Shown piece after piece: positions 1-64,000 of a stretch of DNA of 64,000 nucleotides. Where the stretch lies: the NCBI RefSeq assembly GCF_005080685.1, contig NZ_CP039371.1, positions 2,480,001 through 2,544,000 of the forward strand, given 5' to 3'. The DNA is from Pseudomonas putida (lineage in GTDB: Bacteria > Pseudomonadota > Gammaproteobacteria > Pseudomonadales > Pseudomonadaceae). The notes under the pieces are model-generated. The model ran no database searches and had not been told where the DNA came from. It saw nothing but the letters and a program-made list of their open reading frames with translations. How positions within the stretch are numbered: the first letter of the stretch is position 1; each line of letters opens with the position of its first letter. The translations under genes were made by a program, and so were the position numbers.

Positions 1-639
1 GTGCGCCAATCGCTGACCGGCGCGCCACTGGATGCGGCGGTTGCTGCCACCCTGGAGCAGACCATCAAGCAGTTGCTCGGCCTGGGCCATGAGATCGAAG
101 AGTTGCAACTGAGCGTCGATCCACGTGAGTTGTTTGGCGCTCACGGCACGGTGATCGGCACCGCGCTGACCAGCCTGGTGCACGAGCGCGAGCAGGCGCT
201 GGGGCGCAGTGCAGGCCCGGCTGATTTCGAGCAGGTCACCCAGGTGGTGCTCGAGCGGGCCCGCGCCACCAACGGCGAGGCAATGTACCGCGCCCGGCAG
301 AGCTTCGAGCGCATCGGTGCGGCCATGGAGCAACCCTTCGCCCGTTTCGATGTGATCCTGTCGCCGGTCACCGCCAACCTCACCCCGGCACTTGGGCAGC
401 TCAGCCTCGACCAGCCCTGGGACAGCTACGCCCAGCGGGCGATGGGCAGCGCCGGCTTCACCGTGTTGGCCAACGTCAGCGGCCAGCCGTCGATCTCGCT
501 GCCGCTGGGCCACAGCGACAATGGCTTGCCAGTGGGCATGCTGTTCACCGCGCGCCTGGGGGGCGAGGACGTGTTGCTGCGCCTGGCCAGCCAACTCGAA
601 CAGGATCGTCCTTGGGCCGGGCGCCGCGCGCTGCTGTAG
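1..639 (+). CDS. Amidase signature family protein, C-terminal part (5' truncated by window)
   Basis: This is the last 212 residues of an amidase-signature (AS) hydrolase, a family that cleaves amide bonds with a Ser-cisSer-Lys triad. Visible are the family's C-terminal traits: a segment near residue 118 of the kind LSPVTANLTPALG, then GQPSISLPLG at about 160 and GLPVGMLFTARLGGEDVLLRLASQLE. The catalytic Lys/Ser core would lie upstream of the window, so the GTG at base 1 is probably an internal codon rather than the start. A 140-bp gap separates it from the flavin dehydrogenase genes on the same strand, so it may share their pathway. The substrate cannot be read from this part. Confidence 0.85.
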   Translation: MRQSLTGAPLDAAVAATLEQTIKQLLGLGHEIEELQLSVDPRELFGAHGTVIGTALTSLVHEREQALGRSAGPADFEQVTQVVLERARATNGEAMYRARQSFERIGAAMEQPFARFDVILSPVTANLTPALGQLSLDQPWDSYAQRAMGSAGFTVLANVSGQPSISLPLGHSDNGLPVGMLFTARLGGEDVLLRLASQLEQDRPWAGRRALL

Positions 640-772
640 GCGCCGGGTCGAGGCGGGCGCCTAGTCCGCTTTGACGATGAGTGCCCGTCGACCAGCGCCG
701 ATCATGGGATGCACGCCGCCAGCCGTACCACCAGGGGGCTGGCGGCTTCTCCCTGACCTTAGCGAGTGGCAC

Positions 773-780
773 AACAACAA
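773..780 (+). promoter_or_regulatory. Hfq/Crc-type CA motif at start of the KstD-like gene
   Basis: AACAACAA directly abuts and overlaps the A of the ATG at 780. It fits the AAnAAnAA consensus bound by Hfq with Crc in Pseudomonas to block translation under carbon catabolite repression. No clear Shine-Dalgarno sequence is visible in front of this ATG, so the site would cover the whole initiation region. Function is inferred from the motif only. Confidence 0.5.
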
Positions 781-2498
781 TGACGGCTCAAGATCAGTCT
801 CAAACCCAGTACGACGTGATTGTGGTCGGCTCGGGCGCCGGTGCGATGACCTCGGCGGTGTTTCTAGCCGACCAGGCCTTCAGCGTGCTGGTCCTGGAAA
901 AGAGCGACAAGTTCGGCGGCACCTCGGCGATTTCCGGGGGCGGCATCTGGATCCCCAACAACCATTATTTCGCCCGCCAGGGCGGCAGGGACAGTGCCGA
1001 ACAGGCGCGACGCTACCTCGATGCCGCGGCAGGCGACCAGGTCGACCCGGACCGCCTGCAGGCCTACCTGGACAACGCGCCCAAGATGATCGAGGCGCTC
1101 ACCCGCTGCAGCCGTGTGCGCTACGCCGTGGCGGCGAAGTATCCGGATTACTACCCGCACTTGCCGGGCGCCTTGCCCGGCGGACGCACGCTTGACCCTG
1201 AGCTGTTCGACAGCAGCCTGCTCGGCGACGAGCTGGCCAACCTGCGCAAACCATCGCCCTCGACCCTGCTCATGGGCCGCATCGCCTGGACCGCACGCGA
1301 TGCGCACAAGGCCATGGCCCGTAGCTTCGGCTGGCGCCTGCTGATCCTGCGGTTGATGCTGCGCTACAAGCTCGATTTCAAGTGGCGCCGCAAGAGCCGC
1401 TTCGACCGCCGCGCCGCCCTGGGCAGTTCGCTGGTGTGTTCACTGCGTCGCTCGTTGATGGATCGCAACGTGCCGCTGTGGCTGAACAGTGATTTTCGCG
1501 AACTGATCGTGCAAGAGGGTCGGGTCCGTGGTGTGCGCATCCATCGCGAGGGCCGCGACATCGACCTGCAAGCCCGCCATGGCGTCATCCTGGCCAGCGG
1601 TGGGTTCGAGCAGAACCAGGCCCTGCGTGAGCAGTACCTGCCCAAGCCAACCCGCATGGCCTGGAGTGCCACGCCACCTGGCAACAACACCGGCGCCGCG
1701 TTGCAGGCGGGCCTTGCCCAGGGCGCGGCTACCGCATTGATGGACTGGGCCTGGTGGGCCCCGACCATCGCCGTGCCGGGCGAGGACAAACCCCGTGGCA
1801 TCTTCGCCGAGCGCGCCTTCCCCGGTGCGATCGTGGTCAACGCCCAGGGCCGGCGCTTCGTCAACGAAGCCGCGCCGTACCTGGAATTCGTCGACGCCAT
1901 GCACCGTGACAATGCGCGCACTGGCGGCTCGGTGCCGGCCTGGGTGATCTTCGACGGGCATTTCCGTTTCAACTACGCCATGGGCCCGCTGATGCCGGCC
2001 CAGGTCATGCCCGATAGCCGCCTGCGCAAGGAGTGGCGCGACACCCTGTACTGGAAGGCCGATACCCTCGAAGCACTGGCCGGCAAGATCGGCGTCGATG
2101 CCCAGGGCCTGGCCAGTACCGTGGCCCAGGTCAACGACTATGCACGTACCGGCGTCGACCTGGATTTCGGCCGTGGCGGCAATGTCTTCGACCGCTACTA
2201 CGGCGACTGCAACATCAAGCCCAACCCGTGCCTGGCGCCGCTGCGCAAGGGACCCTACTACGCCATGCGCCTGGACGCCGGCGACATCGGCACCAAGGGC
2301 GGCCTGCTGACCAATGCCCAGGCCCAGGTGTTGCGTGAGGACGGCACGACCATCGCCGGCCTGTACGCCATCGGCAACTGTTCGGCTTCGGTGATGGGCA
2401 CCAGCTACCCCGGCGCCGGTGGAACCCTGGGCCCGGCCATGACGTTCGGCTACGTGGCAGCCAACCACCTCGCAGCGCAGCGCCAGGAGGTCGTATGA
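780..2498 (+). CDS. 3-ketosteroid-delta1-dehydrogenase-like FAD-dependent oxidoreductase
   Basis: A 572-residue flavoprotein of the fumarate reductase/KstD family. The FAD-binding G-x-G-x-x-G motif (GSGAGA) is at residues 17-22, followed by an E-K-S segment and the GGTSAISGGGIW loop. The C-terminus carries MGTSYPGAGGTLGPAMTFGY. In KstD enzymes the equivalent Y-P-G-x-G supplies the catalytic Tyr (here Y543) and the oxyanion Gly (G547). A DYYPHLPGALPGGR segment matches the KstD region with the second catalytic Tyr. The predicted role is 1,2-dehydrogenation of a 3-oxosteroid or similar cyclic ketone. A longer frame begins with GTG at 681, but the FAD motif sits normally from the ATG at 780. The stop overlaps the next gene as ATGA, so the genes are translationally coupled. 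Substrate remains inferred. Confidence 0.75.
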   Translation: MTAQDQSQTQYDVIVVGSGAGAMTSAVFLADQAFSVLVLEKSDKFGGTSAISGGGIWIPNNHYFARQGGRDSAEQARRYLDAAAGDQVDPDRLQAYLDNAPKMIEALTRCSRVRYAVAAKYPDYYPHLPGALPGGRTLDPELFDSSLLGDELANLRKPSPSTLLMGRIAWTARDAHKAMARSFGWRLLILRLMLRYKLDFKWRRKSRFDRRAALGSSLVCSLRRSLMDRNVPLWLNSDFRELIVQEGRVRGVRIHREGRDIDLQARHGVILASGGFEQNQALREQYLPKPTRMAWSATPPGNNTGAALQAGLAQGAATALMDWAWWAPTIAVPGEDKPRGIFAERAFPGAIVVNAQGRRFVNEAAPYLEFVDAMHRDNARTGGSVPAWVIFDGHFRFNYAMGPLMPAQVMPDSRLRKEWRDTLYWKADTLEALAGKIGVDAQGLASTVAQVNDYARTGVDLDFGRGGNVFDRYYGDCNIKPNPCLAPLRKGPYYAMRLDAGDIGTKGGLLTNAQAQVLREDGTTIAGLYAIGNCSASVMGTSYPGAGGTLGPAMTFGYVAANHLAAQRQEVV

Positions 2499-4171
2499 GC
2501 ACCTCCGTCACGCCGATTCTCGACCCTTTGCAGGTCGATGACGCGGCTGCGCTGCAGTGGTCCGCACAGTGCGATGTGCTGGTCATCGGCTGGGGCGCCG
2601 CCGGTGCTTGCGCGGCGCTGCAAGCACGTGCCGAAGGCGCCGATGTGTTGATCGCCGACCGCTTCAACGGCGGTGGTGCCAGCGCCCGCAGCGGCGGGGT
2701 GGTGTATGCCGGTGGGGGTACCCGTCAGCAGCAGGCGGCGGGGTTCGCGGACACGCCCGAGGCGATGTTCGACTACCTTCGGCACGAGACCCAGGGCGTG
2801 GTCGGCGAGGACACGCTGCGGCGATTCTGCACTGACAGCGTCGCCAACCTGCAGTGGCTGGAAAGCCACGGCGCGCCTTTTGCCCATCAGATGCCGCCGG
2901 GCGGCAAGACCTCGTACCCGCCCGATGGTGCCTTTCTCTATTACTCAGGCAACGAACTGGTGCCGGCCTATGCCGGTGACCAGGCGCCGGCACCACGCGG
3001 CCACCGTACGGTTGGCAAGGGCCAGTGTGGCGCTGTGTTGTACAGCCATCTGCAGGCGGCCTGCCTGCGCGCCGGGGTGCGTCCCTTGCCGCAGTCGGCG
3101 GCCAGGCGCCTGGTGCTCGACCGCGATGGGCGGGTGATCGGCGCCGAGTTGTGGCGTCTGGCACCGGGTAGCAAGGTGGCACGCGAGCATGCACGCTTGG
3201 CGGCGCGTGCCGAGCGGTTGCAGAATTTCATGCCGGGTTACTGCGACCGCCTGCGTCGTCGGTTGAGCGTGCTTGAGCACGAGCACGCCAGGCCCTGGTT
3301 GGTGCGCGCCACGAAAGGCGTGGTGCTGAGTACCGGCGGCTTCATCTTCAACCGCGAGTTGATCAAGGCTCATGCGCCGGCCTTTCGCCGCAACTTCAAG
3401 GTCGGAACCACCGGTTGCGACGGCAGCGGCCTGCGCCTGGGGCTCAGTGTCGGTGCTGCCAGCGACCGCCTGCAGCGGGTATCGGCCTGGCGCTTCATCA
3501 ACCCGCCCTACAGTTGGCACAAGGGCATCGTGGTCAACCGCGCCGGCGAGCGCTTCTGCAACGAAGAGGTGTATGGCGCCACCCTTGGCCAGCCGTTGAT
3601 GGAAGAGCAGGGCGGTCAGGCCTGGCTGGTGCTCGACGCACCGCTGCGCAAGCGCGCCCTGCGCGAGGCGTTGTTCGGGGGTTACTGGTGGTTCCAGGCG
3701 TTGCCTGCGTTGGTGCTGATGCTGCTGGGCGCACGCAAGGGCAAGCACCTGCAGCAGTTGGCACGGGCCACCGGCATGCAGGAGCAGACCCTGCGCCAGG
3801 CGCTGTCGACCAACAATGCCGCAGCCAGAGGCCTGGCGCCTGATCCGTTGGGCAAGTCACCAGGCGGTCGCCAGGTGCTCGAGCAGGGGCCGTTCTACGC
3901 CTGCGACATTTCCGTGGGCAACCCGATTTTCCCGCTGGGGGCGTTGACCCTTGGAGGCCTGCGCGTGGATGAACGCACGGGTGCGGTGCTCGATCAGGCA
4001 GGCCAGGCCATCGCCGGGCTGTTCGCTGCCGGGCGCACGGCGCTGGGTATTCCTTCTCATCTTTACATCAGTGGCCTGTCGCTGGCCGACTGCGTGTTCT
4101 CCGGCCGTCGCGCCGGGGCCGCCGTGGTGCTCGGCGCACGTCTGAACTCGGATTGCGAGGTGGCGTCATGA
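2495..4171 (+). CDS. FAD-binding dehydrogenase, KstD family (delta4-5alpha-KstD/TesI-like)
   Basis: A 558-residue flavoprotein. The dinucleotide motif GWGAAG is at residues 32-37, followed by a GGGASARSGGVVYAGGG loop that packs on FAD. A C-terminal SGLSLADCVFSGRRAG block resembles the group that includes 3-oxo-5alpha-steroid 4-dehydrogenases (TesI type). Together with the upstream KstD-like enzyme this resembles the tesH/tesI pair of testosterone-degrading bacteria, where one enzyme introduces the delta1 and the other the delta4 double bond. It starts inside the previous stop (ATGA) behind a strong AGGAGG at 2485-2490 and ends in an ATGA overlap with the SDR gene. An alternative is a general fumarate reductase-like dehydrogenase of an unrelated alicyclic substrate. 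Confidence 0.65.
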   Translation: MSTSVTPILDPLQVDDAAALQWSAQCDVLVIGWGAAGACAALQARAEGADVLIADRFNGGGASARSGGVVYAGGGTRQQQAAGFADTPEAMFDYLRHETQGVVGEDTLRRFCTDSVANLQWLESHGAPFAHQMPPGGKTSYPPDGAFLYYSGNELVPAYAGDQAPAPRGHRTVGKGQCGAVLYSHLQAACLRAGVRPLPQSAARRLVLDRDGRVIGAELWRLAPGSKVAREHARLAARAERLQNFMPGYCDRLRRRLSVLEHEHARPWLVRATKGVVLSTGGFIFNRELIKAHAPAFRRNFKVGTTGCDGSGLRLGLSVGAASDRLQRVSAWRFINPPYSWHKGIVVNRAGERFCNEEVYGATLGQPLMEEQGGQAWLVLDAPLRKRALREALFGGYWWFQALPALVLMLLGARKGKHLQQLARATGMQEQTLRQALSTNNAAARGLAPDPLGKSPGGRQVLEQGPFYACDISVGNPIFPLGALTLGGLRVDERTGAVLDQAGQAIAGLFAAGRTALGIPSHLYISGLSLADCVFSGRRAGAAVVLGARLNSDCEVAS

Positions 4172-4935
4172 ACGAACGTAACGGGCGGGTGCAAGATAAG
4201 GTCGCGCTGGTCACGGGGGGCGCCAGGGGCATCGGTGCGGCGAGCGCACGGTTGCTGGTGGAGCAGGGCGCCCAGGTCTTGATCAGCGATATCGATGAGC
4301 AGGCTGGGGCGGCGCTGGCCGAAGCGCTCGGCCCGGCGGCCAGCTTCATTCAGCATGACGCCAGCGACGAATCGCAGTGGCAGCGGGTGATGATTATGGT
4401 CGCCGAGCGCCATGGTCGGCTGGATATCCTGCTCAACAATGCCGGCATGCTGCAGCCCGGCAACATCGAGGAGACATCGCTGGGCGATTGGGAACGGCTC
4501 ATGCGGGTCAATGCGGCCAGCGTGTTCCTCGGCTGCCGAGCAGGCATCGCGCTGATGAAACAGCACGGTGGCTCGATCATCAACCTGTCGTCGGTGGCGG
4601 CCCTTGCCGGGCGCGACGATTACCTGGCCTACAGTGCCTCGAAGGGCGCGGTGGCAGCGCTGACCCGCTCGGTGGCGGCGTTCTGCCGGCGACGACGTTA
4701 CCGCATACGTTGCAACTCGCTGCATCCAGATGGGGTGCTGACCGACATGACGCGCGGGGGCTTTCCCGAGGGGGTCGATCCTGCGCGCTTGACCATCGAT
4801 AGCGATCCGATGAACCGCATGTGCCTGCCGGAGGATGTGGCGGCCAGCGTGTTGTACCTGGCCAGTGACGAGGCACGGGCGGTGAACGGGGTGGAGTTGC
4901 GGATCGACAGCGGGCAGTTGGTGATGTCGATCTGA
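4168..4935 (+). CDS. Short-chain dehydrogenase/reductase (hydroxysteroid dehydrogenase-like)
   Basis: A 255-residue classical SDR. It has the cofactor motif TGGARGIG at residues 16-23, with D41 at the end of beta-strand 2 favouring NAD(H). NNAG is at 90-93 and the catalytic set S142, Y155, K159 is intact. It probably oxidises or reduces an alcohol/ketone on the substrate of the two flavin dehydrogenases, with which it is translationally coupled (ATGA overlap at 4168-4171). A TTG 15 bases upstream is a possible but less likely start. 3-alpha/7-alpha/17-beta-hydroxysteroid dehydrogenases and cyclohexanol dehydrogenases share this architecture, so the exact substrate is open. Confidence 0.8.
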   Translation: MNERNGRVQDKVALVTGGARGIGAASARLLVEQGAQVLISDIDEQAGAALAEALGPAASFIQHDASDESQWQRVMIMVAERHGRLDILLNNAGMLQPGNIEETSLGDWERLMRVNAASVFLGCRAGIALMKQHGGSIINLSSVAALAGRDDYLAYSASKGAVAALTRSVAAFCRRRRYRIRCNSLHPDGVLTDMTRGGFPEGVDPARLTIDSDPMNRMCLPEDVAASVLYLASDEARAVNGVELRIDSGQLVMSI

Positions 4936-4967
4936 AGGGGCACGGGCTGCGCCCATGATCGCCGGCA

Positions 4968-4994
4968 AGCCGGCCCTCATGACGAGGGCCGGCT
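4968..4994. terminator. Hairpin between converging SDR and etfA genes
   Basis: AGCCGGCCCTC and GAGGGCCGGCT form a perfect 11-bp stem with a 5-nt loop, 33 bp after the SDR stop and 24 bp before the etfA stop. It is well placed as a bidirectional terminator, although neither side has a long T run. Confidence 0.6.
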
Positions 4995-5017
4995 GGTTTA
5001 CATCCGCAACACATCCA

Positions 5018-5947
5018 TCAAACCAACGCTTCCAGCTCCGGAACGGCTTCGAACAGATCGCCCACCAGCCCGTAGTCGGCGACCTGGAAGATCGGCGCCT
5101 CTTCGTCCTTGTTGATCGCAACGATCACTTTCGAGTCCTTCATGCCCGCCAGGTGCTGGATCGCGCCGGAGATACCGACGGCGATGTACAGCTGCGGGGC
5201 GACGATCTTGCCGGTCTGGCCGACCTGCATGTCGTTGGGCACGAAGCCTGCGTCGACTGCGGCGCGCGAGGCGCCGACGGCAGCGCCGAGCTTGTCGGCC
5301 AGGCTGTACAGGTGGCTGAAGTTGTCGCCGTTGCCCATGCCGCGGCCGCCGGAGACGACGATCTTGGCAGCGGTCAGCTCTGGGCGGTCCGACTTGGCCA
5401 GCTCTTCGCCGACGAAGGCCGAGATACCGGCGTCGTGAGCAGCGCCGACCGCTTCGACGGCAGCCGAGCCACCTTCGGCGGCCACGGCGTCGAAGCCGGT
5501 GGTGCGCACGGTGATGACCTTGACCGCAGCGCTCGATTGCACGGTGGCGATGGCGTTACCGGCATAGATCGGGCGCTTGAAGGTGTCGGCGGACTCGACC
5601 GAGATGATCTCGGAGATCTGGTCCACGTCCAGCAGCGCGGCAACGCGTGGCAGGATGTTCTTGCCATTGGTGGTGGCCGGGGCCAGCACGTGGCTGTAGC
5701 CCTTAGCCAGCTCGACGATCAGCGGCGCGACGTTTTCTGGCAGCACATGGGCGTAAGCCGCGTTATCGGCGACCAGCACCTTGGCCACGCCAGCGATCTT
5801 GGCAGCGGATTCGGCGACGCCGCCCACATTCTGGCCAGCGACCAGGACATGGATATCACCACCAATCTTGGCGGCAGCGGCGACGGTGTTCAGGGTGGCC
5901 GGGGCTACGGCACCGTTTTCGTATTCAGCGACAACCAGGATAGTCAT
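5018..5947 (-). CDS. etfA: Electron transfer flavoprotein subunit alpha
   Basis: A 309-residue ETF alpha subunit (FixB family). It carries the FAD in its C-terminal domain and shuttles electrons from acyl-CoA or N-methyl dehydrogenases to ETF-quinone oxidoreductase. The C-terminal signature [14 protein letters not shown]...[15 protein letters not shown] is complete, as is the terminal [10 protein letters not shown] segment followed by ADYGLVGDL. It directly abuts etfB (stop at 5948, start at 5947), so the two are one transcript with etfB first. No ETF-QO gene is present here. The pair lies next to a demethylase cluster rather than a fatty-acid locus, so this may be the general ETF or a dedicated copy. 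Confidence 0.95.
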
Positions 5948-6697
5948 TTAGATTACCTTCGCTTCGTTCTTCAGCTTCTCGACCAGTTCGGCCACCGACT
6001 TGACCTTGATGCCTGCGCTGCGAGCAGCCGGGGCTTCGACTTTCACGGTCTTGTTGGTGGAGGTCAACGATACGCCCAGCGCGTCCGGAGTTACGGTCTC
6101 CAGCGGCTTCTTCTTGGCCTTCATGATGTTCGGCAGCGACGCGTAGCGTGGCTCGTTCAGGCGCAGGTCGGTGGTGACGATGGCTGGCAGGTTCAGCGAA
6201 ACGGTCTGCAGGCCGCCATCGATTTCACGGGTGACGTTGAGCTTGTCGCCAGCGACCTCGACCTTGGAGGCGAAGGTGCCCTGGGCGTAGCCGGTCAGCG
6301 CGGCCAGCATCTGGCCGGTCTGGTTGTTGTCACTGTCGATGGCCTGCTTGCCGAGGATCACCAGCTGCGGCTGCTCTTTGTCGACGACGGCCTTGAGCGC
6401 CTTGGCCACGGCCAGGGAGTTCAGCTCGTCAGCGGCTTCGACCAGGACGGCACGGTCGGCACCCAGGGCCAGGGCGGTGCGCAACTGCTCTTGGACAGCA
6501 ACTGGACCGACGCAGACCACCACGACCTCGCTGGCGATACCTTGCTCCTTCAGGCGCACGGCTTGTTCCACGGCGATTTCGCAGAAGGGATTCATGGACA
6601 TCTTGACGTTGGCAAGGTCGACGCCGGAGTTATCCGCCTTGACCCTAACCTTGACGTTGTAATCGACCACTCGCTTGACGCTTACCAGTACCCTCAT
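5948..6697 (-). CDS. etfB: Electron transfer flavoprotein subunit beta
   Basis: A 249-residue ETF beta subunit (FixA family), partner of the adjacent alpha subunit, with the AMP-binding domain. It begins [20 protein letters not shown] and contains the family's conserved [16 protein letters not shown] helix at about residues 37-52 and the DSDNNQTGQ loop near 122-130. It is first in the etfBA transcript. The 147-bp region before it (6698-6844) holds its promoter and the 3' region of the converging-strand MFS gene. A weak hairpin (AGGGCG at 6799-6804 with CGCCCT at 6813-6818) could end MFS transcription. Confidence 0.95.
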
Positions 6698-6844
6698 AGG
6701 TTCTCCAGTCGTTGAAATTACCGGTGTTAGGGTTGCCTGGTAGCGACGTTAACGCAGTGGGTGAGGGCGGGGATCGTCCGTTTCAACTAGCGCGGCGAAG
6801 GGCGCCTTGCGACGCCCTCATGGTTCAACCGCCGAGGGCAGATT

Positions 6845-8050
6845 TCACGCCACGGCAGCGGGCATTACCCCTCCGCATTCGCGTCGCAGGCTCGCCAGCG
6901 GCACCGCCACCAGCATCAGCGTCAATATCACCGTCACGCCAATGCCCCAGGCTGCGAGGGTGAAACCGCCCAGCGAGATCAGCCCACCGGAGATCGCCGG
7001 CCCCGCGGCCAGACCCAGGCTCAGGAAGCTGCCTGCGGCCGCTACCACCCGCCCTTCGCGGTCCAGCGCTGCAGCCAGGCCCGTCAGGTAGCTCAAGGCA
7101 TAGAAGTAGGTCACGCAGATGGTCATCACGCCAGCGGTGTACAGGGTCTTGGAATGCTCGCCCAGCACGTAGCTGAGGCTGGTCGCGCCGGTCAGCAGGA
7201 TCGCCAGGATCACCGGCGTGCTCATGCCGAAGCGCTTGCCGACCATGGCGGCGATCAGCGGGCCGATCAGCCCGACCACCGACTGGAACGACAGCAGCAC
7301 ACCCAATTCATCGCCGCTGTAGCCGACCATGGTGCCGATACGCTCGACGAACGCCCAGCCCATGGTGTCACGGGCCTGGAAGACGAACATCGCAAGCATC
7401 ATGCAGATGGCTGGCAAGCTCAGCAGGACATTGCCCGCGCCCCTTTGCCCGCTGCTGGGAACTGCAGCCGCAGAGGCGACCACGCCATGTTGCGCCATCG
7501 CCGCAATGGCCAGCAGCATCACTGCCATGGTCGCGGCCATCGCGTAGTACAGACCCGGCAGGCCATACAACGCCATGACCTTGGCATAGCCAAGCATCAC
7601 CACGATCATCAGCACCACCGACAGCACGTTCATGTGCCCGGCAACGCGGTCGGGGTGTTTCGCGCTGGCCACTGCGGCATTGCCACAGGCCAGCGCGAGG
7701 CCTGCGCCGATGCCCGCTACGCAGCGTACCGCGGCCAGGCCGTAGAGGCTGTCGATGCTGGCGCTGACCAGGTTGGCCGCGATCGCCAGCAGGGTGCCGA
7801 CGATGGCCAGGGTGCGCCGAGGTGCGCGACCCATGAACGGTGCGACCAGCAGCGACGCGAGCATGGTGAAACCGAACTCCGCCGACATCAGCAGCCCGGC
7901 CTGGGCTTCGTTCAACTGCAGGTCGTGGATGATGGCGCTGATCAGGAACGGCAAGGCCCACAGGCCGAGCAAGCCGACGCCGTAGGCCGACCCTGCCGCG
8001 GAAAAGACCAGGCTCCAGCTTTCGGGCAAGCAACTCTTTATTGTTTTCAT
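6845..8050 (-). CDS. MFS transporter of the N-demethylase cluster
   Basis: A 401-residue major facilitator with about 12 hydrophobic segments. It starts at MKTIKSCLPESWSLVF and includes an early GLLGLWALPFLISAI helix and the ATLAIVGTLL-type loop after helix 2. A longer frame starting at 8110 adds 20 non-hydrophobic residues; the ATG at 8050 is preferred because it leads directly into the first membrane helix. It is co-oriented with, and 72 bp downstream of, the heme-dependent demethylase gene, so import of the N-methyl substrate or export of a product is plausible. The substrate class cannot be assigned from sequence. Confidence 0.75.
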   Translation of the reverse strand: MKTIKSCLPESWSLVFSAAGSAYGVGLLGLWALPFLISAIIHDLQLNEAQAGLLMSAEFGFTMLASLLVAPFMGRAPRRTLAIVGTLLAIAANLVSASIDSLYGLAAVRCVAGIGAGLALACGNAAVASAKHPDRVAGHMNVLSVVLMIVVMLGYAKVMALYGLPGLYYAMAATMAVMLLAIAAMAQHGVVASAAAVPSSGQRGAGNVLLSLPAICMMLAMFVFQARDTMGWAFVERIGTMVGYSGDELGVLLSFQSVVGLIGPLIAAMVGKRFGMSTPVILAILLTGATSLSYVLGEHSKTLYTAGVMTICVTYFYALSYLTGLAAALDREGRVVAAAGSFLSLGLAAGPAISGGLISLGGFTLAAWGIGVTVILTLMLVAVPLASLRRECGGVMPAAVA

Positions 8051-8122
8051 TGAATGATCCCGGGATGGCAAGCACATCGTTGGGTAGGCGTGCGCCGGCC
8101 ATCGGCGCACGCAAGGCGGGTA

Positions 8123-9169
8123 TTACTGTTGGCTTTCGTCGACCGGGGTGCCGTCGTCGTACTGCGACAGCCAGGTGACCATGGCATCGCGGTAGCGGGT
8201 GAAGCCCTTGTAGTCCACCAGCTCCTGGTCCAGATCACGGATGACCCGGTGCATGCGTTTGGCCCACTGCGGCGCGAATTCCGCCAGTTGCTTGAGGCTG
8301 ACCAGGTAGGTACGCACCGGGAACAGTACGGCATTGCTGCGGGGCAGGCGGTGCAGAGGCTGCAGCTCGATGCGCAGGTTGACCAGCTCGCCGGCGTTTT
8401 GCGCCGTCACGATCGTGCGCTCCGGTGCCCAGTCCGGCAGGGTCTCGGCCGAGGTCTCAAGGCGCGGATTGACGGTGATCGACCAGTTGGTGCGGCGTAC
8501 CGGGTGGCCAGGGCGCAAGCGCAGGAGGAACTTCAGCGCGCGTTGCAGGATACCCATTTCATGCAGCTTGGGCACCGGGCCGTGGAACTCCATGAAGCTC
8601 ATGCCAAGGTTGAAGCGCAACGAATAGTCGGCACGCTGGGTGGCCATGCCGGCGCCCATCACCAGTGTCTCGTCGCGCTCTTCGAGCAGGATGAACTCGC
8701 CTTGGGCCTGGCGGGTGATGTACTCCATCGGGTCCATCGGCAGGGTTGTGGCATCACCGAAGGTAAAGGTGTCGTCGATTTGCAGCGGGCGGTTGATCCA
8801 ATGCCACTGGCTGCCCTTCTTCTCCAGCGTGAAGTGCTCGGGGTAGTCGCGCGAATACGACTCCATCAGCAGCTCCAGCAGGTCCCACTGAGCCTCCATC
8901 ATGTGCGGCAGGGCGGCGCAATGCACGCCAGGCTGGCTGTCGAGGGTGTGGGCGCGGTGGTGGCATTCGGAGATGTAGTGTTCATCGATGTCGAACTGCC
9001 CGCGCAGCGCACCGCTGCCGAACGGTACGTGCGGCTCGACGTTCATCGAGTACATGTACTGGTCTTCGGGGTAGGGGAAGGGCAGGCGCAGGACGGCCTC
9101 GCGGCTGTTGCTGTAGGTGTGTCCCTGGCCTTGGTCGGCGTAGGTCTCGATCGGCTTGAATACGGTCAT
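8123..9169 (-). CDS. Heme-dependent oxidative N-demethylase family protein (DUF3445; dimethylamine monooxygenase-type)
   Basis: A 348-residue DUF3445 protein. Characterised relatives bind heme and oxidatively remove an N-methyl group from secondary or tertiary amines such as dimethylamine, releasing formaldehyde. The N-terminus (LPFPYPEDQYMYSMNVEP) and the central NWSITVNPRLETS block fit the family. So does the segment near residue 280 that begins with LHRLPRSNAVLFPVRTYLV. It follows the Fe-S flavoreductase gene by 16 bp in the same transcript, and that enzyme probably supplies its electrons. The start codon at 9169 is preceded by AAGGAAAACAACAAG, combining an SD with a CA motif. I saw no gamma-glutamylmethylamide synthase or formaldehyde dehydrogenase genes in the window, so the substrate could be another N-methyl amine. 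Confidence 0.75.
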   Translation of the reverse strand: MTVFKPIETYADQGQGHTYSNSREAVLRLPFPYPEDQYMYSMNVEPHVPFGSGALRGQFDIDEHYISECHHRAHTLDSQPGVHCAALPHMMEAQWDLLELLMESYSRDYPEHFTLEKKGSQWHWINRPLQIDDTFTFGDATTLPMDPMEYITRQAQGEFILLEERDETLVMGAGMATQRADYSLRFNLGMSFMEFHGPVPKLHEMGILQRALKFLLRLRPGHPVRRTNWSITVNPRLETSAETLPDWAPERTIVTAQNAGELVNLRIELQPLHRLPRSNAVLFPVRTYLVSLKQLAEFAPQWAKRMHRVIRDLDQELVDYKGFTRYRDAMVTWLSQYDDGTPVDESQQ

Positions 9170-9170
9170 C

Positions 9171-9178
9171 TTGTTGTT
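9171..9178 (-). promoter_or_regulatory. Hfq/Crc-type CA motif before the N-demethylase gene
   Basis: On the minus strand AACAACAA lies between the SD (AAGGA) and the ATG at 9169. It matches AAnAAnAA and is in the position where Hfq/Crc binding would block ribosome access. Inferred from motif and position. Confidence 0.5.
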
Positions 9179-9185
9179 TTCCTTA

Positions 9186-10154
9186 TCAGAGGTCCACGAC
9201 CAGTCGGCTGCACGTGGCGCGGGATACGCAGGGCATGAATTTGCGCTTGCTCAGCTTGTCTTCTTCGCTGAGCCAGTCGTCGCGATGGTCCAGTTCGCCA
9301 TCGAGTTCCAGCACGTCGGTTTCGCAGTAGCCGCAGGCACCGCCGCGGCACAGGTAGGGCACCTTGTAGCCGGCCTGTTCGGCCGCCTCGAGCAGCGATT
9401 GCTCGGCCGGTACTTCGAGGGTCACGCCCTGGCGCGCCAGGGTGACGCTGAACGGCTGGCCGCTGGAGCCTTGTTCGACGAAGCGCTCGTAATGGATGTG
9501 GCTGTCGGTCCAGCCCAGGGCATGGGCGCTGTCGAGGGTGTCGTCGATCATGCTGTCCGGACCGCAGACATACACGTGGCTACCCAGTGGGCGACCGGCG
9601 AGGATGTCGCGGATATCCATGCGCGCGTCCTGGCCCTGCACGTACAGGTGCACCCGCTCGCCGAAACGCGCTTGCAGTTCCAGGCCCAGCGCGGTGTGCT
9701 CCGGACCGCGCACGGCCAGGTGCAGCTCGAAGGTGGACTGCTTGAGTTGCAGTTCCTCGAGTTGCGAGTACACCGGCGTGATGCCGACACCGCCGGCGAT
9801 GAACAGATGCTGGCGGGCATGCTTGGCCAGTGGGAACAGGTTGGCCGGCTGCAGGATATGAAGGTTATCGCCTTCACGGACCCGGTCGTGCAGGTGACGC
9901 GAGCCACCACGGCCTTCGTCGACCCGCCGTACTGCGATCTGGTAGGCGCTGGAGTCGTAGGGCGAACTCATCAACGAATAGGCGTTGCGGTAGGTTTTGT
10001 CGCCCTCTTCGAGGACCACCACCACATGGCTACCGCCGGAAAACGCCGGCAGGTGTTTGCCTTGCGGATCGACCAGGGTGAAGCGCTTGATCTCGGGCGT
10101 GAGCGCCTCGATCCGCGCCACGCGTACGCTGAGGGTGCCGTTATGGGTATTCAT
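9186..10154 (-). CDS. PDR-type oxidoreductase (flavin, NAD(P) and 2Fe-2S) for the N-demethylase
   Basis: A 322-residue phthalate-dioxygenase-reductase type protein. It has an N-terminal flavin-binding barrel with a NAYSLMSSP motif near residue 60, then an NAD(P) domain with GGVGITP and CGP. A C-terminal plant-type ferredoxin has cluster ligands C269, C274, C277 and C309 (C-x4-C-x2-C-x31-C). It should pass electrons from NAD(P)H to the heme subunit encoded next. The frame is open further upstream, but the ATG at 10154 overlaps the stop of the DmmA-like gene as ATGA, which fixes the start. Vanillate O-demethylase reductase is the closest well-known architecture. Confidence 0.85.
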   Translation of the reverse strand: MNTHNGTLSVRVARIEALTPEIKRFTLVDPQGKHLPAFSGGSHVVVVLEEGDKTYRNAYSLMSSPYDSSAYQIAVRRVDEGRGGSRHLHDRVREGDNLHILQPANLFPLAKHARQHLFIAGGVGITPVYSQLEELQLKQSTFELHLAVRGPEHTALGLELQARFGERVHLYVQGQDARMDIRDILAGRPLGSHVYVCGPDSMIDDTLDSAHALGWTDSHIHYERFVEQGSSGQPFSVTLARQGVTLEVPAEQSLLEAAEQAGYKVPYLCRGGACGYCETDVLELDGELDHRDDWLSEEDKLSKRKFMPCVSRATCSRLVVDL

Positions 10155-10756
10155 GTGTCCAGCTCCTCGGCTGCAGGCAGTTCGCCCGGGACTTCGCCAT
10201 CGGCCTTGATGCCCTGGAAGGCGGCCAGGCGGCGGGAATAGTGGTCGCGTACCACGAGGTTGAGCTGGCAACCGGGGCAGGTGAACACGCGCTGGGTGAC
10301 GTTTTCGGTGTAGGTGTCGCAATGCGCGCACCAGACCCGGCGGACCAAGGTGCCGCTGTGCTCGCGCAGTACTTCGTCGCGGTTCAGGTCGACGGCGTTG
10401 GCGGCCTGCATGGCGGTGCCGATGAAGCTCTCCGAACCGCTCAGGTACAGGCGTGTGCCCATGTGCGCGGCGCCCAGGCGTTGGCGCAGGGCGTCGATCA
10501 AGGCCTGGTTGCTGGCGAATACTTCAAGCCCGGCTGCTGGCGCCGCTTGCAAGGCCTGCAGATGGTCATGCCCTGAAAAGGATTCGGTGGAGTAGAGCAG
10601 GGTGCTGTGGTCGCGTTGGCTGGGCGACATGTCCGCGATCAGGCGCAGCATGGCCGCGCCGCCGCTGCCCTGGCCTGCGATCAGGTGGCGCAGGCCGCCT
10701 GCCATGGGCTGCAGCCGGTCGTAGACCGGGCGGCTTTTGATGCCGGTAATTAACAT
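10151..10756 (-). CDS. DmmA-family small subunit with C-terminal zinc ribbon
   Basis: A 201-residue protein that I match to the dimethylamine monooxygenase subunit DmmA family. The central part reads like a reduced NAD-binding-domain fold (TRLYLSGSESFIGTAM). The C-terminus has two CxxC knuckles (CAHC and CPGC about 19 residues apart) ending in LVVRDHYSRRL, a rubredoxin/zinc-ribbon-like module. It is first in a three-gene transcript with reductase and heme subunit. A longer frame starts at 10819, but the ATG at 10756 has a strong GGAGGT 8 bases upstream and is preferred. Its biochemical role (electron relay or assembly) is not established by sequence. Confidence 0.65.
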   Translation of the reverse strand: MLITGIKSRPVYDRLQPMAGGLRHLIAGQGSGGAAMLRLIADMSPSQRDHSTLLYSTESFSGHDHLQALQAAPAAGLEVFASNQALIDALRQRLGAAHMGTRLYLSGSESFIGTAMQAANAVDLNRDEVLREHSGTLVRRVWCAHCDTYTENVTQRVFTCPGCQLNLVVRDHYSRRLAAFQGIKADGEVPGELPAAEELDT

Positions 10757-10946
10757 GGTGACACCTCCGTACCCCCGTGTGTGCCGGAAGGTAACGTTGT
10801 CGGCTGGATTGAGGCTCATGCAGGGGATGAAGCAGAACCCATGCCATATTGCCTATGGTTTTATATGTTTTATTGCGAGCCGCCATTTTCGGCGTTTCCG
10901 GGCGCTTGGCAGCGACTGCTGCGGGTAATGGCCGCCTCGGCGGAGT

Positions 10947-10973
10947 GCGCGGTGCGAACGCTCGGCACCGCGC
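10947..10973 (-). terminator. Hairpin after the aldehyde dehydrogenase gene
   Basis: GCGCGGTGC and GCACCGCGC form a 9-bp perfect stem with a 9-nt loop, 7 bp beyond the aldehyde dehydrogenase stop. It lacks a T run, so termination is only probable. The rest of 10757-10946 looks like a promoter region, with an A/T-rich stretch around 10850-10870. Confidence 0.4.
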
Positions 10974-10980
10974 GTGTGCA

Positions 10981-12405
10981 TCAGTGCTTGAACATCACGT
11001 GGCGCACGCAGGTGTAGTCTTCCAGGCCGTACATCGACATATCCTTGCCGTAGCCCGATTGCTTCATGCCGCCATGGGGCATCTCGCTGATCAGCATGAA
11101 GTGCGTGTTGACCCAGGTGCAGCCGTATTGCAGGCGGGCAGCCATGCGGTTGGCGCGGCCGACGTCGCGGGTCCACACCGACGAGGCGAGGCCGTAGTCG
11201 GAGTCGTTGGCGTAGGCCAGGGCCTGGGCTTCGTCACTGAACGGGGTGATGCTGATCACCGGGCCAAAGACTTCGCGCTGGACGATCTCGTCGTCCTGGC
11301 GGGCATCGGCCAGTACCGTCGGCTCGAAGAAGAACCCGGGGCGGTCGGCGCGCTTGCCGCCGGTGACCACACGGATGTGCGGCTGGGCCTTGGCGCGTTC
11401 GACGAAGCCCTCGACGCGTTCGAGGTGGTCGCGGGTGATCAGTGGGCCGAGCTCGGTCTGCGGGTCGTCCTGCAGGCCCATGCGCAGGCTGGCGACGGCT
11501 TGCCCGAGCTTGCTGACGAAGGTGTCGTAGACGCCTTGTTGCACATACAGGCGGCAGGCGGCGGTGCAGTCCTGGCCTGCGTTGTAGAAACCGAAGGCGC
11601 GGATACCTTCGACAGCGGCATCGATGTCGGCATCGTCGAAGATCACCACCGGGGCCTTGCCGCCCAGCTCCATATGGGTGCGCTTCACGCTGCTGGCGGT
11701 ACCGGCGATGATCCGTGCGCCGGTCGCCACGGAGCCGGTGAGCGAGACCATGCGTACCTTGGGGTGGGTGACCAGGGGCTCGCCCACGCTTGGGCCGCGT
11801 CCGAAGAGAATGTTCACCACGCCAGCGGGGAACAGCTCGGCGATGATGCGCGCCAGCTCCAGTGCCGTGAGCGGGGTTTGCTCGGAAGGCTTGAGCACCA
11901 CGCAGTTGCCGGCAGCCAGGGCCGGGGCGAGCTTCCAGGCGAGCATCATCAGCGGGTAATTCCACGGCGCGATGGAAGCCACCACGCCCAGTGGGTCACG
12001 GCGGATCATCGAGGTGTGGCCAGGCAGGTATTCACCACCGGCCGAGCCTTGCAGGCAGCGGCTGGCGCCGGCGAAGAAACGGAACACGTCGGCGATGGCG
12101 GGGATCTCGTCGTTCAGCGCGGCCTGATAGGGTTTGCCACAGTTCTGCGATTCCAGGCGGGCGAACGTGGCCGCTTCGGCTTCGATACGGTCGGCCAGCT
12201 TGAGCAGCAGTTGCGCACGGTCCTTGACCGGGGTTTGCGACCAGCTGTCGAACGCTTGGTCTGCGCCCTGCACGGCGGCTTCGACCTGGTCGCTGGCCGC
12301 TTCGGCGATGTCCACCAGCGCCTCGCCGGTCGATGGGTTGTACACGGTGTACGGGCTGCCTTGCCCATCGACCAACTGGCCGTTGATCAGGAGTTTCGTT
12401 TGCAT
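10981..12405 (-). CDS. patD: Gamma-aminobutyraldehyde dehydrogenase-type aldehyde dehydrogenase
   Basis: A 474-residue NAD-dependent aldehyde dehydrogenase of the same length as E. coli PatD (YdcW). The general base E246 (MELGGK) and nucleophile C280 (NAGQDCT) are present, with the NAD-contacting LTGSVATG at 222-229. PatD oxidises 4-aminobutyraldehyde from putrescine to GABA and also accepts betaine aldehyde-like substrates. Here it stands upstream of the N-demethylase genes on the same strand but is separated from them by 224 bp and a hairpin, so co-transcription is doubtful. The divergent FadR-type regulator is an obvious candidate controller. The symbol rests on family resemblance, and the substrate in this locus may differ. 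Confidence 0.75.
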
Positions 12406-12498
12406 GGCGTGATCCTTGGTCAGTCTTGTTCTTGAAGTCTCGGTCCACTTGCAAAGCGCCAGCAGCCGGTGCTGATCGCTTTAAACATTTGAAACCAT

Positions 12499-12599
12499 AT
12501 CTTATAATTTTATTTTTGCCAATATCCCTGAAATCCCGCTTGGGAGGGGTAGAAAGGCCCGCAAGCCGGTATCGAACGATTGCGCGTTCGCTATAAGAT
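12499..12599. promoter_or_regulatory. Divergent promoter region with spaced inverted 8-mers
   Basis: The 256-bp region between the aldehyde dehydrogenase and the GntR-family gene contains ATCTTATA at 12499-12506 and its inverse TATAAGAT at 12592-12599. The flanks are A/T-rich, unlike the rest of the window. They could be two half-operators or -10 elements of the divergent promoters. Confidence 0.3.
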
Positions 12600-12661
12600 G
12601 CGGGATTGGATTTTTTAGCCGCGACATGCGCCACGCCTGCAATGCTCGATAGGGAGAGGCA

Positions 12662-13411
12662 ATGACTGCCCTGAATAGTGCTCGTAACACCGCCTTCATC
12701 CGGTTGCGCCAGGAAGGGCGGACCGATGAAGTGGCGCGCAGGTTGGTAGAGGCGATAGAGCTCGGCCTGTTCGCCGAGGGGCAGCAATTGCCGAGCGAGT
12801 CGGAGTTGGCTTTGCAACTGGGCGTCGCCACCGTGACCCTGCGCGAGGCGCTGGTGGTGCTGCGTCAGCGTGGAATGATCGAAACGCGCCGTGGACGTAA
12901 TGGCGGCAGCTTCGTCTGCGCGCCGGTGGAGTTGCCCGAAGCGCTGCTGCTGCAACGCCTGCGCGACATGAGCGGCCCGGACCTGCGTGACCTGGGCGAT
13001 GAGCAGGCAGCCATCTCTGGCACGGCGGCGCGGCTGGCTGCCAAGCGCAGCTCCCCCGAACAGCAGGCGCGGATCGCCCAGCACATCGACACGCTCAACC
13101 AGGCAGGCTCGCGCCTGGCACGCCACCGTGCCGATGCGCGCTTTCACATCGAGGTCGCGGCGGCGGCGCAGTCGCTGCGCCTGACTCACGCCGAGATGCG
13201 CCTGCAGTCGGAGGTCGGTGAGCTGCTGTGGATGGAAGCTGCCGGGGGCGCCGAGGTCAGCGTGGTCGAGCAGGAACATCGGGCGATCCTCCAGGCCCTG
13301 GTCGCCGGCGATGCAGTGCTGGCCGGTGCGCTCGCCGAAGCCCACGTCAGCCGCGGCATCAAGCGCTTGATCAGCCTGCGCCTGGAGCTGCTGGCCGACG
13401 GCCAGGACTGA
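12662..13411 (+). CDS. FadR-subfamily GntR transcriptional regulator
   Basis: A 249-residue regulator. The winged HTH covers about residues 20-80 (LPSESELALQLGVATVTLREAL then a RRGRNGGSFV wing). It is followed by an all-helical FCD ligand domain, in which several conserved His/Asp positions (for example DARFHIEVAAAA) could hold a metal and carboxylate ligand. A GGGAGAGG Shine-Dalgarno sequence precedes the ATG. It faces away from the aldehyde dehydrogenase gene and reads toward the Cache protein, 41 bp on. Regulators of this type usually repress an adjacent catabolic gene and respond to a small organic acid. The target here is inferred from position only. Confidence 0.85.
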   Translation: MTALNSARNTAFIRLRQEGRTDEVARRLVEAIELGLFAEGQQLPSESELALQLGVATVTLREALVVLRQRGMIETRRGRNGGSFVCAPVELPEALLLQRLRDMSGPDLRDLGDEQAAISGTAARLAAKRSSPEQQARIAQHIDTLNQAGSRLARHRADARFHIEVAAAAQSLRLTHAEMRLQSEVGELLWMEAAGGAEVSVVEQEHRAILQALVAGDAVLAGALAEAHVSRGIKRLISLRLELLADGQD

Positions 13412-13452
13412 CACACCAGAACAACAACGCCATACCTGCGTGAGGTAATGCC

Positions 13453-14214
13453 ATGTTTGCCCTGAGCGATAACGATCCGCTGTCCGTCTGTGCCCAGCAG
13501 CTGGACGGCACTCTGGGGACCATCTTCAGCCAAGTCCGCCAGTTGGTGGACGAGACCCGCGCGCTCTGGGAGCGCGTCCTGGCCGAGGGGCGCCAGCCCG
13601 CCGCGAAGGATCTGGCGACCTTGCGCCCGGCCATCGACCAGCAGCTGCTCAGCACCGGCGCGTTCGGTTGCGGTGGCGGGGTGATCGTCGAACCTCATTG
13701 CCTGGCTGACCGCGAGATGCACCTGGAATGGTGGTACCTGGCCGATGCGGGCAAGACCCTGCCGCTGCGCCCGAACTTCGATCGTCGCCGGGAAAACTAC
13801 TACGCCTACACCGAGATGCCCTGGTACAGCCGCCCGCGCGATACCGGCAAGAGTGTGGTCGAGGGCCCCTATGTCGATCTCTATGGCACCAACCTGTATG
13901 TGCTGACCTTCACCATGCCGATCATGGTGCAGGGGCGGTTCATCGGCGTGGCGGGCCTCGACCTGTCGCTGCACAACGTCGAGCGCCTGCTGGTGCGCAG
14001 CCTGATGCGCCTGGAGCACGAAGCCGTGCTGCTGTCGGCCGATGGCCGGGTGATCGCCTCGAACAGTGCCAACTGGATGGTCGGCGATCTTGCTTCGGCG
14101 TTGCTCAGCACGTTGCCACGCGATGGATTGCGCCTGGCCTTGGCCGAGTCGGAAGCTGGCTGGTCGTTGGTGCGTTTACCTGGGTTGCGCAAAACTTCGG
14201 AAAATAGGCTTTAG
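13453..14214 (+). CDS. Stand-alone Cache-domain protein
   Basis: A 253-residue protein that resembles the periplasmic Cache (PDC) ligand-binding domains of chemoreceptors and kinases. The core WWYLADAG...YYAYTEMPWYSRPRDTG...YVDLYGTNLYVLTFTMPI...GVAGLDLSL is typical, including the PWY element and the final GVAGxD strand. No signal peptide, membrane helix or output domain can be seen, which is odd because Cache domains are normally extracytoplasmic and fused to an effector. A GAGGT SD lies before the ATG. It follows the FadR-type regulator by 41 bp and probably belongs to the same transcript. It may be a cytoplasmic ligand sensor or buffer for that system. Confidence 0.65.
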   Translation: MFALSDNDPLSVCAQQLDGTLGTIFSQVRQLVDETRALWERVLAEGRQPAAKDLATLRPAIDQQLLSTGAFGCGGGVIVEPHCLADREMHLEWWYLADAGKTLPLRPNFDRRRENYYAYTEMPWYSRPRDTGKSVVEGPYVDLYGTNLYVLTFTMPIMVQGRFIGVAGLDLSLHNVERLLVRSLMRLEHEAVLLSADGRVIASNSANWMVGDLASALLSTLPRDGLRLALAESEAGWSLVRLPGLRKTSENRL

Positions 14215-14273
14215 TAGGGATTGCGTTGATTGCGCTCGTTTGTTTATCCCTACCCGAAGAGAGGATGGTCCCT

Positions 14274-14540
14274 GTGAGAAAACTAATGGCTTTTCTGTTC
14301 ACTGGTTTTGTTGCCTGCTCGGCGATGGCTGCGGATGATGACATGAGCCAATGTGATCTGAACCTGCAAAAGCTGCGTGACCTTAAAGCGTCAATCGCGG
14401 TTGTACCGGAGCCATTGCGCTCGGAGGTCAAAGCCTTGCGTATGGACGCTGAAGATGCCAAGCAAGAGGGCGATGCCAAGAAGTGCCTCAGCGATACCCT
14501 GCAAGCGTTGCAAAAACTAAGAACTGCCGGTAAGAGCTAA
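14274..14540 (+). CDS. Small exported protein of unknown function
   Basis: An 88-residue product starting at GTG 14274, chosen because a GAAGAGAGG SD lies 9 bases upstream. Starting at ATG 14265 would leave no spacing. It has a signal peptide (RKLMAFLFTGFVACSAMA, predicted cleavage before ADDD) and a mature part of about 70 residues that is mostly charged helix with two Cys (C near the start of the mature part and KKC near its end). These may form a disulfide in the periplasm. I do not recognise a family. It lies 60 bp after the Cache gene. Confidence 0.6.
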   Translation: MRKLMAFLFTGFVACSAMAADDDMSQCDLNLQKLRDLKASIAVVPEPLRSEVKALRMDAEDAKQEGDAKKCLSDTLQALQKLRTAGKS

Positions 14541-14550
14541 CTTCCTCAGC

Positions 14551-14583
14551 GGGGCCAGTCAACGCGCCTGCAGCGCTGGCCCC
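14551..14583 (+). terminator. Hairpin after the small exported protein gene
   Basis: GGGGCCAG (14551-14558) pairs with CTGGCCCC (14576-14583), and the loop can extend the pairing. It begins 10 bp after the stop codon. The T content downstream is modest, so this is a probable rather than certain terminator. The following 246 bp before oprB are unusually pyrimidine- and A/T-rich and show no gene. Confidence 0.5.
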
Positions 14584-14829
14584 ATTGGATTTCTCCCACT
14601 GCATCAATCCCGTTTGGCAACTTCTTTTCCCCCTCCATATCCCATCCCGCACGCCCTCAGTCGTACAAATTCCACAATAATTCCGTGCACGGTCCTCAAG
14701 AAATTTCATTGGACAATGCATTACACTTGCGAATGAGCTAGAAATACCTAGTAACATCTGCTGTTGATTCAAACGTCAGCCTCCTTTTCCTCCTAAATTC
14801 CCATACAAAAAACGAGCGTTAATACTTGC

Positions 14830-16197
14830 ATGCATGATTCAAGACAGCGCTACCTCGGCCCTTCAGGGTTGCAGGCCTGCACGTTCACCTTCGCGCTGCT
14901 CAGCGGCTTGGCAGTGGTCGGCCAAGCCTCGGCAACGGATGCCTTCGATAGTCAATCGCCCTACATGTTCGGTAATTGGGGCGGTACGCGTGACGACCTG
15001 GCGCAACGTGGTATCGAGTTCAACGCAAGCTACGTGGGTGAGGTCGGGGCCAACCTCGGCGGCGGCTACAACAACAGCCGCGCCACTCGCTACAGCGACC
15101 AGTTCGCCTTCGGCGCCAAGTTCGACCTGCAGAAGTTGCTGGGTTGGGACGATGCTGCCTTCCAGCTGACGGTCACCGATCGCAACGGCGACAACATTTC
15201 CAACGACCGCGTGGGTGATCCACGAGTCGGTACCTTGAGTTCCTCCCAGGAAGTCTGGGGGCGCGGGTCGCACTGGCGCCTGACCCAGATGTTCTACCAG
15301 CAGAAGTTCCTCGACCAGCGCTTGGACATCAAGGTCGGTCGGTTCGGTGAGGGCGAGGATTTCAACACCTACGACTGCGATTTCCAGAACCTGGCGTTCT
15401 GCGGCTCGCAGGTCGGTAACTGGGGTGGCATCTGGTACAACTGGCCGGTCAGCCAATGGGCTGCACGGGTCAAGTACGCGATCACCCCCGAGCTCTACGC
15501 ACAGATCGGTGCGTACGAGCAGAACCCTTCCAATACCGAGTCAGGCAATGGCTTCAAGCTCAGCGGCAGTGGCACCGAGGGTGCGGTGCTGCCGGTCGAG
15601 CTGGTCTGGCAGCCCCGCCTGAACGGCCTGCCGGGCGAGTACCGCGCCGGTTACTACTACAGCACCGCCGATGCCAAGGACGTGCTCAAGGACAGCAACG
15701 GCCAGCCTGCCGCCATCACCGGCAACGACTACCGTAGCGCTTCGAGCAAGCACGGCTTCTGGTTCGGCGTGAAGCAACAGGTGACCCAGGTGGGCGGCGA
15801 CCCCTCACGCGGCCTGAGCCTGTTCACCATGGCCACCGTGCACGACAAGAAGACCAACCTGGTCGATCACTACCTGTCTGCAGGAGCCGTCTACAAGGGC
15901 CTGTTCGACGCACGTCCACTGGACGATATCGGCTTCGCCGTCTCGTTGATCCACGTGAATCCGGCGTATCGCAAGAATGCCAAAGCATCGAACCTGTTTA
16001 ACGGCGTCTACGATTATGACGACCCGTCCTACACGCCGGTGCAAGACACGGAGTACAACGCCGAGCTGAACTACGGGGTTCATGTCACCAACTGGCTGAC
16101 CGTTCGACCGAACCTGCAGTACGTCCGTCACCCCGGTGGCGTGACCCAAGTGGACGATGCCTGGGTCGGTGGCTTGAAGATCCAAGCGTCTTTCTGA
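14830..16197 (+). CDS. oprB: Carbohydrate-selective porin OprB
   Basis: A 455-residue outer-membrane porin. A signal peptide ends around residue 36 (GQASA before TDAFD). The OprB N-terminal signature MFGNWGGTRDDLAQRGIEF and repeated amphipathic beta segments follow, and the last residue is Phe, as BamA substrates require. It admits glucose and related sugars to the periplasm, where the enzyme encoded 58 bp downstream oxidises them, so the pair forms a coherent unit. No good Shine-Dalgarno sequence precedes the ATG at 14830 (AATACTTGC), so the start is slightly uncertain or translation is regulated. Confidence 0.9.
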   Translation: MHDSRQRYLGPSGLQACTFTFALLSGLAVVGQASATDAFDSQSPYMFGNWGGTRDDLAQRGIEFNASYVGEVGANLGGGYNNSRATRYSDQFAFGAKFDLQKLLGWDDAAFQLTVTDRNGDNISNDRVGDPRVGTLSSSQEVWGRGSHWRLTQMFYQQKFLDQRLDIKVGRFGEGEDFNTYDCDFQNLAFCGSQVGNWGGIWYNWPVSQWAARVKYAITPELYAQIGAYEQNPSNTESGNGFKLSGSGTEGAVLPVELVWQPRLNGLPGEYRAGYYYSTADAKDVLKDSNGQPAAITGNDYRSASSKHGFWFGVKQQVTQVGGDPSRGLSLFTMATVHDKKTNLVDHYLSAGAVYKGLFDARPLDDIGFAVSLIHVNPAYRKNAKASNLFNGVYDYDDPSYTPVQDTEYNAELNYGVHVTNWLTVRPNLQYVRHPGGVTQVDDAWVGGLKIQASF

Positions 16198-16255
16198 CGT
16201 GATGCGCCCCGGCCTGGTCCGGACTTTTTGACCAACTCTAAATGGAGTTTTTTCT

Positions 16256-18661
16256 ATGAGCACTCAGGGTGCTTCGAACCGTAGCCGACTGCTACCGAGC
16301 CTGCTCGGTATCGTTCTGCTACTCATGGGCCTTGCCCTGGTGGCAGGCGGTATCAAGCTCGCCACCGTCGGTGGCTCGCTGTATTACCTCATCGCCGGCG
16401 TGGGCATTGCCCTGACCGGTATCCTGCTGCTGCTCGGCAAGCCTGCCGCGCTGTGGCTGTATGCCTTGGTGCTGTTCGCCAGCACCGTCTGGTCGCTGGT
16501 CGAAGTCGGCCTGGACTGGTGGCGCCTGGTGCCACGCCTGGCCCTGTGGTTCGTGCTCGGCATCGTGATGCTGCTGCCCTGGTTCCGCCGTCCGCTGCAC
16601 AACAGCGAAGCGGCCGGCAAGGGCACTGGCGCGCTGGGCTTTGCCGTCGTGGTCGCGGGCCTCGCGGCCCTGGCCAGCCAGTTCGTCGAGCACCGCGAGA
16701 TCAACGGTACCCTCGAGCGCACCAGCACCGACGTCACCCACAATGCCCCGGCCCAACCCGATGGCGACTGGCAGCACTACGGGCGCACCCCGTTCGGCGA
16801 CAAATACTCGCCGCTCAAGGAAATCACCCCGGACAACGTGCACAAGCTGGTACCGGCCTGGACGTTCCGCACCGGTGACATCCCGACCGAGAACGACCCA
16901 GGCGAGACCACCGCGGAGAACACCCCGCTCAAGGTCAACGGCATGCTCTACGTGTGCACCCCGCACAGCCAGGTGATTGCCCTGGACCCGGACACCGGCA
17001 AGGAAATCTGGCGCTTCGATCCGAAGCTGTCGACGCAGAACGCCGACAACTTCAAAGGTTGGGCGCACATGACCTGCCGTGGCGTGGCTTACCATGACCA
17101 GGCCGCCTACGCCGAGTCCTCTGCCGAGCAGAGCCCAAGCACTGCCGCTGACGCCAACGCCTGCCCGCGCCGGTTGTTCCTGCCAACCGCCGACACCCGC
17201 CTGATCGCGCTCAACGCCGACACCGGCAAGGTCTGCGAAGGCTTCGGCAACAAAGGCCAGATCGACCTCACCACCAACATCGGCACCTTCGCCGCCGGTG
17301 GTTACTATTCCACCTCGCCACCTGCCGTGACCAGGGACCTGGTCATCATCGGCGGCCACGTCACCGACAACGTCTCCACCGACGAACCGTCGGGCGTGGT
17401 GCGTGCCTATGACGTGCACGACGGTCACCTGGTGTGGAACTGGGATCCGGGCAAGCCGGACGCCACCGAGCCGATCGCTGCCGACGAGTTCTACACCCGT
17501 AACTCGCCGAACATGTGGTCGGTGGCCTCGGTCGACGAACAACTGGGCATGGTCTACCTGCCCATGGGCAACCAGATGCCTGACCAGTGGGGCGGCAACC
17601 GTACCCCAGAGTCGGAAAAGTACAGCGCCGGCGTGACCGCGCTGGACCTGGCCACCGGCAAGGTGCGCTGGACCCACCAGTTCACTCACCATGACCTGTG
17701 GGACATGGACGTCGGTGGCCAGCCGACGCTGATGGACCTGAAGACCGCCGATGGCGTCAAGCCTGCGCTGCTGGCCTCGACCAAGCAGGGCAGCATCTAC
17801 GTGCTCGACCGCCGTAACGGCGAGGCCATCGTGCCGATCGAGGAGCGTCCGGTGCCGCAGGGCGCCGTGGAAGGCGACCACACCGCACCGACCCAGGCCT
17901 TCTCGGACCTGAACTTCTCGCCGACCACATTGAAAGAAAGCGACATGTGGGGCGTGAGCCCGTTCGACCAGATGCTCTGCCGCATCCAGTTCAAGTCGCT
18001 GCGCTACGAGGGCATGTTCACGCCGCCGTCTCTGCAGGGTTCGCTGGTGTTCCCAGGCAACTTCGGTGTGTTCGACTGGGGCGGCATTTCGGTCGACCCG
18101 GTGCGCCAGGTGCTGTTCGCCAACCCGGACTACATGGCGTTCGTCTCGCAGCTGGTACCGAGCGAGGACGTGGCCGGCGGCCCGGCTCGCAAGTCCGAGA
18201 CCGAAGGCGTGCAGCCTAACAAGGGCGCACCGTATGGCGTGATCATGTCGCCATTCCTGTCGCCGATCGGCCTGCCTTGCCAGGCACCGGCCTGGGGCTA
18301 CGTGGCGGCGGTCGACCTGACCACCCACAAGGTTATCTGGCAGCACAAGAACGGCACCGTGCGCGACAACTCGCCGTTGCCGCTGGCCCTGCCGATGGGC
18401 GTACCGAGCCTGGGCGGGAGCTTCATGACCGCCAGTGGCCTGGCGTTCCTGTCGGGCACCCTGGACCAGTACCTGCGTGCCTATGACGTGCGCGACGGCA
18501 AGGTGCTGTGGGAAGGCCGCCTGCCGGCTGGCGCGCAGACCACGCCGATGACCTACCAGGGCAAGGACGGCAAGCAGTACGTGCTGGTCATGGCCGGTGG
18601 TCATGGTTCGCTGGGCACCAAGCAGGGCGACTATGTGATCGCCTACAAGCTCGCCGACTGA
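16256..18661 (+). CDS. gcd: Membrane-bound PQQ-dependent glucose dehydrogenase
   Basis: An 801-residue quinoprotein. Five transmembrane helices fill about residues 15-150, and then comes a periplasmic eight-bladed PQQ propeller beginning DWQHYGRTPFGDKYSPLKEI. Tryptophan-docking repeats such as GKEIWRFDP, GKVRWTHQ and KVIWQHK are visible. The enzyme oxidises glucose to gluconolactone in the periplasm and reduces ubiquinone. A TGGAG SD precedes the ATG, and a strong terminator follows 14 bp after the stop. Quinate/shikimate dehydrogenases share this architecture, but the length, the five-helix anchor and the OprB neighbour favour glucose dehydrogenase. Confidence 0.92.
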   Translation: MSTQGASNRSRLLPSLLGIVLLLMGLALVAGGIKLATVGGSLYYLIAGVGIALTGILLLLGKPAALWLYALVLFASTVWSLVEVGLDWWRLVPRLALWFVLGIVMLLPWFRRPLHNSEAAGKGTGALGFAVVVAGLAALASQFVEHREINGTLERTSTDVTHNAPAQPDGDWQHYGRTPFGDKYSPLKEITPDNVHKLVPAWTFRTGDIPTENDPGETTAENTPLKVNGMLYVCTPHSQVIALDPDTGKEIWRFDPKLSTQNADNFKGWAHMTCRGVAYHDQAAYAESSAEQSPSTAADANACPRRLFLPTADTRLIALNADTGKVCEGFGNKGQIDLTTNIGTFAAGGYYSTSPPAVTRDLVIIGGHVTDNVSTDEPSGVVRAYDVHDGHLVWNWDPGKPDATEPIAADEFYTRNSPNMWSVASVDEQLGMVYLPMGNQMPDQWGGNRTPESEKYSAGVTALDLATGKVRWTHQFTHHDLWDMDVGGQPTLMDLKTADGVKPALLASTKQGSIYVLDRRNGEAIVPIEERPVPQGAVEGDHTAPTQAFSDLNFSPTTLKESDMWGVSPFDQMLCRIQFKSLRYEGMFTPPSLQGSLVFPGNFGVFDWGGISVDPVRQVLFANPDYMAFVSQLVPSEDVAGGPARKSETEGVQPNKGAPYGVIMSPFLSPIGLPCQAPAWGYVAAVDLTTHKVIWQHKNGTVRDNSPLPLALPMGVPSLGGSFMTASGLAFLSGTLDQYLRAYDVRDGKVLWEGRLPAGAQTTPMTYQGKDGKQYVLVMAGGHGSLGTKQGDYVIAYKLAD

Positions 18662-18675
18662 CGTCACCGCTGTAG

Positions 18676-18705
18676 TGAAAATGCCGCTTTCGAGCGGCAT
18701 TTTCA
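18676..18705 (+). terminator. Rho-independent terminator after gcd
   Basis: TGAAAATGCCGCT and AGCGGCATTTTCA form a perfect 13-bp stem closed by a TTCG tetraloop. Its A/T base section supplies the T run on both strands. Confidence 0.9.
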
Positions 18706-18811
18706 TATCTGCCGGTTGATCCCGACCTGACATTTTTGCCAGTAGGCACCGATGCCTGCGCCCTTTAGGGTGCCGGTAAACGTTGCCTTGGGCCGAAAGG
18801 AAATGGCAGGT

Positions 18812-20404
18812 ATGGGCAAGCGGGCATTGGGTCTGCTGGCATTGGTGGTGATCCTGATGAGCAATGCTGGTGAAGCCGCGTCGGCGATACGTATAGAGCG
18901 GTTGGCGATTTGCGGACCCTGGACCCCGGGGCCGCCGCGGAGCTGGTGCGTCCAGGTCAGCGGCATGTCCGGCGCGATGCCGGTGGTGCTGCTCGACGGC
19001 CACCCATTGCCGGCCCGCAATGTCACGCGCAACGGGCAGACGCTGCGCCTCTACCTGCCGAGGCAAGACGTGGACAGTGGGCCGCTGTGGTTGCGCGATG
19101 GCTCGCGTACCAGCAACCCGGTCTGGCTCAGTATGCGCCCGAGTCATGTGCTATCGGCCAGTCCCGAGCGACAAGTGTTTATCGCCGATCAGCTGGTCAC
19201 CTCGGTGGACCTGCTGGGTGTCTTGCTGCGCGACGAGGTGAAGGGCGTGCCCGAGGCGCGCCGTATCGCCAAGGCCCACGGGTTGCAGATCGTGGGCGCC
19301 ATCGCACCGCTCAACCTGTACCAGATGCGCCTGCCCAGCACCACGCTTCTCGAACGCAATGCGATGGTGCAGGCGCTGGGCCGAGAACCTGATGTGGAGA
19401 CGGTGCTGGTGGAAGACGACAACCGCCCGGACGGACAGAGCCCGCGCAAGGCCACCACCCCGCCAGACCAGCAGGGTTGGATGGCCAATCGTTTCGACCA
19501 GGGTGTCGATCTGTACGTGCGCCAGACCGCATGGGAGCCTCGGCGCCCTGGCAACGTGAGCGTCGGTGTGATCGAAAAGGGCGTGAACTTCGAGTCGCCG
19601 GACTTCGCCGAGCTCGCCGCCCCCTGCGGGCAGGCCGGGGTGTGCCTGCATGCACGGCACAGTCAGCCTGAAAACGCCCATGGCTCCATCGTCACCGGCA
19701 TGCTGGTCGCGCGAATCGTCGAGGGCGGCAACAGGGGCTTGTTGAGCCGTATCGGATCGCTGGGCGAAGGCTTCAAGGTGATCGTCGATATTGGCGGTGA
19801 AACCGGGGTGGTGGGCCGCGTGGCGGCATCGGTCAACCTGGTCCAGGATCAGGTGCGCGTGCTCAACTGGAGCTGGGGCGTGCACCGCATGGGCAGACTT
19901 GATATGGCGGGTGAGCCGGTAACGGCCAATGTCCGCTCCGACCTTGCCTTCGATGGCTATGAGCGATTGCTCGTGCGGTTTTTCGCCTGGTTGAAGCGTG
20001 AGTATCCCCAGGTACTGGTGGTCAATTCCGCGGGTAACACTGCCTCCAGCACCGACGATCACCTACCGGCATCGTTGCCATCCGAACAACTTCTGGTGGT
20101 GGGCGCACATCAGCGCAGTGGCCGCGATGTCGCTGTTGAGGACGCGCGGTTCGTGGTACGACGCGGCAATTCCAACCTCGGTCCTCGGGTCGACATCACT
20201 GCCGCCGCCTGCCCCCGCCCGCCGCTGACCGCGGCGCCTGAGGTGGGACGCGGTGGTGGCTGCGGCACGTCCTATTCCGCTGCGCTGGTCAGCGCAGCGG
20301 TTGCGGCGGTAGTGTCCATCAACCCCGACCTGCAGCCCGCGCAGATCAAGCTTTGCTACGGCGCAGCGCCTTGCCCGTGGCCGCCGGGCCGGGCCTGGAG
20401 TTGA
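18812..20404 (+). CDS. Subtilisin-like (S8) protease with Glu at the Asp position and frameshifted C-terminus
   Basis: An exported S8-type serine protease. A signal peptide covers residues 1-25 (ALGLLALVVILMSNAGEAASA). An N-terminal domain of about 220 residues resembles the pro-region/assembly domains of secreted subtilases. The catalytic domain shows H290 (NAHGSIVTGM), the oxyanion N409 (NSAGN) and S487 (GTSYSAA). The position of the catalytic Asp is E255 (VGVIEKGVN), a non-canonical residue. After QIK (codon ending 20350) the frame runs into a premature stop at 20404. Adding one G there restores ALLRRSALPVAAG and 60 further codons to a stop at 20529, giving 572 residues. The start at 18812 has AAAGGA 10 bases upstream; ATGs at 18752 and 18803 fit less well. 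Confidence 0.75.
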   Translation: MGKRALGLLALVVILMSNAGEAASAIRIERLAICGPWTPGPPRSWCVQVSGMSGAMPVVLLDGHPLPARNVTRNGQTLRLYLPRQDVDSGPLWLRDGSRTSNPVWLSMRPSHVLSASPERQVFIADQLVTSVDLLGVLLRDEVKGVPEARRIAKAHGLQIVGAIAPLNLYQMRLPSTTLLERNAMVQALGREPDVETVLVEDDNRPDGQSPRKATTPPDQQGWMANRFDQGVDLYVRQTAWEPRRPGNVSVGVIEKGVNFESPDFAELAAPCGQAGVCLHARHSQPENAHGSIVTGMLVARIVEGGNRGLLSRIGSLGEGFKVIVDIGGETGVVGRVAASVNLVQDQVRVLNWSWGVHRMGRLDMAGEPVTANVRSDLAFDGYERLLVRFFAWLKREYPQVLVVNSAGNTASSTDDHLPASLPSEQLLVVGAHQRSGRDVAVEDARFVVRRGNSNLGPRVDITAAACPRPPLTAAPEVGRGGGCGTSYSAALVSAAVAAVVSINPDLQPAQIKLCYGAAPCPWPPGRAWS

Positions 20405-20528
20405 CCGCCCCATTGCGTGCCGACGAGCGCGCCCGCAGCGACGACCCGGCAATCGGCCAGTCGGCCCGCCTGGACCTGCTGGAGGCGCTGCGCCTGGCCA
20501 TTCTCAGTCGCGAACCTGGCGTACACTG

Positions 20529-21575
20529 ATGTCACATACCTGTCACAGGGGATTGCTAGCGTGCGGGACCCCTCAAGCGGCACAGGTGAGCGACACGGTG
20601 CAACCCGGCACGACCCGCAAGCAGTTCATTCTGCGTTCCGACAACATGCGCAGCGATGACTTCGGCGCGCTGTTCACGCAGATGTTCGGCAACCTGTATG
20701 GCGACATGCCGCGCTTGGCCGATGGCATATCCATCGGCGGCGTCTATGGCCGTTTCGAGGGCATGAGCGTACGGCGCATGCACTACCGAGGCGACTTCAC
20801 CATTGCCTTGCCGACGCCCCAGGACGAGATCACCTTCGTGCTGCCTAGCGCCGGGCGCATCGTCTTCGATCATCGTGGCGAGGCAGTAGGTGGCAGCCAG
20901 GTCGGCCTTGCGGTCGACAAGCTGGATATCCGCTCGGTGCGCATTGGCGATGGACATGCCCAATGCGGGATGTCGATTCGCCGCGGCTTGTTCGTCGAGC
21001 GCCTGTCGGCCTTGTTGGAGCGCCCGCTGGCCGCACCGATTCGTTTCGCCCCGGTGGTAGACCTCAAGGCGTCGGCGTTCCAGGGTATTCGTGCCTTGCT
21101 CGAAATGGCCACGGGCGTCGAGTTCGATCAACTGATCAACAGCGGGCTGCTGATGCCCGTGCGACTGCAGGAAATGCTGGTCGACGCGGTATTGGAAACC
21201 TGGCCACACAACTACAGCGACGCGTTGCACAGCCCGCAACCCTCGATTGCTCCGCGCCATGTGAAACTGGCCATGGCCTACATTCGCGAACATCCCGCCA
21301 GCCTGGTCAGCGGCAGCGAGCTGGCCAGCCTGGCCAATGTCAGCCTGCGTGCCCTGCAGGATGGCTTCAAGCGCTTCACCGGCACGTCGATCGTTGCCTA
21401 CCAGCGCCAGGTGCGCCTGGAGCTGGCCCATCGTGCGTTGCAGCGCGGGGAGGGCGGTTCGGTTGCGCAGGTCGCCTTGGGCCTGGGCTTCAGCAACGCC
21501 GGGCGTTTCGCCCAGTACTTCCAGCAAGCCTATGGCGTCAGCCCGGCGGATGTGCGGCGGGGCGGCCTGCGCTAG
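20529..21575 (+). CDS. AraC-family transcriptional regulator
   Basis: A 348-residue regulator with a C-terminal AraC/XylS double HTH (about residues 240-345). It includes SLRALQDGFKRFTGTSIVAYQRQVRLELAHRAL and the second helix pair ending GFSNAGRFAQYFQQAYGVSPADVRR. The N-terminal half matches the AraC-binding-like domain found in XylS/FeaR-type proteins (the segment LPSAGRIVFDHRGE). The ATG at 20529 overlaps the restored stop of the protease frame. A GTG at 20586 (19 codons on) is an alternative start, and the first residues look non-structural. Its target may be the divergent-end autotransporter or the protease; no operator was identified. Confidence 0.8.
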   Translation: MSHTCHRGLLACGTPQAAQVSDTVQPGTTRKQFILRSDNMRSDDFGALFTQMFGNLYGDMPRLADGISIGGVYGRFEGMSVRRMHYRGDFTIALPTPQDEITFVLPSAGRIVFDHRGEAVGGSQVGLAVDKLDIRSVRIGDGHAQCGMSIRRGLFVERLSALLERPLAAPIRFAPVVDLKASAFQGIRALLEMATGVEFDQLINSGLLMPVRLQEMLVDAVLETWPHNYSDALHSPQPSIAPRHVKLAMAYIREHPASLVSGSELASLANVSLRALQDGFKRFTGTSIVAYQRQVRLELAHRALQRGEGGSVAQVALGLGFSNAGRFAQYFQQAYGVSPADVRRGGLR

Positions 21576-21594
21576 ATCGACCCCGCCCAGTACA

Positions 21595-23508
21595 TCAGAA
21601 CGCGTAGCTGGCCTTGAGGCTGCCACTCACACCGTGGCTGTCGCCACCGCCCAGGGCCGCGACCTCGGCGCCGACGCTCAGGGCGCCGAGGTTGGCCATC
21701 AGGTTGACCCCAGCGCTGAACGGGTCGCGATTGTCGAACGCGGCGCGCTGTTCGATATCCAGTCCCAGCAGGTGGCCTTCGCTGTCGACCTGGTGATCGC
21801 CCAGGACGTGCTCGTAACCGACCTCAACGCCAGGGACAAGCTGCCAGGCGCCCAGCGCGTAGGGCGCGAACGATGCCTTGAGGTTAGCCACGGCGGCGCG
21901 GCGGGTGGTTTTGAGGTCGTCAACCTGCAGGGCCAGTTCGCTGCCTTTTTCATCGAAGCCCGCCAGGTCCACATGGCTCACCCGCACGCCCAGGCTCGGT
22001 TCCAGCACCAAGGCGCCAGTGGGCAGCCGATAGCCTAGGGCCAGGCTGCCACCGACCAGGTTGCCGTGGCTGTCGCCCTTGGCCGTGCCCAGCCCGCCGC
22101 CGATGTCGCGCTTGCTACTGTAGTCGAGCCAGCCGCCGCTGGCCTTGGCCTCGACGAACACCCCCCGTTCCAGGCTGCCGGGGGCGAAGCGTGCGCCCAG
22201 GCTGAGGAAGGTCAGGTCCGTGTCCACCTCGCCGCCGGCGCCGCCGACATTGCCGTTGCTGTAGCCCAAGCCTGCGTAGCCGCTGAGCTGCTCGCTGAAG
22301 CGTCGGGTGAGGCCCACCATCAGGCCTTGGCTGTGCTCGTTGCTGCTCGAGGCCTGGGCCGAGCCGTCGGTGCCCAGGTAGCCGGCCAGGGCTGTGCTCC
22401 ACAGGCGCGACTGGCCGGCCTTGAGGTCGACACCATCGGTAAAGGGTGCGGCGGCGCGGTCGATCATCGCGTCCTGGCGCAGCAGGTAGCTGGCGGCATC
22501 GGCATGGACCTGGCCGCCGACGCGTGCATCGACCCCGCCCAGGGTGCCAGCGTCGATCGCCGATTGCAGGTAGTAGTTGTAGGCGGTGTAGTCGCCCGAC
22601 AGCGAGGTGTCCTGCAACTGGTTGAGCAAGCGTGCACCGGCTGCAGCGTTGCCCAGCAATCCCGCCTGGCCGGGCAGCACGGCATAGCGGACCATCTTGC
22701 CGCGCAGCACATAGAGGGTTTCCTGGGTCAGCCCCAGGCCCTGCTTGAGGTAGTTGTCCATGCTGCCGTACTCGGCAGCGACCTCGTCCAGCCCGGCTTG
22801 CAGGTAGCTGGCCTCGACGCCCAGCAGCGGCGCGTAGACCTCGGCCATGCTCGCCGGCATGGCGGCGAGGGTGGCGGCCACCCGGGCCGCGGTGTAGTCG
22901 TTGGTCGCCAGGTAGTTCTCCATGATCGTCGCATCATCGACGCCGGCGATGCTCAGCAGCACCGCAGCGGTCCAGCCGGTGCGGTCCTTGCCCGCGGTGC
23001 AGTGGAACAACGCTGCGCCATCGGCGGCGGCCAGGTCGTTGAACAGCGTGGTGAACTGGCCACGGATGGTCGCATCGCTGACGAAGCTGCGGTTGGCGTC
23101 TTCCATCATCGCCCGCGCTTCGGCCGCTGTGGTCAGCGAGATGCTGGTGATGTTCGCCCCCGAACTGGTGCTGCCGAGGATATCGATATGGGTGTAGCTG
23201 GCACCTTCGGGCAGGGTGTCCGGCGTGCTGGCGATTTCGCTTGCAGTACGCAGGTCGTAGACATCGCTGATGCCCAGGCCGTTGAGCACGGTGAGGTCGG
23301 AGGCGGTCGGGGTCAGTGCGTTGGCGCGGTAGAACACCCCAGCGCGCATCACGCCGTCATGGCTTGTGGTATACGCCTCGGTGGTGCCGGCGATATCGCG
23401 GAAGTTGTCCATGCCAGCCAGGCGCGGAGTGTCGAGCGCGTCGGCGGCGTTGGCGGTGGCAATGGCGAGGGTGAGCAGGGGCAGGGAGCAGAGCGCACGT
23501 TGCAGCAC
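21595..23508 (-). CDS. Autotransporter with a tyrosine-phosphatase passenger domain
   Basis: A 637-residue secreted protein. A signal peptide ends near residue 21 (TANA before ADAL). Residues 25-270 form a dual-specificity/tyrosine phosphatase domain of the bacterial Tyr_phosphatase_3 type, with the P-loop HCTAGKDRTG carrying nucleophile C170 and R176. An N-terminal NFRDIAG motif and a DLRT element are also typical. From about residue 350 to the end lies an autotransporter beta-barrel (alternating strands, terminal KASYAF). The enzyme domain would therefore be displayed on or released from the cell surface. It starts with GTG and has only a weak SD. It is transcribed convergently with the AraC regulator. 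Confidence 0.85.
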   Translation of the reverse strand: MLQRALCSLPLLTLAIATANAADALDTPRLAGMDNFRDIAGTTEAYTTSHDGVMRAGVFYRANALTPTASDLTVLNGLGISDVYDLRTASEIASTPDTLPEGASYTHIDILGSTSSGANITSISLTTAAEARAMMEDANRSFVSDATIRGQFTTLFNDLAAADGAALFHCTAGKDRTGWTAAVLLSIAGVDDATIMENYLATNDYTAARVAATLAAMPASMAEVYAPLLGVEASYLQAGLDEVAAEYGSMDNYLKQGLGLTQETLYVLRGKMVRYAVLPGQAGLLGNAAAGARLLNQLQDTSLSGDYTAYNYYLQSAIDAGTLGGVDARVGGQVHADAASYLLRQDAMIDRAAAPFTDGVDLKAGQSRLWSTALAGYLGTDGSAQASSSNEHSQGLMVGLTRRFSEQLSGYAGLGYSNGNVGGAGGEVDTDLTFLSLGARFAPGSLERGVFVEAKASGGWLDYSSKRDIGGGLGTAKGDSHGNLVGGSLALGYRLPTGALVLEPSLGVRVSHVDLAGFDEKGSELALQVDDLKTTRRAAVANLKASFAPYALGAWQLVPGVEVGYEHVLGDHQVDSEGHLLGLDIEQRAAFDNRDPFSAGVNLMANLGALSVGAEVAALGGGDSHGVSGSLKASYAF

Positions 23509-23658
23509 GGGTCAGATCTCATTGTGATTGGATTGAGCGGCTACTGTCCGTGGCTGGGATGAAACTGAATGTTACAAAGCGGCGCAGGGCGTCGAAGAGT
23601 GCGCGTTGTGTCCGAGCCCTGCGTTTTTTGTCCTCCTGAGAGGGGCGGCTATGTCCCG

Positions 23659-24588
23659 CTAGTGATTGAAGTAATTGACGACATTGGCAAAGGCATCGCC
23701 GAAGTACAGCTCGTAGCTTTCTTTCTCGACATACCCCAGATGCGGTGTGCACAACACTGATGGATGACGCAGCAGAGGATGGTCGGGGTCGAGGATCGGC
23801 TCGTGCTCGAACACGTCCAGGGCTGCAGCGCCTGGGCGGCCTTTGTCCAGCGCTTCGAGCAAGGCACCCGGCGCGATCAGTTCGGCGCGGCTGGTGTTGA
23901 CCAGCAGGGCGCTCGGCTTCATCGCCGCCAGGTCTTGGGCGGTGACAAGGTGCCGTGTGCTCTCGGCAAGACGCAGGTGCAGGCTCAGCACGTCGGCCTC
24001 GGCGAAGAAGGCCCGCCGCGAAGGCGCCGCGTTGTGTCCATCGGCAATGGCCGCCTGGCGTGAGCCTTCGCTGCCCCACACCAGCACGTTCATCTCGAAG
24101 GCCTGGGCGTAACGGGCCAAGCGCTGGCCGATCTTGCCATAGCCCCAGATGCCCAGCGTCTGCCCGGCCAGGCGGCTACCCAGGTTGACTTGCCACTTGC
24201 CGGCATACAGGCCCTGGATGGCAGGCACCAGCTGGCGCCGGGCATTGAGGATCAGCGCCCAGGTCAGCTCTGCGGGGGCTATCGGCGAGCCTCGGCCTTC
24301 CAGTACGGTGATCCCGCGCTGGCTGCAGGCTGCCAGGTCGATGTGCCCCGAGACCTTGCCGGTCTGGCTGATCACCTTGAGTTTCGGCAGCCTCGCCAGC
24401 AGCGCTGCGTCGATCGCCGTGCGTTCGCGGGTCAGGACGATGGCGTCGGCATCGGCGAAGCGTTGCGCCAGCACGTCGGGGTCTGCGACTGCGTCGTGAT
24501 AGACGCTGACCTGGTGGCCTTCGAGCAAGGCAAAGCAGTCCAGGCTGCGGATGACGTTTTGGTAGTCATCGGGGATGACGATGTGCAT
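23659..24588 (-). CDS. D-2-hydroxyacid dehydrogenase family protein
   Basis: A 309-residue NAD-dependent D-isomer 2-hydroxyacid dehydrogenase. The Rossmann motif GIWGYGKIGQRLARYAQAF is in the middle. The catalytic Arg is in VNTSRAELI, with an acidic residue about 29 further on (DVFEHEP) and the His in CTPHLGYVE. The start at 24588 has a GGGAGG SD; the frame is open upstream but lacks one. It lies 86 bp downstream of galD on the same strand and may be read with the galBCD genes. A plausible use is interconversion of a 2-keto acid such as pyruvate or oxaloacetate released by gallate cleavage, but this is inference. Confidence 0.8.
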   Translation of the reverse strand: MHIVIPDDYQNVIRSLDCFALLEGHQVSVYHDAVADPDVLAQRFADADAIVLTRERTAIDAALLARLPKLKVISQTGKVSGHIDLAACSQRGITVLEGRGSPIAPAELTWALILNARRQLVPAIQGLYAGKWQVNLGSRLAGQTLGIWGYGKIGQRLARYAQAFEMNVLVWGSEGSRQAAIADGHNAAPSRRAFFAEADVLSLHLRLAESTRHLVTAQDLAAMKPSALLVNTSRAELIAPGALLEALDKGRPGAAALDVFEHEPILDPDHPLLRHPSVLCTPHLGYVEKESYELYFGDAFANVVNYFNH

Positions 24589-24674
24589 GAATGCCTCCCA
24601 GGCGGTTCTGCGCAGCCGCGAGGCGCATGCCAGGCTGCAGGGTTCGCCTAACATGCCTTGCCTGGCCGATCAGA

Positions 24675-25766
24675 TCAACGCCGTGGCTCACTGCCGGGCC
24701 ACAGCTCGGCGGGGATGCACACCTGGCCGTCGAACAACAGGCGCGCCGTGCGCACCAGGCCACAACCGCTGATCACGCCCGCTTGCCGGCGGATCTCGAC
24801 ACTGAACTCGCCGCTTGGGTGTTCTATCGACAAGCGTTGCAGGCTGGCGCTGGTGGTGCCAGCCAGCGGCTGGGCGACCGAACCCTCGACCAGGCAGGCG
24901 CTGGCGACGCTCACGGCGCCGAACACGCCGATGGAGGCATGGCAGCGATGGGGGATGAACGAGCGGGTGTTGACGGTGCCGCCGTTGCGCGCTGGCGACA
25001 ACAGGCACATCTTCGGCACGTTGCACTGGCTGACATCACCCAGGTTCATGCGTGGGCCGGCTTGCAAACGGATGGACTCCAGGCGCGCTTTCAGCGCGGT
25101 GTCGGCGTCCAGCACCTCGCATGGCTCGTAGCCGGTCACACCCAGATCTTCGGCGCGCACCAGTACCACGGGCATGCCATTGTCGATGCAGGTCACCTCG
25201 ACTTCATCGATGCGTTCACGGCTGTTGCCCGTGGGCAGCAGCGCACCACAACTGGCGCCTGCGACGTCGGCGAAAGTCACCACCAGCGCTGCGGCCTGTC
25301 CCGGCACGCCGTCGATGCGGGTGTCGCCGGCATACTCGACCTGGCCGCCTGTGGTCGGTACCTGGGCCACCGCGAGCTGGCCGGTGTTCTGCATGAAGAT
25401 CCGCACCGGCGTGGTCGATCCGCTGGCGGCCACCAGACCCCGCTCGATGGCGAACGGGCCAACGCCGGCCAGGATGTTGCCGCAGTTCTGCCCGTAGTCC
25501 ACCCGGGCCTCGTTCACCACGACCTGGGCGAACAGGTAATCGACATCGGCGTCGTCGCGTTGCGAGGCACGGATAATGGCCACTTTGCTGGTAAGGGAGT
25601 CGGCGCCGCCGATGCCGTCGATCTGCCGGCTGTCTGGCGAGCCCATGACCGCCAGCAACACCTGGTCACGCAGCGGGCCGGGCGCGGGCAGGTGGTCATG
25701 GAGGAAATACGCGCCTTTGGACGTGCCGCCGCGTATCAACAGGCAAGGTATGCGGGTCTGGCCCAT
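24675..25766 (-). CDS. galD: 4-oxalomesaconate tautomerase
   Basis: A 363-residue PrpF-family isomerase with the diaminopimelate-epimerase fold. The N-terminal signature IPCLLIRGGTSKGAYF and the GIGGADSLTSKVAI loop are typical, and a Cys in DYGQNCGN is the usual proton-shuttling position. GalD converts the keto form of 4-oxalomesaconate, produced by gallate dioxygenase, to the enol form used by the hydratase. It begins 2 bp after galC, within a galB-galC-galD transcript. Length and neighbours match the P. putida gallate cluster. Confidence 0.93.
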   Translation of the reverse strand: MGQTRIPCLLIRGGTSKGAYFLHDHLPAPGPLRDQVLLAVMGSPDSRQIDGIGGADSLTSKVAIIRASQRDDADVDYLFAQVVVNEARVDYGQNCGNILAGVGPFAIERGLVAASGSTTPVRIFMQNTGQLAVAQVPTTGGQVEYAGDTRIDGVPGQAAALVVTFADVAGASCGALLPTGNSRERIDEVEVTCIDNGMPVVLVRAEDLGVTGYEPCEVLDADTALKARLESIRLQAGPRMNLGDVSQCNVPKMCLLSPARNGGTVNTRSFIPHRCHASIGVFGAVSVASACLVEGSVAQPLAGTTSASLQRLSIEHPSGEFSVEIRRQAGVISGCGLVRTARLLFDGQVCIPAELWPGSEPRR

Positions 25767-25768
25767 GG

Positions 25769-26485
25769 TCAGTCTTCCAGATCGCAGAGGTTGTCGACGT
25801 AGCGCAGGCCCTTGGCGGCCAGGCGCGGGCGCATCTCGTAGATGTCCAGGCCAAGCTCGCCGGCCGCCAGGCGCAGGCGCTTGCGTTCTTCGAGCTCGGC
25901 GCGCTGGGTGGCTGCTTCGCGTACTGACTGGGCCTCGGCATGGCGTACCACGACCACGCCGTCATCGTCGGCGACCACGATGTCACCGGCATTGACCAGT
26001 TGCCCGGCACACAGCAGTGGCAGATTCACCGAACCCAGCACTTCCTTCACCGTGCCCTGGGCGTTGATGGCGCGGGACCACACGGCAAAGCCCATGTCGC
26101 GCAGCGTCTGGCTGTCGCGGATGCCCGCATCGATGACCAGGCCACGCACGCCGCGGGCCTGCAGCGATGTCGCCAGCAGGTCGCCGAAATAGCCATCGCT
26201 GCACGGCGAGCTGGGCGCGACGACCAGCACGTCACCGGGGCGACACTGCTCCACGGCGACATGGAACATCCAGTTGTCGCCGGGGGCGACCAGAACGGTG
26301 ACGGCGCTTCCGGCCACTGCCACGCCTTGTTGAATAGGCCGCACAGCAGTGTTCAGCAGCCCCTTGCGACCTTGCGCCTCATGCACCGTAGCCACGCCGA
26401 GGCGGCCCAGCGCATCGACTACCTGTGCATCGGCACGGGGGATATTACGTACCACGAAACCGGTCTTGCCGATCAGTGCGCTCAT
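25769..26485 (-). CDS. galC: 4-carboxy-4-hydroxy-2-oxoadipate aldolase
   Basis: A 238-residue class II HMG/CHA aldolase of the RraA-like fold. Visible are [21 protein letters not shown] and the metal/substrate segment [13 protein letters not shown], where the Arg-Asp pair is catalytic in the family. It splits 4-carboxy-4-hydroxy-2-oxoadipate into pyruvate and oxaloacetate, the last step of the gallate pathway. The frame is open to 26713, but the ATG at 26485 overlaps the galB stop as ATGA, fixing the start. It is metal dependent (Mg or Mn in relatives). Confidence 0.93.
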
Positions 26486-27216
26486 GCCAGCGTCTCCGTC
26501 ACGCGTGGGAACACGCTCTGCAAGCCTTCGGCGTAGACGATATTGCGGGCGCTGGTGATGCCGACGTTGCGCTTGGCCTGCACGCCGCGTTGCAGGGCGA
26601 CGCGGGTGTAGTACTCCCAGAGGTGTTCCTGGCCGGCCATGCACTGGATGGCAGCGTATTTCTTGTCCCACACCGAGGTGATGTCGAGGAAGGTGTCTGG
26701 GCGCCATTCGCACTGTTCGGGCTGGTGCGGCTCGAAGGCATAGACCGGCGGTGCACCGACGATCTGCTCGCCTGGCCTGTAGCCTTCGGCCTGGGCGATG
26801 ATGCGCGCTTCCTGGGCTAGGTGCATGGCCAGCGGGTGGTCGTAGTTGTAGGGGTCCTTGAGCGAATGGCTCAGGACGAATTGCGGTTGTACCCGGCGAT
26901 AGACATCGGCCAGGCGGAACAGGGTGTCCTTGTCGGCGCGCATGGGGTAGTCGCCGATGTCGAAGAATTCGACGCTGGCGCCGAGGATCTCAGCGGCCGC
27001 CAGGGCTTCCTCGCGGCGCGCGTCCTTGACCTTGGCTTCGGTCATTTCGCCCTTGCGCCACAGCTTGGCCGACTCGCCACGTTCACCGAACGACAGGCAC
27101 ACCACGTGCACGGCATAGCCACGCTCGGCGTGCAGGGCGATGGCGCCACCGGCGCGCCAGACGAAATCGGCGGAATGGGCGCTGACCACCAGGGCGGATT
27201 CTTGTGGGGTATTCAT
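26482..27216 (-). CDS. galB: 4-oxalomesaconate hydratase
   Basis: A 244-residue zinc-dependent hydratase of the PIG-L/LmbE fold, unrelated to LigJ hydratases. The metal-binding [13 protein letters not shown] (an H-x-x-D pattern near residue 14) and the later [13 protein letters not shown] helix with a zinc-ligand His are visible. It hydrates the enol of 4-oxalomesaconate to 4-carboxy-4-hydroxy-2-oxoadipate. It is first in galBCD and faces the divergent galR gene across 158 bp (27217-27374) that must contain both promoters. A short A/T stretch lies near 27300. Confidence 0.93.
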
Positions 27217-27374
27217 TGTTCGTAGGCTCCTGCGGGGGGTAGAGGCAGGATGTCATCGGGGCGGATGCGGGACTAATGCGTTCCAGCTTTGCGGGTATGC
27301 TTTTTATTTATTGCCAAGTGCAGGTAGTGGCGGCATAGTCCCGCCAATGAAGAGCCGAGCGCCGCGGAGGCCCT

Positions 27375-28586
27375 ATGAGCGAGCTGGAACTCCCCAACCT
27401 GATGCAGGTTCGCGCGTTCGTCCGGGTGGCCGAGGCGGGCAGTGTGTCGCGCGCCTCCGAGCTGCTGTTTCGCGCCCAGTCGGTGGTCACCCGAGCCATC
27501 GCCGAGCTGGAGACGCGACTGGCCGCACCGCTGTTCGAGCGTCATGCCAACGGCATGCGCATGACCGACTACGGCGAATGCATATTGCCGCGTGCCCGGC
27601 GCGTACTGGCCGAGCTCGATGGCGTGCCACGGCTGCTCGGCAGCGGCCAGGCCGAGCCTATCTACCTGTTCCAGGCGCGGCGCCTGGAGGTGTTCGTCAA
27701 GCTCTGCGAAACCCGTCACATGCAAACCGTGGCGCGCCATTTCGGTCTCAGCCAGCCGGCAGTCAGCGCAGCGCTCAAGGTCCTCGAGGGGGGCTGCGGG
27801 CAAGCATTGTTCGAGCGCACGCCACGGGGTCTGCAGCCCACCAGGGCAAGCCAGGAAATCCTCTTTCCGGTGCGTCGGGCGCTCAACGAGCTGCGCCACA
27901 TCGACAGTGACCTCAGCGCCATGCAGGGCACCCTGCGTGGCGTGGTGCATGTCGGTGCATTGCCGCTGGGGCGCTCGCGGATCCTGCCGGAGGCCATTGT
28001 ACGCTTCACGGCGCAGCACCCGCAGGTGCGCGTCATCACCAACGAAAGCCCATTCGACCTGCTGGCGACCGAGCTACGCGTGGGCGACGTCGATTTCGTG
28101 CTGGGGGCCTTGCGCCCGAGCGACTACGCCAGCGACCTGGCGAGCGAGCCGCTTATCACCGAGGAGATGGTATTGCTGGCCCGGCCCGGCCACCCATTGC
28201 TGAAAGCGGGCACGACCTTGTCCGAGGTGCGTGACGCGCGTTGGGTGTTGCCTCGGGCGGGTTCGCCGGCACGTGTACAGCTCGACAGCTGTTTTGCCGC
28301 GGCCGGGCTGGGTGCGCCTTGGGTAGAGATGAACAGTGCGGTGGTGGAGAGCGGCGACCTGGCGGTGATCCGTGGGCTGCTGTTGCGCTCGGACATGCTC
28401 GCAGCGGTGTCCGCGCATCAGTTGGCCCACGAGATCGCCAGCGGTGAGCTGCAACGCCTGCCGCTGGCGCTGCCCGGCACGGCGCGCGCGATTGGCCTGA
28501 TGCAGCGCGCCGGTTGCCTGCAATCACCAGCTGCCGCTGCGCTGATGGCCATTATCCGCCAGGTGATCGCCGAGCAGGTTGGGTAG
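27375..28586 (+). CDS. galR: LysR-type regulator of gallate catabolism with two tandem HTH domains
   Basis: A 403-residue LysR-family regulator, about 100 residues longer than usual. Residues 9-66 form one LysR winged HTH (MQVRAFVRVAEAGSVSRASE then PLFERHANGMRMTDYG). Residues 99-157 form a second (FQARRLEVFVKLCETRHMQT then ALFERTPRGLQPT). A periplasmic-binding-like effector domain follows. Gallate or a pathway intermediate is the expected inducer. It is divergent from galBCD and convergent with galP, whose stop lies 6 bp from its own. The assignment follows from the position in the gal cluster. Confidence 0.88.
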   Translation: MSELELPNLMQVRAFVRVAEAGSVSRASELLFRAQSVVTRAIAELETRLAAPLFERHANGMRMTDYGECILPRARRVLAELDGVPRLLGSGQAEPIYLFQARRLEVFVKLCETRHMQTVARHFGLSQPAVSAALKVLEGGCGQALFERTPRGLQPTRASQEILFPVRRALNELRHIDSDLSAMQGTLRGVVHVGALPLGRSRILPEAIVRFTAQHPQVRVITNESPFDLLATELRVGDVDFVLGALRPSDYASDLASEPLITEEMVLLARPGHPLLKAGTTLSEVRDARWVLPRAGSPARVQLDSCFAAAGLGAPWVEMNSAVVESGDLAVIRGLLLRSDMLAAVSAHQLAHEIASGELQRLPLALPGTARAIGLMQRAGCLQSPAAAALMAIIRQVIAEQVG

Positions 28587-28592
28587 GGCGGT

Positions 28593-29840
28593 TTACAGCA
28601 GGCTCAACGGGTAGCTGACGATCAGCCGGTTCTCGTCGAAGCTGTTGGTGCTGCCCCAGTCGCGGCGCTGGCTGGAATTACGCCATTTGACGTTGAGGGC
28701 TTTCAACGGCCCGGACTGGATCACATACGCCAGTTCGCTTTCGCGGCCCCATTCGGTGCCATCGTCGGTGCTGGCGTTGTGCACGTTGTCGCCGTGGATA
28801 TAGCGGTTCATCAGGGTCAGGCCGGGCACGCCGAGCACCGCGAAGTTGAAGTCGTGGCGCACCTGCCAGGAGCGCTCCTTGGCACTTTCGTAGCTGGAGC
28901 CGAAGGCGTCGTTGGCCAACGTTCCGCCGCTGGCGCCATTGACCCGGAACCATTCATCGTCACCCATGACCTTTTGCAGGCCGACGTAGAAGGTATTGCC
29001 ACCGATCTTCGCCGAGAACAGGCCCGAGGCGGTGCGGTTGTCCAGTTCGCCGGCCTTGGCGCTGCCATCGTCCTTGCCCCAGAAATAGCCGAGGTTGGCG
29101 CCAAGCACCCAGTCGCCCACGGGCTGTTGATGCTGTATCTGGAAATAGCGCTGCTGGTAGATATCCTCGAGCTGGGCGTACCAGGCACCGAGCATGGTGC
29201 GGTCCTGGTTGAAGCGGTATTCGCCACCGGCGAAGTTGAAGCGGTCGGAGGTGAACGCGGTGCGCGTGAACAGGCTCATGTCCTGCATGCTGGCGTCGTT
29301 GCGCGGGCTGTTCTGGCGGAACTGACCGCCATACAGGGTGACGCCGGCCAGCTCGTTGGAGGTGACCTGCGCGCCCTGGAAGGTCTGCGGCAGCGAGCGC
29401 CCGTCGTCCGAACGCAGAATCGGCAGGGCGGGCGACCATTCGCCGACCTTGAGTTCGGTTTTGGAGACGCGAACCTTGCCTGCGACCGCCATGCGTCCGA
29501 AGTCGTCCGCCGGCCGCCCGTCGTCGTGGACCGGCAGCAACTGCGTGCCAGCGGTGCCCTTGCCGCCGTCGAGCTTGATGCTGTACAGCCCCAGCACGTC
29601 GACGCCGAAACCGACCACGCCGGGGGTGAACCCGGACTTGAAATCGAGGATGAAGCTTTGCGTCCATTCCTCGGCCTTGCCTTGGCTGGCGGTGCCTGTG
29701 TAGTCACGGTTCATGTAGAAGTTGCGCAGGGTCAGGTTGCCCTTGGCGTCTTCGAGGAAGCCTTCGGCCGAGGCCGCGAGCGGCAGGCTGGCGGCCAGGG
29801 CGAACGTGGGAACGAGCGGGTACAGGGTGCGGCATTTCAT
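28593..29840 (-). CDS. galP: OprD-family porin for gallate uptake
   Basis: A 415-residue outer-membrane porin of the OprD family. A signal peptide covers about residues 1-25 (ending LAASAEG). The typical OprD opening FLEDAKGNLTLRNFYMNRDY and many alternating beta strands follow, with the terminal VSYPLSLL. It should admit gallate or related aromatic acids. It lies downstream of galA on the same strand with 226 bp between, which contain a hairpin and a likely separate promoter. The start is overlaid by a CA motif. Confidence 0.88.
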   Translation of the reverse strand: MKCRTLYPLVPTFALAASLPLAASAEGFLEDAKGNLTLRNFYMNRDYTGTASQGKAEEWTQSFILDFKSGFTPGVVGFGVDVLGLYSIKLDGGKGTAGTQLLPVHDDGRPADDFGRMAVAGKVRVSKTELKVGEWSPALPILRSDDGRSLPQTFQGAQVTSNELAGVTLYGGQFRQNSPRNDASMQDMSLFTRTAFTSDRFNFAGGEYRFNQDRTMLGAWYAQLEDIYQQRYFQIQHQQPVGDWVLGANLGYFWGKDDGSAKAGELDNRTASGLFSAKIGGNTFYVGLQKVMGDDEWFRVNGASGGTLANDAFGSSYESAKERSWQVRHDFNFAVLGVPGLTLMNRYIHGDNVHNASTDDGTEWGRESELAYVIQSGPLKALNVKWRNSSQRRDWGSTNSFDENRLIVSYPLSLL

Positions 29841-29850
29841 TGTTGTTGTT
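29841..29850 (-). promoter_or_regulatory. Hfq/Crc-type CA motif at galP start
   Basis: On the minus strand AACAACAACA lies immediately before the ATG of galP, 4 bases after GGAG. It fits AAnAAnAA, the Hfq/Crc target, and predicts catabolite repression of porin synthesis. Confidence 0.55.
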
Positions 29851-29983
29851 CTCCAGTGATAGGCAAAGCGCTGCCTGCCAGCGGCGCTGGACGCTGGGCA
29901 GGTTGAAACGGGGAGCTGGGCGGCGGCGCACGTGGGGCGCCATCACGCGGTCAGGCGGGAGGCAGGGTGTATCGGGGCATGGC

Positions 29984-29993
29984 GCGGATTCCG
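29984..29993. promoter_or_regulatory. GCGGATTCCG motif upstream of galP
   Basis: This decamer resembles GCGAATTCCG found at 32730-32739 upstream of galT. Both sit in gal promoters, so they could be a shared regulator half-site. The match is short and the claim tentative. Confidence 0.2.
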
Positions 29994-30030
29994 TTGTTGG
30001 ACGTTATTGTGGAATTCGTTGCTGCTGGGG

Positions 30031-30056
30031 CTCCGGGGCCAGGGGAGGCCCCGGAG
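30031..30056 (-). terminator. Hairpin after galA
   Basis: CTCCGGGGCC and GGCCCCGGAG form a 10-bp perfect stem with a 6-nt loop, 10 bp beyond the galA stop. It probably separates the galT-galA transcript from galP. There is no clear T run. Confidence 0.55.
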
Positions 30057-30066
30057 GTCAGTGCTG

Positions 30067-31329
30067 TCAGTTGGCGGCCTTGCCGGCCACCGAGTAACGC
30101 ACCTGCTGGTTCCGGGTCTTCATGAAGTCGTCGATGCTTTGGCCGCGCATGGCGGCGTAGATGTCCAGGTTGGACACGCCCAGCACGGCGCCGAGTTTTT
30201 CCAGGACGAAGAAGATCACCCCGTAGTGGATCAGCCCGCGCCAATCGCGACGGCGCAGCAAGTCGCTTTCCTCCTCGCTCAGGCCCGCCTCGCGGTACAG
30301 CGCCTCGGGTTCGGCCAGGAAGCGCTGGCGCCATTGCGGCTCGATCAGGCGATGCAGGAACTTGTTAAGGCGGTAGCCTTTGGCACTGCGTTCCAGGGTG
30401 TAGGGGTAGGTGCCTTCGAGCTGCTCCACGCCTGCCAACTGGTGCTGCATGTGCTGGCGATGACGCTCGTTGACCGGCGCTGGCAGCGCCTGGTCGCGGT
30501 TTTCCAGGAGCAGGGTGGCGATGCCGGTCATCGAGGGCAGGTAGTAGCTCTGGTGCTTGCGCTCGACGTTGCCCGACAGGGCACCACGCATGATCAGCCA
30601 GGTGATCACCTCGGCGCCTTCCATGCCGCCCAGCGTTGCGTACTCGGCCAAGGTCATCTCGGTGAGGCGCTGTGGGTCGTTGACCAGCAGCTCGATGAAC
30701 TGGGCGTCCCATTGCGGGTTGTTGAAGCCGCATCGTTCGCCATGCACCTGGTGCGACACACCACCGGTTGCGACGATGGCTACCTTGAGGTCCTCCGGGT
30801 AGCTCTCGATGGCGCGGCGCAGGGCCTGGCCGAGCTTGTAGCAGCGCCGTGCGGTGGGGATCGGCAGCTGCAGCACGCCCACTTGCAGCGGCACGATCTG
30901 CACCGGCCAACCTTCGTCGCATGGCAACAGCGCCGACATCGGCGAGAAGAAGCCATGGTCCAGCGGCTTGTCGCGGAAGAAACTCATGTCGAATTCATCG
31001 GCCATCAGGCTCTGGCCAATGTGCCGCGACAGTGCCGCATGCCCACCCACAGGTGGCAGGTCACGTGGGTTGCCGCCTTCGTCGGCCACGCCGTACTGCT
31101 CGTCGACGCCCAGGGTGAAGGCGCTGTAGTGGTCGAAGAAGAACGAGGTGACGTGGTCGTTGAAGATGTAGAACAGCACGTCCGGCTGGCGCGCCTGCAG
31201 CCAGGCGCGGATCGGCTCGAAGCTCTCGAAGATCGGCGCCCAGGCGGCTTCCTGTTGTTTGTCGTGGTCGACGGCGAAGCCGATGGTCGGGGTGTGGGAA
31301 ACGGCCAGGCCACCAATGATGCGAGCCAT
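30067..31329 (-). CDS. galA: Gallate dioxygenase
   Basis: A 420-residue extradiol dioxygenase that opens the gallate ring to 4-oxalomesaconate. Residues 1 to about 280 are a LigB-type catalytic domain with ferrous-iron ligands expected at H12 (AVSHTPTIG) and H59 (FNDHVTSFFFDHY). The VATGGVSHQVHGE block is typical of the family. The C-terminal part (about 300-420) resembles the LigA small subunit, so the enzyme is a natural fusion of both chains, as in P. putida GalA. It follows galT by 21 bp in the same transcript. Confidence 0.95.
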   Translation of the reverse strand: MARIIGGLAVSHTPTIGFAVDHDKQQEAAWAPIFESFEPIRAWLQARQPDVLFYIFNDHVTSFFFDHYSAFTLGVDEQYGVADEGGNPRDLPPVGGHAALSRHIGQSLMADEFDMSFFRDKPLDHGFFSPMSALLPCDEGWPVQIVPLQVGVLQLPIPTARRCYKLGQALRRAIESYPEDLKVAIVATGGVSHQVHGERCGFNNPQWDAQFIELLVNDPQRLTEMTLAEYATLGGMEGAEVITWLIMRGALSGNVERKHQSYYLPSMTGIATLLLENRDQALPAPVNERHRQHMQHQLAGVEQLEGTYPYTLERSAKGYRLNKFLHRLIEPQWRQRFLAEPEALYREAGLSEEESDLLRRRDWRGLIHYGVIFFVLEKLGAVLGVSNLDIYAAMRGQSIDDFMKTRNQQVRYSVAGKAAN

Positions 31330-31350
31330 GCGAATGTCCTCTATTACAGG

Positions 31351-32700
31351 TTACTGCGCGGTCACTGCCGTGTTCGCGCGGCGCCGGGCGTGGCCGTTGG
31401 CCAGGATCGCCAGGGCGGCGGCGAATGCCGGCAGGCCGAGGAGGGTGAACAGCAGCGGCAGGCCCAGCCCGAGGCTGAGCACGGCGCCACCGATGAGGGA
31501 ACCGAAGATTGCGCCGAAGCGGCCGATGCCGAGCATCCAGCTTACACCCGTGGCACGGAACTCGGTCGGGTAGTAGCCCGGCGCGAAGGCGTTGAGGCCG
31601 GTCTGCGCGCCGCTCATGCAGAACCCCGCGGCAGTCACGCCCAGCACCAGCAGGCTCGACTCCAGGCTCAGGGCGCCCAGCGAGACGATGCACAGGCCGC
31701 CGAGGGCATAGGCGATGGCGATCACCCGGTTGGGGTTGCGCCGATCCATGATCCAGCCGACCACGATCGCACCTACCGTGCCGCCGATCTGGAACAGGCC
31801 GGTAATGGTGGCGGCGCGTTCGATCGACAGCCCGCCGTCGCGCAGCAGGGTCGGCAGCCAGCCCATGGTCAGGTAGATCACCAGCAGGCCCATGAAATAG
31901 GTCAGCCACAGGGCCAGGGTGCCGAAGCGGTAGCGTTCGCTGAACAGCTGGCGGGCCGGGGCCTTGTGCTGCACGGTGGGTTCGCTGACGGTGAAGCGGG
32001 TCCCTTCGGCGAAGCGCCCGCCCAGCTTGGCCAGGGCGGCGGCAATCTGTTTGGCCGGCGCCTGGCGGGCGGCGAGAAAGCGCGCCGATTCAGGCAGAAG
32101 CCACAGCAGCAGGGGCAGCAGCGCGAGCGGCAGCAGGCCGCCGGCCAGCAGCACCGATTGCCAGCCATGCTGGGGGATCAGCCAGGCAGCCAGGAAACCC
32201 CCCAGGCCCGAGCCCATGTTGAAGCCGGTGAACATGATGGTGATCAGTAGCGAGCGGCTGCGCTCGGGCAGGTACTCGGCCAGCAGGGTGGTGCTGTTGG
32301 GCATGGCAGCGCCCAGGGCGATACCGGTCAGCAAGCGCAGTGCGGCCAGTTCATAGGGGCTGCGGGCGAAGGCGCAGGCCAGGCTCAGCACGCTGAAGCC
32401 GGTGACCGCGATCAGCAGCACCTTCTTGCGCCCCAGGCGGTCGGCGTAGGGGCCGGCGGTCAGGGCGCCGATGGCAAGGCCGATCATGCCGGCGCTCATC
32501 ACAGGCCCGAAGGCTGCACGTGACAGCCCCCAGTCCTGCATCAACGAAGGGGCGATGAAGCCCATGACCGCGACGTCGAAACCGTCGAACAGCACGATCA
32601 GGAAACACAGCGACAGGATCAACCACTGGTAGGCGGAAATGGGGCGGTTGTCGATCCAGTCTTTGACGTCGATGGCAGTATCGACATTGGGCTTGAGCAT
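31351..32700 (-). CDS. galT: MFS gallate transporter (aromatic acid:H+ symporter family)
   Basis: A 449-residue, 12-helix major facilitator of the AAHS family. The family DGFDVAVMGFIAPSL sequence in helix 1 (with the D-G-x-D proton/substrate motif) and GPYADRLGRKKVLL in loop 2-3 are present, as is the LPERSRSLLITIMF segment. It leads the galT-galA transcript and should import gallate through the inner membrane. A CA motif (AAGAACAA) lies 14-21 bases before its ATG. The 282-bp region to the divergent LysR gene contains the promoters. Confidence 0.9.
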   Translation of the reverse strand: MLKPNVDTAIDVKDWIDNRPISAYQWLILSLCFLIVLFDGFDVAVMGFIAPSLMQDWGLSRAAFGPVMSAGMIGLAIGALTAGPYADRLGRKKVLLIAVTGFSVLSLACAFARSPYELAALRLLTGIALGAAMPNSTTLLAEYLPERSRSLLITIMFTGFNMGSGLGGFLAAWLIPQHGWQSVLLAGGLLPLALLPLLLWLLPESARFLAARQAPAKQIAAALAKLGGRFAEGTRFTVSEPTVQHKAPARQLFSERYRFGTLALWLTYFMGLLVIYLTMGWLPTLLRDGGLSIERAATITGLFQIGGTVGAIVVGWIMDRRNPNRVIAIAYALGGLCIVSLGALSLESSLLVLGVTAAGFCMSGAQTGLNAFAPGYYPTEFRATGVSWMLGIGRFGAIFGSLIGGAVLSLGLGLPLLFTLLGLPAFAAALAILANGHARRRANTAVTAQ

Positions 32701-32713
32701 GGGTGGTCACCTT

Positions 32714-32739
32714 TTGTTCTTGTATTGGTGCGAATTCCG
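32714..32739 (-). promoter_or_regulatory. galT leader: CA motif and GCGAATTCCG box
   Basis: The minus strand has AAGAACAA (from 32721 to 32714), fitting the Hfq/Crc consensus, next to AAAGGTG as SD. GCGAATTCCG at 32730-32739 recurs in similar form before galP. Roles are inferred. Confidence 0.35.
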
Positions 32740-32982
32740 CCGCAAAGCACTCCAAAGCCTTCGAATTGCTTGATAATCAGCAGGAATCACCGCGCCGGAG
32801 TTCGGCGTTAGGGTGACTCTAAGCCTTGGGCCCGGTGTGGCGCCTGCGGGAATTCTTTAATGAGATATCTATTTTGCTTATCGGGGTGCGGGCAGGCAGA
32901 TTTTGCACCCGGCCGGGTTCCCTTTCCCGGCGCCAGCGGCTAGCCTCGGCCAGACCTCCATCTCCTGCCTCGTACCCTTGCC

Positions 32983-33876
32983 ATGTCAGAAGGTTTTGCC
33001 GCGCTGCCCTCGCTCAATGCGCTCCGTGTTTTCGAGGTGGTCGCCCGCCATTTGAACTTCCGCCTGGCGGCGGAGGAACTGGGCGTGACCCAGGCCGCCG
33101 TCGCCCAGCAGATCCGGGGGCTGGAGGCGAGCCTGGGGCTGGCGCTGTTCGAACGCCAGGCACGAGGATTGGCCTTGACCGACGCAGGCAGGGCGTACAG
33201 CGGCAGCATCCGCAGCGCCCTGGCGATGATCGACGAAGCGACGCGTCTGCTGCGGCCGGAACCTTCGCACCTGACGGTCAGCGTGACACCCACCTTCGCA
33301 TCGAAATGGCTTATCCCAAGGCTCGGCGCGTTCGCCGAATGTCACCCCGATATCGACCTGAGGGTGTTGGCCAGCGATCGGCTTTCCCACTTTCACACCG
33401 ACGCGGTGGACATCGCCATGCGCTATGGCCGACCTCCCTTCGGCCCAGGCCTGGAAAGCGAATTGCTGATGGAACAGCGGATCGTCGCCGTGGCCAGCCC
33501 GGGATTGTTTGCTGGGCAGGGCGCACCGATCACGGCCGAAGGCCTGCAGGGCTATTTGATGCTGCACGATGCCCATGACTTCTGGCCCGAGTTCAACGCG
33601 GCGCTGTTCCCGCAGCATGTGCAGATGACGGCCAAGCACATGCGCTTCAACCAGACTTCCCTGGCCATCGAAGCCGCCATCAACGGCCAGGGGATCGCCT
33701 TGGCCAACCACGCCTTCGTGGCCGGTGACATCGCCGCCGGGCGCTTGCAGCAGGTATTTGACCAAGCGCTGCGGCACGACAAGGCGTTCTATCTGGTGTG
33801 GCCACGCAAAGCGCGACAAGCAGCAGTGCTGGGGGTGGTGAAGGACTGGCTGCGGCAACAGGCCGTCGATAGTTAA
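32983..33876 (+). CDS. LysR-family regulator (GcvA type)
   Basis: A 297-residue LysR regulator. The N-terminal HTH reads LPSLNALRVFEVVARHLNFRLAAEELGVTQAAVAQQI and GLALFERQARGLALTDAG, typical of the GcvA/AmpR branch. An effector domain from about residue 95 opens SVTPTFASKWLIPRLGAF. It is divergent from galT (282 bp apart) and 90 bp upstream of an SDR gene on its own strand. Because galR already serves the gal genes, this regulator more likely controls the SDR or alcohol dehydrogenase. No clear SD precedes the ATG. Confidence 0.85.
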   Translation: MSEGFAALPSLNALRVFEVVARHLNFRLAAEELGVTQAAVAQQIRGLEASLGLALFERQARGLALTDAGRAYSGSIRSALAMIDEATRLLRPEPSHLTVSVTPTFASKWLIPRLGAFAECHPDIDLRVLASDRLSHFHTDAVDIAMRYGRPPFGPGLESELLMEQRIVAVASPGLFAGQGAPITAEGLQGYLMLHDAHDFWPEFNAALFPQHVQMTAKHMRFNQTSLAIEAAINGQGIALANHAFVAGDIAAGRLQQVFDQALRHDKAFYLVWPRKARQAAVLGVVKDWLRQQAVDS

Positions 33877-33966
33877 TCTACTGGCTCAAACAAGCTGGCC
33901 TGTCTCTCTCGTTGACCCTGAGCGCGCTAAGGTTAGGCAAACCTTGAACAACAGCGTGGAGACAAC

Positions 33967-34671
33967 ATGGCAGTGGAAAAAGTAGCGATCATCACCGCAG
34001 GTGGCAGTGGCATGGGCGCGGCGGCAGCGCGACGTTTGGCGGCCGAGGGCTACAAGGTCGGCATCCTGTCGTCCTCGGGCAAGGGCGAGGCATTGGCCGA
34101 AGAGCTGGGCGGCATCGGCGTCACCGGCAGCAACCAGTCGGTCGAGGACCTGCGCCGCCTGGTCGATGCCGTGGTCGCCAAGTGGGGCCGTGTCGATGTG
34201 CTGGTCAACAGTGCCGGCCACGGCCCGCGCGCGCCGATCCTTGAGATCAGCGACGAGGATTGGCACAAAGGCATGGACACCTACCTGCTCAACGTGATCC
34301 GGCCGACCCGCCTGGTGACGCCGATCATGCAGCGGCAGAAGGGCGGGGTGATCATCAACATCTCCTCGGCCTGGACGTTCGAGCCCACCGAGCTGTTCCC
34401 CACCTCCGCGGTGTTCCGTGCAGGATTGGCGTCGTTCAGCAAGATCTTCGCCGACACCTACGCCGGCGACAACGTGCGCATCAACAATGTGCTGCCGGGC
34501 TGGATCGACAGCCTGCCGGCAACCGACCAGCGTCGCGACAGCGTGCCGCTCAAGCGCTACGGCACCAGCGAGGAGGTCGCGGCCACCATTGCTTTTCTCG
34601 CCAGCGACGGCGCTGCGTACATCACCGGGCAGAACATCAAGGTCGATGGGGGGGTGACGCGAAGCGTTTGA
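33967..34671 (+). CDS. SDR-fold protein lacking the catalytic Tyr-Lys pair
   Basis: A 234-residue short-chain dehydrogenase-like protein. The cofactor motif TAGGSGMG (10-17) and NSAG (81-84) are intact, and S133/S134 stand at the catalytic Ser. The expected Y-x-x-x-K is replaced by S147-A-V-F-R151 in FPTSAVFRAGLASFSK. The C-terminus (AYITGQNIKVDGG) is normal. It may bind NAD(P) without classical carbonyl chemistry, or use a different proton donor. A GGAG SD precedes the ATG. It lies 90 bp after the LysR gene and 221 bp before the alcohol dehydrogenase gene. Confidence 0.75.
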   Translation: MAVEKVAIITAGGSGMGAAAARRLAAEGYKVGILSSSGKGEALAEELGGIGVTGSNQSVEDLRRLVDAVVAKWGRVDVLVNSAGHGPRAPILEISDEDWHKGMDTYLLNVIRPTRLVTPIMQRQKGGVIINISSAWTFEPTELFPTSAVFRAGLASFSKIFADTYAGDNVRINNVLPGWIDSLPATDQRRDSVPLKRYGTSEEVAATIAFLASDGAAYITGQNIKVDGGVTRSV

Positions 34672-34892
34672 CTCCCTTCGATGGGGGCTACGGTTGGGCC
34701 CCAGCAGATGGGGCAGCTATCGAACGGGAAACAGTCCTTCAGCGGCTGTCTACCTCCTGAACTAAGGTAAGCCTCAGCGTGCAAGCAAGCGCCAAGCTCG
34801 CAGGATCAGGCAACCAAACCACGGGATTGCACTACTGATTGAAAAGGACCAGGCCAGACAATGGCCTCACCAACAAGCAGGAGGGTCGTTCG

Positions 34893-35942
34893 ATGCAAGT
34901 CAATGCTTATGGAGCCCACGCGGGCAACCAGCCTCTGGAGCCGCTGCGCATTACCCGGCGCGCTCCAGGCGCTCACGATGTGCAGATCGCAATCGCCTAT
35001 TGCGGTGTCTGCCACTCGGACCTGCACCAGGTACGCTCGGAGTGGGAGGGCACCCGGTACCCCTGTGTGCCCGGCCATGAAATCGTCGGGCGGGTGACGG
35101 CGGTTGGCGCGCATGTCTCTGCCTTCAAGAACGGCGATCTGGTCGGCATCGGCTGCATCGTCGACAGCTGCCAACACTGCGATGACTGCGACGCGGGGCT
35201 GGAGAACTACTGCGACGGCATGGTCGGCACCTACAACTCGCCCACGCCGGATGCGCCCGGCTGGACCCAGGGTGGATATTCCCAGGCCATCGTCGTGCAT
35301 GAGCGTTATGTCCTGCGTATCCGCCATCCCGAGGCGCAGCTTGCCGCAGTGGCGCCGCTGCTATGCGCCGGCATCACCACCTACTCACCGCTGCGTCACT
35401 GGGGCGCCGGCCCAGGCAAGAAGGTCGGCGTGGTCGGCATCGGTGGCCTGGGTCACATGGGCATCAAGCTGGCCCACGCCATGGGCGCCCACGTGGTGGC
35501 TTTCACCACCTCCGAGAGCAAACGCGAAGCCGCGTTGCAGCTGGGTGCCGATGAAGTGGTGGTATCACGCGATCCCCAGCAGATGGCGGCGCACATCAAG
35601 AGTTTCGACTTCATTCTCAATACCGTGGCCGCACCCCACGACCTCGATGCGTTCCTGGTGCTGCTCAAGCGCGATGGCAGCATGACCCTGGTCGGTGCCC
35701 CGGCCACACCGCACCCATCGCCGAACGTGTTCAACCTGATCATGAAGCGCCGCACGCTCGCCGGGTCGATGATCGGTGGCATACCGCAAACCCAGGAAAT
35801 GCTCGATTTCTGCGCCGAGCACGGCATCGTCGCCGACATCGAGATGGTCGACGTCCAGGACATCGAGAACGCCTATGACCGCATGCTGCGCGGTGAGGTG
35901 AAGTACCGCTTCGTGATCGATAGCGCCAGCTTGGCGGGTTGA
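34893..35942 (+). CDS. Zinc-dependent NAD(P) alcohol dehydrogenase (CAD/YahK type)
   Basis: A 349-residue medium-chain dehydrogenase of the cinnamyl-alcohol dehydrogenase group. The catalytic zinc ligands are in CGVCHSDLH and in PGHE. The structural zinc loop CQHCDDCDAGLENYC gives four Cys. A GIGGLGHMGIKLAHAMG Rossmann motif binds the cofactor. Enzymes of this type reduce aldehydes to alcohols with NADPH. The frame opens at 34839, but the ATG at 34893 has an AGGAGGG SD 7 bases upstream. It appears monocistronic. Confidence 0.88.
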   Translation: MQVNAYGAHAGNQPLEPLRITRRAPGAHDVQIAIAYCGVCHSDLHQVRSEWEGTRYPCVPGHEIVGRVTAVGAHVSAFKNGDLVGIGCIVDSCQHCDDCDAGLENYCDGMVGTYNSPTPDAPGWTQGGYSQAIVVHERYVLRIRHPEAQLAAVAPLLCAGITTYSPLRHWGAGPGKKVGVVGIGGLGHMGIKLAHAMGAHVVAFTTSESKREAALQLGADEVVVSRDPQQMAAHIKSFDFILNTVAAPHDLDAFLVLLKRDGSMTLVGAPATPHPSPNVFNLIMKRRTLAGSMIGGIPQTQEMLDFCAEHGIVADIEMVDVQDIENAYDRMLRGEVKYRFVIDSASLAG

Positions 35943-36019
35943 ACTGCTTCGACGCGGGTCTGCAAGGCGCCGGTTGGAAAGAACTGGCACCGAGGTGGCG
36001 CAAGGCTCTAGCATGAGGG

Positions 36020-36036
36020 TGCCCCAGGGTGGGGCA
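36020..36036 (+). terminator. Short hairpin between alcohol dehydrogenase and DUF998 gene
   Basis: TGCCCCA and TGGGGCA form a 7-bp stem with a 3-nt loop, 77 bp after the dehydrogenase stop and just before the SD of the next gene. It may terminate the former or attenuate the latter. Confidence 0.3.
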
Positions 36037-36061
36037 TCATCATGACAAGGAGTGTTGCAAC

Positions 36062-36732
36062 GTGAAAACCATCGACCGGGTGTTGCTGGGGCTGGGGCTG
36101 TTGATTCCGTTCTGGTTGCTGCTGGGCGTGGCGCTGACGGCGCTGGCCTATCCAGGCTACGACCATCTCGAACAGGCCATGAGCCAATTGGAAACGCAAT
36201 TGGCGCGCCCACCCATGGGTTCTCAGCCTGGGTGAACAACTATCCCCTGGGCATGTTGTTCGTGCTGTTCGCGGTGGGCGTGGCACGGCGGTTTTCCGGG
36301 TCTCGGCTGGCCGTTTCGAGCGCAATGCTGATTCTGCTGCATGGCCTGGCGAGCTTCGCCACCGGGCATTTTTCTTGCGACCAGGGGTGCGTGCCGGCAG
36401 AGCCGAGCGTTTCCCAGCAAATCCATAATCTTGCAGGGCTGGTGATGTTCCTTTCGCTGACGTTGGCCAGCGCACTATGGGTGTGGCTGGGGCGGCGTCA
36501 GTTGGCATCGCCGGGGTTTGGATGGTTTTCCCTGCTGTGCGTGGTGCTGGCGGTGGGGACGGTATCGCTGATGGGCAAGGCGTTTGCCGAAGGGCATCTG
36601 TTTGGGCTGTATCAGCGGCTCAATTATGCGGTGTCGGTGATATGGGTGGCCGGCCTGGCGGGAGTGGCACTCTCCGGGCCAAGGAAGAAGGGAACGCCAG
36701 CGCAGGGCCTTGCCTTGACATCTCGTCGATAG
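36062..36732 (+). pseudogene. DUF998 membrane protein, single-base frameshift
   Basis: The first part (GTG at 36062 with AAGGAG 10 bases before it) reads a transmembrane helix, LLGLGLLIPFWLLLGVALTALAY, then YDHLEQAMSQL. The frame then runs to a stop at 36235. The shifted frame continues AIGAPTHGFSAWVNNYPLGMLF with four more hydrophobic segments to 36732. One extra G in the GG at 36190-36191 gives MSQLGNAIGAPTHGFS, and the joined length becomes exactly 223 codons plus stop. DUF998 proteins are small multi-pass membrane proteins of unknown function. This is either a true lesion or a base-calling error. Confidence 0.75.
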
Positions 36733-36774
36733 CTACCAGACTCCGTTTCGGTATGGCGCTGGGGCATCTCCGTT

Positions 36775-37860
36775 ATGAATCTACGAATCCTTCCGCTGCT
36801 CCTGGCCATGGCCCTGGTCGGCTGTGGCAACGAAGAACAGACCGAGGGCCCGACGGTGGTCCGACCGGTCAAGCTGTTCACGGTGACCAGCCAGAGCCTG
36901 AACCAGTTGCGCCGTTTTCCCGCGCAGTTGCGCGCCAGCGACGAGGTGGCCATGGCGTTCCGCCGGGGTGGCCATCTGCGCGCATTGCCGGTGAAGGACG
37001 GCCAGTCGGTGAAGAAGGGCCAACTGCTGGCCGAGATCGACGACAAGGACCTGCAGCTGCAGGTCAAGGATCGCCAGTCGAAGTTCGACCTGGCCCGGGC
37101 CCAGTTCCAGCGCGTCGAAACCCTGAACCAGCGCAATCTCATTTCGCGCGCCGAGTTCGACCAGCGCCGCGCTGAGCGTGACACCGCCAGCGCGGCGTTG
37201 CGCCTGGCCCAGAACGAACTGAGCTTCTCGCGTCTGCTGGCTCCCTTCGATGGCACGGTCGCCAAGGTCGCGGTGCAGAACCACCACGTCGTCCAGGCGG
37301 GGCAGGCCGTGGTGATCATGCATTCCTCCAACACCCTGGATGTGACGTTCCAGATGCAGGCCAACCTGGTCAAGGAAATCGAAACCAACGCCAAGAGCAA
37401 GGCCGTGCAGCCGCAAGTGAGCATCAGCCGTGTGCCGGATCGGACGTTCCCTGCGACCTACAAGGACCATTCCACCGCGCCCGATCCGGCCACCCTGACC
37501 TACACGGTCACCTACACCATCGAGCGCCCGGCAGACCTGAACCTGCTGCCAGGCATGAGCGCCACCCTCGAACTCGACCTGAGCCAGATGACCCGAGAGC
37601 GGGTCGTACCGGTGGTGGTGCCCGCCGAGGCGGTGTTCGCCCCGGATGACAAGCCCGGCGAGGTCCAGGTCTGGGTGGCCGAGGAGCAGGGCGGCGCGCT
37701 GGTACTGAGCGGGCGTCGGGTCGAGGTCGGGCAGCTGACCCGCGACGGCATCGAAGTGCTGACCGGGCTGCAGCCCGGTGACCGTGTTGTGGCAGTCGGT
37801 GGCGCCGAGCTCCATGCAGGCCAGCCCGTGCGGGAATGGACGCGCGAGCGGGGTCTTTGA
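36775..37860 (+). CDS. RND efflux periplasmic adaptor lipoprotein
   Basis: A 361-residue membrane-fusion protein. A lipoprotein signal peptide ends at LVGC (lipid-modified C17). Lipoyl halves (GGHLRALPVKDGQSVKKGQLLAEID and APFDGTVAKVAVQNHHVVQAG) flank a coiled-coil hairpin of about 60 residues, and beta-barrel and membrane-proximal domains follow. It couples the inner-membrane RND pump to an outer-membrane channel. Its stop overlaps the pump start (TGATG), so the two are translationally coupled. No outer-membrane factor or dedicated regulator gene lies nearby, so a TolC/OprM-type channel from elsewhere is presumably used. Confidence 0.9.
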   Translation: MNLRILPLLLAMALVGCGNEEQTEGPTVVRPVKLFTVTSQSLNQLRRFPAQLRASDEVAMAFRRGGHLRALPVKDGQSVKKGQLLAEIDDKDLQLQVKDRQSKFDLARAQFQRVETLNQRNLISRAEFDQRRAERDTASAALRLAQNELSFSRLLAPFDGTVAKVAVQNHHVVQAGQAVVIMHSSNTLDVTFQMQANLVKEIETNAKSKAVQPQVSISRVPDRTFPATYKDHSTAPDPATLTYTVTYTIERPADLNLLPGMSATLELDLSQMTRERVVPVVVPAEAVFAPDDKPGEVQVWVAEEQGGALVLSGRRVEVGQLTRDGIEVLTGLQPGDRVVAVGGAELHAGQPVREWTRERGL

Positions 37861-40800
37861 TGGACATCGCCGGCTACTTCATCCGCAAGCAGATCTACAG
37901 CTGGATCGTCATCGTGCTGCTAGGGCTGGGCGGCTTGTACGCCATCGACAATATCGGCCGCCTGGAAGACCCGGAATTCACCGTGAAAACCGCCGTGGTG
38001 GTAACCCGCTACGCCGGCGCCTCTGCCGAACAGGTCGAGGAAGAGGTCACCTACCCGCTGGAGAGTGCCATCCAGCAACTGCCCTCACTCGATACCGTCA
38101 CTTCGATCTCCAGTCCAGGCCTGTCGCAGATTACCGTCAACATCCGTTCCGAGTACCGCGCCGAGCAGTTGGCGCAGATCTGGGACGAACTGCGGCGCAA
38201 GGTCAACGACCAGGCCGTGCAGTTGCCGCCGGGCGCTGGTCCACCGATGGTCAACGACGACTTCGGCGATGTGTTCGGCGTGCTGCTGTCGATTTCCGGG
38301 GAAGGCTACAGCTATCGCGAGCTGCGCTCGTTCGCCAATGTCCTGCGACGCGATCTGGTGCTGGTGCCGGGCGTGGGCAAGGTCAGCATCGCCGGGTTGC
38401 AGCAGGAGCAGGTGCAGGTCGAGGTGCCGCGCCAGGACATGATCTCGCTGGGGATCTCGCCCACCCGCCTGGGCGAACTGCTCGGGCGCCAGAACGTGGT
38501 GTCCGACGCCGGCCGGCTGCGCGTTGGCCAGGAGTCGGTCCGGCTACACCCCACCGGCGAATTCCACGACGTCGATGAACTGGAGCAACTGCTGATCAGC
38601 ACACCTGGCAGCAACAAGACCCTGTTCCTGGGCGACATCGCCGATATCCGCCTGGGCTTCTCCGACGAGCCGACGCACCTGGTGCGCGCCGATGGCAAGC
38701 AGGCCCTGGCCCTGGGCATCTCGTTCGCGCCCAAGGTCAACGTGGTCGACGTCGGCCATGCCTTGCAGGCCCGTCTGCAGGCGCTGGAAGCCCAGCGGCC
38801 GGCGGGCATGAGCGTCAAGGTGTTCTACAACCAGTCGGTGGAGGTGCGCCAGTCGGTCAACGGCTTCATTCTCAACTTCCTCATGTCGCTGGCCATCGTG
38901 GTCGGCACCTTGCTGCTGTTCATGGGCCTGCGCAGCGGGATCGTGATCGCTGTGGTGCTGGCGATCAACGTGCTCGGCAGCCTGTTGATCATGTACCTGG
39001 TGGGTATCGAGCTGCAGCGCATTTCGCTGGGCGCGATGATCATCGCCCTGTGCATGCTGGTGGACAACGCCATTGTCATCGTCGAGGGCGTGCTGGTCGG
39101 CAAGCAACGTGGGCAAGGCATTCACGAGGCGATCAACGCCACCGTGCGGCAGACCTGCTGGCCATTGTTGGGGGCCACCGTCATCGCGATCCTGGCATTC
39201 GCGCCGATTGGCCTGTCCAACGACTCGACCGGCGAATACTGCCGCTCGTTGTTCGAAGTGCTGCTGATCTCGCTGTTGCTCAGCTGGGCGACGGCCATCA
39301 GCATCACGCCGCTGTTCGCCAAGTGGGCGTTCCAGAACATGGGCGTGAAGGTACCGGCTGCGGGTACTGCCAACCCCTACGATGGCTGGCTCTACCGCAG
39401 CTACCGCTGGCTGCTGGACAAGGCGCTGCGCTTGCGGTGGCCGGGCGTGGTGGTGCTGGTGGGCTTGCTCGCCGCGAGCATCTACGGCTTCACCCAGGTG
39501 CGCCAGAGCTTCTTTCCGCCGGCCAACACGCCGATGTTCTTCGTCGACCTGTGGTTGCCCCAGGGCACCGATATCAACGAGACCCAAGCCGTGGCAGCGG
39601 AGGTGGACAGGCACGTGCTGGCCCAACCTGGAGTCGAGCAGGTACTGACCACGGTCGGTCAAGGTGCGCCACGGTTCATCCTCACCTACAGCGGGCAGCG
39701 CCAGCATGGCAACTATGCGCAATTGCTGGTGCGCACCGAAAACCTGGCGGCCATTGCGCCGTTGATCGGCGAACTGGAGGGCTACCTGCGCGACACGTAC
39801 CCGCAGGCCAATGTCTCCCTGAGCCGCTTGATGTTCGGCCCCAGCGCCGGCAGCCCGATCGAGGCGCGCTTCAGCGGCCCCGACCCGCAGGTGCTGCGCC
39901 AGCTTGGCGCACAGGCGATCGACATCATCCGCAGCGATCGCGTTTCCAGCGGCGTCGGCCACGATTGGCAGGCGCGGACCAAGGTCGTGCGCCCGCAATA
40001 CAACGAGGCGCGAGGCCGCGAGCTGGGCATCGACAAACGCGACCTGGATGCGATGTTGCGCATGACCTTCAGCGGCTTGACCGTGGGCCTCTATCGCGAC
40101 GGCACGCGGTTGATGCCCATCGTCGTGCAACCGCCGCGCGAAGATCGCCTGGACCCCGAGCAGCTCAACGACATCCAGGTCTGGAGCCATGTCCAGCAGG
40201 CCTACGTGCCGATCGAGCAGGTGGTGACCGGGTTCTCCACCGAATGGGAAAACCCCTTGATCATGCGTCGTGATCGAAACCGCACGCTGACCGTGGAGGC
40301 GGATGTCGAACTCGACTCTGGGCAAACCTCCGATCAGTTGTTCCGGCGCGTACGCCCGCCGATCGAGGCCATGGCCTTGCCCGATGGCTACAGCCTGGAG
40401 TGGGGCGGCGACTTCGCCAGTTCGCGCGATGCCCGCGCTGCCGTGTTCGGCAGTCTGCCCATCGCGTTCCTGTCGATGTTCCTGATCACCATCATCATGT
40501 TCGGCTCGCTGGCCAAGGCCACGGTGATCTGGCTGACCGTCCCGCTGGCGATGATCGGCGTGACGGTGGGCTTCCTGACGACCGGGATCCCGTTCGGCTT
40601 CATGGCGCTGCTGGGCCTGCTCAGCTTGAGCGGCATGTTGATTCGCAACGGGATCGTACTGGTCGAGGAGATCCGCGCGCAGACCGATGCGGGCAAGGAC
40701 GCCTACACCGCGTTGGTGGACTCGGCGACCAGCCGTTTGCGGCCGATCTGCCTGACTGCATTGACGACCATTTTGGGGTTGGCGCCGCTGCTGCTGGATG

Positions 40801-40922
40801 CGTTCTTCCAGAGCATGGCGGTGGTCATCATGTTCGGACTGGGTTTTGCTACCTTGCTCACGCTGATCGTGTTGCCGATGCTGTTCAGCCTGTTTTTCAA
40901 GGTCAAACCGGCGGGCCAGTGA
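37860..40922 (+). CDS. RND-family efflux permease (hydrophobe/amphiphile type)
   Basis: A 1020-residue inner-membrane pump of the AcrB/HAE1 superfamily. It has an N-terminal helix (IYSWIVIVLLGLGGLYAI), a first periplasmic domain and helices 2-6 after residue 330. The proton-relay helix 4 reads ISLGAMIIALCMLVDNAIVIVEG, where the family usually has D-D and here one Asp (VDNAIV). A second periplasmic domain and the last helix set (GLLSLSGMLIRNGIVLVEE) follow. Substrates could be drugs, solvents or metabolites. It is coupled to the adaptor gene by a 1-base overlap. The REP array begins 80 bp after its stop. Confidence 0.92.
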   Translation: MDIAGYFIRKQIYSWIVIVLLGLGGLYAIDNIGRLEDPEFTVKTAVVVTRYAGASAEQVEEEVTYPLESAIQQLPSLDTVTSISSPGLSQITVNIRSEYRAEQLAQIWDELRRKVNDQAVQLPPGAGPPMVNDDFGDVFGVLLSISGEGYSYRELRSFANVLRRDLVLVPGVGKVSIAGLQQEQVQVEVPRQDMISLGISPTRLGELLGRQNVVSDAGRLRVGQESVRLHPTGEFHDVDELEQLLISTPGSNKTLFLGDIADIRLGFSDEPTHLVRADGKQALALGISFAPKVNVVDVGHALQARLQALEAQRPAGMSVKVFYNQSVEVRQSVNGFILNFLMSLAIVVGTLLLFMGLRSGIVIAVVLAINVLGSLLIMYLVGIELQRISLGAMIIALCMLVDNAIVIVEGVLVGKQRGQGIHEAINATVRQTCWPLLGATVIAILAFAPIGLSNDSTGEYCRSLFEVLLISLLLSWATAISITPLFAKWAFQNMGVKVPAAGTANPYDGWLYRSYRWLLDKALRLRWPGVVVLVGLLAASIYGFTQVRQSFFPPANTPMFFVDLWLPQGTDINETQAVAAEVDRHVLAQPGVEQVLTTVGQGAPRFILTYSGQRQHGNYAQLLVRTENLAAIAPLIGELEGYLRDTYPQANVSLSRLMFGPSAGSPIEARFSGPDPQVLRQLGAQAIDIIRSDRVSSGVGHDWQARTKVVRPQYNEARGRELGIDKRDLDAMLRMTFSGLTVGLYRDGTRLMPIVVQPPREDRLDPEQLNDIQVWSHVQQAYVPIEQVVTGFSTEWENPLIMRRDRNRTLTVEADVELDSGQTSDQLFRRVRPPIEAMALPDGYSLEWGGDFASSRDARAAVFGSLPIAFLSMFLITIIMFGSLAKATVIWLTVPLAMIGVTVGFLTTGIPFGFMALLGLLSLSGMLIRNGIVLVEEIRAQTDAGKDAYTALVDSATSRLRPICLTALTTILGLAPLLLDAFFQSMAVVIMFGLGFATLLTLIVLPMLFSLFFKVKPAGQ

Positions 40923-41002
40923 ATCTGTTCCGACCCCTTCGCGGCGGTTCGGCGCCCCGACCAGCCCACCCCAAGATCCTCACCGTTGCCAAGGTCGCAG
41001 TC

Positions 41003-41857
41003 GTACCTGTGGGAGCGGGCTTGCCCGCGAACACCGGCGAAGCCGGTGCCATGCACCGAGGTGTCTGCTTCGCGGGCAAGCCCGCTCCTACAGGATCTTC
41101 ACCGCTGGCAAGTCCTACGCCGTACCTGTGGGAGCGGGCTTGCCCGCGAACACCGGCGAAGCCGGTGCCATGCACCGAGGTATCTGCTTCGCGGGCAAGC
41201 CCGCTCCTACAGGATCTTCACCGCTGGCAAGTCCTGCGCCGTACCTGTGGGAGCGGGCTTGCCCGCGAACACCGGCGAAGCCGGTGCCATGCACCGAGGT
41301 GTCTGCTTCGCGGGCAAGCCCGCTCCTACAGGATCTTCACCGCTGGCAAGTCCTGCGCCGTACCTGTGGGAGCGGGCTTGCCCGCGAACACCGGCGAAGC
41401 CGGTGCCATGCACCGAGGTATCTGCTTCGCGGGCAAGCCCGCTCCTACAGGATCTTCACCGCTGGCAAGTCCTGCGCCGTACCTGTGGGAGCGGGCTTAC
41501 CCGCGAACACCGGCGAAGCCGGTACCATGCACCGAGGTGTCTGCTTCGCGGGCAAGCCCGCTCCTACAGGATCTTCACCGCTGGCAAGTCCTGCGCCGTA
41601 CCTGTGGGAGCGGGCTTGCCCGCGAACACCGGCGAAGCCGGTGCCATGCACCGAGGTGTCTGCTTCGCGGGCAAGCCCGCTCAGGATCTTCACCGCTGGC
41701 AAGTCCTGCGCCGTACCTGTGTGCGGGCTTGCCCGCGAACACCGGCGAAGCCGGTGCCATGCACCGAGGTGTCTGCTTCGCGGGCAAGCCCGCTCCTACA
41801 GGATCTTCACCGCTGGCAAGTCTTACGCCGTACCTGTGGGAGCGGGCTTGCCCGCGA
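41003..41857. repeat. Tandem BIME/REP array, about 7.2 units of 119 bp
   Basis: Units begin (at GTACCTGTG) at 41003, 41122, 41241, 41360, 41479, 41598, 41713 and 41830. Spacings are 119 five times, then 115 and 117. Each unit holds two REP sequences in opposite orientation: GGGAGCGGGCTTGCCCGCGAA and TTCGCGGGCAAGCCCGCTCC, a P. putida-type REP pair. Between them is an ACACCGGCGAAGCCGGTGCC hairpin, and a spacer with CCGCTGGCAAGTCC follows. Units 1-4 alternate GGTGTCTGC and GGTATCTGC, and the last two spacings carry small deletions. The array sits between converging 3' ends (RND pump and proX). All frames are open through it, but this comes from the repeat composition; no protein is called. Confidence 0.95.
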
Positions 41858-41869
41858 AACAGCCTTGAA

Positions 41870-42898
41870 TCAGTTACTGGCCTGAACTGCCGCAGCCCTG
41901 GCCGCCTTTACCCAACCCTCGAACTGGGCCTGATGCGCGGCAATCCACTCCTGGGTATGGCGCTGAATGTCCGCCTGGGATTTCTCGCCTTGCTGCATCT
42001 TCAGATTCTGCGCGCTCTCGTCCGCAGCGGGGATCTGCATCAGTGACAGGAACTTCACCGCTGCGGGGTTCTTGTCGGCGAATTTGCGATTGACCAAGGC
42101 CTGGACGCGGTCGATGGCAAAGCCAAGGTTCTTGCCTTCATAAGTGGTGTCGAGCGTATTGTCGCCCCCCGGCAGATCGGTTTTGGGGACTTCCAGCCAG
42201 ACTACGTCGCGGCCTTCCACCAGTACGCCCGCGACCCACTGTGGCATCCAGGTGTAGTAGAGCACCGGCTTGCCTTCCTTGTAGCGGGTGATGGTGTCGG
42301 CCATGAGTGCGAAGTACGAGCCTTGATTCACGTGGATCGACTTCTGCAAATCATAGGCTTTCATCTGGTGCTCGATCACCAACTCACAGCCCCAGCCAGG
42401 GTTGCAGCCGGTCATGTCGGCCTTGCCGTCGCCATCGGTGTCGAACAGCTTGGCGATCTCGGGCTTTTTCAGGTCGGTGATGTACTGGATGTGGTACTGG
42501 TCGGCGGTTTTCTTGTCGATCAGGTAACCCTGCAGCACGCCTGGCAGGACATTGCCAGTCTTGACCAGGTTGGCATCACCGCCAGCCTTCTCGTAGAAGC
42601 TGGCGTGCAGCTTGTCCCAAGCGTTCACGGTGAAGTCGGCGTCGCCGAAGCCAACGGCCAGGACCATGGTCGCGTACTCGGTTTCCTTGGGTGTCTGTAC
42701 GTCGTAGCCCAGTTCGCGCAGGCCGGCCAAGGCCACCTCGCCACGGAAGCGCTCTTCATCGACGGTAGGGAATGCCGGGGTGATCTTGACACCTTCGCCC
42801 GGTTTGTCCGCCGAGGCGTGAGCGCCCAGCGCGGCGGTGACCAAGGTCAGCGCCATGGCGGCTTTCAGGATGCTGCGGGAGAATTTGGATTCGTGCAT
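41870..42898 (-). CDS. proX: Glycine betaine/proline-type ABC substrate-binding protein ProX
   Basis: A 342-residue periplasmic binding protein of the OpuAC/ProX type. A signal peptide covers about residues 1-30 (ending ALGAHASA). The mature part begins KPGEGVKITPAFPTVDEERFRGEVALAGL. It is rich in Trp/Tyr positions that form aromatic cages for quaternary ammonium (VNAWDKLH, NPGWGCEL, YYTWMPQW). The frame could start with TTG at 42931, but the ATG at 42898 has AAGAAGG upstream and leads straight to the signal peptide. It is last of proV-proW-proX. Its stop lies 13 bp from the REP array. Confidence 0.88.
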   Translation of the reverse strand: MHESKFSRSILKAAMALTLVTAALGAHASADKPGEGVKITPAFPTVDEERFRGEVALAGLRELGYDVQTPKETEYATMVLAVGFGDADFTVNAWDKLHASFYEKAGGDANLVKTGNVLPGVLQGYLIDKKTADQYHIQYITDLKKPEIAKLFDTDGDGKADMTGCNPGWGCELVIEHQMKAYDLQKSIHVNQGSYFALMADTITRYKEGKPVLYYTWMPQWVAGVLVEGRDVVWLEVPKTDLPGGDNTLDTTYEGKNLGFAIDRVQALVNRKFADKNPAAVKFLSLMQIPAADESAQNLKMQQGEKSQADIQRHTQEWIAAHQAQFEGWVKAARAAAVQASN

Positions 42899-42967
42899 CG
42901 TCGCGTACCTTCTTTTGATTGTTATCTTCAAGTGCGGCAGATCGAACGTTTCTAAAGTCTTGCAGGT

Positions 42968-43921
42968 TCAGGCAGTCTTGCGCCGCCCTTGCGTTTGCCC
43001 CGCCCCGCACAGGCGCAGCACCAGGCCGACAGGGCCGGTGTGGTACCAGCGCAGGCTCGGGTCGGCACTGGTGCGTGCGCCCATGGCCTGGGTCAGGCGG
43101 TCGAGGAAGATCGCCAGCAGCACCAGGCCGACGCCGCCGACCGTGGCCAGGCCCATGTCCAGCCGGCCGATACCGCGCAGCACCATCTGGCCCAGGCCAC
43201 CGACGGAAATCATCGAGGCGATCACCACCATCGACAGCGACAGCATCAGGGTCTGGTTGAGGCCGGCCATGATCGTCGAGGTGGCCAGCGGCAATTGCAC
43301 CCGGGTCAGCATCTGCCGAGGCGTGCAGCCAAAGGCGCGGGCCGCCTCGATCTTGTCCTCGGGCACCTGGCGAATGCCCAGGTTGGTCAGGCGCACCAAC
43401 GGCGGCAGGGCGAACACGATGGTCACCAGCACGCCCGGCACGTTGCCGATGCCGAACAGCATCACCACCGGCACCAGGTAGACGAACGCCGGCAGCGTCT
43501 GCATGGCATCGAGCAACGGCCGGATGATGCTTTCCAGGCGGTTGCTGCGGGCGCAGACGATGCCCAGCGGAATGCCGATCACCGCGCAGAAGAACACCGA
43601 GGTGAGCACCAGCGCCAGGGTGGTCATCGACTCGGCCCACACGCCGATCAGCCCGAGCAGAGTCAGGGTGATGAAGCAGAGGATGGCCATGCGCTTGCCG
43701 GCCAGCTGCCAGCCGAGCAGTGACGAGAGCAGGATGCCAATGGTCGGCGGGATGCTCTGCAGGGTGAGCTCGATGCCATTGAGCACCTGGTCGATCGGCC
43801 AGCGGATGGCGCGAAATACCTCGCGGAAGTTGTGCACGAGAAAGTTGAGGGTAGCGGTGACCCAGTCGCCCAGTGGGATGGTGGCCGCCTGGAAAGGATC
43901 GAGAAGGCTGAAGTCGGACAT
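42968..43921 (-). CDS. proW: Quaternary amine ABC transporter permease ProW
   Basis: A 317-residue OpuAB/ProW-type permease with about seven hydrophobic helices. The BPD-transport signature lies around VPEDKIEAARAFGCTPRQMLTRVQLPLA, where the EAA loop contacts the ATPase. An N-terminal segment with WVTATLNFLVHNFREVFRAI precedes the membrane part, as in ProW. It lies 34 bp after proV and 69 bp before proX, all on one transcript. Confidence 0.9.
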   Translation of the reverse strand: MSDFSLLDPFQAATIPLGDWVTATLNFLVHNFREVFRAIRWPIDQVLNGIELTLQSIPPTIGILLSSLLGWQLAGKRMAILCFITLTLLGLIGVWAESMTTLALVLTSVFFCAVIGIPLGIVCARSNRLESIIRPLLDAMQTLPAFVYLVPVVMLFGIGNVPGVLVTIVFALPPLVRLTNLGIRQVPEDKIEAARAFGCTPRQMLTRVQLPLATSTIMAGLNQTLMLSLSMVVIASMISVGGLGQMVLRGIGRLDMGLATVGGVGLVLLAIFLDRLTQAMGARTSADPSLRWYHTGPVGLVLRLCGAGQTQGRRKTA

Positions 43922-43955
43922 GAGGGTTTGCCTCTTTTTAGGCCAGCGGGCGCTG

Positions 43956-45116
43956 TTAGTTGCGGCTCAGGGTCTGCAGCAGCTCGTTCTTCGACAAGGT
44001 GCCCTTGAAGGCACCCTCGCGGTCGAGCACCGGTACCGGGTACGGCAGGTCGGCGGCGATGCCAAGCACCTCGTGCAATGGCGTGTCGGTATAGACCGGG
44101 CGCTTCTCGTGCAGGCTGTAGCGATCGCTGGCGGTGGCGCCGTTGGCGTCGGTGTCGACCACGCCGAGCAACTGGCCGCGGTCATCGACCAGGTAGCCGA
44201 ACGGCACGCCGGCCTGGAAGCTCGGCGCCTTGCCGTTGACCTTGCACACCACCGCCGGGTCGAACTTGGCCACATCGCCGGCCTTGAGCACCCGCGAGCT
44301 GTCGAAGGCCTTGAAGAAGGTCCGCACGTAGTCGTTGGCCGGCTCGTTGATCAGCTGCTGCGGCGTGCCGATCTGCACCACCCGGCCGCCCTCCATGATC
44401 GCGATGCGATGGCCGATGCGGATGGCTTCCTCGATGTCGTGGGAAATGAAGAGGATGGTGCGCTGCTGCTCGGCCTGCAGGCGGATCAGCTCGCCCTGCA
44501 TCTCGCTGCGGATCAGCGGGTCGAGGGCCGAGAAGGCCTCGTCCATCAGCAGGATCGCCGGGTCGTTGGCCAGGGCGCGGGCCAGGCCCACCCGCTGTTG
44601 CATGCCACCGGAGAGCTGGTGCGGATAGCTGTGCTCGTGGCCGGCCAGGCCGACCTGGCTCAAGGCTTCGCGGGCACGGCTGTGGCGCTCGGACTCCGGC
44701 ACGCCGGCGATCTCCAGGCCGAAGGCGGTGTTTGCCAGCACGCTCATGTGCGGCATCAGGGCGAAGGACTGGAACACCATGCCCATTTCCTTGCGTCGTA
44801 CGTCGAGCAAGGCCTTGTCGGACAGGCCGGTGATTTCACGGCCGTTGAGGTGGATGCTGCCGGAGGTGGGTTCGATCAGGCGGTTGAACAGCCGAACCAT
44901 GGTCGACTTGCCCGAGCCGGACAGCCCCATGATGACGAAGATCTCGCCACGCTTGACGGAAAAACTGGCATCGAACACGCCGACGACGTGGCCGGTCTTG
45001 CTGAAGATCTCGTTCTTGTCGGCTCCCTTGCGGAGCATCTCCATGGCCATGTTCGGGTTGGGCCCGAAGACCTTGAAGATGTTCTTGACCGAGAGTATTT
45101 CGCTGGCATCACTCAT
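43956..45116 (-). CDS. proV: Quaternary amine ABC transporter ATP-binding protein ProV with CBS domains
   Basis: A 386-residue ATPase. Walker A is GLSGSGKST, the signature is LSGGMQQRVGLARAL, Walker B is ILLMDEAFSALDP and the switch His is in FISHD. After about residue 270 comes a C-terminal CBS pair (GYLVDDRGQLLGVVD, PVLDREGAFKGTLSKNELL), which in OpuA/ProV senses ionic strength or nucleotides. It is first in the operon. Its promoter lies in the 469-bp region before the divergent LysR gene. Confidence 0.92.
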   Translation of the reverse strand: MSDASEILSVKNIFKVFGPNPNMAMEMLRKGADKNEIFSKTGHVVGVFDASFSVKRGEIFVIMGLSGSGKSTMVRLFNRLIEPTSGSIHLNGREITGLSDKALLDVRRKEMGMVFQSFALMPHMSVLANTAFGLEIAGVPESERHSRAREALSQVGLAGHEHSYPHQLSGGMQQRVGLARALANDPAILLMDEAFSALDPLIRSEMQGELIRLQAEQQRTILFISHDIEEAIRIGHRIAIMEGGRVVQIGTPQQLINEPANDYVRTFFKAFDSSRVLKAGDVAKFDPAVVCKVNGKAPSFQAGVPFGYLVDDRGQLLGVVDTDANGATASDRYSLHEKRPVYTDTPLHEVLGIAADLPYPVPVLDREGAFKGTLSKNELLQTLSRN

Positions 45117-45585
45117 ACAACCCTCTTTCTTATAGTTGTGCCCGAATCCCGGGCGTCGTGGGTGTCGACACTGAAACTATTTGGGATTGGCAGGTGTACT
45201 GCGTGCGCGATCGAGATAGGTGACGTCGTAATAAGTGACGTACTGAGAAGTGTCCCGATCAATAGGAGGGGATCGCTATTGGGGTGATGTTTTTATTGGT
45301 CTGTGGCACTTCACAGTCTCTACTCTAGGCCAGTTGCATGTCTTCGAATTGTACGCAGGGGTCAAAAAGTATAATGGCTCGGCTTTTCCCGGTCTTTGCT
45401 CGGCTGGCCGTCGCTGTTGAAGAACTTGAGGTTATTCATCGATAACCGTGTGGTTATCGGTGCTGGCGGGACATGCTCATTCACGACAGCGCATGTAGGC
45501 AGCCCGATGAAAAACTGATTTCATTGGCGCCGAAACGATCAGCGCACTGCCTGCATCCAGTGCCATTGGCCCTTGGCTTGGAACC
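45117..45585. other. 469-bp divergent promoter region between proV and the LysR gene
   Basis: No gene is visible. The stretch is A/T-richer than the surroundings. It contains GTGACGTCGTAATAAGTGACGTAC at about 45221-45243 (a repeated GTGACGT) and the palindromes described separately at 45423-45459. It must hold the promoters of the proVWX operon and of the regulator. Confidence 0.6.
45423..45459. promoter_or_regulatory. Putative LysR-type operator upstream of the regulator
   Basis: AACTTGAGGTTAT (45423-45435) is repeated exactly at 46544-46556. Right after it, CGATAACC-gtgt-GGTTATCG (45440-45459) is a perfect 8-bp-arm palindrome with the same ATAAC/GTTAT half-sites. LysR proteins bind T-N11-A palindromes, often in pairs, so this is a likely autoregulatory and proV-control site. 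Confidence 0.5.
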
Positions 45586-46545
45586 ATGATGAACAATAAA
45601 GAAACGGGCACCCCGCAGAAGGGCTATCGGCGCATTATCCCCTCCATGACCGCGCTGCTGCAGTTCGAGTCGGTGGCGCGCCTGAACAGCTTCACCCTGG
45701 CGGGCAAGGAGCTGGGGGTGTCCCAGGCTGCGGTCAGCAAGCAGATCAGGGTACTGGAAGATAACGTCGGGGTGCAGCTGTTCCAGCGCATGCACCGCAA
45801 CATCTACCTGACCGAGGCGGGCGAGACGCTGTTCGCCATCATTTCCGAGTCGTTGCAGAAAATCGCCAGCGGCTTCGACCAGATCATCCAGGGCAGCGAG
45901 AAAGAGGAAATCGTACTTGCCTCGACCGCGCCCGTGTCGCAGCTGCGCATCATGCCGCGCCTGAACAGGCTGGTGGAAGTGTTGCCGCATGCCCGGTTGC
46001 GCCTTGCCACGCAGATGTTCGTCGGTGACTTGCGCAGCCCGGATGCCGACATGGAAATCCGCTTCGGCAATGGCCGCTGGACCGAGGGCGAGTCCGTTCT
46101 GCTGTTCGAGGAAGAGGTGTTTCCGGTGTGTTCGCCCGCCTGGCTGGCGCGCAACCAGACCCCGCAAAGCCTGGAAGACCTGGCCAGTTCAGGACTGCTC
46201 GACTCCGATGCGACATCGGAGGGCTGGATTACCTGGGCGGGCTGGTTCAAGGAACTGGGCCTGACCCCGAGCAAGTTGAACATCAACTTGCGCTGCAGCC
46301 TCTATACCGACGTCATCCAGGCCGCGGTCAATGGTTTTGGCCTGGCCCTGGGCTGGGGGCGCATGGTCGATCATCTTATCGACAGTGGTGAGTTGGTTAA
46401 ACTCGAACCCTTCGTGGTTCGGCAGAAAGAGTCCTATTACCTGCTGGTGCGCAATGGCCAGGGTATTACGCCCAATGTATTGGCGATCGTTCAATGGTTG
46501 CAAAGCAAGGCGGCAACCAGTTCTCTGCCTATCCTCCGTGAATAA
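45586..46545 (+). CDS. LysR-family regulator of the quaternary-amine module
   Basis: A 319-residue LysR regulator. The HTH (RIIPSMTALLQFESVARLNSFTLAGKELGVSQAAVSKQI and VQLFQRMHRNIYLTEAG) is at about residues 15-75. The effector domain begins near ASTAPVSQLRIMPRL, and the group resembles GcvA/choline-betaine regulators. The start could be either of two adjacent ATGs (45586 or 45589). It lies between proVWX (divergent) and the Rieske demethylase (downstream, 108 bp). Similar palindromes flank it on both sides, supporting control of both units. Confidence 0.85.
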   Translation: MMNNKETGTPQKGYRRIIPSMTALLQFESVARLNSFTLAGKELGVSQAAVSKQIRVLEDNVGVQLFQRMHRNIYLTEAGETLFAIISESLQKIASGFDQIIQGSEKEEIVLASTAPVSQLRIMPRLNRLVEVLPHARLRLATQMFVGDLRSPDADMEIRFGNGRWTEGESVLLFEEEVFPVCSPAWLARNQTPQSLEDLASSGLLDSDATSEGWITWAGWFKELGLTPSKLNINLRCSLYTDVIQAAVNGFGLALGWGRMVDHLIDSGELVKLEPFVVRQKESYYLLVRNGQGITPNVLAIVQWLQSKAATSSLPILRE

Positions 46546-46556
46546 CTTGAGGTTAT
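46542..46556. promoter_or_regulatory. Putative LysR box before the Rieske demethylase gene
   Basis: ATAAC-TTGAG-GTTAT is a perfect 15-bp palindrome with T-N11-A geometry. It overlaps the stop codon of the regulator, about 98 bp before the demethylase ATG, and shares 13 bases with the site at 45423-45435. Confidence 0.5.
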
Positions 46557-46653
46557 GCAGGCGACAAAATTAATGCGTTGACTGAAAAAACAGGGTGCTC
46601 GAATAATCCTCCCGTTCCTGGCGAACTAAGAACAAGAGCCCGTGAGGATTTAA

Positions 46654-47910
46654 ATGAGTACTCTTCCTGTTAAAACGCATCGCGAATTGCTGGACGCGCG
46701 CAAGCCTGGTTTCGGTATGCCTGGCGAACTCTACAGTCGCCAGGACGTGTTCGAAAACGACCTCGATATTTTCTTCCACAAGCACTGGATCCTGGTGGCC
46801 GTGACGGCCGACATCGCCGAACCCGGCGACGTGTACACCGTCGACATCGGCAAGGCTTCGATCATCGTGGTGCGCGACGACGACGAGCAGGTCCGTGCCT
46901 ATCGCAACGTCTGCCGCCACCGCGGCGCTCGCCTGAAAGAGGCCGGCAAATCCACCGTCGGCATGCTGGTGTGCCCTTATCATCAGTGGACCTACGATCT
47001 GGACGGCAGCCTCAAGCACGCCAAGCACATGGGCAAGGACTTCAAGCCCGAGTGCCGTAGCCTGATCCCGGTGCATTGCGTGGTTGTCGGTACCCATGTG
47101 CTGGTATGCCTGAGCGAGGAGGCGCCGGAGGATATCCAGGTGCTGGCCGAGGTCATGGGTCCACGTTTCGCACCGTTCGACCTGACCAACACCCGCATTG
47201 CCCATGAACTCGACTACATCGAGAACGGCAACTGGAAGTTGGTGATGGAAAACAACCGTGAGTGCTATCACTGCGAAGGTACCCACCCGGAACTGATCGT
47301 GTCCTACCAGTCCGAAGACCTCGGCGTCAGCCTCGAGGAAATGAGTGAGGAGCAGCGCGCCTCTTACGACGCCTACCAGGTGCGCAAGGCCGGGATCGAA
47401 GCCGACTGGGAGAGCGACGGCTTGCTGTATGCCACCGTCGAGCACCTGGCCGACGATGCGCCCACGCAGTTTCGCACGCAACGCATGATCATTGCCGGCA
47501 GCGGCGAGTCGCAGACCCTGGACACCAAGGTGGCCTGCAGCCGCCTGCTGGGCAACCTGACCCGTCGCGACCTGGGCGATACGCACCTGTGGGGCAACAA
47601 CGCCTGGACCCACGTGATGAGCGACCACGCGATGATCAGCTGGATTCTGCCCCTGTCGCCAGACCGAACCTTGGTGCGGACCAAGTGGCTGGTGCACAAG
47701 GATGCCGTCGAGGGTGTGGACTATGACCTGCAGCGTCTGACCGAAGTGTGGGTCGCTACCACCCAGCAGGATGCCAACCTGGTCGCCATCACGCACAGCG
47801 GCACCCAGGACCCAGGCTTCGAACCAGGGCCCTATTCACAGTTCACCGAGCCGTACGTGGACCAGTTCGCCCGCTGGTATTCCACCCGCCTCGCAGCACA
47901 TGGGATCTGA
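46654..47910 (+). CDS. Rieske non-heme iron oxygenase, quaternary-amine N-demethylase type (GbcA/Stc2-like)
   Basis: A 418-residue ring-hydroxylating-type oxygenase alpha subunit. The Rieske ligands are C87, H89, C107 and H110 (CRHRG ... CPYHQW). The mononuclear iron site is in ENNRECYHCEGTHPEL with H206 and H211, and the C-terminal Asp ligand is expected near ATTQQDANLV. In this subgroup the enzyme demethylates glycine betaine or stachydrine (proline betaine). It is followed at 5 bp by its reductase and then by a BCCT importer, with a ProXWV importer on the other side. The choice between glycine betaine, stachydrine and carnitine-type substrates cannot be made from motifs alone. Confidence 0.85.
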   Translation: MSTLPVKTHRELLDARKPGFGMPGELYSRQDVFENDLDIFFHKHWILVAVTADIAEPGDVYTVDIGKASIIVVRDDDEQVRAYRNVCRHRGARLKEAGKSTVGMLVCPYHQWTYDLDGSLKHAKHMGKDFKPECRSLIPVHCVVVGTHVLVCLSEEAPEDIQVLAEVMGPRFAPFDLTNTRIAHELDYIENGNWKLVMENNRECYHCEGTHPELIVSYQSEDLGVSLEEMSEEQRASYDAYQVRKAGIEADWESDGLLYATVEHLADDAPTQFRTQRMIIAGSGESQTLDTKVACSRLLGNLTRRDLGDTHLWGNNAWTHVMSDHAMISWILPLSPDRTLVRTKWLVHKDAVEGVDYDLQRLTEVWVATTQQDANLVAITHSGTQDPGFEPGPYSQFTEPYVDQFARWYSTRLAAHGI

Positions 47911-47915
47911 CGGTG

Positions 47916-49046
47916 ATGGGTATGCTCGAGAACATTGCCAGCCTGCGGGCTGATCAGCGGTTTGCCGACACCGACCATTGGGCAAGTTTCGGCGTCCAGT
48001 GGGCCAGTGGTGAAAGCAAGCGCATCGAATGCCTGAACGTGGTGGAAGAAACCCACGATGTGAAGACCTTCGTCTTCCAGTGCCCCGATTACCCCGCGCT
48101 GGCCTACGAGCCGGGGCAGTTCCTGACCGTGTCGCCGGTCATCGACGGGCAGAGCGTGTCGCGCTGCTACACCTTGTCGTCGACGCCGACCCGGCCATTC
48201 ACCTTTTCCATCACGGTGAAGCGGGTGCCCGGTGGCACGGTGTCCAACTGGCTGCACGACAACCTCAGGGCAGGTAGTGCGCTGGCAGCCTCGGGGCCGG
48301 CGGGTATCTTCACCCCCGTCGCCGCAGCGGCGAAGAAGCTGCTGTACCTCTCGGCAGGCTCCGGCGTCACCCCGCTGATGGCCATGACCCGCGCCGCCGC
48401 CGACCTGCACGCTGATCTGGATATCGTCTTCGTCCACAGTGCGCGTACGCCCAAGGACATCATCTTCCGTGAAGAGCTGGCTCGACTAGAGCGGGCGCTG
48501 CCCAACCTGCGCACGTTGTTCTTCTGCGAAGGGCTGGGCGACGAGCCGGATTGGCAAGGCCCGCTTGGGCGCTTGTCGGCCGATGAGCTGCAGCGTCGGA
48601 TCCCCGATTTCAGGGAGCGCGAGGTATTCACCTGCGGGCCGAAAGGCTACATGGATGCGACCAAGGCGTTGCTGGGCAACAACGGTTTCGATCTGGGCCG
48701 CTATCACCAGGAAAGCTTCGACATCAATGCCGAGGAAGTACTCGAAGCGATGGCCGAGCCGACGCCGGCCGGGCAGGCACAGGACACCTTCACCGTGCGC
48801 CTGGCCAGGTCCGGCAAGGTGTTCAGCATGACGGCTGATCAGACCGTGTTATCGGCCGCCAAGAAGGCCGGCGCAGTGGTGCCGTCCTCGTGCAGCCAAG
48901 GCGTGTGCGGTACCTGCAAGACCGCTGTGCTGGAGGGCACCGTCGAGATGAAACACAACGGCGGCATCCGCCAGCGCGAGATCGACAAGGGGCTGCGGCT
49001 GTTGTGCTGCAGTCGGCCCACCTCGGACCTGGTGGTCGATCTCTGA
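47916..49046 (+). CDS. Ferredoxin-flavin reductase of the Rieske demethylase (GbcB-like)
   Basis: A 376-residue reductase. The flavin domain has SRCYTLSSTP, and the NAD domain has SAGSGVTPLMAM and CGPKGYM. A C-terminal 2Fe-2S ferredoxin has ligands in CSQGVCGTCK and a fourth Cys in RLLCCSRP. It transfers electrons from NADH to the Rieske subunit. The frame is open upstream. GTG at 47913, ATG at 47916 and ATG at 47922 are all possible starts, and 47916 is chosen. It is clearly in one operon with the oxygenase. Confidence 0.88.
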   Translation: MGMLENIASLRADQRFADTDHWASFGVQWASGESKRIECLNVVEETHDVKTFVFQCPDYPALAYEPGQFLTVSPVIDGQSVSRCYTLSSTPTRPFTFSITVKRVPGGTVSNWLHDNLRAGSALAASGPAGIFTPVAAAAKKLLYLSAGSGVTPLMAMTRAAADLHADLDIVFVHSARTPKDIIFREELARLERALPNLRTLFFCEGLGDEPDWQGPLGRLSADELQRRIPDFREREVFTCGPKGYMDATKALLGNNGFDLGRYHQESFDINAEEVLEAMAEPTPAGQAQDTFTVRLARSGKVFSMTADQTVLSAAKKAGAVVPSSCSQGVCGTCKTAVLEGTVEMKHNGGIRQREIDKGLRLLCCSRPTSDLVVDL

Positions 49047-49117
49047 CACCTGACAGCGTCCGGCCCCAAGGCGCTCGGGCGCTTCCCGATCCCTCTGGAA
49101 CGGAGCTTGCGATGTGT

Positions 49118-49138
49118 CGCCAGGCATGTGCCCTGGCG
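49118..49138 (+). terminator. Hairpin between reductase and BCCT genes
   Basis: CGCCAGG and CCTGGCG form a 7-bp stem about 70 bp after the reductase stop, and a second potential stem with a CCCTTTTTTG tract follows near 49165. It may partially separate the BCCT gene from the demethylase genes. Confidence 0.35.
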
Positions 49139-49227
49139 TTTGGCTGGTGCACGGCTTGTGCCAGGTGCCGCCCTTTTTTGTTTGTGTCCCTATCAGCGAA
49201 TACGCCGAGCTGGATCTCCAGCCTTTC

Positions 49228-49238
49228 AAGAATAAGAA
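49228..49238 (+). promoter_or_regulatory. Hfq/Crc-type motif before the BCCT gene
   Basis: AAGAATAAGAA fits AAnAAnAAnAA and overlaps the SD (AAGAAGG) of the transporter gene. This suggests translational control by Hfq/Crc. Confidence 0.35.
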
Positions 49239-49249
49239 GGATATAGCCG

Positions 49250-50878
49250 ATGCGTGCAAAACAGGGCCTGCTCAAGGGCCTCAACCCAACCGTGACCTTG
49301 TGGTCGCTTGCCATCGTCGTGGCCTTCGTCATCTTCTGCGCCTCCTATGGCAACGACGCGACAGGCGTGTTCAAGACCGCCTCGGACGCCATCCTCGACA
49401 ATTTCAAATGGTTCTATATCTCCCTGGTCAGCGGGGTATTGGTGGTGCTGGTGGTCATCGGCACCAGCCGTTATGGCAGCTTGCGCCTGGGCCGCCCCGA
49501 TGAAAAACCAGAATTCAGTTTCGCCGCCTGGATCGCCATGTTGTTCAGCGCCGGCATGGGCGTCGGCTTGATCTTCTGGTCGATGGCCGAACCCGTACTG
49601 CACTACGCGAGCAACCCGTTCACCCCGGGGCTCACCGATGAAGCCGCCTCCATGGCGATGCGCATCACCTTGCTGCATTGGGGCCTGCACCCGTGGTCGA
49701 TCTTCACCATCATTGGCCTGGGGCTGGCGTACTTCGCCTACCGCGAGGGGCTGCCGTTGGCATTGCGGTCGATTCTCTACCCACTGATCGGCAACCGGAT
49801 CTACGGCCCGATCGGCCACACCGTCGACATCGTTGGTACGGTCGTGACTGCCTTCGGCGTGTCGCAGGCACTGGGCATGGGTGTCGAGCAGATCAACATG
49901 GGCCTGCACCAGGTGTTCGGTTTCCCGGTCAGCCTGGGCTTCAAGCTCGCGATCATCGCCGTGGTCACCGTCGTCGCCTCGATCTCGCTGTTGCTCGGAG
50001 TGTCGAAGGGCATGAAACGCATGTGCACGCTGAACATGTGGTTGTCCCTGGGCTTGATGACCGTGGTGCTGGCGCTCGGCCCAAGCCACTACATCATGAA
50101 CCTGCTGTTCGAATCGACCGGCGACTACCTGCAGAACATCGTCGGCATGAGCTTCTGGACCGATGCCCAGGCCGACAGCGGCTGGCAGAAGAGCTGGACC
50201 GCGTTCTACTGGCCGTGGTGGATGACCTGGGGCCCGTTCGTGGGGCTGTTCATTGCCAAGATCTCTCGCGGGCGTACGGTGCGCGAGCTGATCTTCGGCG
50301 CGCTGCTGGTGCCGACCCTGGTGACCATCATCTGGATGTCGGTGTTCGGTGGCACCGCGCTGAAGGATGAGCAACAGGCGCGCAAGGCCTACGCCAGTCT
50401 GCCGGTGGCCGAACAGGCGGCAGCGGGACCATTCACCGGAGGCCCGGTACTGGAGGCGACCCGACGCGAGACCACCACGGCCATGTTCACCTTCCTGGCT
50501 CGCCTGGATGGCCCGACGGTTGGCGGTATTCTCAGCCTGGCGATCTGCCTGCTGCTGGCGGTGCACTTCGTGACCGCAGCGGATGCCGGCACGCAGGTCA
50601 TCTCGACCTTGAACTCATCCGGCGCGATCGACCCGCCGAAATGGAACAGGCTGTTGTGGTGCATTCTGGAAGGGGCGATTGCCGCGAGCCTGATCATCGC
50701 AGGCGGGCTGCTGGCCATTCAGATGGCGAGCATCGTGGTCGGGCTTCCCATCGCCATCTACATGCTGATCACCGCCTACAGCCTGACCCGCAGCCTGTTC
50801 TCCAACGCTGACCTGGTGCCGGCGCCCGCACCGCTCGAGGTCAGGGACCAGGCCTTCATGGAGCGGGTAGGGCAGTAG
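49250..50878 (+). CDS. BCCT-family quaternary ammonium transporter
   Basis: A 542-residue transporter of the betaine/carnitine/choline family with 12 helices. The family motif GMGVGLIFWSMAEPVLHY and the aromatic signature SWTAFYWPWWMTWGPFVGLFIAKISRGRTVRELI are intact. It imports a trimethylammonium or related compound with Na+ or H+. No long osmosensing C-terminal tail is present (it ends FMERVGQ), so a catabolic rather than osmoprotective role is likely. Its 3' end overlaps the converging isochorismatase-type gene by 23 bp. Confidence 0.92.
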   Translation: MRAKQGLLKGLNPTVTLWSLAIVVAFVIFCASYGNDATGVFKTASDAILDNFKWFYISLVSGVLVVLVVIGTSRYGSLRLGRPDEKPEFSFAAWIAMLFSAGMGVGLIFWSMAEPVLHYASNPFTPGLTDEAASMAMRITLLHWGLHPWSIFTIIGLGLAYFAYREGLPLALRSILYPLIGNRIYGPIGHTVDIVGTVVTAFGVSQALGMGVEQINMGLHQVFGFPVSLGFKLAIIAVVTVVASISLLLGVSKGMKRMCTLNMWLSLGLMTVVLALGPSHYIMNLLFESTGDYLQNIVGMSFWTDAQADSGWQKSWTAFYWPWWMTWGPFVGLFIAKISRGRTVRELIFGALLVPTLVTIIWMSVFGGTALKDEQQARKAYASLPVAEQAAAGPFTGGPVLEATRRETTTAMFTFLARLDGPTVGGILSLAICLLLAVHFVTAADAGTQVISTLNSSGAIDPPKWNRLLWCILEGAIAASLIIAGGLLAIQMASIVVGLPIAIYMLITAYSLTRSLFSNADLVPAPAPLEVRDQAFMERVGQ

Positions 50879-51347
50879 ATCCTGCAATCACTTCGGCTGC
50901 GGTAGTCACCTGGCCGAAGTGATGCTTCCACAGGTCAATCCCCAGCTTGCCAGACCGGTCGAGCGACGAACCCATCGTCAGGTCGGTCACCAGGGTCGGA
51001 TTCAGCCCTGCGTCGAACAGCGCGAACCCGGCCGCGAGCACGCAGGTTTCGGTCTGGATGCCGCACACCAGCACCCGCTCGACGTCCAGTTGCCTGATGT
51101 AAGCGAGGGGCTCGGCGGTTTGGCCGTAGCCATGCTTGACGAACACCTGATCCACCTCGACCAGACACTCGTCTTCGCGCGCCGGATGCCAGCCGAGTTG
51201 TCGCTCGAAGGGCGTTACCTGTTCATCGTGCAGCTCTACCGATGCGATCGACGGAATGCTGGCCGACAGCACGCGGATGCCATCCACCAGCCATTCGGGT
51301 GGGCTGAAGGTGGACTGGACATCGACGATGAGCAGGACCTGGCGCAT
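50856..51347 (-). CDS. Isochorismatase-family cysteine hydrolase
   Basis: A 163-residue hydrolase, slightly short for the family (180-210). The catalytic triad is D9 (IVDVQ), K71 (VFVKHGYG) and C102 (GIQTETCVLAAG) with the usual cis-peptide region. Members hydrolyse amides, for example nicotinamide or N-carbamoyl compounds. It converges on the BCCT gene with a 23-bp overlap, so it need not belong to the same pathway. The region behind its start is the long inverted repeat. Confidence 0.8.
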   Translation of the reverse strand: MRQVLLIVDVQSTFSPPEWLVDGIRVLSASIPSIASVELHDEQVTPFERQLGWHPAREDECLVEVDQVFVKHGYGQTAEPLAYIRQLDVERVLVCGIQTETCVLAAGFALFDAGLNPTLVTDLTMGSSLDRSGKLGIDLWKHHFGQVTTAAEVIAGSTALPAP

Positions 51348-51460
51348 GGGGGACTCCAGAGGGGTTCGAGGGCGGCGGAGTATAACGGGTTAGGTGGGTT
51401 GGGCGGGGGATTGTGCGGCGGCGGACGGGTGCATGTCTTGGTTGTTGTGGTGGGGCAGAA

Positions 51461-51681
51461 ATCGAGCGCCGCCCGCGCGGCGCATCGCGACGCAAGGCCG
51501 CTCCCACATTTGTTGCAACGTGCCACTGTCTGTCAGGCCATGGTTGTTCGCCTTTGGGGGCAACACAGATCTCGCCCCCGGTCCCACCAGGCTGGCAACC
51601 ATGGTCTATCAGACATAATTGGCCCGAAACAGATGTGGGAGCGGCCTTGCGTCGCGATGCGCCGCGCGGGCGGCGCTCGAT
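51461..51681. repeat. 221-bp element with perfect 49-bp terminal inverted repeats
   Basis: Positions 51461-51509 and 51633-51681 are exact reverse complements over 49 bp (outer end ATCGAGCGCCGCCCGCGCGG). The 123-bp centre has further partial complementarity (TGTCTGTCAGGCCATGGTTG near 51528 against CAACCATGGTCTATCAGACA near 51596). The whole could fold into a long cruciform. GTGGGAGCGGCCTTGCGTCGCG inside the arms is REP-like. The flanks to 51348 and 51711 show no gene. It may be a MITE-like or REP-derived unit without coding capacity. Confidence 0.85.
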
Positions 51682-51711
51682 CTCCCATACACCACAACTC
51701 TGTAGCCAAAC

Positions 51712-52485
51712 CTACCCGGGATACCGCGTCTGCAACACCACCGCAAGCGCATCCGGCCGCCAGAACTCCTGGTCGAATTCAACCGGCTGTCCCCGCTCGC
51801 CAAAGCTCAGTCGCTCCACATAGAAACTGCTCGACCCGGGCGAAACCTGCAGCGCATCAGCCTGGAAATCGTTCATCGTCTCGGAGTGCATGCACAACTC
51901 GCTGCGCGACTGTATCCGGCCAAAGCGTTCGCGCAACAGGGTGGTCAGCGAGGTATTGAGGTCGGCATCAAGCAACTGTGGGCACCAGTCGCACACCAGC
52001 ACATTGCATTCGAGCAGTACCGGGCGCTGGTCGACCCAGCGCCGCCGCTGCAGATGGAACACCGGCTCCTCCGGGTGTTCCAGGCCCATGCGCTTGGCCA
52101 GCCAGGCGCCTGCCGGGCGGCGTTCGGCATGCAGGCACTCGGTGCGAGGCGTACGCCCCTGGTTGGCGACGTACTCCATGAAACCGACGATGCCGGTCGG
52201 GTCGTAGCGGATGCGTGGCGGGCTGACGTACCAACCGCGGCGGTCCTGGCGATAGATGAGACCGTCGGTTTCCAATAGCTGCAAGGCCTGGCGTAGGGTC
52301 ACGCGGGTACAGCCGAAACGTTCGGCCAGCTCGCGCTCTGCGGGCAACTTGCTGTCGGCGGGCAGGCAGCCCTGGGCCAGGTCGGCGACCAACTGATCTC
52401 GGATACGCAGATAGTGCGCCTGGCTCGCCCGCCAACTGACCTGCGGTTGCGACTCGCTGACGAACGCGGTGCGGAACGGGCTCAT
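51712..52485 (-). CDS. GntR-family regulator, HutC subfamily (UTRA domain)
   Basis: A 257-residue regulator. The winged HTH (about residues 25-90) reads LPAERELAERFGCTRVTLRQALQLLETDGLIYRQDRRGWYVSPPR. A UTRA ligand-binding domain follows from about 110 and ends VEFDQEFWRPDALAVV. It is the last gene of the vitamin-type locus, and its start overlaps the pnuC-like stop as ATGA. HutC-type proteins bind palindromes with GT/AC half-sites, and such a site (TGGTATATACCA) lies at the head of the locus at 59233. The ligand is probably the imported compound or its phosphate. Confidence 0.88.
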   Translation of the reverse strand: MSPFRTAFVSESQPQVSWRASQAHYLRIRDQLVADLAQGCLPADSKLPAERELAERFGCTRVTLRQALQLLETDGLIYRQDRRGWYVSPPRIRYDPTGIVGFMEYVANQGRTPRTECLHAERRPAGAWLAKRMGLEHPEEPVFHLQRRRWVDQRPVLLECNVLVCDWCPQLLDADLNTSLTTLLRERFGRIQSRSELCMHSETMNDFQADALQVSPGSSSFYVERLSFGERGQPVEFDQEFWRPDALAVVLQTRYPG

Positions 52486-53078
52486 GGCAACACCTCGGCG
52501 CCTTGCGGGCGGACGCTTTGCCGGGCCTGCAACTCGCGCTGCCAGGCCAGCAGGCCGTATGCAGCCAGTACCACGAAGCCGGCATACAGGGCCGCGGTCA
52601 GGTTCAGCCCCTTGAACAAAAACAGCCCGACGTAGGCGCTGTCGAGCACGATCCACAAGCCCCAGCTGGCCACGTACTTGCGCGCCGCCCAAAAGCTCGC
52701 GACCAGGCTCAGGGCACTGAGCAGCGCGTCGAGCCAGGGCGCCGAGGCATCGGTATAGCGCTGCATAACGGCGCCCAGCAGCACTGCACCGGCCAGCCCC
52801 AGGGCGAGGCTGACAACGGCCTCGCGCCTGGGCAGGCGCTGCACATGGACCTTGCCGGCCTCGCTGGCGCCCTGGCTCCAGCGCCACCAGCCATAGCCCT
52901 GCAGCACGGCGAACACCAGTTGCAGGAGCATGTCGCAGTACAGCTTCACCTCGAAGAAGATCCACGCATACAACAGCACGGCGATCACGCTCACTGGCCA
53001 GCACCAGCGGATGCGCTGGGTGGTGAGCCAGACGCCGAGCGCATTGAACAGCACGGCGACGATTTCCAACGATGACAT
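52482..53078 (-). CDS. PnuC-family vitamin transporter
   Basis: A 198-residue membrane protein with seven predicted helices. The family's Trp-rich elements are visible: RIRWCWPVSVIAVLLYAWIFF, GYGWWRWSQG and SWGLWIVLDSAYVGLFLFKGLNLTAALY. PnuC proteins move unphosphorylated vitamins by facilitated diffusion: nicotinamide riboside (PnuC), thiamine (PnuT) or riboflavin (PnuX). A cytoplasmic kinase drives net uptake, and a kinase-fold gene lies in the same locus. It follows the e(P4)-type phosphatase gene by 21 bp. I cannot tell which vitamin is carried. Confidence 0.85.
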   Translation of the reverse strand: MSSLEIVAVLFNALGVWLTTQRIRWCWPVSVIAVLLYAWIFFEVKLYCDMLLQLVFAVLQGYGWWRWSQGASEAGKVHVQRLPRREAVVSLALGLAGAVLLGAVMQRYTDASAPWLDALLSALSLVASFWAARKYVASWGLWIVLDSAYVGLFLFKGLNLTAALYAGFVVLAAYGLLAWQRELQARQSVRPQGAEVLP

Positions 53079-53099
53079 GGGCGCCTCCTCGGGCAGGTA

Positions 53100-53933
53100 T
53101 CAGTATTGGGGCTTGAGGGCCTTGTGCTTGAAGGCGCGCTTCTGCGGCTCCGACAATCCGTCGCGGCCTTGGTAAGGCGCGCTGTACCAACTGCCGTAGG
53201 TGGGGTTGGGCAGCAGGAACCAGCGTTCGCCCAGCCACGGCAGATACGGCGCCGCCGCTTGCAGTTGGGCCTGCTGGCTGCCGCGGGTGGCCATGAAGTC
53301 GCCGAAGCTGTCGCCCACCTGCATCAGCACGCGGGCCTGGGTACCGACCCAGTGGCGGCGGCAGGTCTTGTCCGAGCCGCTGGCCTGGCAAGCGCCGACC
53401 GGGGTGCCAGCGGTGAGGATCTGCGCGCGGCTGGCGATGGGGAATCCGGCACGACGCAGGTTTTCCAAGGTGGCCTGTTCCTGGCCTGCTTCACGGTTGG
53501 TCAGGTAGTACGGCGTGACACCACGCCGGGCAACGGCCTGCATGAAAGCCACCGCACCCGGCAAGGCAGGGGCCTGGGCGTGGTCGACCCAGCGGTACCA
53601 GGCAGCGTAGTCGTAGGGGCGGTCGGCAAGGATCGCCCGGGCATTGAGCGGCACGTTGTCCAGCAAGGTCTCGTCGATGTCGACGATCACTGCCGGTGGC
53701 AAGCCTTGCAGGTCACGCGGCGGTTGCGCCAGCGCGTCCCAGCCGGGATCGGCCAATGCCTGCTCCAGTTGCCGCGTGGCGCTGGCGAACACCTGCAGGA
53801 ACAGCGCATCGTGCTCCACCGAGGTCTGGGTCCAGAGCACGGCATCGAGCTGGTCATTGGCAGCCGGTTGCACCTGGCAGCCGGCAAGCAAGGCAGCCGA
53901 CAGGGTGACGACCAGGGAAGCGGATCGGGTCAT
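53100..53933 (-). CDS. Lipoprotein acid phosphatase, class C / e(P4) 5'-nucleotidase type
   Basis: A 277-residue HAD phosphatase anchored as a lipoprotein (lipobox LLAGC, C19). The catalytic D85-x-D87 is in VDIDETLLDN. The family N-terminal motif LWTQTSVEHDALF and the later PYYLTNREAGQE and GDSFGDF blocks are present. In Haemophilus the e(P4) lipoprotein dephosphorylates NMN to nicotinamide riboside for PnuC uptake; relatives act on other phosphomonoesters. Position between the TonB receptor (9 bp) and the PnuC-type permease (21 bp) fits a periplasmic dephosphorylation step before transport. Confidence 0.9.
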   Translation of the reverse strand: MTRSASLVVTLSAALLAGCQVQPAANDQLDAVLWTQTSVEHDALFLQVFASATRQLEQALADPGWDALAQPPRDLQGLPPAVIVDIDETLLDNVPLNARAILADRPYDYAAWYRWVDHAQAPALPGAVAFMQAVARRGVTPYYLTNREAGQEQATLENLRRAGFPIASRAQILTAGTPVGACQASGSDKTCRRHWVGTQARVLMQVGDSFGDFMATRGSQQAQLQAAAPYLPWLGERWFLLPNPTYGSWYSAPYQGRDGLSEPQKRAFKHKALKPQY

Positions 53934-53942
53934 GGCGATACC

Positions 53943-56110
53943 TCAGAAGCTCACGGTGGCGGACAACCTGGCAGTACGCGGCGCGCCCTGGAACAGGTAG
54001 CCATCGCCCATGTACTCACCGGCGTCGCGCCAGTAGCGCTTGTCGAACAGATTGTCCACGGTCAGGCGCAGCACGGTTTCGTAGCCTTCCAGCTTGACGC
54101 TGTAGCGGGCGCCGGCATCGAACACGGTGTAGCCATCGACCTTCACGTTACCGGCCTGGCTCGCATACTTGCTGGCGCTGTAGCGCAGTCCGCCGAGCAG
54201 CGCCAGGCCCTTGATGCCAGGGATGCTGTAGTCGGCGTGCAGGCTCGCGCGGACCTTGGGCACGTTGATCGCCTGGTGCCCTTCGTAGCTGTCGGTGCCG
54301 CTGCCGTCGATGCGGGCGCGGATTGCCGCGGCGCTTGCCGAAACCTGCAACCGCTCGGTCAGCCGACCTGTGGCGGAAAGCTCCAGACCGACGTTTTCCT
54401 GCTTGCCCTGTTGCACGTAGGTAAAGGTGCCGTCGCCATTGGGGCGCGAGTACTGGTAGGCCTTGCTGATGCGAAACAGCGCTGCGCCCAGGCTCAGGCC
54501 CTGCCAGTCACGCTTGGCGCCGACCTCCAGTTGGCGCGATACGGTGGGTGGCAGGATCTCGTCGGCGTTGGTGGTGAACCACGCCGCTTCTCCGCCCAGC
54601 GACAAGCCCTTGCTGTAGCTGGTGTAGAGCGACACGTCCGGGCGCGGCTTGTAGATCAGCGCGACGTTGGGCAGGAACTCCCAGCGCTGGGTATGGCGCG
54701 TGGTATTGCCATCGATGTCGAAGGTCTTCTCGTCCAGGCGCACCTCGCGGCCACCGAGAATCGCCTGCCAATGTTCGCCGTAGCTCAGGCGGTCGGTGAA
54801 GAACAGCCCGTACTGGCGGCTGTCCAGACGCCGGTAGGTATGCCCGAGCGGGACGTCGGCAGGGGCGAAGTCGGGCAAAGGTTGGTAGATGTTGCCCGTG
54901 CCCACCCATTCGTTGACCGAGTCGCGTCGGTCGACGATCCGGCGCATGGCACTGCTGCCGACGGTCAGCTCGTGGCGCAGCGGGCCGGTATCGAAACGGC
55001 CATCGAGGGCTGCCTGGAGTTCGTCGTTGCGACGGGTATCGTCGGGGCTGCGGTAGTCGTAGACATCGTAGTCGCCCTCGGGGCTGAAGTAGTTGGGCAC
55101 GGCCGAGCTGGCGCAGCTTGCCGCGCCATAGCAGCCCCAGGGGAAGGCGCTGTAGTCGTCGATCACCACGCGGCTGCGCGAGGCGCTGAGCTTGCCGACC
55201 CAGTTGTCGTCGAAGCGGTATTCGAAGCGGCTGCCGAGGTTCAGCGAGTCGATCTTCACAGGTTTCGACCAGCTCTGGTCGGCCAACCGGTCCTTGGGGT
55301 CGATGCCACTGGGCACCACGCTGCCGCCGAGCAACTGGTAGCCCGCCACCGAGCGCTGTTCGCGGGTTTGGTACTCGGCGTCCAGTTGCAACAGTGCGGC
55401 ATCGCTGATGTTCCAGTCCACGGCCAGCGAGGCGAAGTCGCGTTTGCCGTCGGCGTTGTCGACGTAGGTGCGAATGTCCTCGTGGGCGAAGTTGGCGCGC
55501 ACGCCCAGGCGCTGCTCGCTGTCGAGCCAGCCACCGAGGTCGGTGGCGATGTAGCGCTCGCCGCTGTCGTTGCTGGCCACGGTGACCGAGCGCACGTTTT
55601 CAGGCCGCTTGGTGACGTAGTTGACCAGCCCACCTGGCTCGGAAACGCCGCTTTGCAAGCCGGACAGCCCCTTGAGCAGTTCGACTTGTTGCTTGTTTTC
55701 CAGCGCTACGTTCTGCTCGCCGCTGATGGTGCTGCCGTTGATCTTGTAGCTGTTGGCCGCGTTCAGGGAAAAACCCCGCACCACGAAGTTCTCGTAGTAA
55801 CCGATGGGGCGTAGCTGTCGCCGGTCGAGGCGTCGTTGCTGAGCACTTCACTGAGCAGCCTGGCCTGGCGATCCTTGAGCAACTGCTCGGTGAACACCGA
55901 TACCGAGGCAGGGGTGTCGAGCAGCGGGGCTTCGCCGAAGCCGCCGACCGATGCGCGTGTGGCCTGGTAGCTGTCGGCCTGTTGGCCGCTGACGGTAATG
56001 GTATCGAGCAGTGTGGTGTTGTCCGCCCACACCACTGCCGGGCTCAATGAAAGGCTCAACAGCCCCAGCGCAAGGCCGTGGCGGTGCTGCAGGATCAGGG
56101 TTACAGCCAT
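53943..56110 (-). pseudogene. TonB-dependent siderophore-receptor-like protein, single-base frameshift
   Basis: The N-terminal frame (start 56110, AGGAG SD) has a signal peptide ending VVWA, a short TonB-box-like LDTITVSGQ and the start of the plug, SVSVFTEQLLKDRQ. It hits a stop near 55763. The second frame resumes YYENFVVRGFSLNAANSYKING and runs through the plug and a 22-strand-type barrel to the terminal SATVSF. One extra base in the GGGG at 55806-55809 joins them as SYAPIGYYENFVVRGF with exactly 722 codons. The family includes ferric-siderophore receptors, but TonB receptors also import vitamins. The gene order suggests it serves this locus. It may be an intact gene with a sequencing error. 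Confidence 0.85.
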
Positions 56111-56222
56111 GAACAGACTCCTGGGCGACCCGTGGCAGGCCGCCGAAATACGGATGAACGTGTGCCTGCGCTGGCGCTTTCGCGTTGCGCCTGAGCGTTG
56201 GAGCAGGCTTCTTTGGGGAACT

Positions 56223-57101
56223 TCAGGTCGGAGCTGCTCCGGTGGTCATTGGCAACGCAGGGTCGGCTGCCCATTCCTGCAGCGAGCCGTCGTACAAGGA
56301 GACGTTCTGGCGCCCCAGCAGAGTTAGGGCCAGGGCCGTGGCGGCGGCAGAAATACCACCGCCGCAATACACAATCAGCGGCTGCTCGCTTTCTACCAGC
56401 GAGGCACCCAGGGCGGTGCTCAGCGCCTCGGGTGGCAGGTAGCGGCCCTGGTCGTCGAACAGCGCACGCGCCGGTCGGTTAAGGCTGCCGGGGATATGGC
56501 CACGACGGGCATAGCGGGTGACCGCGCTGCCGTCGAACAGCCCGGCGGACAACGCGCAGACCAACGTGCCCTGACGTTGCCCGTCGAGTACCGACTGTAC
56601 GTCCTCACGGCTCACCCAATAGCCGGGTTTGGCCACGAGGGAAACCGGCGGGCGTGCCAGCGGTAGTTGCGCATGTTCTCCCCGGTCAAGTGGCAGGCCA
56701 GCCTCGCGCCAGGCTCTGAGCCCGCCGTCGAGCACGCGGGCGGCGACGCCGAAGCTGCGCAGCATCCACCACAGCCGTGCGGCCCAGAAGCCATCGTAGC
56801 GGTCGTACACCACGATGTGCCGGGCTGCGCCGACGCCCAGGCGCGACAGCGCAGCTGCGGCTGCCTCCGGCGTCGGTAGCGCGAAGCTGTAGGGCGCCGT
56901 GGTGTCGGCCAGGTCGCAGGTCAGGTCGGCGTGACGCGCTCCCGGAACATGCCCGGCCAGCCAGGCCGCATGGCCGCTGGTGACACGGTAATCGCCATCG
57001 AACTGCGCGGCGGCCAGTTCGACGCTGGCGTCCAGCACCAGCACGCCCGGTTGTGACAGGGTCTGGTGCAGCGCGGTGGGGGAAATCAGTAGGGCGGGCA
57101 T
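56223..57101 (-). CDS. Two-domain rhodanese-like sulfurtransferase
   Basis: A 292-residue sulfurtransferase with tandem rhodanese domains. The inactive N-terminal domain includes HVPGARHADLTCDL, and the C-terminal domain includes RRGHIPGSLNRP and the active-site loop YCGGGISA with C246. It transfers sulfane sulfur from thiosulfate or mercaptopyruvate to an acceptor. The active loop C-G-G-G-I-S differs from the CGSGVTA-type loop of mercaptopyruvate sulfurtransferases. The start at 57101 has a GAGAGGTG SD; an upstream open frame lacks one. It lies 10 bp after the kinase gene and 112 bp before the TonB receptor. Its sulfur role in this locus is unclear. Confidence 0.85.
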   Translation of the reverse strand: MPALLISPTALHQTLSQPGVLVLDASVELAAAQFDGDYRVTSGHAAWLAGHVPGARHADLTCDLADTTAPYSFALPTPEAAAAALSRLGVGAARHIVVYDRYDGFWAARLWWMLRSFGVAARVLDGGLRAWREAGLPLDRGEHAQLPLARPPVSLVAKPGYWVSREDVQSVLDGQRQGTLVCALSAGLFDGSAVTRYARRGHIPGSLNRPARALFDDQGRYLPPEALSTALGASLVESEQPLIVYCGGGISAAATALALTLLGRQNVSLYDGSLQEWAADPALPMTTGAAPT

Positions 57102-57111
57102 GGGGCACCTC

Positions 57112-58260
57112 TCAGCGCGTACGGGCGAGGCGGTCGAGATGGCCGAGCAGGCGGGTGCCTTCGCTGTCGGCAAACCAGCGGCCATGGCCAATGAAGAAGT
57201 TGTGATAAGCGATGTCGGCGTCGCTGCGCGCGCCGACGATGCCTTGGAAGTAGTCGATCTCACCCAGGGCGAAGTCCACGTGCACCAGCGGCAGCAACGC
57301 CTTGAGCGTGAGCAGGTCAGCCTGGGTCAGCGGGCGCTGGCTGTGGTAACCGGCCAACAGGGCATCGACGGCGTCGAGGTCGGCGCTGGCGCGACCTCCT
57401 TCGTCGAGTTCGAGCCACGGGATGCAATTGCGCTCCAGCGCGGTGGCCAGGTCGTACAGGGCGAAGGTGCGGTCGCTCAGGCCGAAGTCGAGAACGCTCT
57501 GTACCTGGGCCGTGGCGTCGGCGTCGGACCATAGCAGGTTGGACGCGTGCCAGTCGTTGTGGGTCCAGAGCGCGGGCTGGTGTGCCAGCAGCGGCAGCAG
57601 AGAGCGGTGATGGGGCAGGTACAGTTCGCGCAGTGCGCGTTGCCAGTCCTTGTCGGCCAGGTAGTGGGCGAGGGCGGGCTGGTGCCTGAGGCTCTGTTCG
57701 ATGGCCTGCACCGGTGCGCTGGCACCCAGCAGGCGCAGGTTGGAGACCAGTACCTGGGTCTGCCGTGCGGGTGCCGCGTAGCCCTCGGCCGCCTGGTGCA
57801 GGCGCGCCAGGGCTAGGCCTGCGGCGTGGGCATGAGGCAGGCCGAGGAACGGCGTCCAGGACAACGCCTCACGGTACAGGTCCTGGCCTTGGGCAACGGG
57901 CAGGACCTCGTAGGTCCATTCTCCCAGAGCGAGCACGCTGGCCCCATGCTGATCGAACAGCGGGTTGACCACTGGGGCGCCGCGTTGCTTCAGGTACGCC
58001 ACGAAACGGTGCTCTTCCAGCAGCCAGGCCGGTTGGCGCACGCTGCGGTGGTGGCGCTTCACGAACACCGCGCCCCGCGCCGTGCCTACCAGCGCCGCAG
58101 CCGAGAACGGGCGGGGGCTGTGCCACTGCAGTGGGCCTGCAGCGCCGAGCCCAGGATAGTGGCGCAGCACCTGTTCCACATCGTCCTGGCTCAGTGCGGG
58201 CCAGTCGGCTTGCACCGGCTGCAAGCCCATGCCGTGGGCGATACGCGAGGGCGCGCTCAT
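57112..58260 (-). CDS. Aminoglycoside-phosphotransferase-fold small-molecule kinase
   Basis: A 382-residue kinase of the APH/choline kinase/ThiK superfamily. The catalytic loop HNDWHASN is at residues 234-241 (base D236, metal ligand N241), and the metal-binding DFG is at 258-260. An ATP-site Lys is in GAVFVKRHH (K68). Such enzymes phosphorylate small alcohols (choline, homoserine, thiamine, 5-methylthioribose). Its start overlaps the stop of the NMT1-like gene as ATGA. In the context of a PnuC-type carrier it is a good candidate for the trapping kinase. Substrate is not determined. Confidence 0.8.
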   Translation of the reverse strand: MSAPSRIAHGMGLQPVQADWPALSQDDVEQVLRHYPGLGAAGPLQWHSPRPFSAAALVGTARGAVFVKRHHRSVRQPAWLLEEHRFVAYLKQRGAPVVNPLFDQHGASVLALGEWTYEVLPVAQGQDLYREALSWTPFLGLPHAHAAGLALARLHQAAEGYAAPARQTQVLVSNLRLLGASAPVQAIEQSLRHQPALAHYLADKDWQRALRELYLPHHRSLLPLLAHQPALWTHNDWHASNLLWSDADATAQVQSVLDFGLSDRTFALYDLATALERNCIPWLELDEGGRASADLDAVDALLAGYHSQRPLTQADLLTLKALLPLVHVDFALGEIDYFQGIVGARSDADIAYHNFFIGHGRWFADSEGTRLLGHLDRLARTR

Positions 58261-59177
58261 GCTTGCGGCTCCGCCAGATAGTCGTTATGGGTGGCACCGC
58301 GCCAGGCATCGGCATCGGCCAGCACGCCGTGCTCATGCAACCAGTGGGCATAGGGCGCGATCAGTGCTTCGCGTTGCTCGCCCCAGCGTCGCTCGTGCAG
58401 CCAGGTCGGGGCGATGTGCTGCAGCGATTGGCTGAGCAACTGCCGGGGGAAGTAGGGAATCGCCGCCTCGTACGCTTCGAGGGCGCTTTGAGGGTCGTCG
58501 GCCACGGCGCGAAAGCCTCGCTCGGTGACCGCCAGAAAGGTGCGGGCGATGTCGGGATTTTGCTCGAGCCAATGCTCCTGGCCGCCGAGCAGGTAGCTGT
58601 GATAACGCGGCGCGCCGATGTCGTCGACCGGCCACACGACCCGGCGCTCTGGCGCGATGGTGCTGTCCATCAGCGCTTCCCAGGCCCAGTAGCCGCCGAA
58701 GCTGGCATCGGCAACGCCAGCGGCCAGGTCTTCCGGGCGCAGCTCTCGCACCTTGCTGTCGACGATGATGACGGCATCGGGATCGCCGCCGTCCGCTGCT
58801 ACCAGGTGGCGGACCATGGCCAGCCCGCGTGGCGTCGGGTTGAGTGCCAGGCGCTTGCCGGCGAGGTCGCGGGGGCGGCGAATGCCGCTGTCGGTCAGGG
58901 TCTGGATCGATTCCAGGCCGCGTTGGTTGATGGCCGCGACGCCCAGCAAGGGCTGGCCCAGGCTGCGTCGGACCAGCAGGCGATTGCTGGGAAACACGCC
59001 AAGGTCGGCTTGACCCTGGAGCAGGTGCTCCAGGGTGTCGCCGTGGAACGGGTCCGGTACCGAGAGTTGCACCGACAGTCCCGCATCGCGGTACCAGCCG
59101 CGTTCGCGGGCCAGGTAGAACCCGGCCGAATTCGGCCAGGGATGAAAGTATTCCAGCATCACCCGTACAACGGTCAT
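58257..59177 (-). CDS. NMT1/THI5-like protein without signal peptide
   Basis: A 306-residue protein with the periplasmic-binding fold of ThiY and yeast Thi5. It starts directly in the mature fold (VRVMLEYFHPWPNSAGFYLARERGWYRDAGL) and has the usual LQGQADLGVFPSN and LAGKRLALN segments. There is no signal peptide or lipobox, and an in-frame TGA lies shortly upstream of the ATG (GGAG SD), so no leader was missed. It lacks the Cys-rich CCCFC motif and the reactive His of Thi5, so it should not be a Thi5-type suicide HMP-P synthase. A cytoplasmic binding or sensor role, or another enzyme activity, is possible. It heads the kinase-rhodanese-TonB-phosphatase-PnuC-GntR run. Confidence 0.75.
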   Translation of the reverse strand: MTVVRVMLEYFHPWPNSAGFYLARERGWYRDAGLSVQLSVPDPFHGDTLEHLLQGQADLGVFPSNRLLVRRSLGQPLLGVAAINQRGLESIQTLTDSGIRRPRDLAGKRLALNPTPRGLAMVRHLVAADGGDPDAVIIVDSKVRELRPEDLAAGVADASFGGYWAWEALMDSTIAPERRVVWPVDDIGAPRYHSYLLGGQEHWLEQNPDIARTFLAVTERGFRAVADDPQSALEAYEAAIPYFPRQLLSQSLQHIAPTWLHERRWGEQREALIAPYAHWLHEHGVLADADAWRGATHNDYLAEPQA

Positions 59178-59232
59178 CGATCTTGCTCCGTGGTGCCCTG
59201 AGGCTCATGAGCAGATTTAACGGGGAGGGCTC

Positions 59233-59244
59233 TGGTATATACCA
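59233..59244. promoter_or_regulatory. Perfect palindrome TGGTATATACCA, candidate GntR/HutC operator
   Basis: A 12-bp perfect palindrome, 56 bp upstream of the NMT1-like gene ATG, in an A/T-rich 169-bp gap (59178-59346). HutC-subfamily GntR proteins recognise GT-n-TA-n-AC-like palindromes, and GGTATATACC fits. The only UTRA regulator in the window is the last gene of this same locus. Confidence 0.5.
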
Positions 59245-59346
59245 ATATCGATGGGTGCTATTTTTATGCCGCTACAGAATATGAATGGGTCATTTAATTT
59301 CTTTTTGCGGCATCTATGGGCGCGTGGTTGTTCGCGCCTCCCATGG

Positions 59347-60942
59347 CTAGCTGTCGAGCCAGGCCTGCGCCAGGCTGCCGCCGAGGCCTTCGCCGCTGGT
59401 GAACAACTGCCGCACGCGCTTGTCGTAGACGACCGGGTTGACCTGGGTGATCACCCCCAGATCAGGTAGGTCGGCGACCACCTGGCGCTGGAAGTCGGAG
59501 AACAACGCATAGCGCTTCTGCTCGTCGGTCTCGGTCGCGGCGGCTTCGAGCAACGCATCCACCTTCGGGCTGTTGTAGCGCGCACCATTGGAAAACGGCA
59601 CCCCCGGCTGGAAGTTCTTCGACCAGTACAGCCGCTGCACGCCCACTGTCGGGTCGAACAGGTTGCTCATGCCGTTGAGGGTGAAATCGAACGCCCGGTC
59701 GGTGTACACCCGCTTCACGTACGTGGCGAAATCCTGGGTACGCAGGTTGACCTGGATGCCTACCCGCGCCAGCGCCTGCTTCAGGTAGTCGCCGGTGCGC
59801 CGGTACACCTCGCCAGCCGGCAGTGGGTCCAGGGTCAGGCGCAGGCGCACGCCATCGGCACCCTTGGCATAGCCTGCGTCCTCCAGCAGTTGGTTGGCCA
59901 GGGCCACGTCGTAGGCATAGCGCGGCAACTCGGGATCGAAGAAGCGTGTCATGTCCGGGCTGATGGGGCCGGGCAGGGGCTTGCCGTAGCCCAGGCAGAT
60001 GGTCTTGCGGATGAAGTCGTTGTTGATCGCATGGGCAATCGCCTGACGTACCGGCAGCTTCTGCAGGTGCGGGTGTTCGAGGTTGAACTCGATGCGCATG
60101 ATGCCGTTGATATAGGGCTCGCGGCGATCTTCCACGGCCAGGCGCGGGTTGCCTTGCAGCCTGGCGATGTCGGTGAGCGGCACGCCACCGGTGGAAAAAT
60201 GCACTTCACCGGCCTCCAGTGCGGCCACCGTGGCCGCCGAGTCGCCGATGAAACGCACCACGATGCGGTCCAGGTAGGGCCGCGGGGCGTCCCAGTAATG
60301 CGGGTTACGCTCGAGGATCACATGGCTGCCGCGCACCCATTCACGGAACACGAAGGGCCCGGTGCCGATGGGCGCCGTGGCGTTCGGATGGGTTTCAGGT
60401 TTCGCCTGGCCGTACACATGCCTTGCGACGATCGGCGATTCACAGGCCGCCAGGGCGGTGATCAGGTAGGGTGCCGGTTTGCTCAGCGTCAGTTCGACCC
60501 GGTGCGGGTCCAGCGCCTTCACCTCGGTGACATTGGCGAAGGTCGCTCGCCCCCTCGGGTTCGATGCCTTCAGCGTCTGCAGCGAAAACACCACGTCATC
60601 GGCACTGAAGTCCTGGCCGTCATGCCATTTCACGCCCTGGCGCAGGGTGAAGGTGTAGCGCAGGCCATCTGCGCTGATGTCCCAGGCCGTGGCCAGCAAT
60701 GGCTTGGGGTTGAGGTCGTCGTCATAGGTCAGCAGCCCCTCGGTGATTTTGCCGGCGATGTACACCGTAGGGCCGGCGGTGTGGGTCAGGTTGACCAGTA
60801 TCGGCGGCTCGATGGCCACGTGCAGGTTCAGGGTGCCCCCGGCGACCGGGCCACCTTCGGCGAACGACAGGCGCGGCGACAGTTGCAAAAAGGCGGCGGA
60901 TGCTCCGCCATAGGCCAGGAGTTGGCGTCGGGTCAGGCTCAT
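59347..60942 (-). CDS. Opp/Dpp-type ABC substrate-binding protein with Tat-like signal
   Basis: A 531-residue family-5 solute-binding protein. The N-terminus SLTRRQLLAYGGASAAFLQLSP has a twin-arginine (R-R) motif before a hydrophobic stretch, so export may be by Tat. The mature domain shows the family pattern ITEGLLTYDDDLNPKPLLATAWDIS, FTLRQGVKWHDGQDFSADDVVFSL and IGTGPFVFREW. Ligands of the family include peptides, nickel, sugars and heme. It lies 33 bp after the second permease gene. No ATP-binding subunit is present, so the system must borrow one. Confidence 0.88.
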   Translation of the reverse strand: MSLTRRQLLAYGGASAAFLQLSPRLSFAEGGPVAGGTLNLHVAIEPPILVNLTHTAGPTVYIAGKITEGLLTYDDDLNPKPLLATAWDISADGLRYTFTLRQGVKWHDGQDFSADDVVFSLQTLKASNPRGRATFANVTEVKALDPHRVELTLSKPAPYLITALAACESPIVARHVYGQAKPETHPNATAPIGTGPFVFREWVRGSHVILERNPHYWDAPRPYLDRIVVRFIGDSAATVAALEAGEVHFSTGGVPLTDIARLQGNPRLAVEDRREPYINGIMRIEFNLEHPHLQKLPVRQAIAHAINNDFIRKTICLGYGKPLPGPISPDMTRFFDPELPRYAYDVALANQLLEDAGYAKGADGVRLRLTLDPLPAGEVYRRTGDYLKQALARVGIQVNLRTQDFATYVKRVYTDRAFDFTLNGMSNLFDPTVGVQRLYWSKNFQPGVPFSNGARYNSPKVDALLEAAATETDEQKRYALFSDFQRQVVADLPDLGVITQVNPVVYDKRVRQLFTSGEGLGGSLAQAWLDS

Positions 60943-60975
60943 GGGCAAGGTCCGTGGTCGGGGAGGGTGGGGCCG

Positions 60976-61821
60976 TCAAGCGTCGGCCCGGTTAGGAGTG
61001 AAGGCGTCGGTCAGGGCGTCGCCCAGCAGGTTGAAGGCGAGCACGGTGAGGAAGATCGCAAGGCCCGGGATGGCGGTCAGGTACCAGGCGGTACGGATCT
61101 GCTCGCGGCCATTGCCGATCATGCTGCCCCAGCTCACGTGGTTGGGATCGCCCAGGCCCATGAACGACAGTGCCGACTCCATGAGGATGGCCGAGGCGAT
61201 CATGATCGAGGTGGTCACCACCAGGGTCGGCAGGACGTTGGGCAGAATCTCGCGCAGCATGATCCGCCAGTGGCCATAGCCCACGCTGCGCGCTGCCAGC
61301 ACGTATTCACGCTGGCGCAGCGAACGGACCTCGGCGCGTACCAGGCGCGCCACCGTCGGCCACGAGATCAGCGCAATGGCGAACACCACGGTGGGCAGCG
61401 AAGGCTGCACGATGGCCACCAGCGCGACCAGCAGCACGAAGCTGGGCATGGTCTGGAAGATCTCCACCAGGCGTTGTACCGCGTAATCCAGGCGGCCACC
61501 GAAATAGCCGGCCAGCGCGCCGAGCAGCACGCCAGCCAGCACCCCGCATAGCGTGGCCAGGGCGCCGACCTGCAACGAGATGCGCGCACCATGCACCAGC
61601 CCGGCGAGCACGTCGCGACCGAGCATGTCGGTGCCCAGCGGGTAGTGCCAGTCCTGGCCCGGCCAGAGAAACGCCTCGGCCTGCATGTCCAGCGGGTCGC
61701 CGGGAAACAACCAGGGCGCCAGCAGGGCGCTGCCCAGCACGGTCAGCAGGACGATGATGGCGAACAGCGAGAGGGGGGCGCGCAGAGGCGCCCACAAGGC
61801 GATACGGCGGGTCGTGGTCAT
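60976..61821 (-). CDS. DppC/OppC-type ABC permease
   Basis: A 281-residue permease with an N-terminal helix (LSLFAIIVLLTVLGSALLAPWLF), then the family region PLGTDMLGRDVLAGLVHGARISLQVG. The EAA-type loop reads YVLAARSVGYGHWRIMLREILPNVLPTLVV. It pairs with the DppB-type permease encoded just upstream, whose stop overlaps its start (ATGA). The ATG at 61821 is fixed by that overlap although the frame is open much further. Confidence 0.9.
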   Translation of the reverse strand: MTTTRRIALWAPLRAPLSLFAIIVLLTVLGSALLAPWLFPGDPLDMQAEAFLWPGQDWHYPLGTDMLGRDVLAGLVHGARISLQVGALATLCGVLAGVLLGALAGYFGGRLDYAVQRLVEIFQTMPSFVLLVALVAIVQPSLPTVVFAIALISWPTVARLVRAEVRSLRQREYVLAARSVGYGHWRIMLREILPNVLPTLVVTTSIMIASAILMESALSFMGLGDPNHVSWGSMIGNGREQIRTAWYLTAIPGLAIFLTVLAFNLLGDALTDAFTPNRADA

Positions 61822-62807
61822 GTCCGATTCCGGATGCGGGGGTCGAGCCAGGCTTGCAACACGTCCACCAGCAAGTTGGTGACGATTACCAGCAGCGAGG
61901 AAATCAGCAGGATGCCGAGCAGCACGTTGTAGTCGCGGGCCATCACCGCGTCGTAGGCCAGGCGGCCGAGCCCAGGCAGGCTGAACACGGTTTCGATCAC
62001 CACAGCGCCGCCGAGCATGCCGCCCAGGTGCAGGCCGGCCATGGTGGTGATCGGCAGCAGCGCATTGCGCAGCACATGGCGCAGGGTCACGGTCAGTGGT
62101 GCCAGGCCCTTGGCGGTGGCCGTGCGGACGAAGTCCTGGCGGGCCACGTCGATCATCGAGGCGCGGGTCAGGCGCGCATAGATCGCCATGTAGATCAGCG
62201 CCAGCGAGCAGGCCGGCAAGGTCAGGTAGCGAAGGGTGTCGAGCAGTGCCGCCAGCCCATGCAGGTCGCTGCCGATGGTGCCGGCGCCACCTGTGGGCAA
62301 CCAGCCCAGCTTGACCGAGAACACCACGATCAGCATCAGCCCGACCCAGAAACCGGGTAGGGAATAGAACAGTTGCGAGGCGGCCGACAGCAGGCGGTCG
62401 GGCCAACGTCCGCGAAAGCTCGCCATGATCACGCCCAGCGTCACCCCCAACGACAACGCCAGCACCATCGCCAGCCCCATCAGCGCCAGGGTGATACCGA
62501 GGCGTTGGCCAATCAACGCCTCCACCGGGGCGCCATAGCGCGGCGAGTAGCCCAGTTCGAAGTGCGCCAGGTGGCCGAGGTAGGTCCACAGTTGTACCCA
62601 CCAGGGCTGATCCAGGCCAAACTGGCTACGCAGGGCCGCCAGGCTTTCGGCGGTTGCCGAACCGGATTCACCGGCCATTACATCAGCCGCATCCCCTGGG
62701 GCCAATTGCAGCAAAAGAAAGTTGATCAGCAATATTCCAAGCACCGTGGGTACGGTATGTACCAGCGCGCGCAACAACGCCTGGCCGACGTCCATGATCT
62801 GTTTCAT
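61818..62807 (-). CDS. DppB/OppB-type ABC permease
   Basis: A 329-residue permease with about six helices. The DppB traits are visible: GILLINFLLLQLAPGDAAD near the start, LRSQFGLDQPWWVQLWTYLGHLAHFELGYSPRYGAPVEALI, and the EAA loop region DFVRTATAKGLAPLTVTLRHVLRNALLP. The frame opens with TTG at 62822; the ATG at 62807 is chosen, but it has only a weak SD, and ATG 62795 is another option. It leads the permease-permease-binding protein transcript, facing the divergent flavin monooxygenase gene. Confidence 0.88.
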   Translation of the reverse strand: MKQIMDVGQALLRALVHTVPTVLGILLINFLLLQLAPGDAADVMAGESGSATAESLAALRSQFGLDQPWWVQLWTYLGHLAHFELGYSPRYGAPVEALIGQRLGITLALMGLAMVLALSLGVTLGVIMASFRGRWPDRLLSAASQLFYSLPGFWVGLMLIVVFSVKLGWLPTGGAGTIGSDLHGLAALLDTLRYLTLPACSLALIYMAIYARLTRASMIDVARQDFVRTATAKGLAPLTVTLRHVLRNALLPITTMAGLHLGGMLGGAVVIETVFSLPGLGRLAYDAVMARDYNVLLGILLISSLLVIVTNLLVDVLQAWLDPRIRNRT

Positions 62808-62878
62808 TAGTGTGTTCCACAAAAGGCGCAGCTATTTACACGGTTGCCGAAACGCTTTGTCAATGCGCGAAAAATGCA

Positions 62879-62910
62879 TAAGGTTATTCAGTCTATTCTT
62901 TCTAACCTTA
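62879..62910. promoter_or_regulatory. Inverted repeat in the divergent promoter region
   Basis: TAAGGTTA (62879-62886) and TAACCTTA (62903-62910) are perfect inverted 8-mers separated by 16 bp in the 269-bp A/T-rich region between the permease gene and the flavin monooxygenase gene. It is a likely regulator site or a hairpin in a leader. Confidence 0.4.
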
Positions 62911-63076
62911 GATAAAAACGGTCTACCCCGAGGGTGATCGCTTAGTTGACCTGTCGAGTGACTGGCCAGTACTGTCAGCGGCCTGCACTAACCGGTTGAT
63001 AACTTGGAAGATGCAAAGGCGCCTGTTTGGGCGACACTTTATAGGGAATGGTTAGTTGGGGTGGAAGGTGGGATCG

Positions 63077-64000
63077 ATGTCCAAGTCCGAAGTGCATGTT
63101 GAGTCCGCCGATACATTGGCGCGGATCCTTGCCCAGGTACAGCTGATCCGTGGCGAGATCGCCGAACAGGCCAGCCGCCGCGACCTGCAGCGGGAGCTGC
63201 CGGTCGCCGCGTTCGAGCGCATTCGCAAGGCCGGCATAGGCACCCTGCGTGTGCCAGTGGCATTGGGCGGACCGGGTGGGCAAGTGGTCGACTACATCGA
63301 GAGCATCGCCAGCCTGGCCCAGGGCGACCCGAATGTCGCCCATGCCCTGCGGTCGCACTTCAATTTCGTCGAAGGGCTGATCCATGCGCCCGATAGCGAG
63401 AGACGGCAGGCGTTGCTGGGCAAGGTACTGGACGGCAAGCTGTTCGCCGGCGCGCACACCGAGGTGGGAGCGCCACTGGGGACCATCCTCACCCGCTTGA
63501 CCCGTGAGGGCGAAGGCTACCGGCTCAATGGCCGCAAGTGGTACGCCACCGGCTCCGCCTACGCCGATTACCTGGTGTTCTCGGCCACCGATGACCAGGG
63601 CCAGGTGGTTTCGGTGCTGGTGCCTGCCGATCGCCCCGGCATTCGCATTCTCGATGACTGGGACGGCATGGGCCAACGCCTCACCGCCAGTGGCGGCATC
63701 GAGTTGGTCGATGTGCAGGTCTGGCCCGAGGAAGTCCAGCCCCGTGCCCACCAGCAGGCCGCCGGCCGTCATTGCTCGGCCCTGCGCCAATTGCACCTGG
63801 CGGCCTGCGCGGTCGGGGTGGTGCGCAACATCCGCGAAGATGCCGTGCAGTACGTGCGGCGCAGCGCCCGGGCGGCCATGCACAGCCCGGCGCAGGAGGC
63901 CCGCGACGACCTGTTCGTGCAACAGGTGGTGGGCGAGATCGCCGCCACTGCCTATGCCACCGATGCGCTGATCGGCCAGACTGCCCGCCAGCTCGACCGT
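63077..64000 (+). CDS. Acyl-CoA dehydrogenase-fold flavin monooxygenase (SfnB/DszC-like), 3' truncated by window
   Basis: 308 codons from the ATG at 63077 (AAGGTGGGA SD) run open to the window edge. The protein has the acyl-CoA dehydrogenase fold in the DszC/SfnB subgroup. Visible are an N-terminal helical domain, FAGAHTEVGAPLGTILTRL, and the flavin-contacting beta domain YRLNGRKWYATGSAYADYLVFSATDDQGQVVSVLVP. The DDWDGMGQRLTASGG segment is typical of reduced-flavin-dependent sulfur-acquisition oxygenases. It is divergent from the Opp-type transport genes, which may import its substrate. The C-terminal part and any following gene are outside the window. Confidence 0.75.
   Translation, partial: MSKSEVHVESADTLARILAQVQLIRGEIAEQASRRDLQRELPVAAFERIRKAGIGTLRVPVALGGPGGQVVDYIESIASLAQGDPNVAHALRSHFNFVEGLIHAPDSERRQALLGKVLDGKLFAGAHTEVGAPLGTILTRLTREGEGYRLNGRKWYATGSAYADYLVFSATDDQGQVVSVLVPADRPGIRILDDWDGMGQRLTASGGIELVDVQVWPEEVQPRAHQQAAGRHCSALRQLHLAACAVGVVRNIREDAVQYVRRSARAAMHSPAQEARDDLFVQQVVGEIAATAYATDALIGQTARQLDR

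Follow-up and report, generated by a model that had tools for sequence, protein, structure and literature searches.

Described salvage systems and the Pseudomonas putida locus

The e(P4)–PnuC–NadR system of Haemophilus combines an outer phosphatase, a PnuC-family carrier, and a kinase, and ThiK is a kinase with the APH fold. In Bacteroides, OMthi, PnuT, and Tnr3 provide a TonB receptor, a PnuC-family carrier, and a thiamine-phosphorylating enzyme, often encoded in one operon (PMC5613172). In Escherichia coli, thiamine is converted to TMP by the kinase ThiK and then to TPP by ThiL (PMC9247456).

The window analyzed here, a stretch of 64,000 nucleotides from Pseudomonas putida, contains seven consecutive genes on the minus strand (59177 to 51712, from the list of ORFs). 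Like the Bacteroides system, they combine a receptor and a PnuC-family carrier with a phosphorylating enzyme. The Bacteroides genes, however, are linked to a TPP riboswitch, whereas the window operon has a UTRA regulator; Tnr3 is called a thiamine pyrophosphorylase, whereas the window operon has an APH-fold kinase; and the phosphatase, NMT1-like protein, and rhodanese of the window are not mentioned for the Bacteroides system in the excerpted account (PMC5613172). The two phosphorylation steps proposed below are those of ThiK and ThiL, but that route, as described, includes neither the receptor nor the PnuC carrier that the window operon has (PMC9247456). Gammaproteobacterial riboswitch–receptor–PnuT loci (L086–L092, L094, and L095) share the receptor and the PnuC-family carrier with the window, but their TPP-linked carriers fall in a different clade (just 24–31% identity) and, among their receptors, that of L091 alone matched the window receptor, at 24%.

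We propose that the operon serves salvage of thiamine (vitamin B1), a reading to which we give a probability of about 80% on the evidence of sequence and gene context; the imported substrate probably also includes thiamine phosphates. Thiamine salvage by receptor, PnuT, and kinase is already known. What is new is the predicted repressor-controlled version, with an unexplained NMT1–rhodanese pair. Among the titles listed from the open-licence PMC literature, none described the operon, nor was any paper found there combining thiamin, GntR, UTRA, and TonB, or NMT1, rhodanese, thiamin, and a substrate-binding protein.

Organization and distribution of the operon

Profile searches matched all the families that a sequence-only reading had named (NMT1, APH, rhodanese, TonB barrel, class C phosphatase, PnuC, and GntR–UTRA), and their arrangement on one strand was confirmed. 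That reading also described coupling by ATGA overlaps: two junctions (NMT1/APH and PnuC/GntR) do overlap by these four bases, but the remaining intergenic gaps, taken from ORF ends, are 9–112 bases. The gene order recurs in further genomes far above chance expectation, and the linkage of phosphatase, PnuC carrier, and kinase, on which the same reading had staked its proposal, is conserved across genomes. An upstream Opp transporter was considered as part of the operon and rejected, an OppA homologue being present in 2 of 25 loci (L022, 96%; L035, 27%), whose flank lengths vary. A scan for consensus promoters gave no match.

Two locus types were compared, 37 loci of the window's kind (UTRA type, after the regulator) and 11 with a TPP riboswitch (TPP type). 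The TonB receptor, PnuC carrier, and kinase are linked in 37/37 and 11/11 of these loci, which were selected for having the kinase. Of 249 Pseudomonas genomes, 13 have the gene set, a patchy distribution, and it also occurs in one xanthomonad family, where 24 of 149 genomes carry kinase orthologues, 11 in TPP-type and 13 in window-type loci. In the 11 TPP-type genomes, these orthologues adjoin a TPP riboswitch that lies 44–145 bases past the aligned kinase end on the same strand, so that it need not control the kinase. Behind the riboswitch follow a receptor (44–52% identical to that of the window) and a PnuC carrier (43–52%), and the receptor frame starts beside the riboswitch in all 10 TPP-type loci measured. 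Positions 45000–64000 of the window and 26 further UTRA-type loci were scanned, and in none of them did a TPP riboswitch reach the gathering score.

A candidate operator and its predicted repressor

The palindrome TGGTATATACCA (59233..59244; perfect, 12 bp), a candidate operator that is absent from the sequence-only reading, lies 67 bases ahead of the ATG of the first gene. It is the sole match in the window at zero or one mismatch, where shuffled sequences lead one to expect none, and the whole genome contains one exact site and two sites with one mismatch. The sequence TGGTnTAnACCA occurs 50–101 bases before the aligned first-gene start in 37/37 UTRA-type loci and within 260 bases of that start in 0/11 TPP-type loci. 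A wider regulon was considered and rejected, as the two one-mismatch sites sit among ORFs that by eye look unrelated to thiamine.

The GntR-family UTRA regulator (51712..52485, minus strand; 257 residues; PF07702, 1.9e-30; PF00392, 3.5e-19) was matched in 36 of the 37 UTRA-type loci, with no match in the L153 stretch examined and a partial one at the stretch end in L156, and in none of the 11 TPP-type loci. Its earlier identification as HutC does not hold: the HutC model scores 95.2 bits versus 228.8 bits for the best model, PhnR (TIGR03337), which is itself under the cut-off of 296.75. This protein is the predicted repressor of the operon.

Transport and phosphorylation genes

The gene for the TonB-dependent outer-membrane receptor (53943..56110, minus strand; PF00593, 1.3e-49) reads as two ORFs in different frames, 55763–56110 and 53943–55784, and is one base short compared with L021, L022, and L034, in each of which it is one open frame. 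The family had been named correctly; what had been taken for a receptor gene is interrupted by a one-base frameshift rather than one intact ORF, and this frameshift is either a sequencing error or real.

The adjacent gene (53100..53933, minus strand; 277 residues) encodes a class C (e(P4)-like) HAD acid phosphatase with the motifs IVDIDETLLDN and GDSFGDF and an N terminus that by eye resembles a lipoprotein signal sequence. Its closest solved structures by sequence are the acid phosphatase 2i33 (1.2e-32), followed by 7cle, 3et4 (e(P4)), and 3ocy (lipoprotein E). The proposed e(P4) type agrees with the Pfam acid phosphatase B match (PF03767, 1.8e-37) and the HAD motifs, but the score against the e(P4) model TIGR01533, 165.9 bits, misses the cut-off of 216.05. 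The phosphatase is present in 13 of the 37 UTRA-type loci and is thus optional. The earlier proposal of salvage of a phosphorylated vitamin fits the gene set and its conserved linkage, but “phosphorylated” may apply to only part of the family.

In a tree, the PnuC-family inner-membrane carrier, with a predicted PnuT role (52482..53078, minus strand; 198 residues; PF04973, 3.7e-52), clusters with riboswitch-linked xanthomonad carriers (99/95), and the NadR-adjacent Pseudomonas PnuC proteins form a separate group (100/95). A NadR-like kinase adjoins PnuC in all 21 Pseudomonas rows of the latter group that were examined, including the second copy in the window genome; none was found among the seven genes of the window or beside the operon carriers tested. 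The Pseudomonas PnuC next to a NadR-like kinase is a different gene from the operon carrier. The motif WxxWxxxN/D, a marker of PnuC specificity, was rejected as a guide to substrate because in each group the most frequent forms end in D, which leaves the groups undistinguished.

The predicted thiamine kinase (57112..58260, minus strand; 382 residues; PF01636, 2e-18) has H234, D236, N241, and D258 invariant in 22/22 aligned proteins. APH-fold kinases have a catalytic HxDxxxxN motif and a metal-binding Asp, and Pfam, the alignment, and a structural model that matches APH-family kinases all indicate an APH fold with catalytic and metal-binding residues. No close solved relative was found, the best profile match being homoserine kinase (3.9e-05), and no ThiK model was among the NCBIfam matches, a library that may hold none.

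Thiamine biosynthesis genes in genomes with the kinase

Within the xanthomonad family, thiC is missing in 6/24 kinase carriers versus 5/125 other genomes (p = 0.0025) and, among complete genomes only, in 4/22 versus 1/113 (p = 0.0025), with related genomes treated as independent in both comparisons. In genus g292, G379 and G435 have the kinase without thiC, and G409 and G459 have thiC without the kinase. The genes thiE and thiL were searched for in 19 genomes, comprising 18 kinase carriers and the window genome. Four genomes lack thiE (PF02581), namely G379, G416, G435, and G442, all of TPP type and two of them just 85% complete. The UTRA-type genome G381 gave a single thiE match of 42 bits; thiL was found in all 19. 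Four riboswitch-type genomes and one repressor-type genome therefore have neither thiC nor a clear thiE and keep thiL, which points to the APH kinase as the likely source of TMP. G381, in which no TPP riboswitch was found, is the sole repressor-type genome of this kind. The window genome has ThiC, ThiE, and ThiL, and the operon should thus not be needed for growth.

The NMT1-like protein and the rhodanese

The first gene of the operon (58257..59177, minus strand) encodes an NMT1/ThiY-fold protein of 306 residues. It is leaderless: none of 19 aligned rows could accommodate a signal peptide, and the largest N-terminal extension is 11 residues (P0043). It is structurally nearest to thiamin-, FAMP-, and HMP-related proteins, with top scores for ThiY (3ix1), a thiamin-bound substrate-binding protein (4nmy), and Thi5 (4h65 and 4esx). 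It shares this fold with them but differs in other respects. A ThiY-type periplasmic binding protein is at odds with the missing signal peptide and with the seven genes, which include no ABC permease or ATPase partner. Thi5 catalysis involves Lys62 and a CCCFC motif, and H66 of Thi5 is named in a PDB title; in the window protein, Phe takes the position aligned with Lys62 (some relatives have Ala or Cys there), Arg takes that of His66, and CCCFC is absent, so that a Thi5-type HMP-P synthase was rejected. Pseudomonas and Paenibacillus homologues are about 60% identical, and no plasmid relative matched at 1e-30.

The rhodanese/3-mercaptopyruvate sulfurtransferase-like protein (56223..57101, minus strand; 292 residues; PF00581, 3.6e-26, two matched stretches) scores 156.7 bits against PRK11493, for which the cut-off is 250, and 119 of 120 relatives, among those listed, have a YCGGGIS loop. 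The genes for the NMT1-like protein and the rhodanese co-occur across the 37 UTRA-type loci, 27 having both and 10 neither. Kinase and rhodanese are fused in L050 (685 residues, both domains) and in P0317; fusions suggested by frame lengths in G371, G330, and G462 were rejected, as coordinates place two genes in different frames. An NtaA/DmoA-family monooxygenase gene lies between the PnuT and GntR genes on the operon strand in 3/37 loci (L050, L155, and L161), and LLM monooxygenase genes occur somewhere in the locus stretch in 11/37. The flank of L156 contains an LLM gene together with an amino-acid-type ABC binding protein and a permease (by eye).

Proposed function and alternatives

The TPP riboswitch on orthologous loci and the losses of thiC and thiE favor thiamine as the substrate, which the sequence-only reading had left open. 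The placement of the carrier in the tree, the structural matches of the NMT1-like protein, and the presence of the palindrome in UTRA-type but not TPP-type loci also speak for this reading. Counting against it are the missing riboswitch in the window and the other UTRA-type loci scanned, the position of the riboswitch behind the kinase gene in TPP-type loci, the presence of ThiC, ThiE, and ThiL in the window genome, the frameshifted receptor gene, the distant relatives of the kinase, and a carrier that is 45–54% identical to NadR-linked PnuC but 23–31% identical to other gammaproteobacterial TPP-linked carriers. In the proposed pathway, the TonB receptor would bring thiamine, its phosphates, or both through the outer membrane, and the lipoprotein-type phosphatase would remove phosphate in the periplasm, because a PnuC-type carrier should accept the unphosphorylated vitamin only. 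The PnuC-family carrier would then move thiamine inward, the APH-fold kinase would trap it as TMP, and ThiL of the cell would convert TMP to TPP. The UTRA protein may repress the operon at the candidate operator until a ligand relieves repression, and the leaderless NMT1-like protein and the rhodanese may be a cytoplasmic accessory pair that binds or acts on thiamine or a related compound. One elaboration, which we regard as rather unlikely, is that the NMT1-like protein is a cytoplasmic enzyme of a new kind that, with the rhodanese, repairs or remodels damaged or sulfur-modified thiamine, a compound sensed by the UTRA protein, this module having been added to the uptake–kinase core.

A related possibility, with the odds somewhat against it, is that the operon imports a thiamine derivative or breakdown product (oxidized, ring-opened, sulfur-modified, or a free moiety) that the NMT1-like protein, the rhodanese, and sometimes an LLM monooxygenase convert before or after phosphorylation. 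The consistent pairing of the first two, the kinase–rhodanese fusions, and the monooxygenase genes inside three operons are what one would expect, and the use of a separate regulator hints that the signal is not TPP. Yet ten UTRA-type loci do without the pair, G381, one such case, seems dependent on its locus for thiamine itself, and a free moiety alone would be useless to cells without ThiE; the derivative is here hypothetical. Scavenging of sulfur from thiamine or a comparable sulfur-containing heterocycle appears improbable: the rhodanese, the weak SsuA-family score of the NMT1-like protein, the LLM genes in 11 locus stretches, and the genes beside L156 would suit it, but a kinase and riboswitch-linked orthologues fit sulfur release poorly, few operons include the LLM gene, and the thiC and thiE losses match a vitamin supply.

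The window operon has the phosphatase–carrier–kinase layout of the Haemophilus e(P4)–PnuC–NadR system, and its carrier is 45–54% identical to NadR-linked Pseudomonas PnuC, which could suggest uptake of nicotinamide riboside or NMN. The Pseudomonas NadR-like kinase, however, sits by a different PnuC gene, and together with the riboswitch linkage to thiamine this led us to set that function aside as very improbable; the kinase substrate is likely thiamine, not NMN. Slighter still are the chances of iron/siderophore or phosphonate uptake, for which the names of receptor and regulator could be cited. The receptor does exceed the TIGR01783 siderophore cut-off (392 versus 223.5 bits) and the regulator is nearest to PhnR, but the PhnR cut-off is missed, none of the seven genes is a phosphonate gene, and, of the receptors found here that do not belong to the UTRA type, the nearest ones immediately follow TPP riboswitches.

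Implications

If thiamine salvage is the function of the operon, prototrophic Pseudomonas would have a route for thiamine uptake that a protein repressor controls, and one gene set would have been switched between riboswitch and repressor control. PnuC carriers of the thiamine type would then seem able to arise near those of the nicotinamide riboside type. The operon defines a testable family of candidate thiamine kinases and raises the question of what role a cytoplasmic NMT1-fold protein may have alongside a sulfurtransferase.

Organization of the operon and its surroundings

The seven genes of the operon run on the minus strand from 59177 to 51712, in the order NMT1-fold protein, APH-fold kinase, rhodanese, TonB receptor, class C acid phosphatase, PnuC-family carrier, and GntR-UTRA regulator. 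ATGA overlaps occur at two junctions (NMT1/kinase and carrier/regulator), and the phosphatase has, as judged by eye, a leader of the lipoprotein type. The receptor is present as two ORFs because of a one-base difference (55763–55805) from three relatives with a single open frame; since intact copies exist, the split is read as a mistake in the assembly or else a real, inactivating frameshift. Upstream of the first ATG, at a distance of 67 bases, is a perfect palindrome, TGGTATATACCA. The 6.6-Mb genome contains no second exact copy of it, and two further sites have one mismatch.

Opp/Nik-type ABC transporter genes (a binding protein and two permeases) lie upstream on the same strand (59347–62822); an OppA homologue was present in 2 of the 25 loci, some of the NadR-linked kind, retrieved by a carrier-based scan of named genomes. 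Adjoining the Opp genes on the plus strand (63056–64000) is the start of an ORF that by eye resembles acyl-CoA dehydrogenase/DszC-like proteins, making an organosulfur cluster possible. Elsewhere in the window, ORFs at 40986–41885 show a recurring peptide pattern, which suggests that short intergenic repeats are arrayed there in tandem.

Conservation of window-type loci

After further searches, 37 window-type loci were compared, leaving out duplicate records (L131, L134, and L151), kinase-less loci (e.g., L031–L033 and L036), and two loci that end before the kinase (L037 and L042). Because many come from related species, these are not 37 independent events. Kinase, receptor, and carrier were found in all 37, as was the palindrome TGGTnTAnACCA, 50 to 101 bases ahead of the first gene's aligned start. 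The regulator was matched in 36; there was no match in the stretch compared for L153, and the match in L156 is partial and lies behind other genes. Between the carrier and this partial match, L156 (11628–14695) holds an LLM monooxygenase and what look by eye like a binding protein and a permease of an amino-acid-type ABC transporter. NMT1 and rhodanese behave as a pair (both in 27/37, neither in 10/37), and the phosphatase occurs in 13/37.

Within Pseudomonas the kinase is patchy, with matches at E < 1e-100 in 13 of 249 genomes, the window's included, and weak matches (E 9.5e-6 to 2.1e-4) in seven more. Three Pseudomonas loci (L031, L032, and L033) have receptor, phosphatase, and carrier but, within the stretches compared, lack the kinase and the regulator, NMT1 and rhodanese, the palindrome, and any TPP riboswitch. 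Orphan operon-type carriers (67–72% identity to the window's) occur at L036/L048 and L049, the other operon genes being absent from the stretch compared. Leaderless NMT1 relatives with 59–63% identity (P0063, P0073, P0080, and P0088) carry the source names Cohnella, Herbidospora, Affinibrenneria, and a Methanobacterium MAG. At another locus, L055, a one-mismatch palindrome, probably there by chance, is close to ORFs resembling purine/ureide degradation genes by eye.

Linkage to TPP riboswitches

Kinase orthologues were found in 24 of the 149 genomes of one xanthomonad family, and their positions were compared with those of the TPP riboswitches detected in these genomes. In 11 of these kinase carriers, a TPP riboswitch lies 44 to 145 bases past the kinase's aligned end on the same strand, followed by receptor and carrier orthologues; the receptor frame starts between 13 bases before and 57 bases after the riboswitch end (10 of the 11 loci measured). 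One of these riboswitches (L096) was also recovered by an Rfam scan, at 67.7 bits. These 11 loci gave no match to the UTRA regulator, and none has the palindrome within 260 bases of its kinase; one, L150, has a stray palindrome 1.6 kb off. The remaining 13 carriers are of the window type. Rfam scans covered 27 of the 37 window-type loci, with L131, L134, and L151 standing for their duplicates L043, L038, and L023, and found no TPP riboswitch. In the window's genome the only TPP riboswitch match lies ahead of thiC. The predicted cargo of the operon is most likely thiamine.

An NAD-type cargo was set aside as very unlikely: a NadR-like kinase adjoins the other PnuC of Pseudomonas in the 21 Pseudomonas rows examined, the window's genome included, and none of the operon carriers tested in the same comparison. 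In the carrier tree, operon carriers and riboswitch-linked xanthomonad carriers form one group (support 99/95), whose sister is the NadR-linked Pseudomonas group (100/95) and which is separate from the main cluster formed by TPP-linked carriers of other Gammaproteobacteria. NadR-adjacent L065 and TPP-linked L075, L080, and L081 are placed elsewhere on long branches. Given this grouping, thiamine use in the PnuC family may have arisen more than once; the long branches call for caution.

Gaps in thiamine biosynthesis

Within the xanthomonad family, thiC is absent from 6/24 kinase carriers versus 5/125 other genomes (Fisher p = 0.0025, kinship ignored), and, once genomes below 90% completeness or above 5% contamination are set aside, from 4/22 versus 1/113 (p = 0.0025, kinship again ignored). 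In one genus (g292), G379 and G435 have the kinase without thiC, and G409 and G459 have thiC without the kinase.

Searches for thiE and thiL covered 19 genomes (18 of the 24 kinase carriers and the window's genome). All 19 have thiL; the thiE family gave no match in four TPP-type genomes, G379, G416, G435, and G442, the assemblies of G416 and G442 being only 85% complete. G330 (window type) has thiE and lacks thiC. The repressor-type locus is tied to this argument through one genome, G381, a window type without NMT1 and rhodanese, whose sole thiE family match scores 42 bits and in which strict filters found no TPP riboswitch.

Without thiC and thiE, pyrimidine and thiazole cannot be joined, and therefore ready-made thiamine is needed. 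ThiL requires TMP, and in such cells the kinase is the obvious predicted source. A route from thiamine through ThiK to TMP and through ThiL to TPP is described in PMC9247456.

Relation to known systems

The general kind of system is already known: in Bacteroides, thiamine is acquired by means of a TonB receptor together with PnuT and Tnr3, under TPP riboswitches (PMC5613172). The literature searched yielded no description of repressor-type control, the phosphatase, or the NMT1–rhodanese pair. According to a riboswitch survey (PMC3766115), TPP-regulated genes number fewer than two per genome in Pseudomonadaceae. So low a number would leave room for a system that is not controlled by a riboswitch, although the lineages named in the text consulted as being without TPP-regulated transporters do not include this family.
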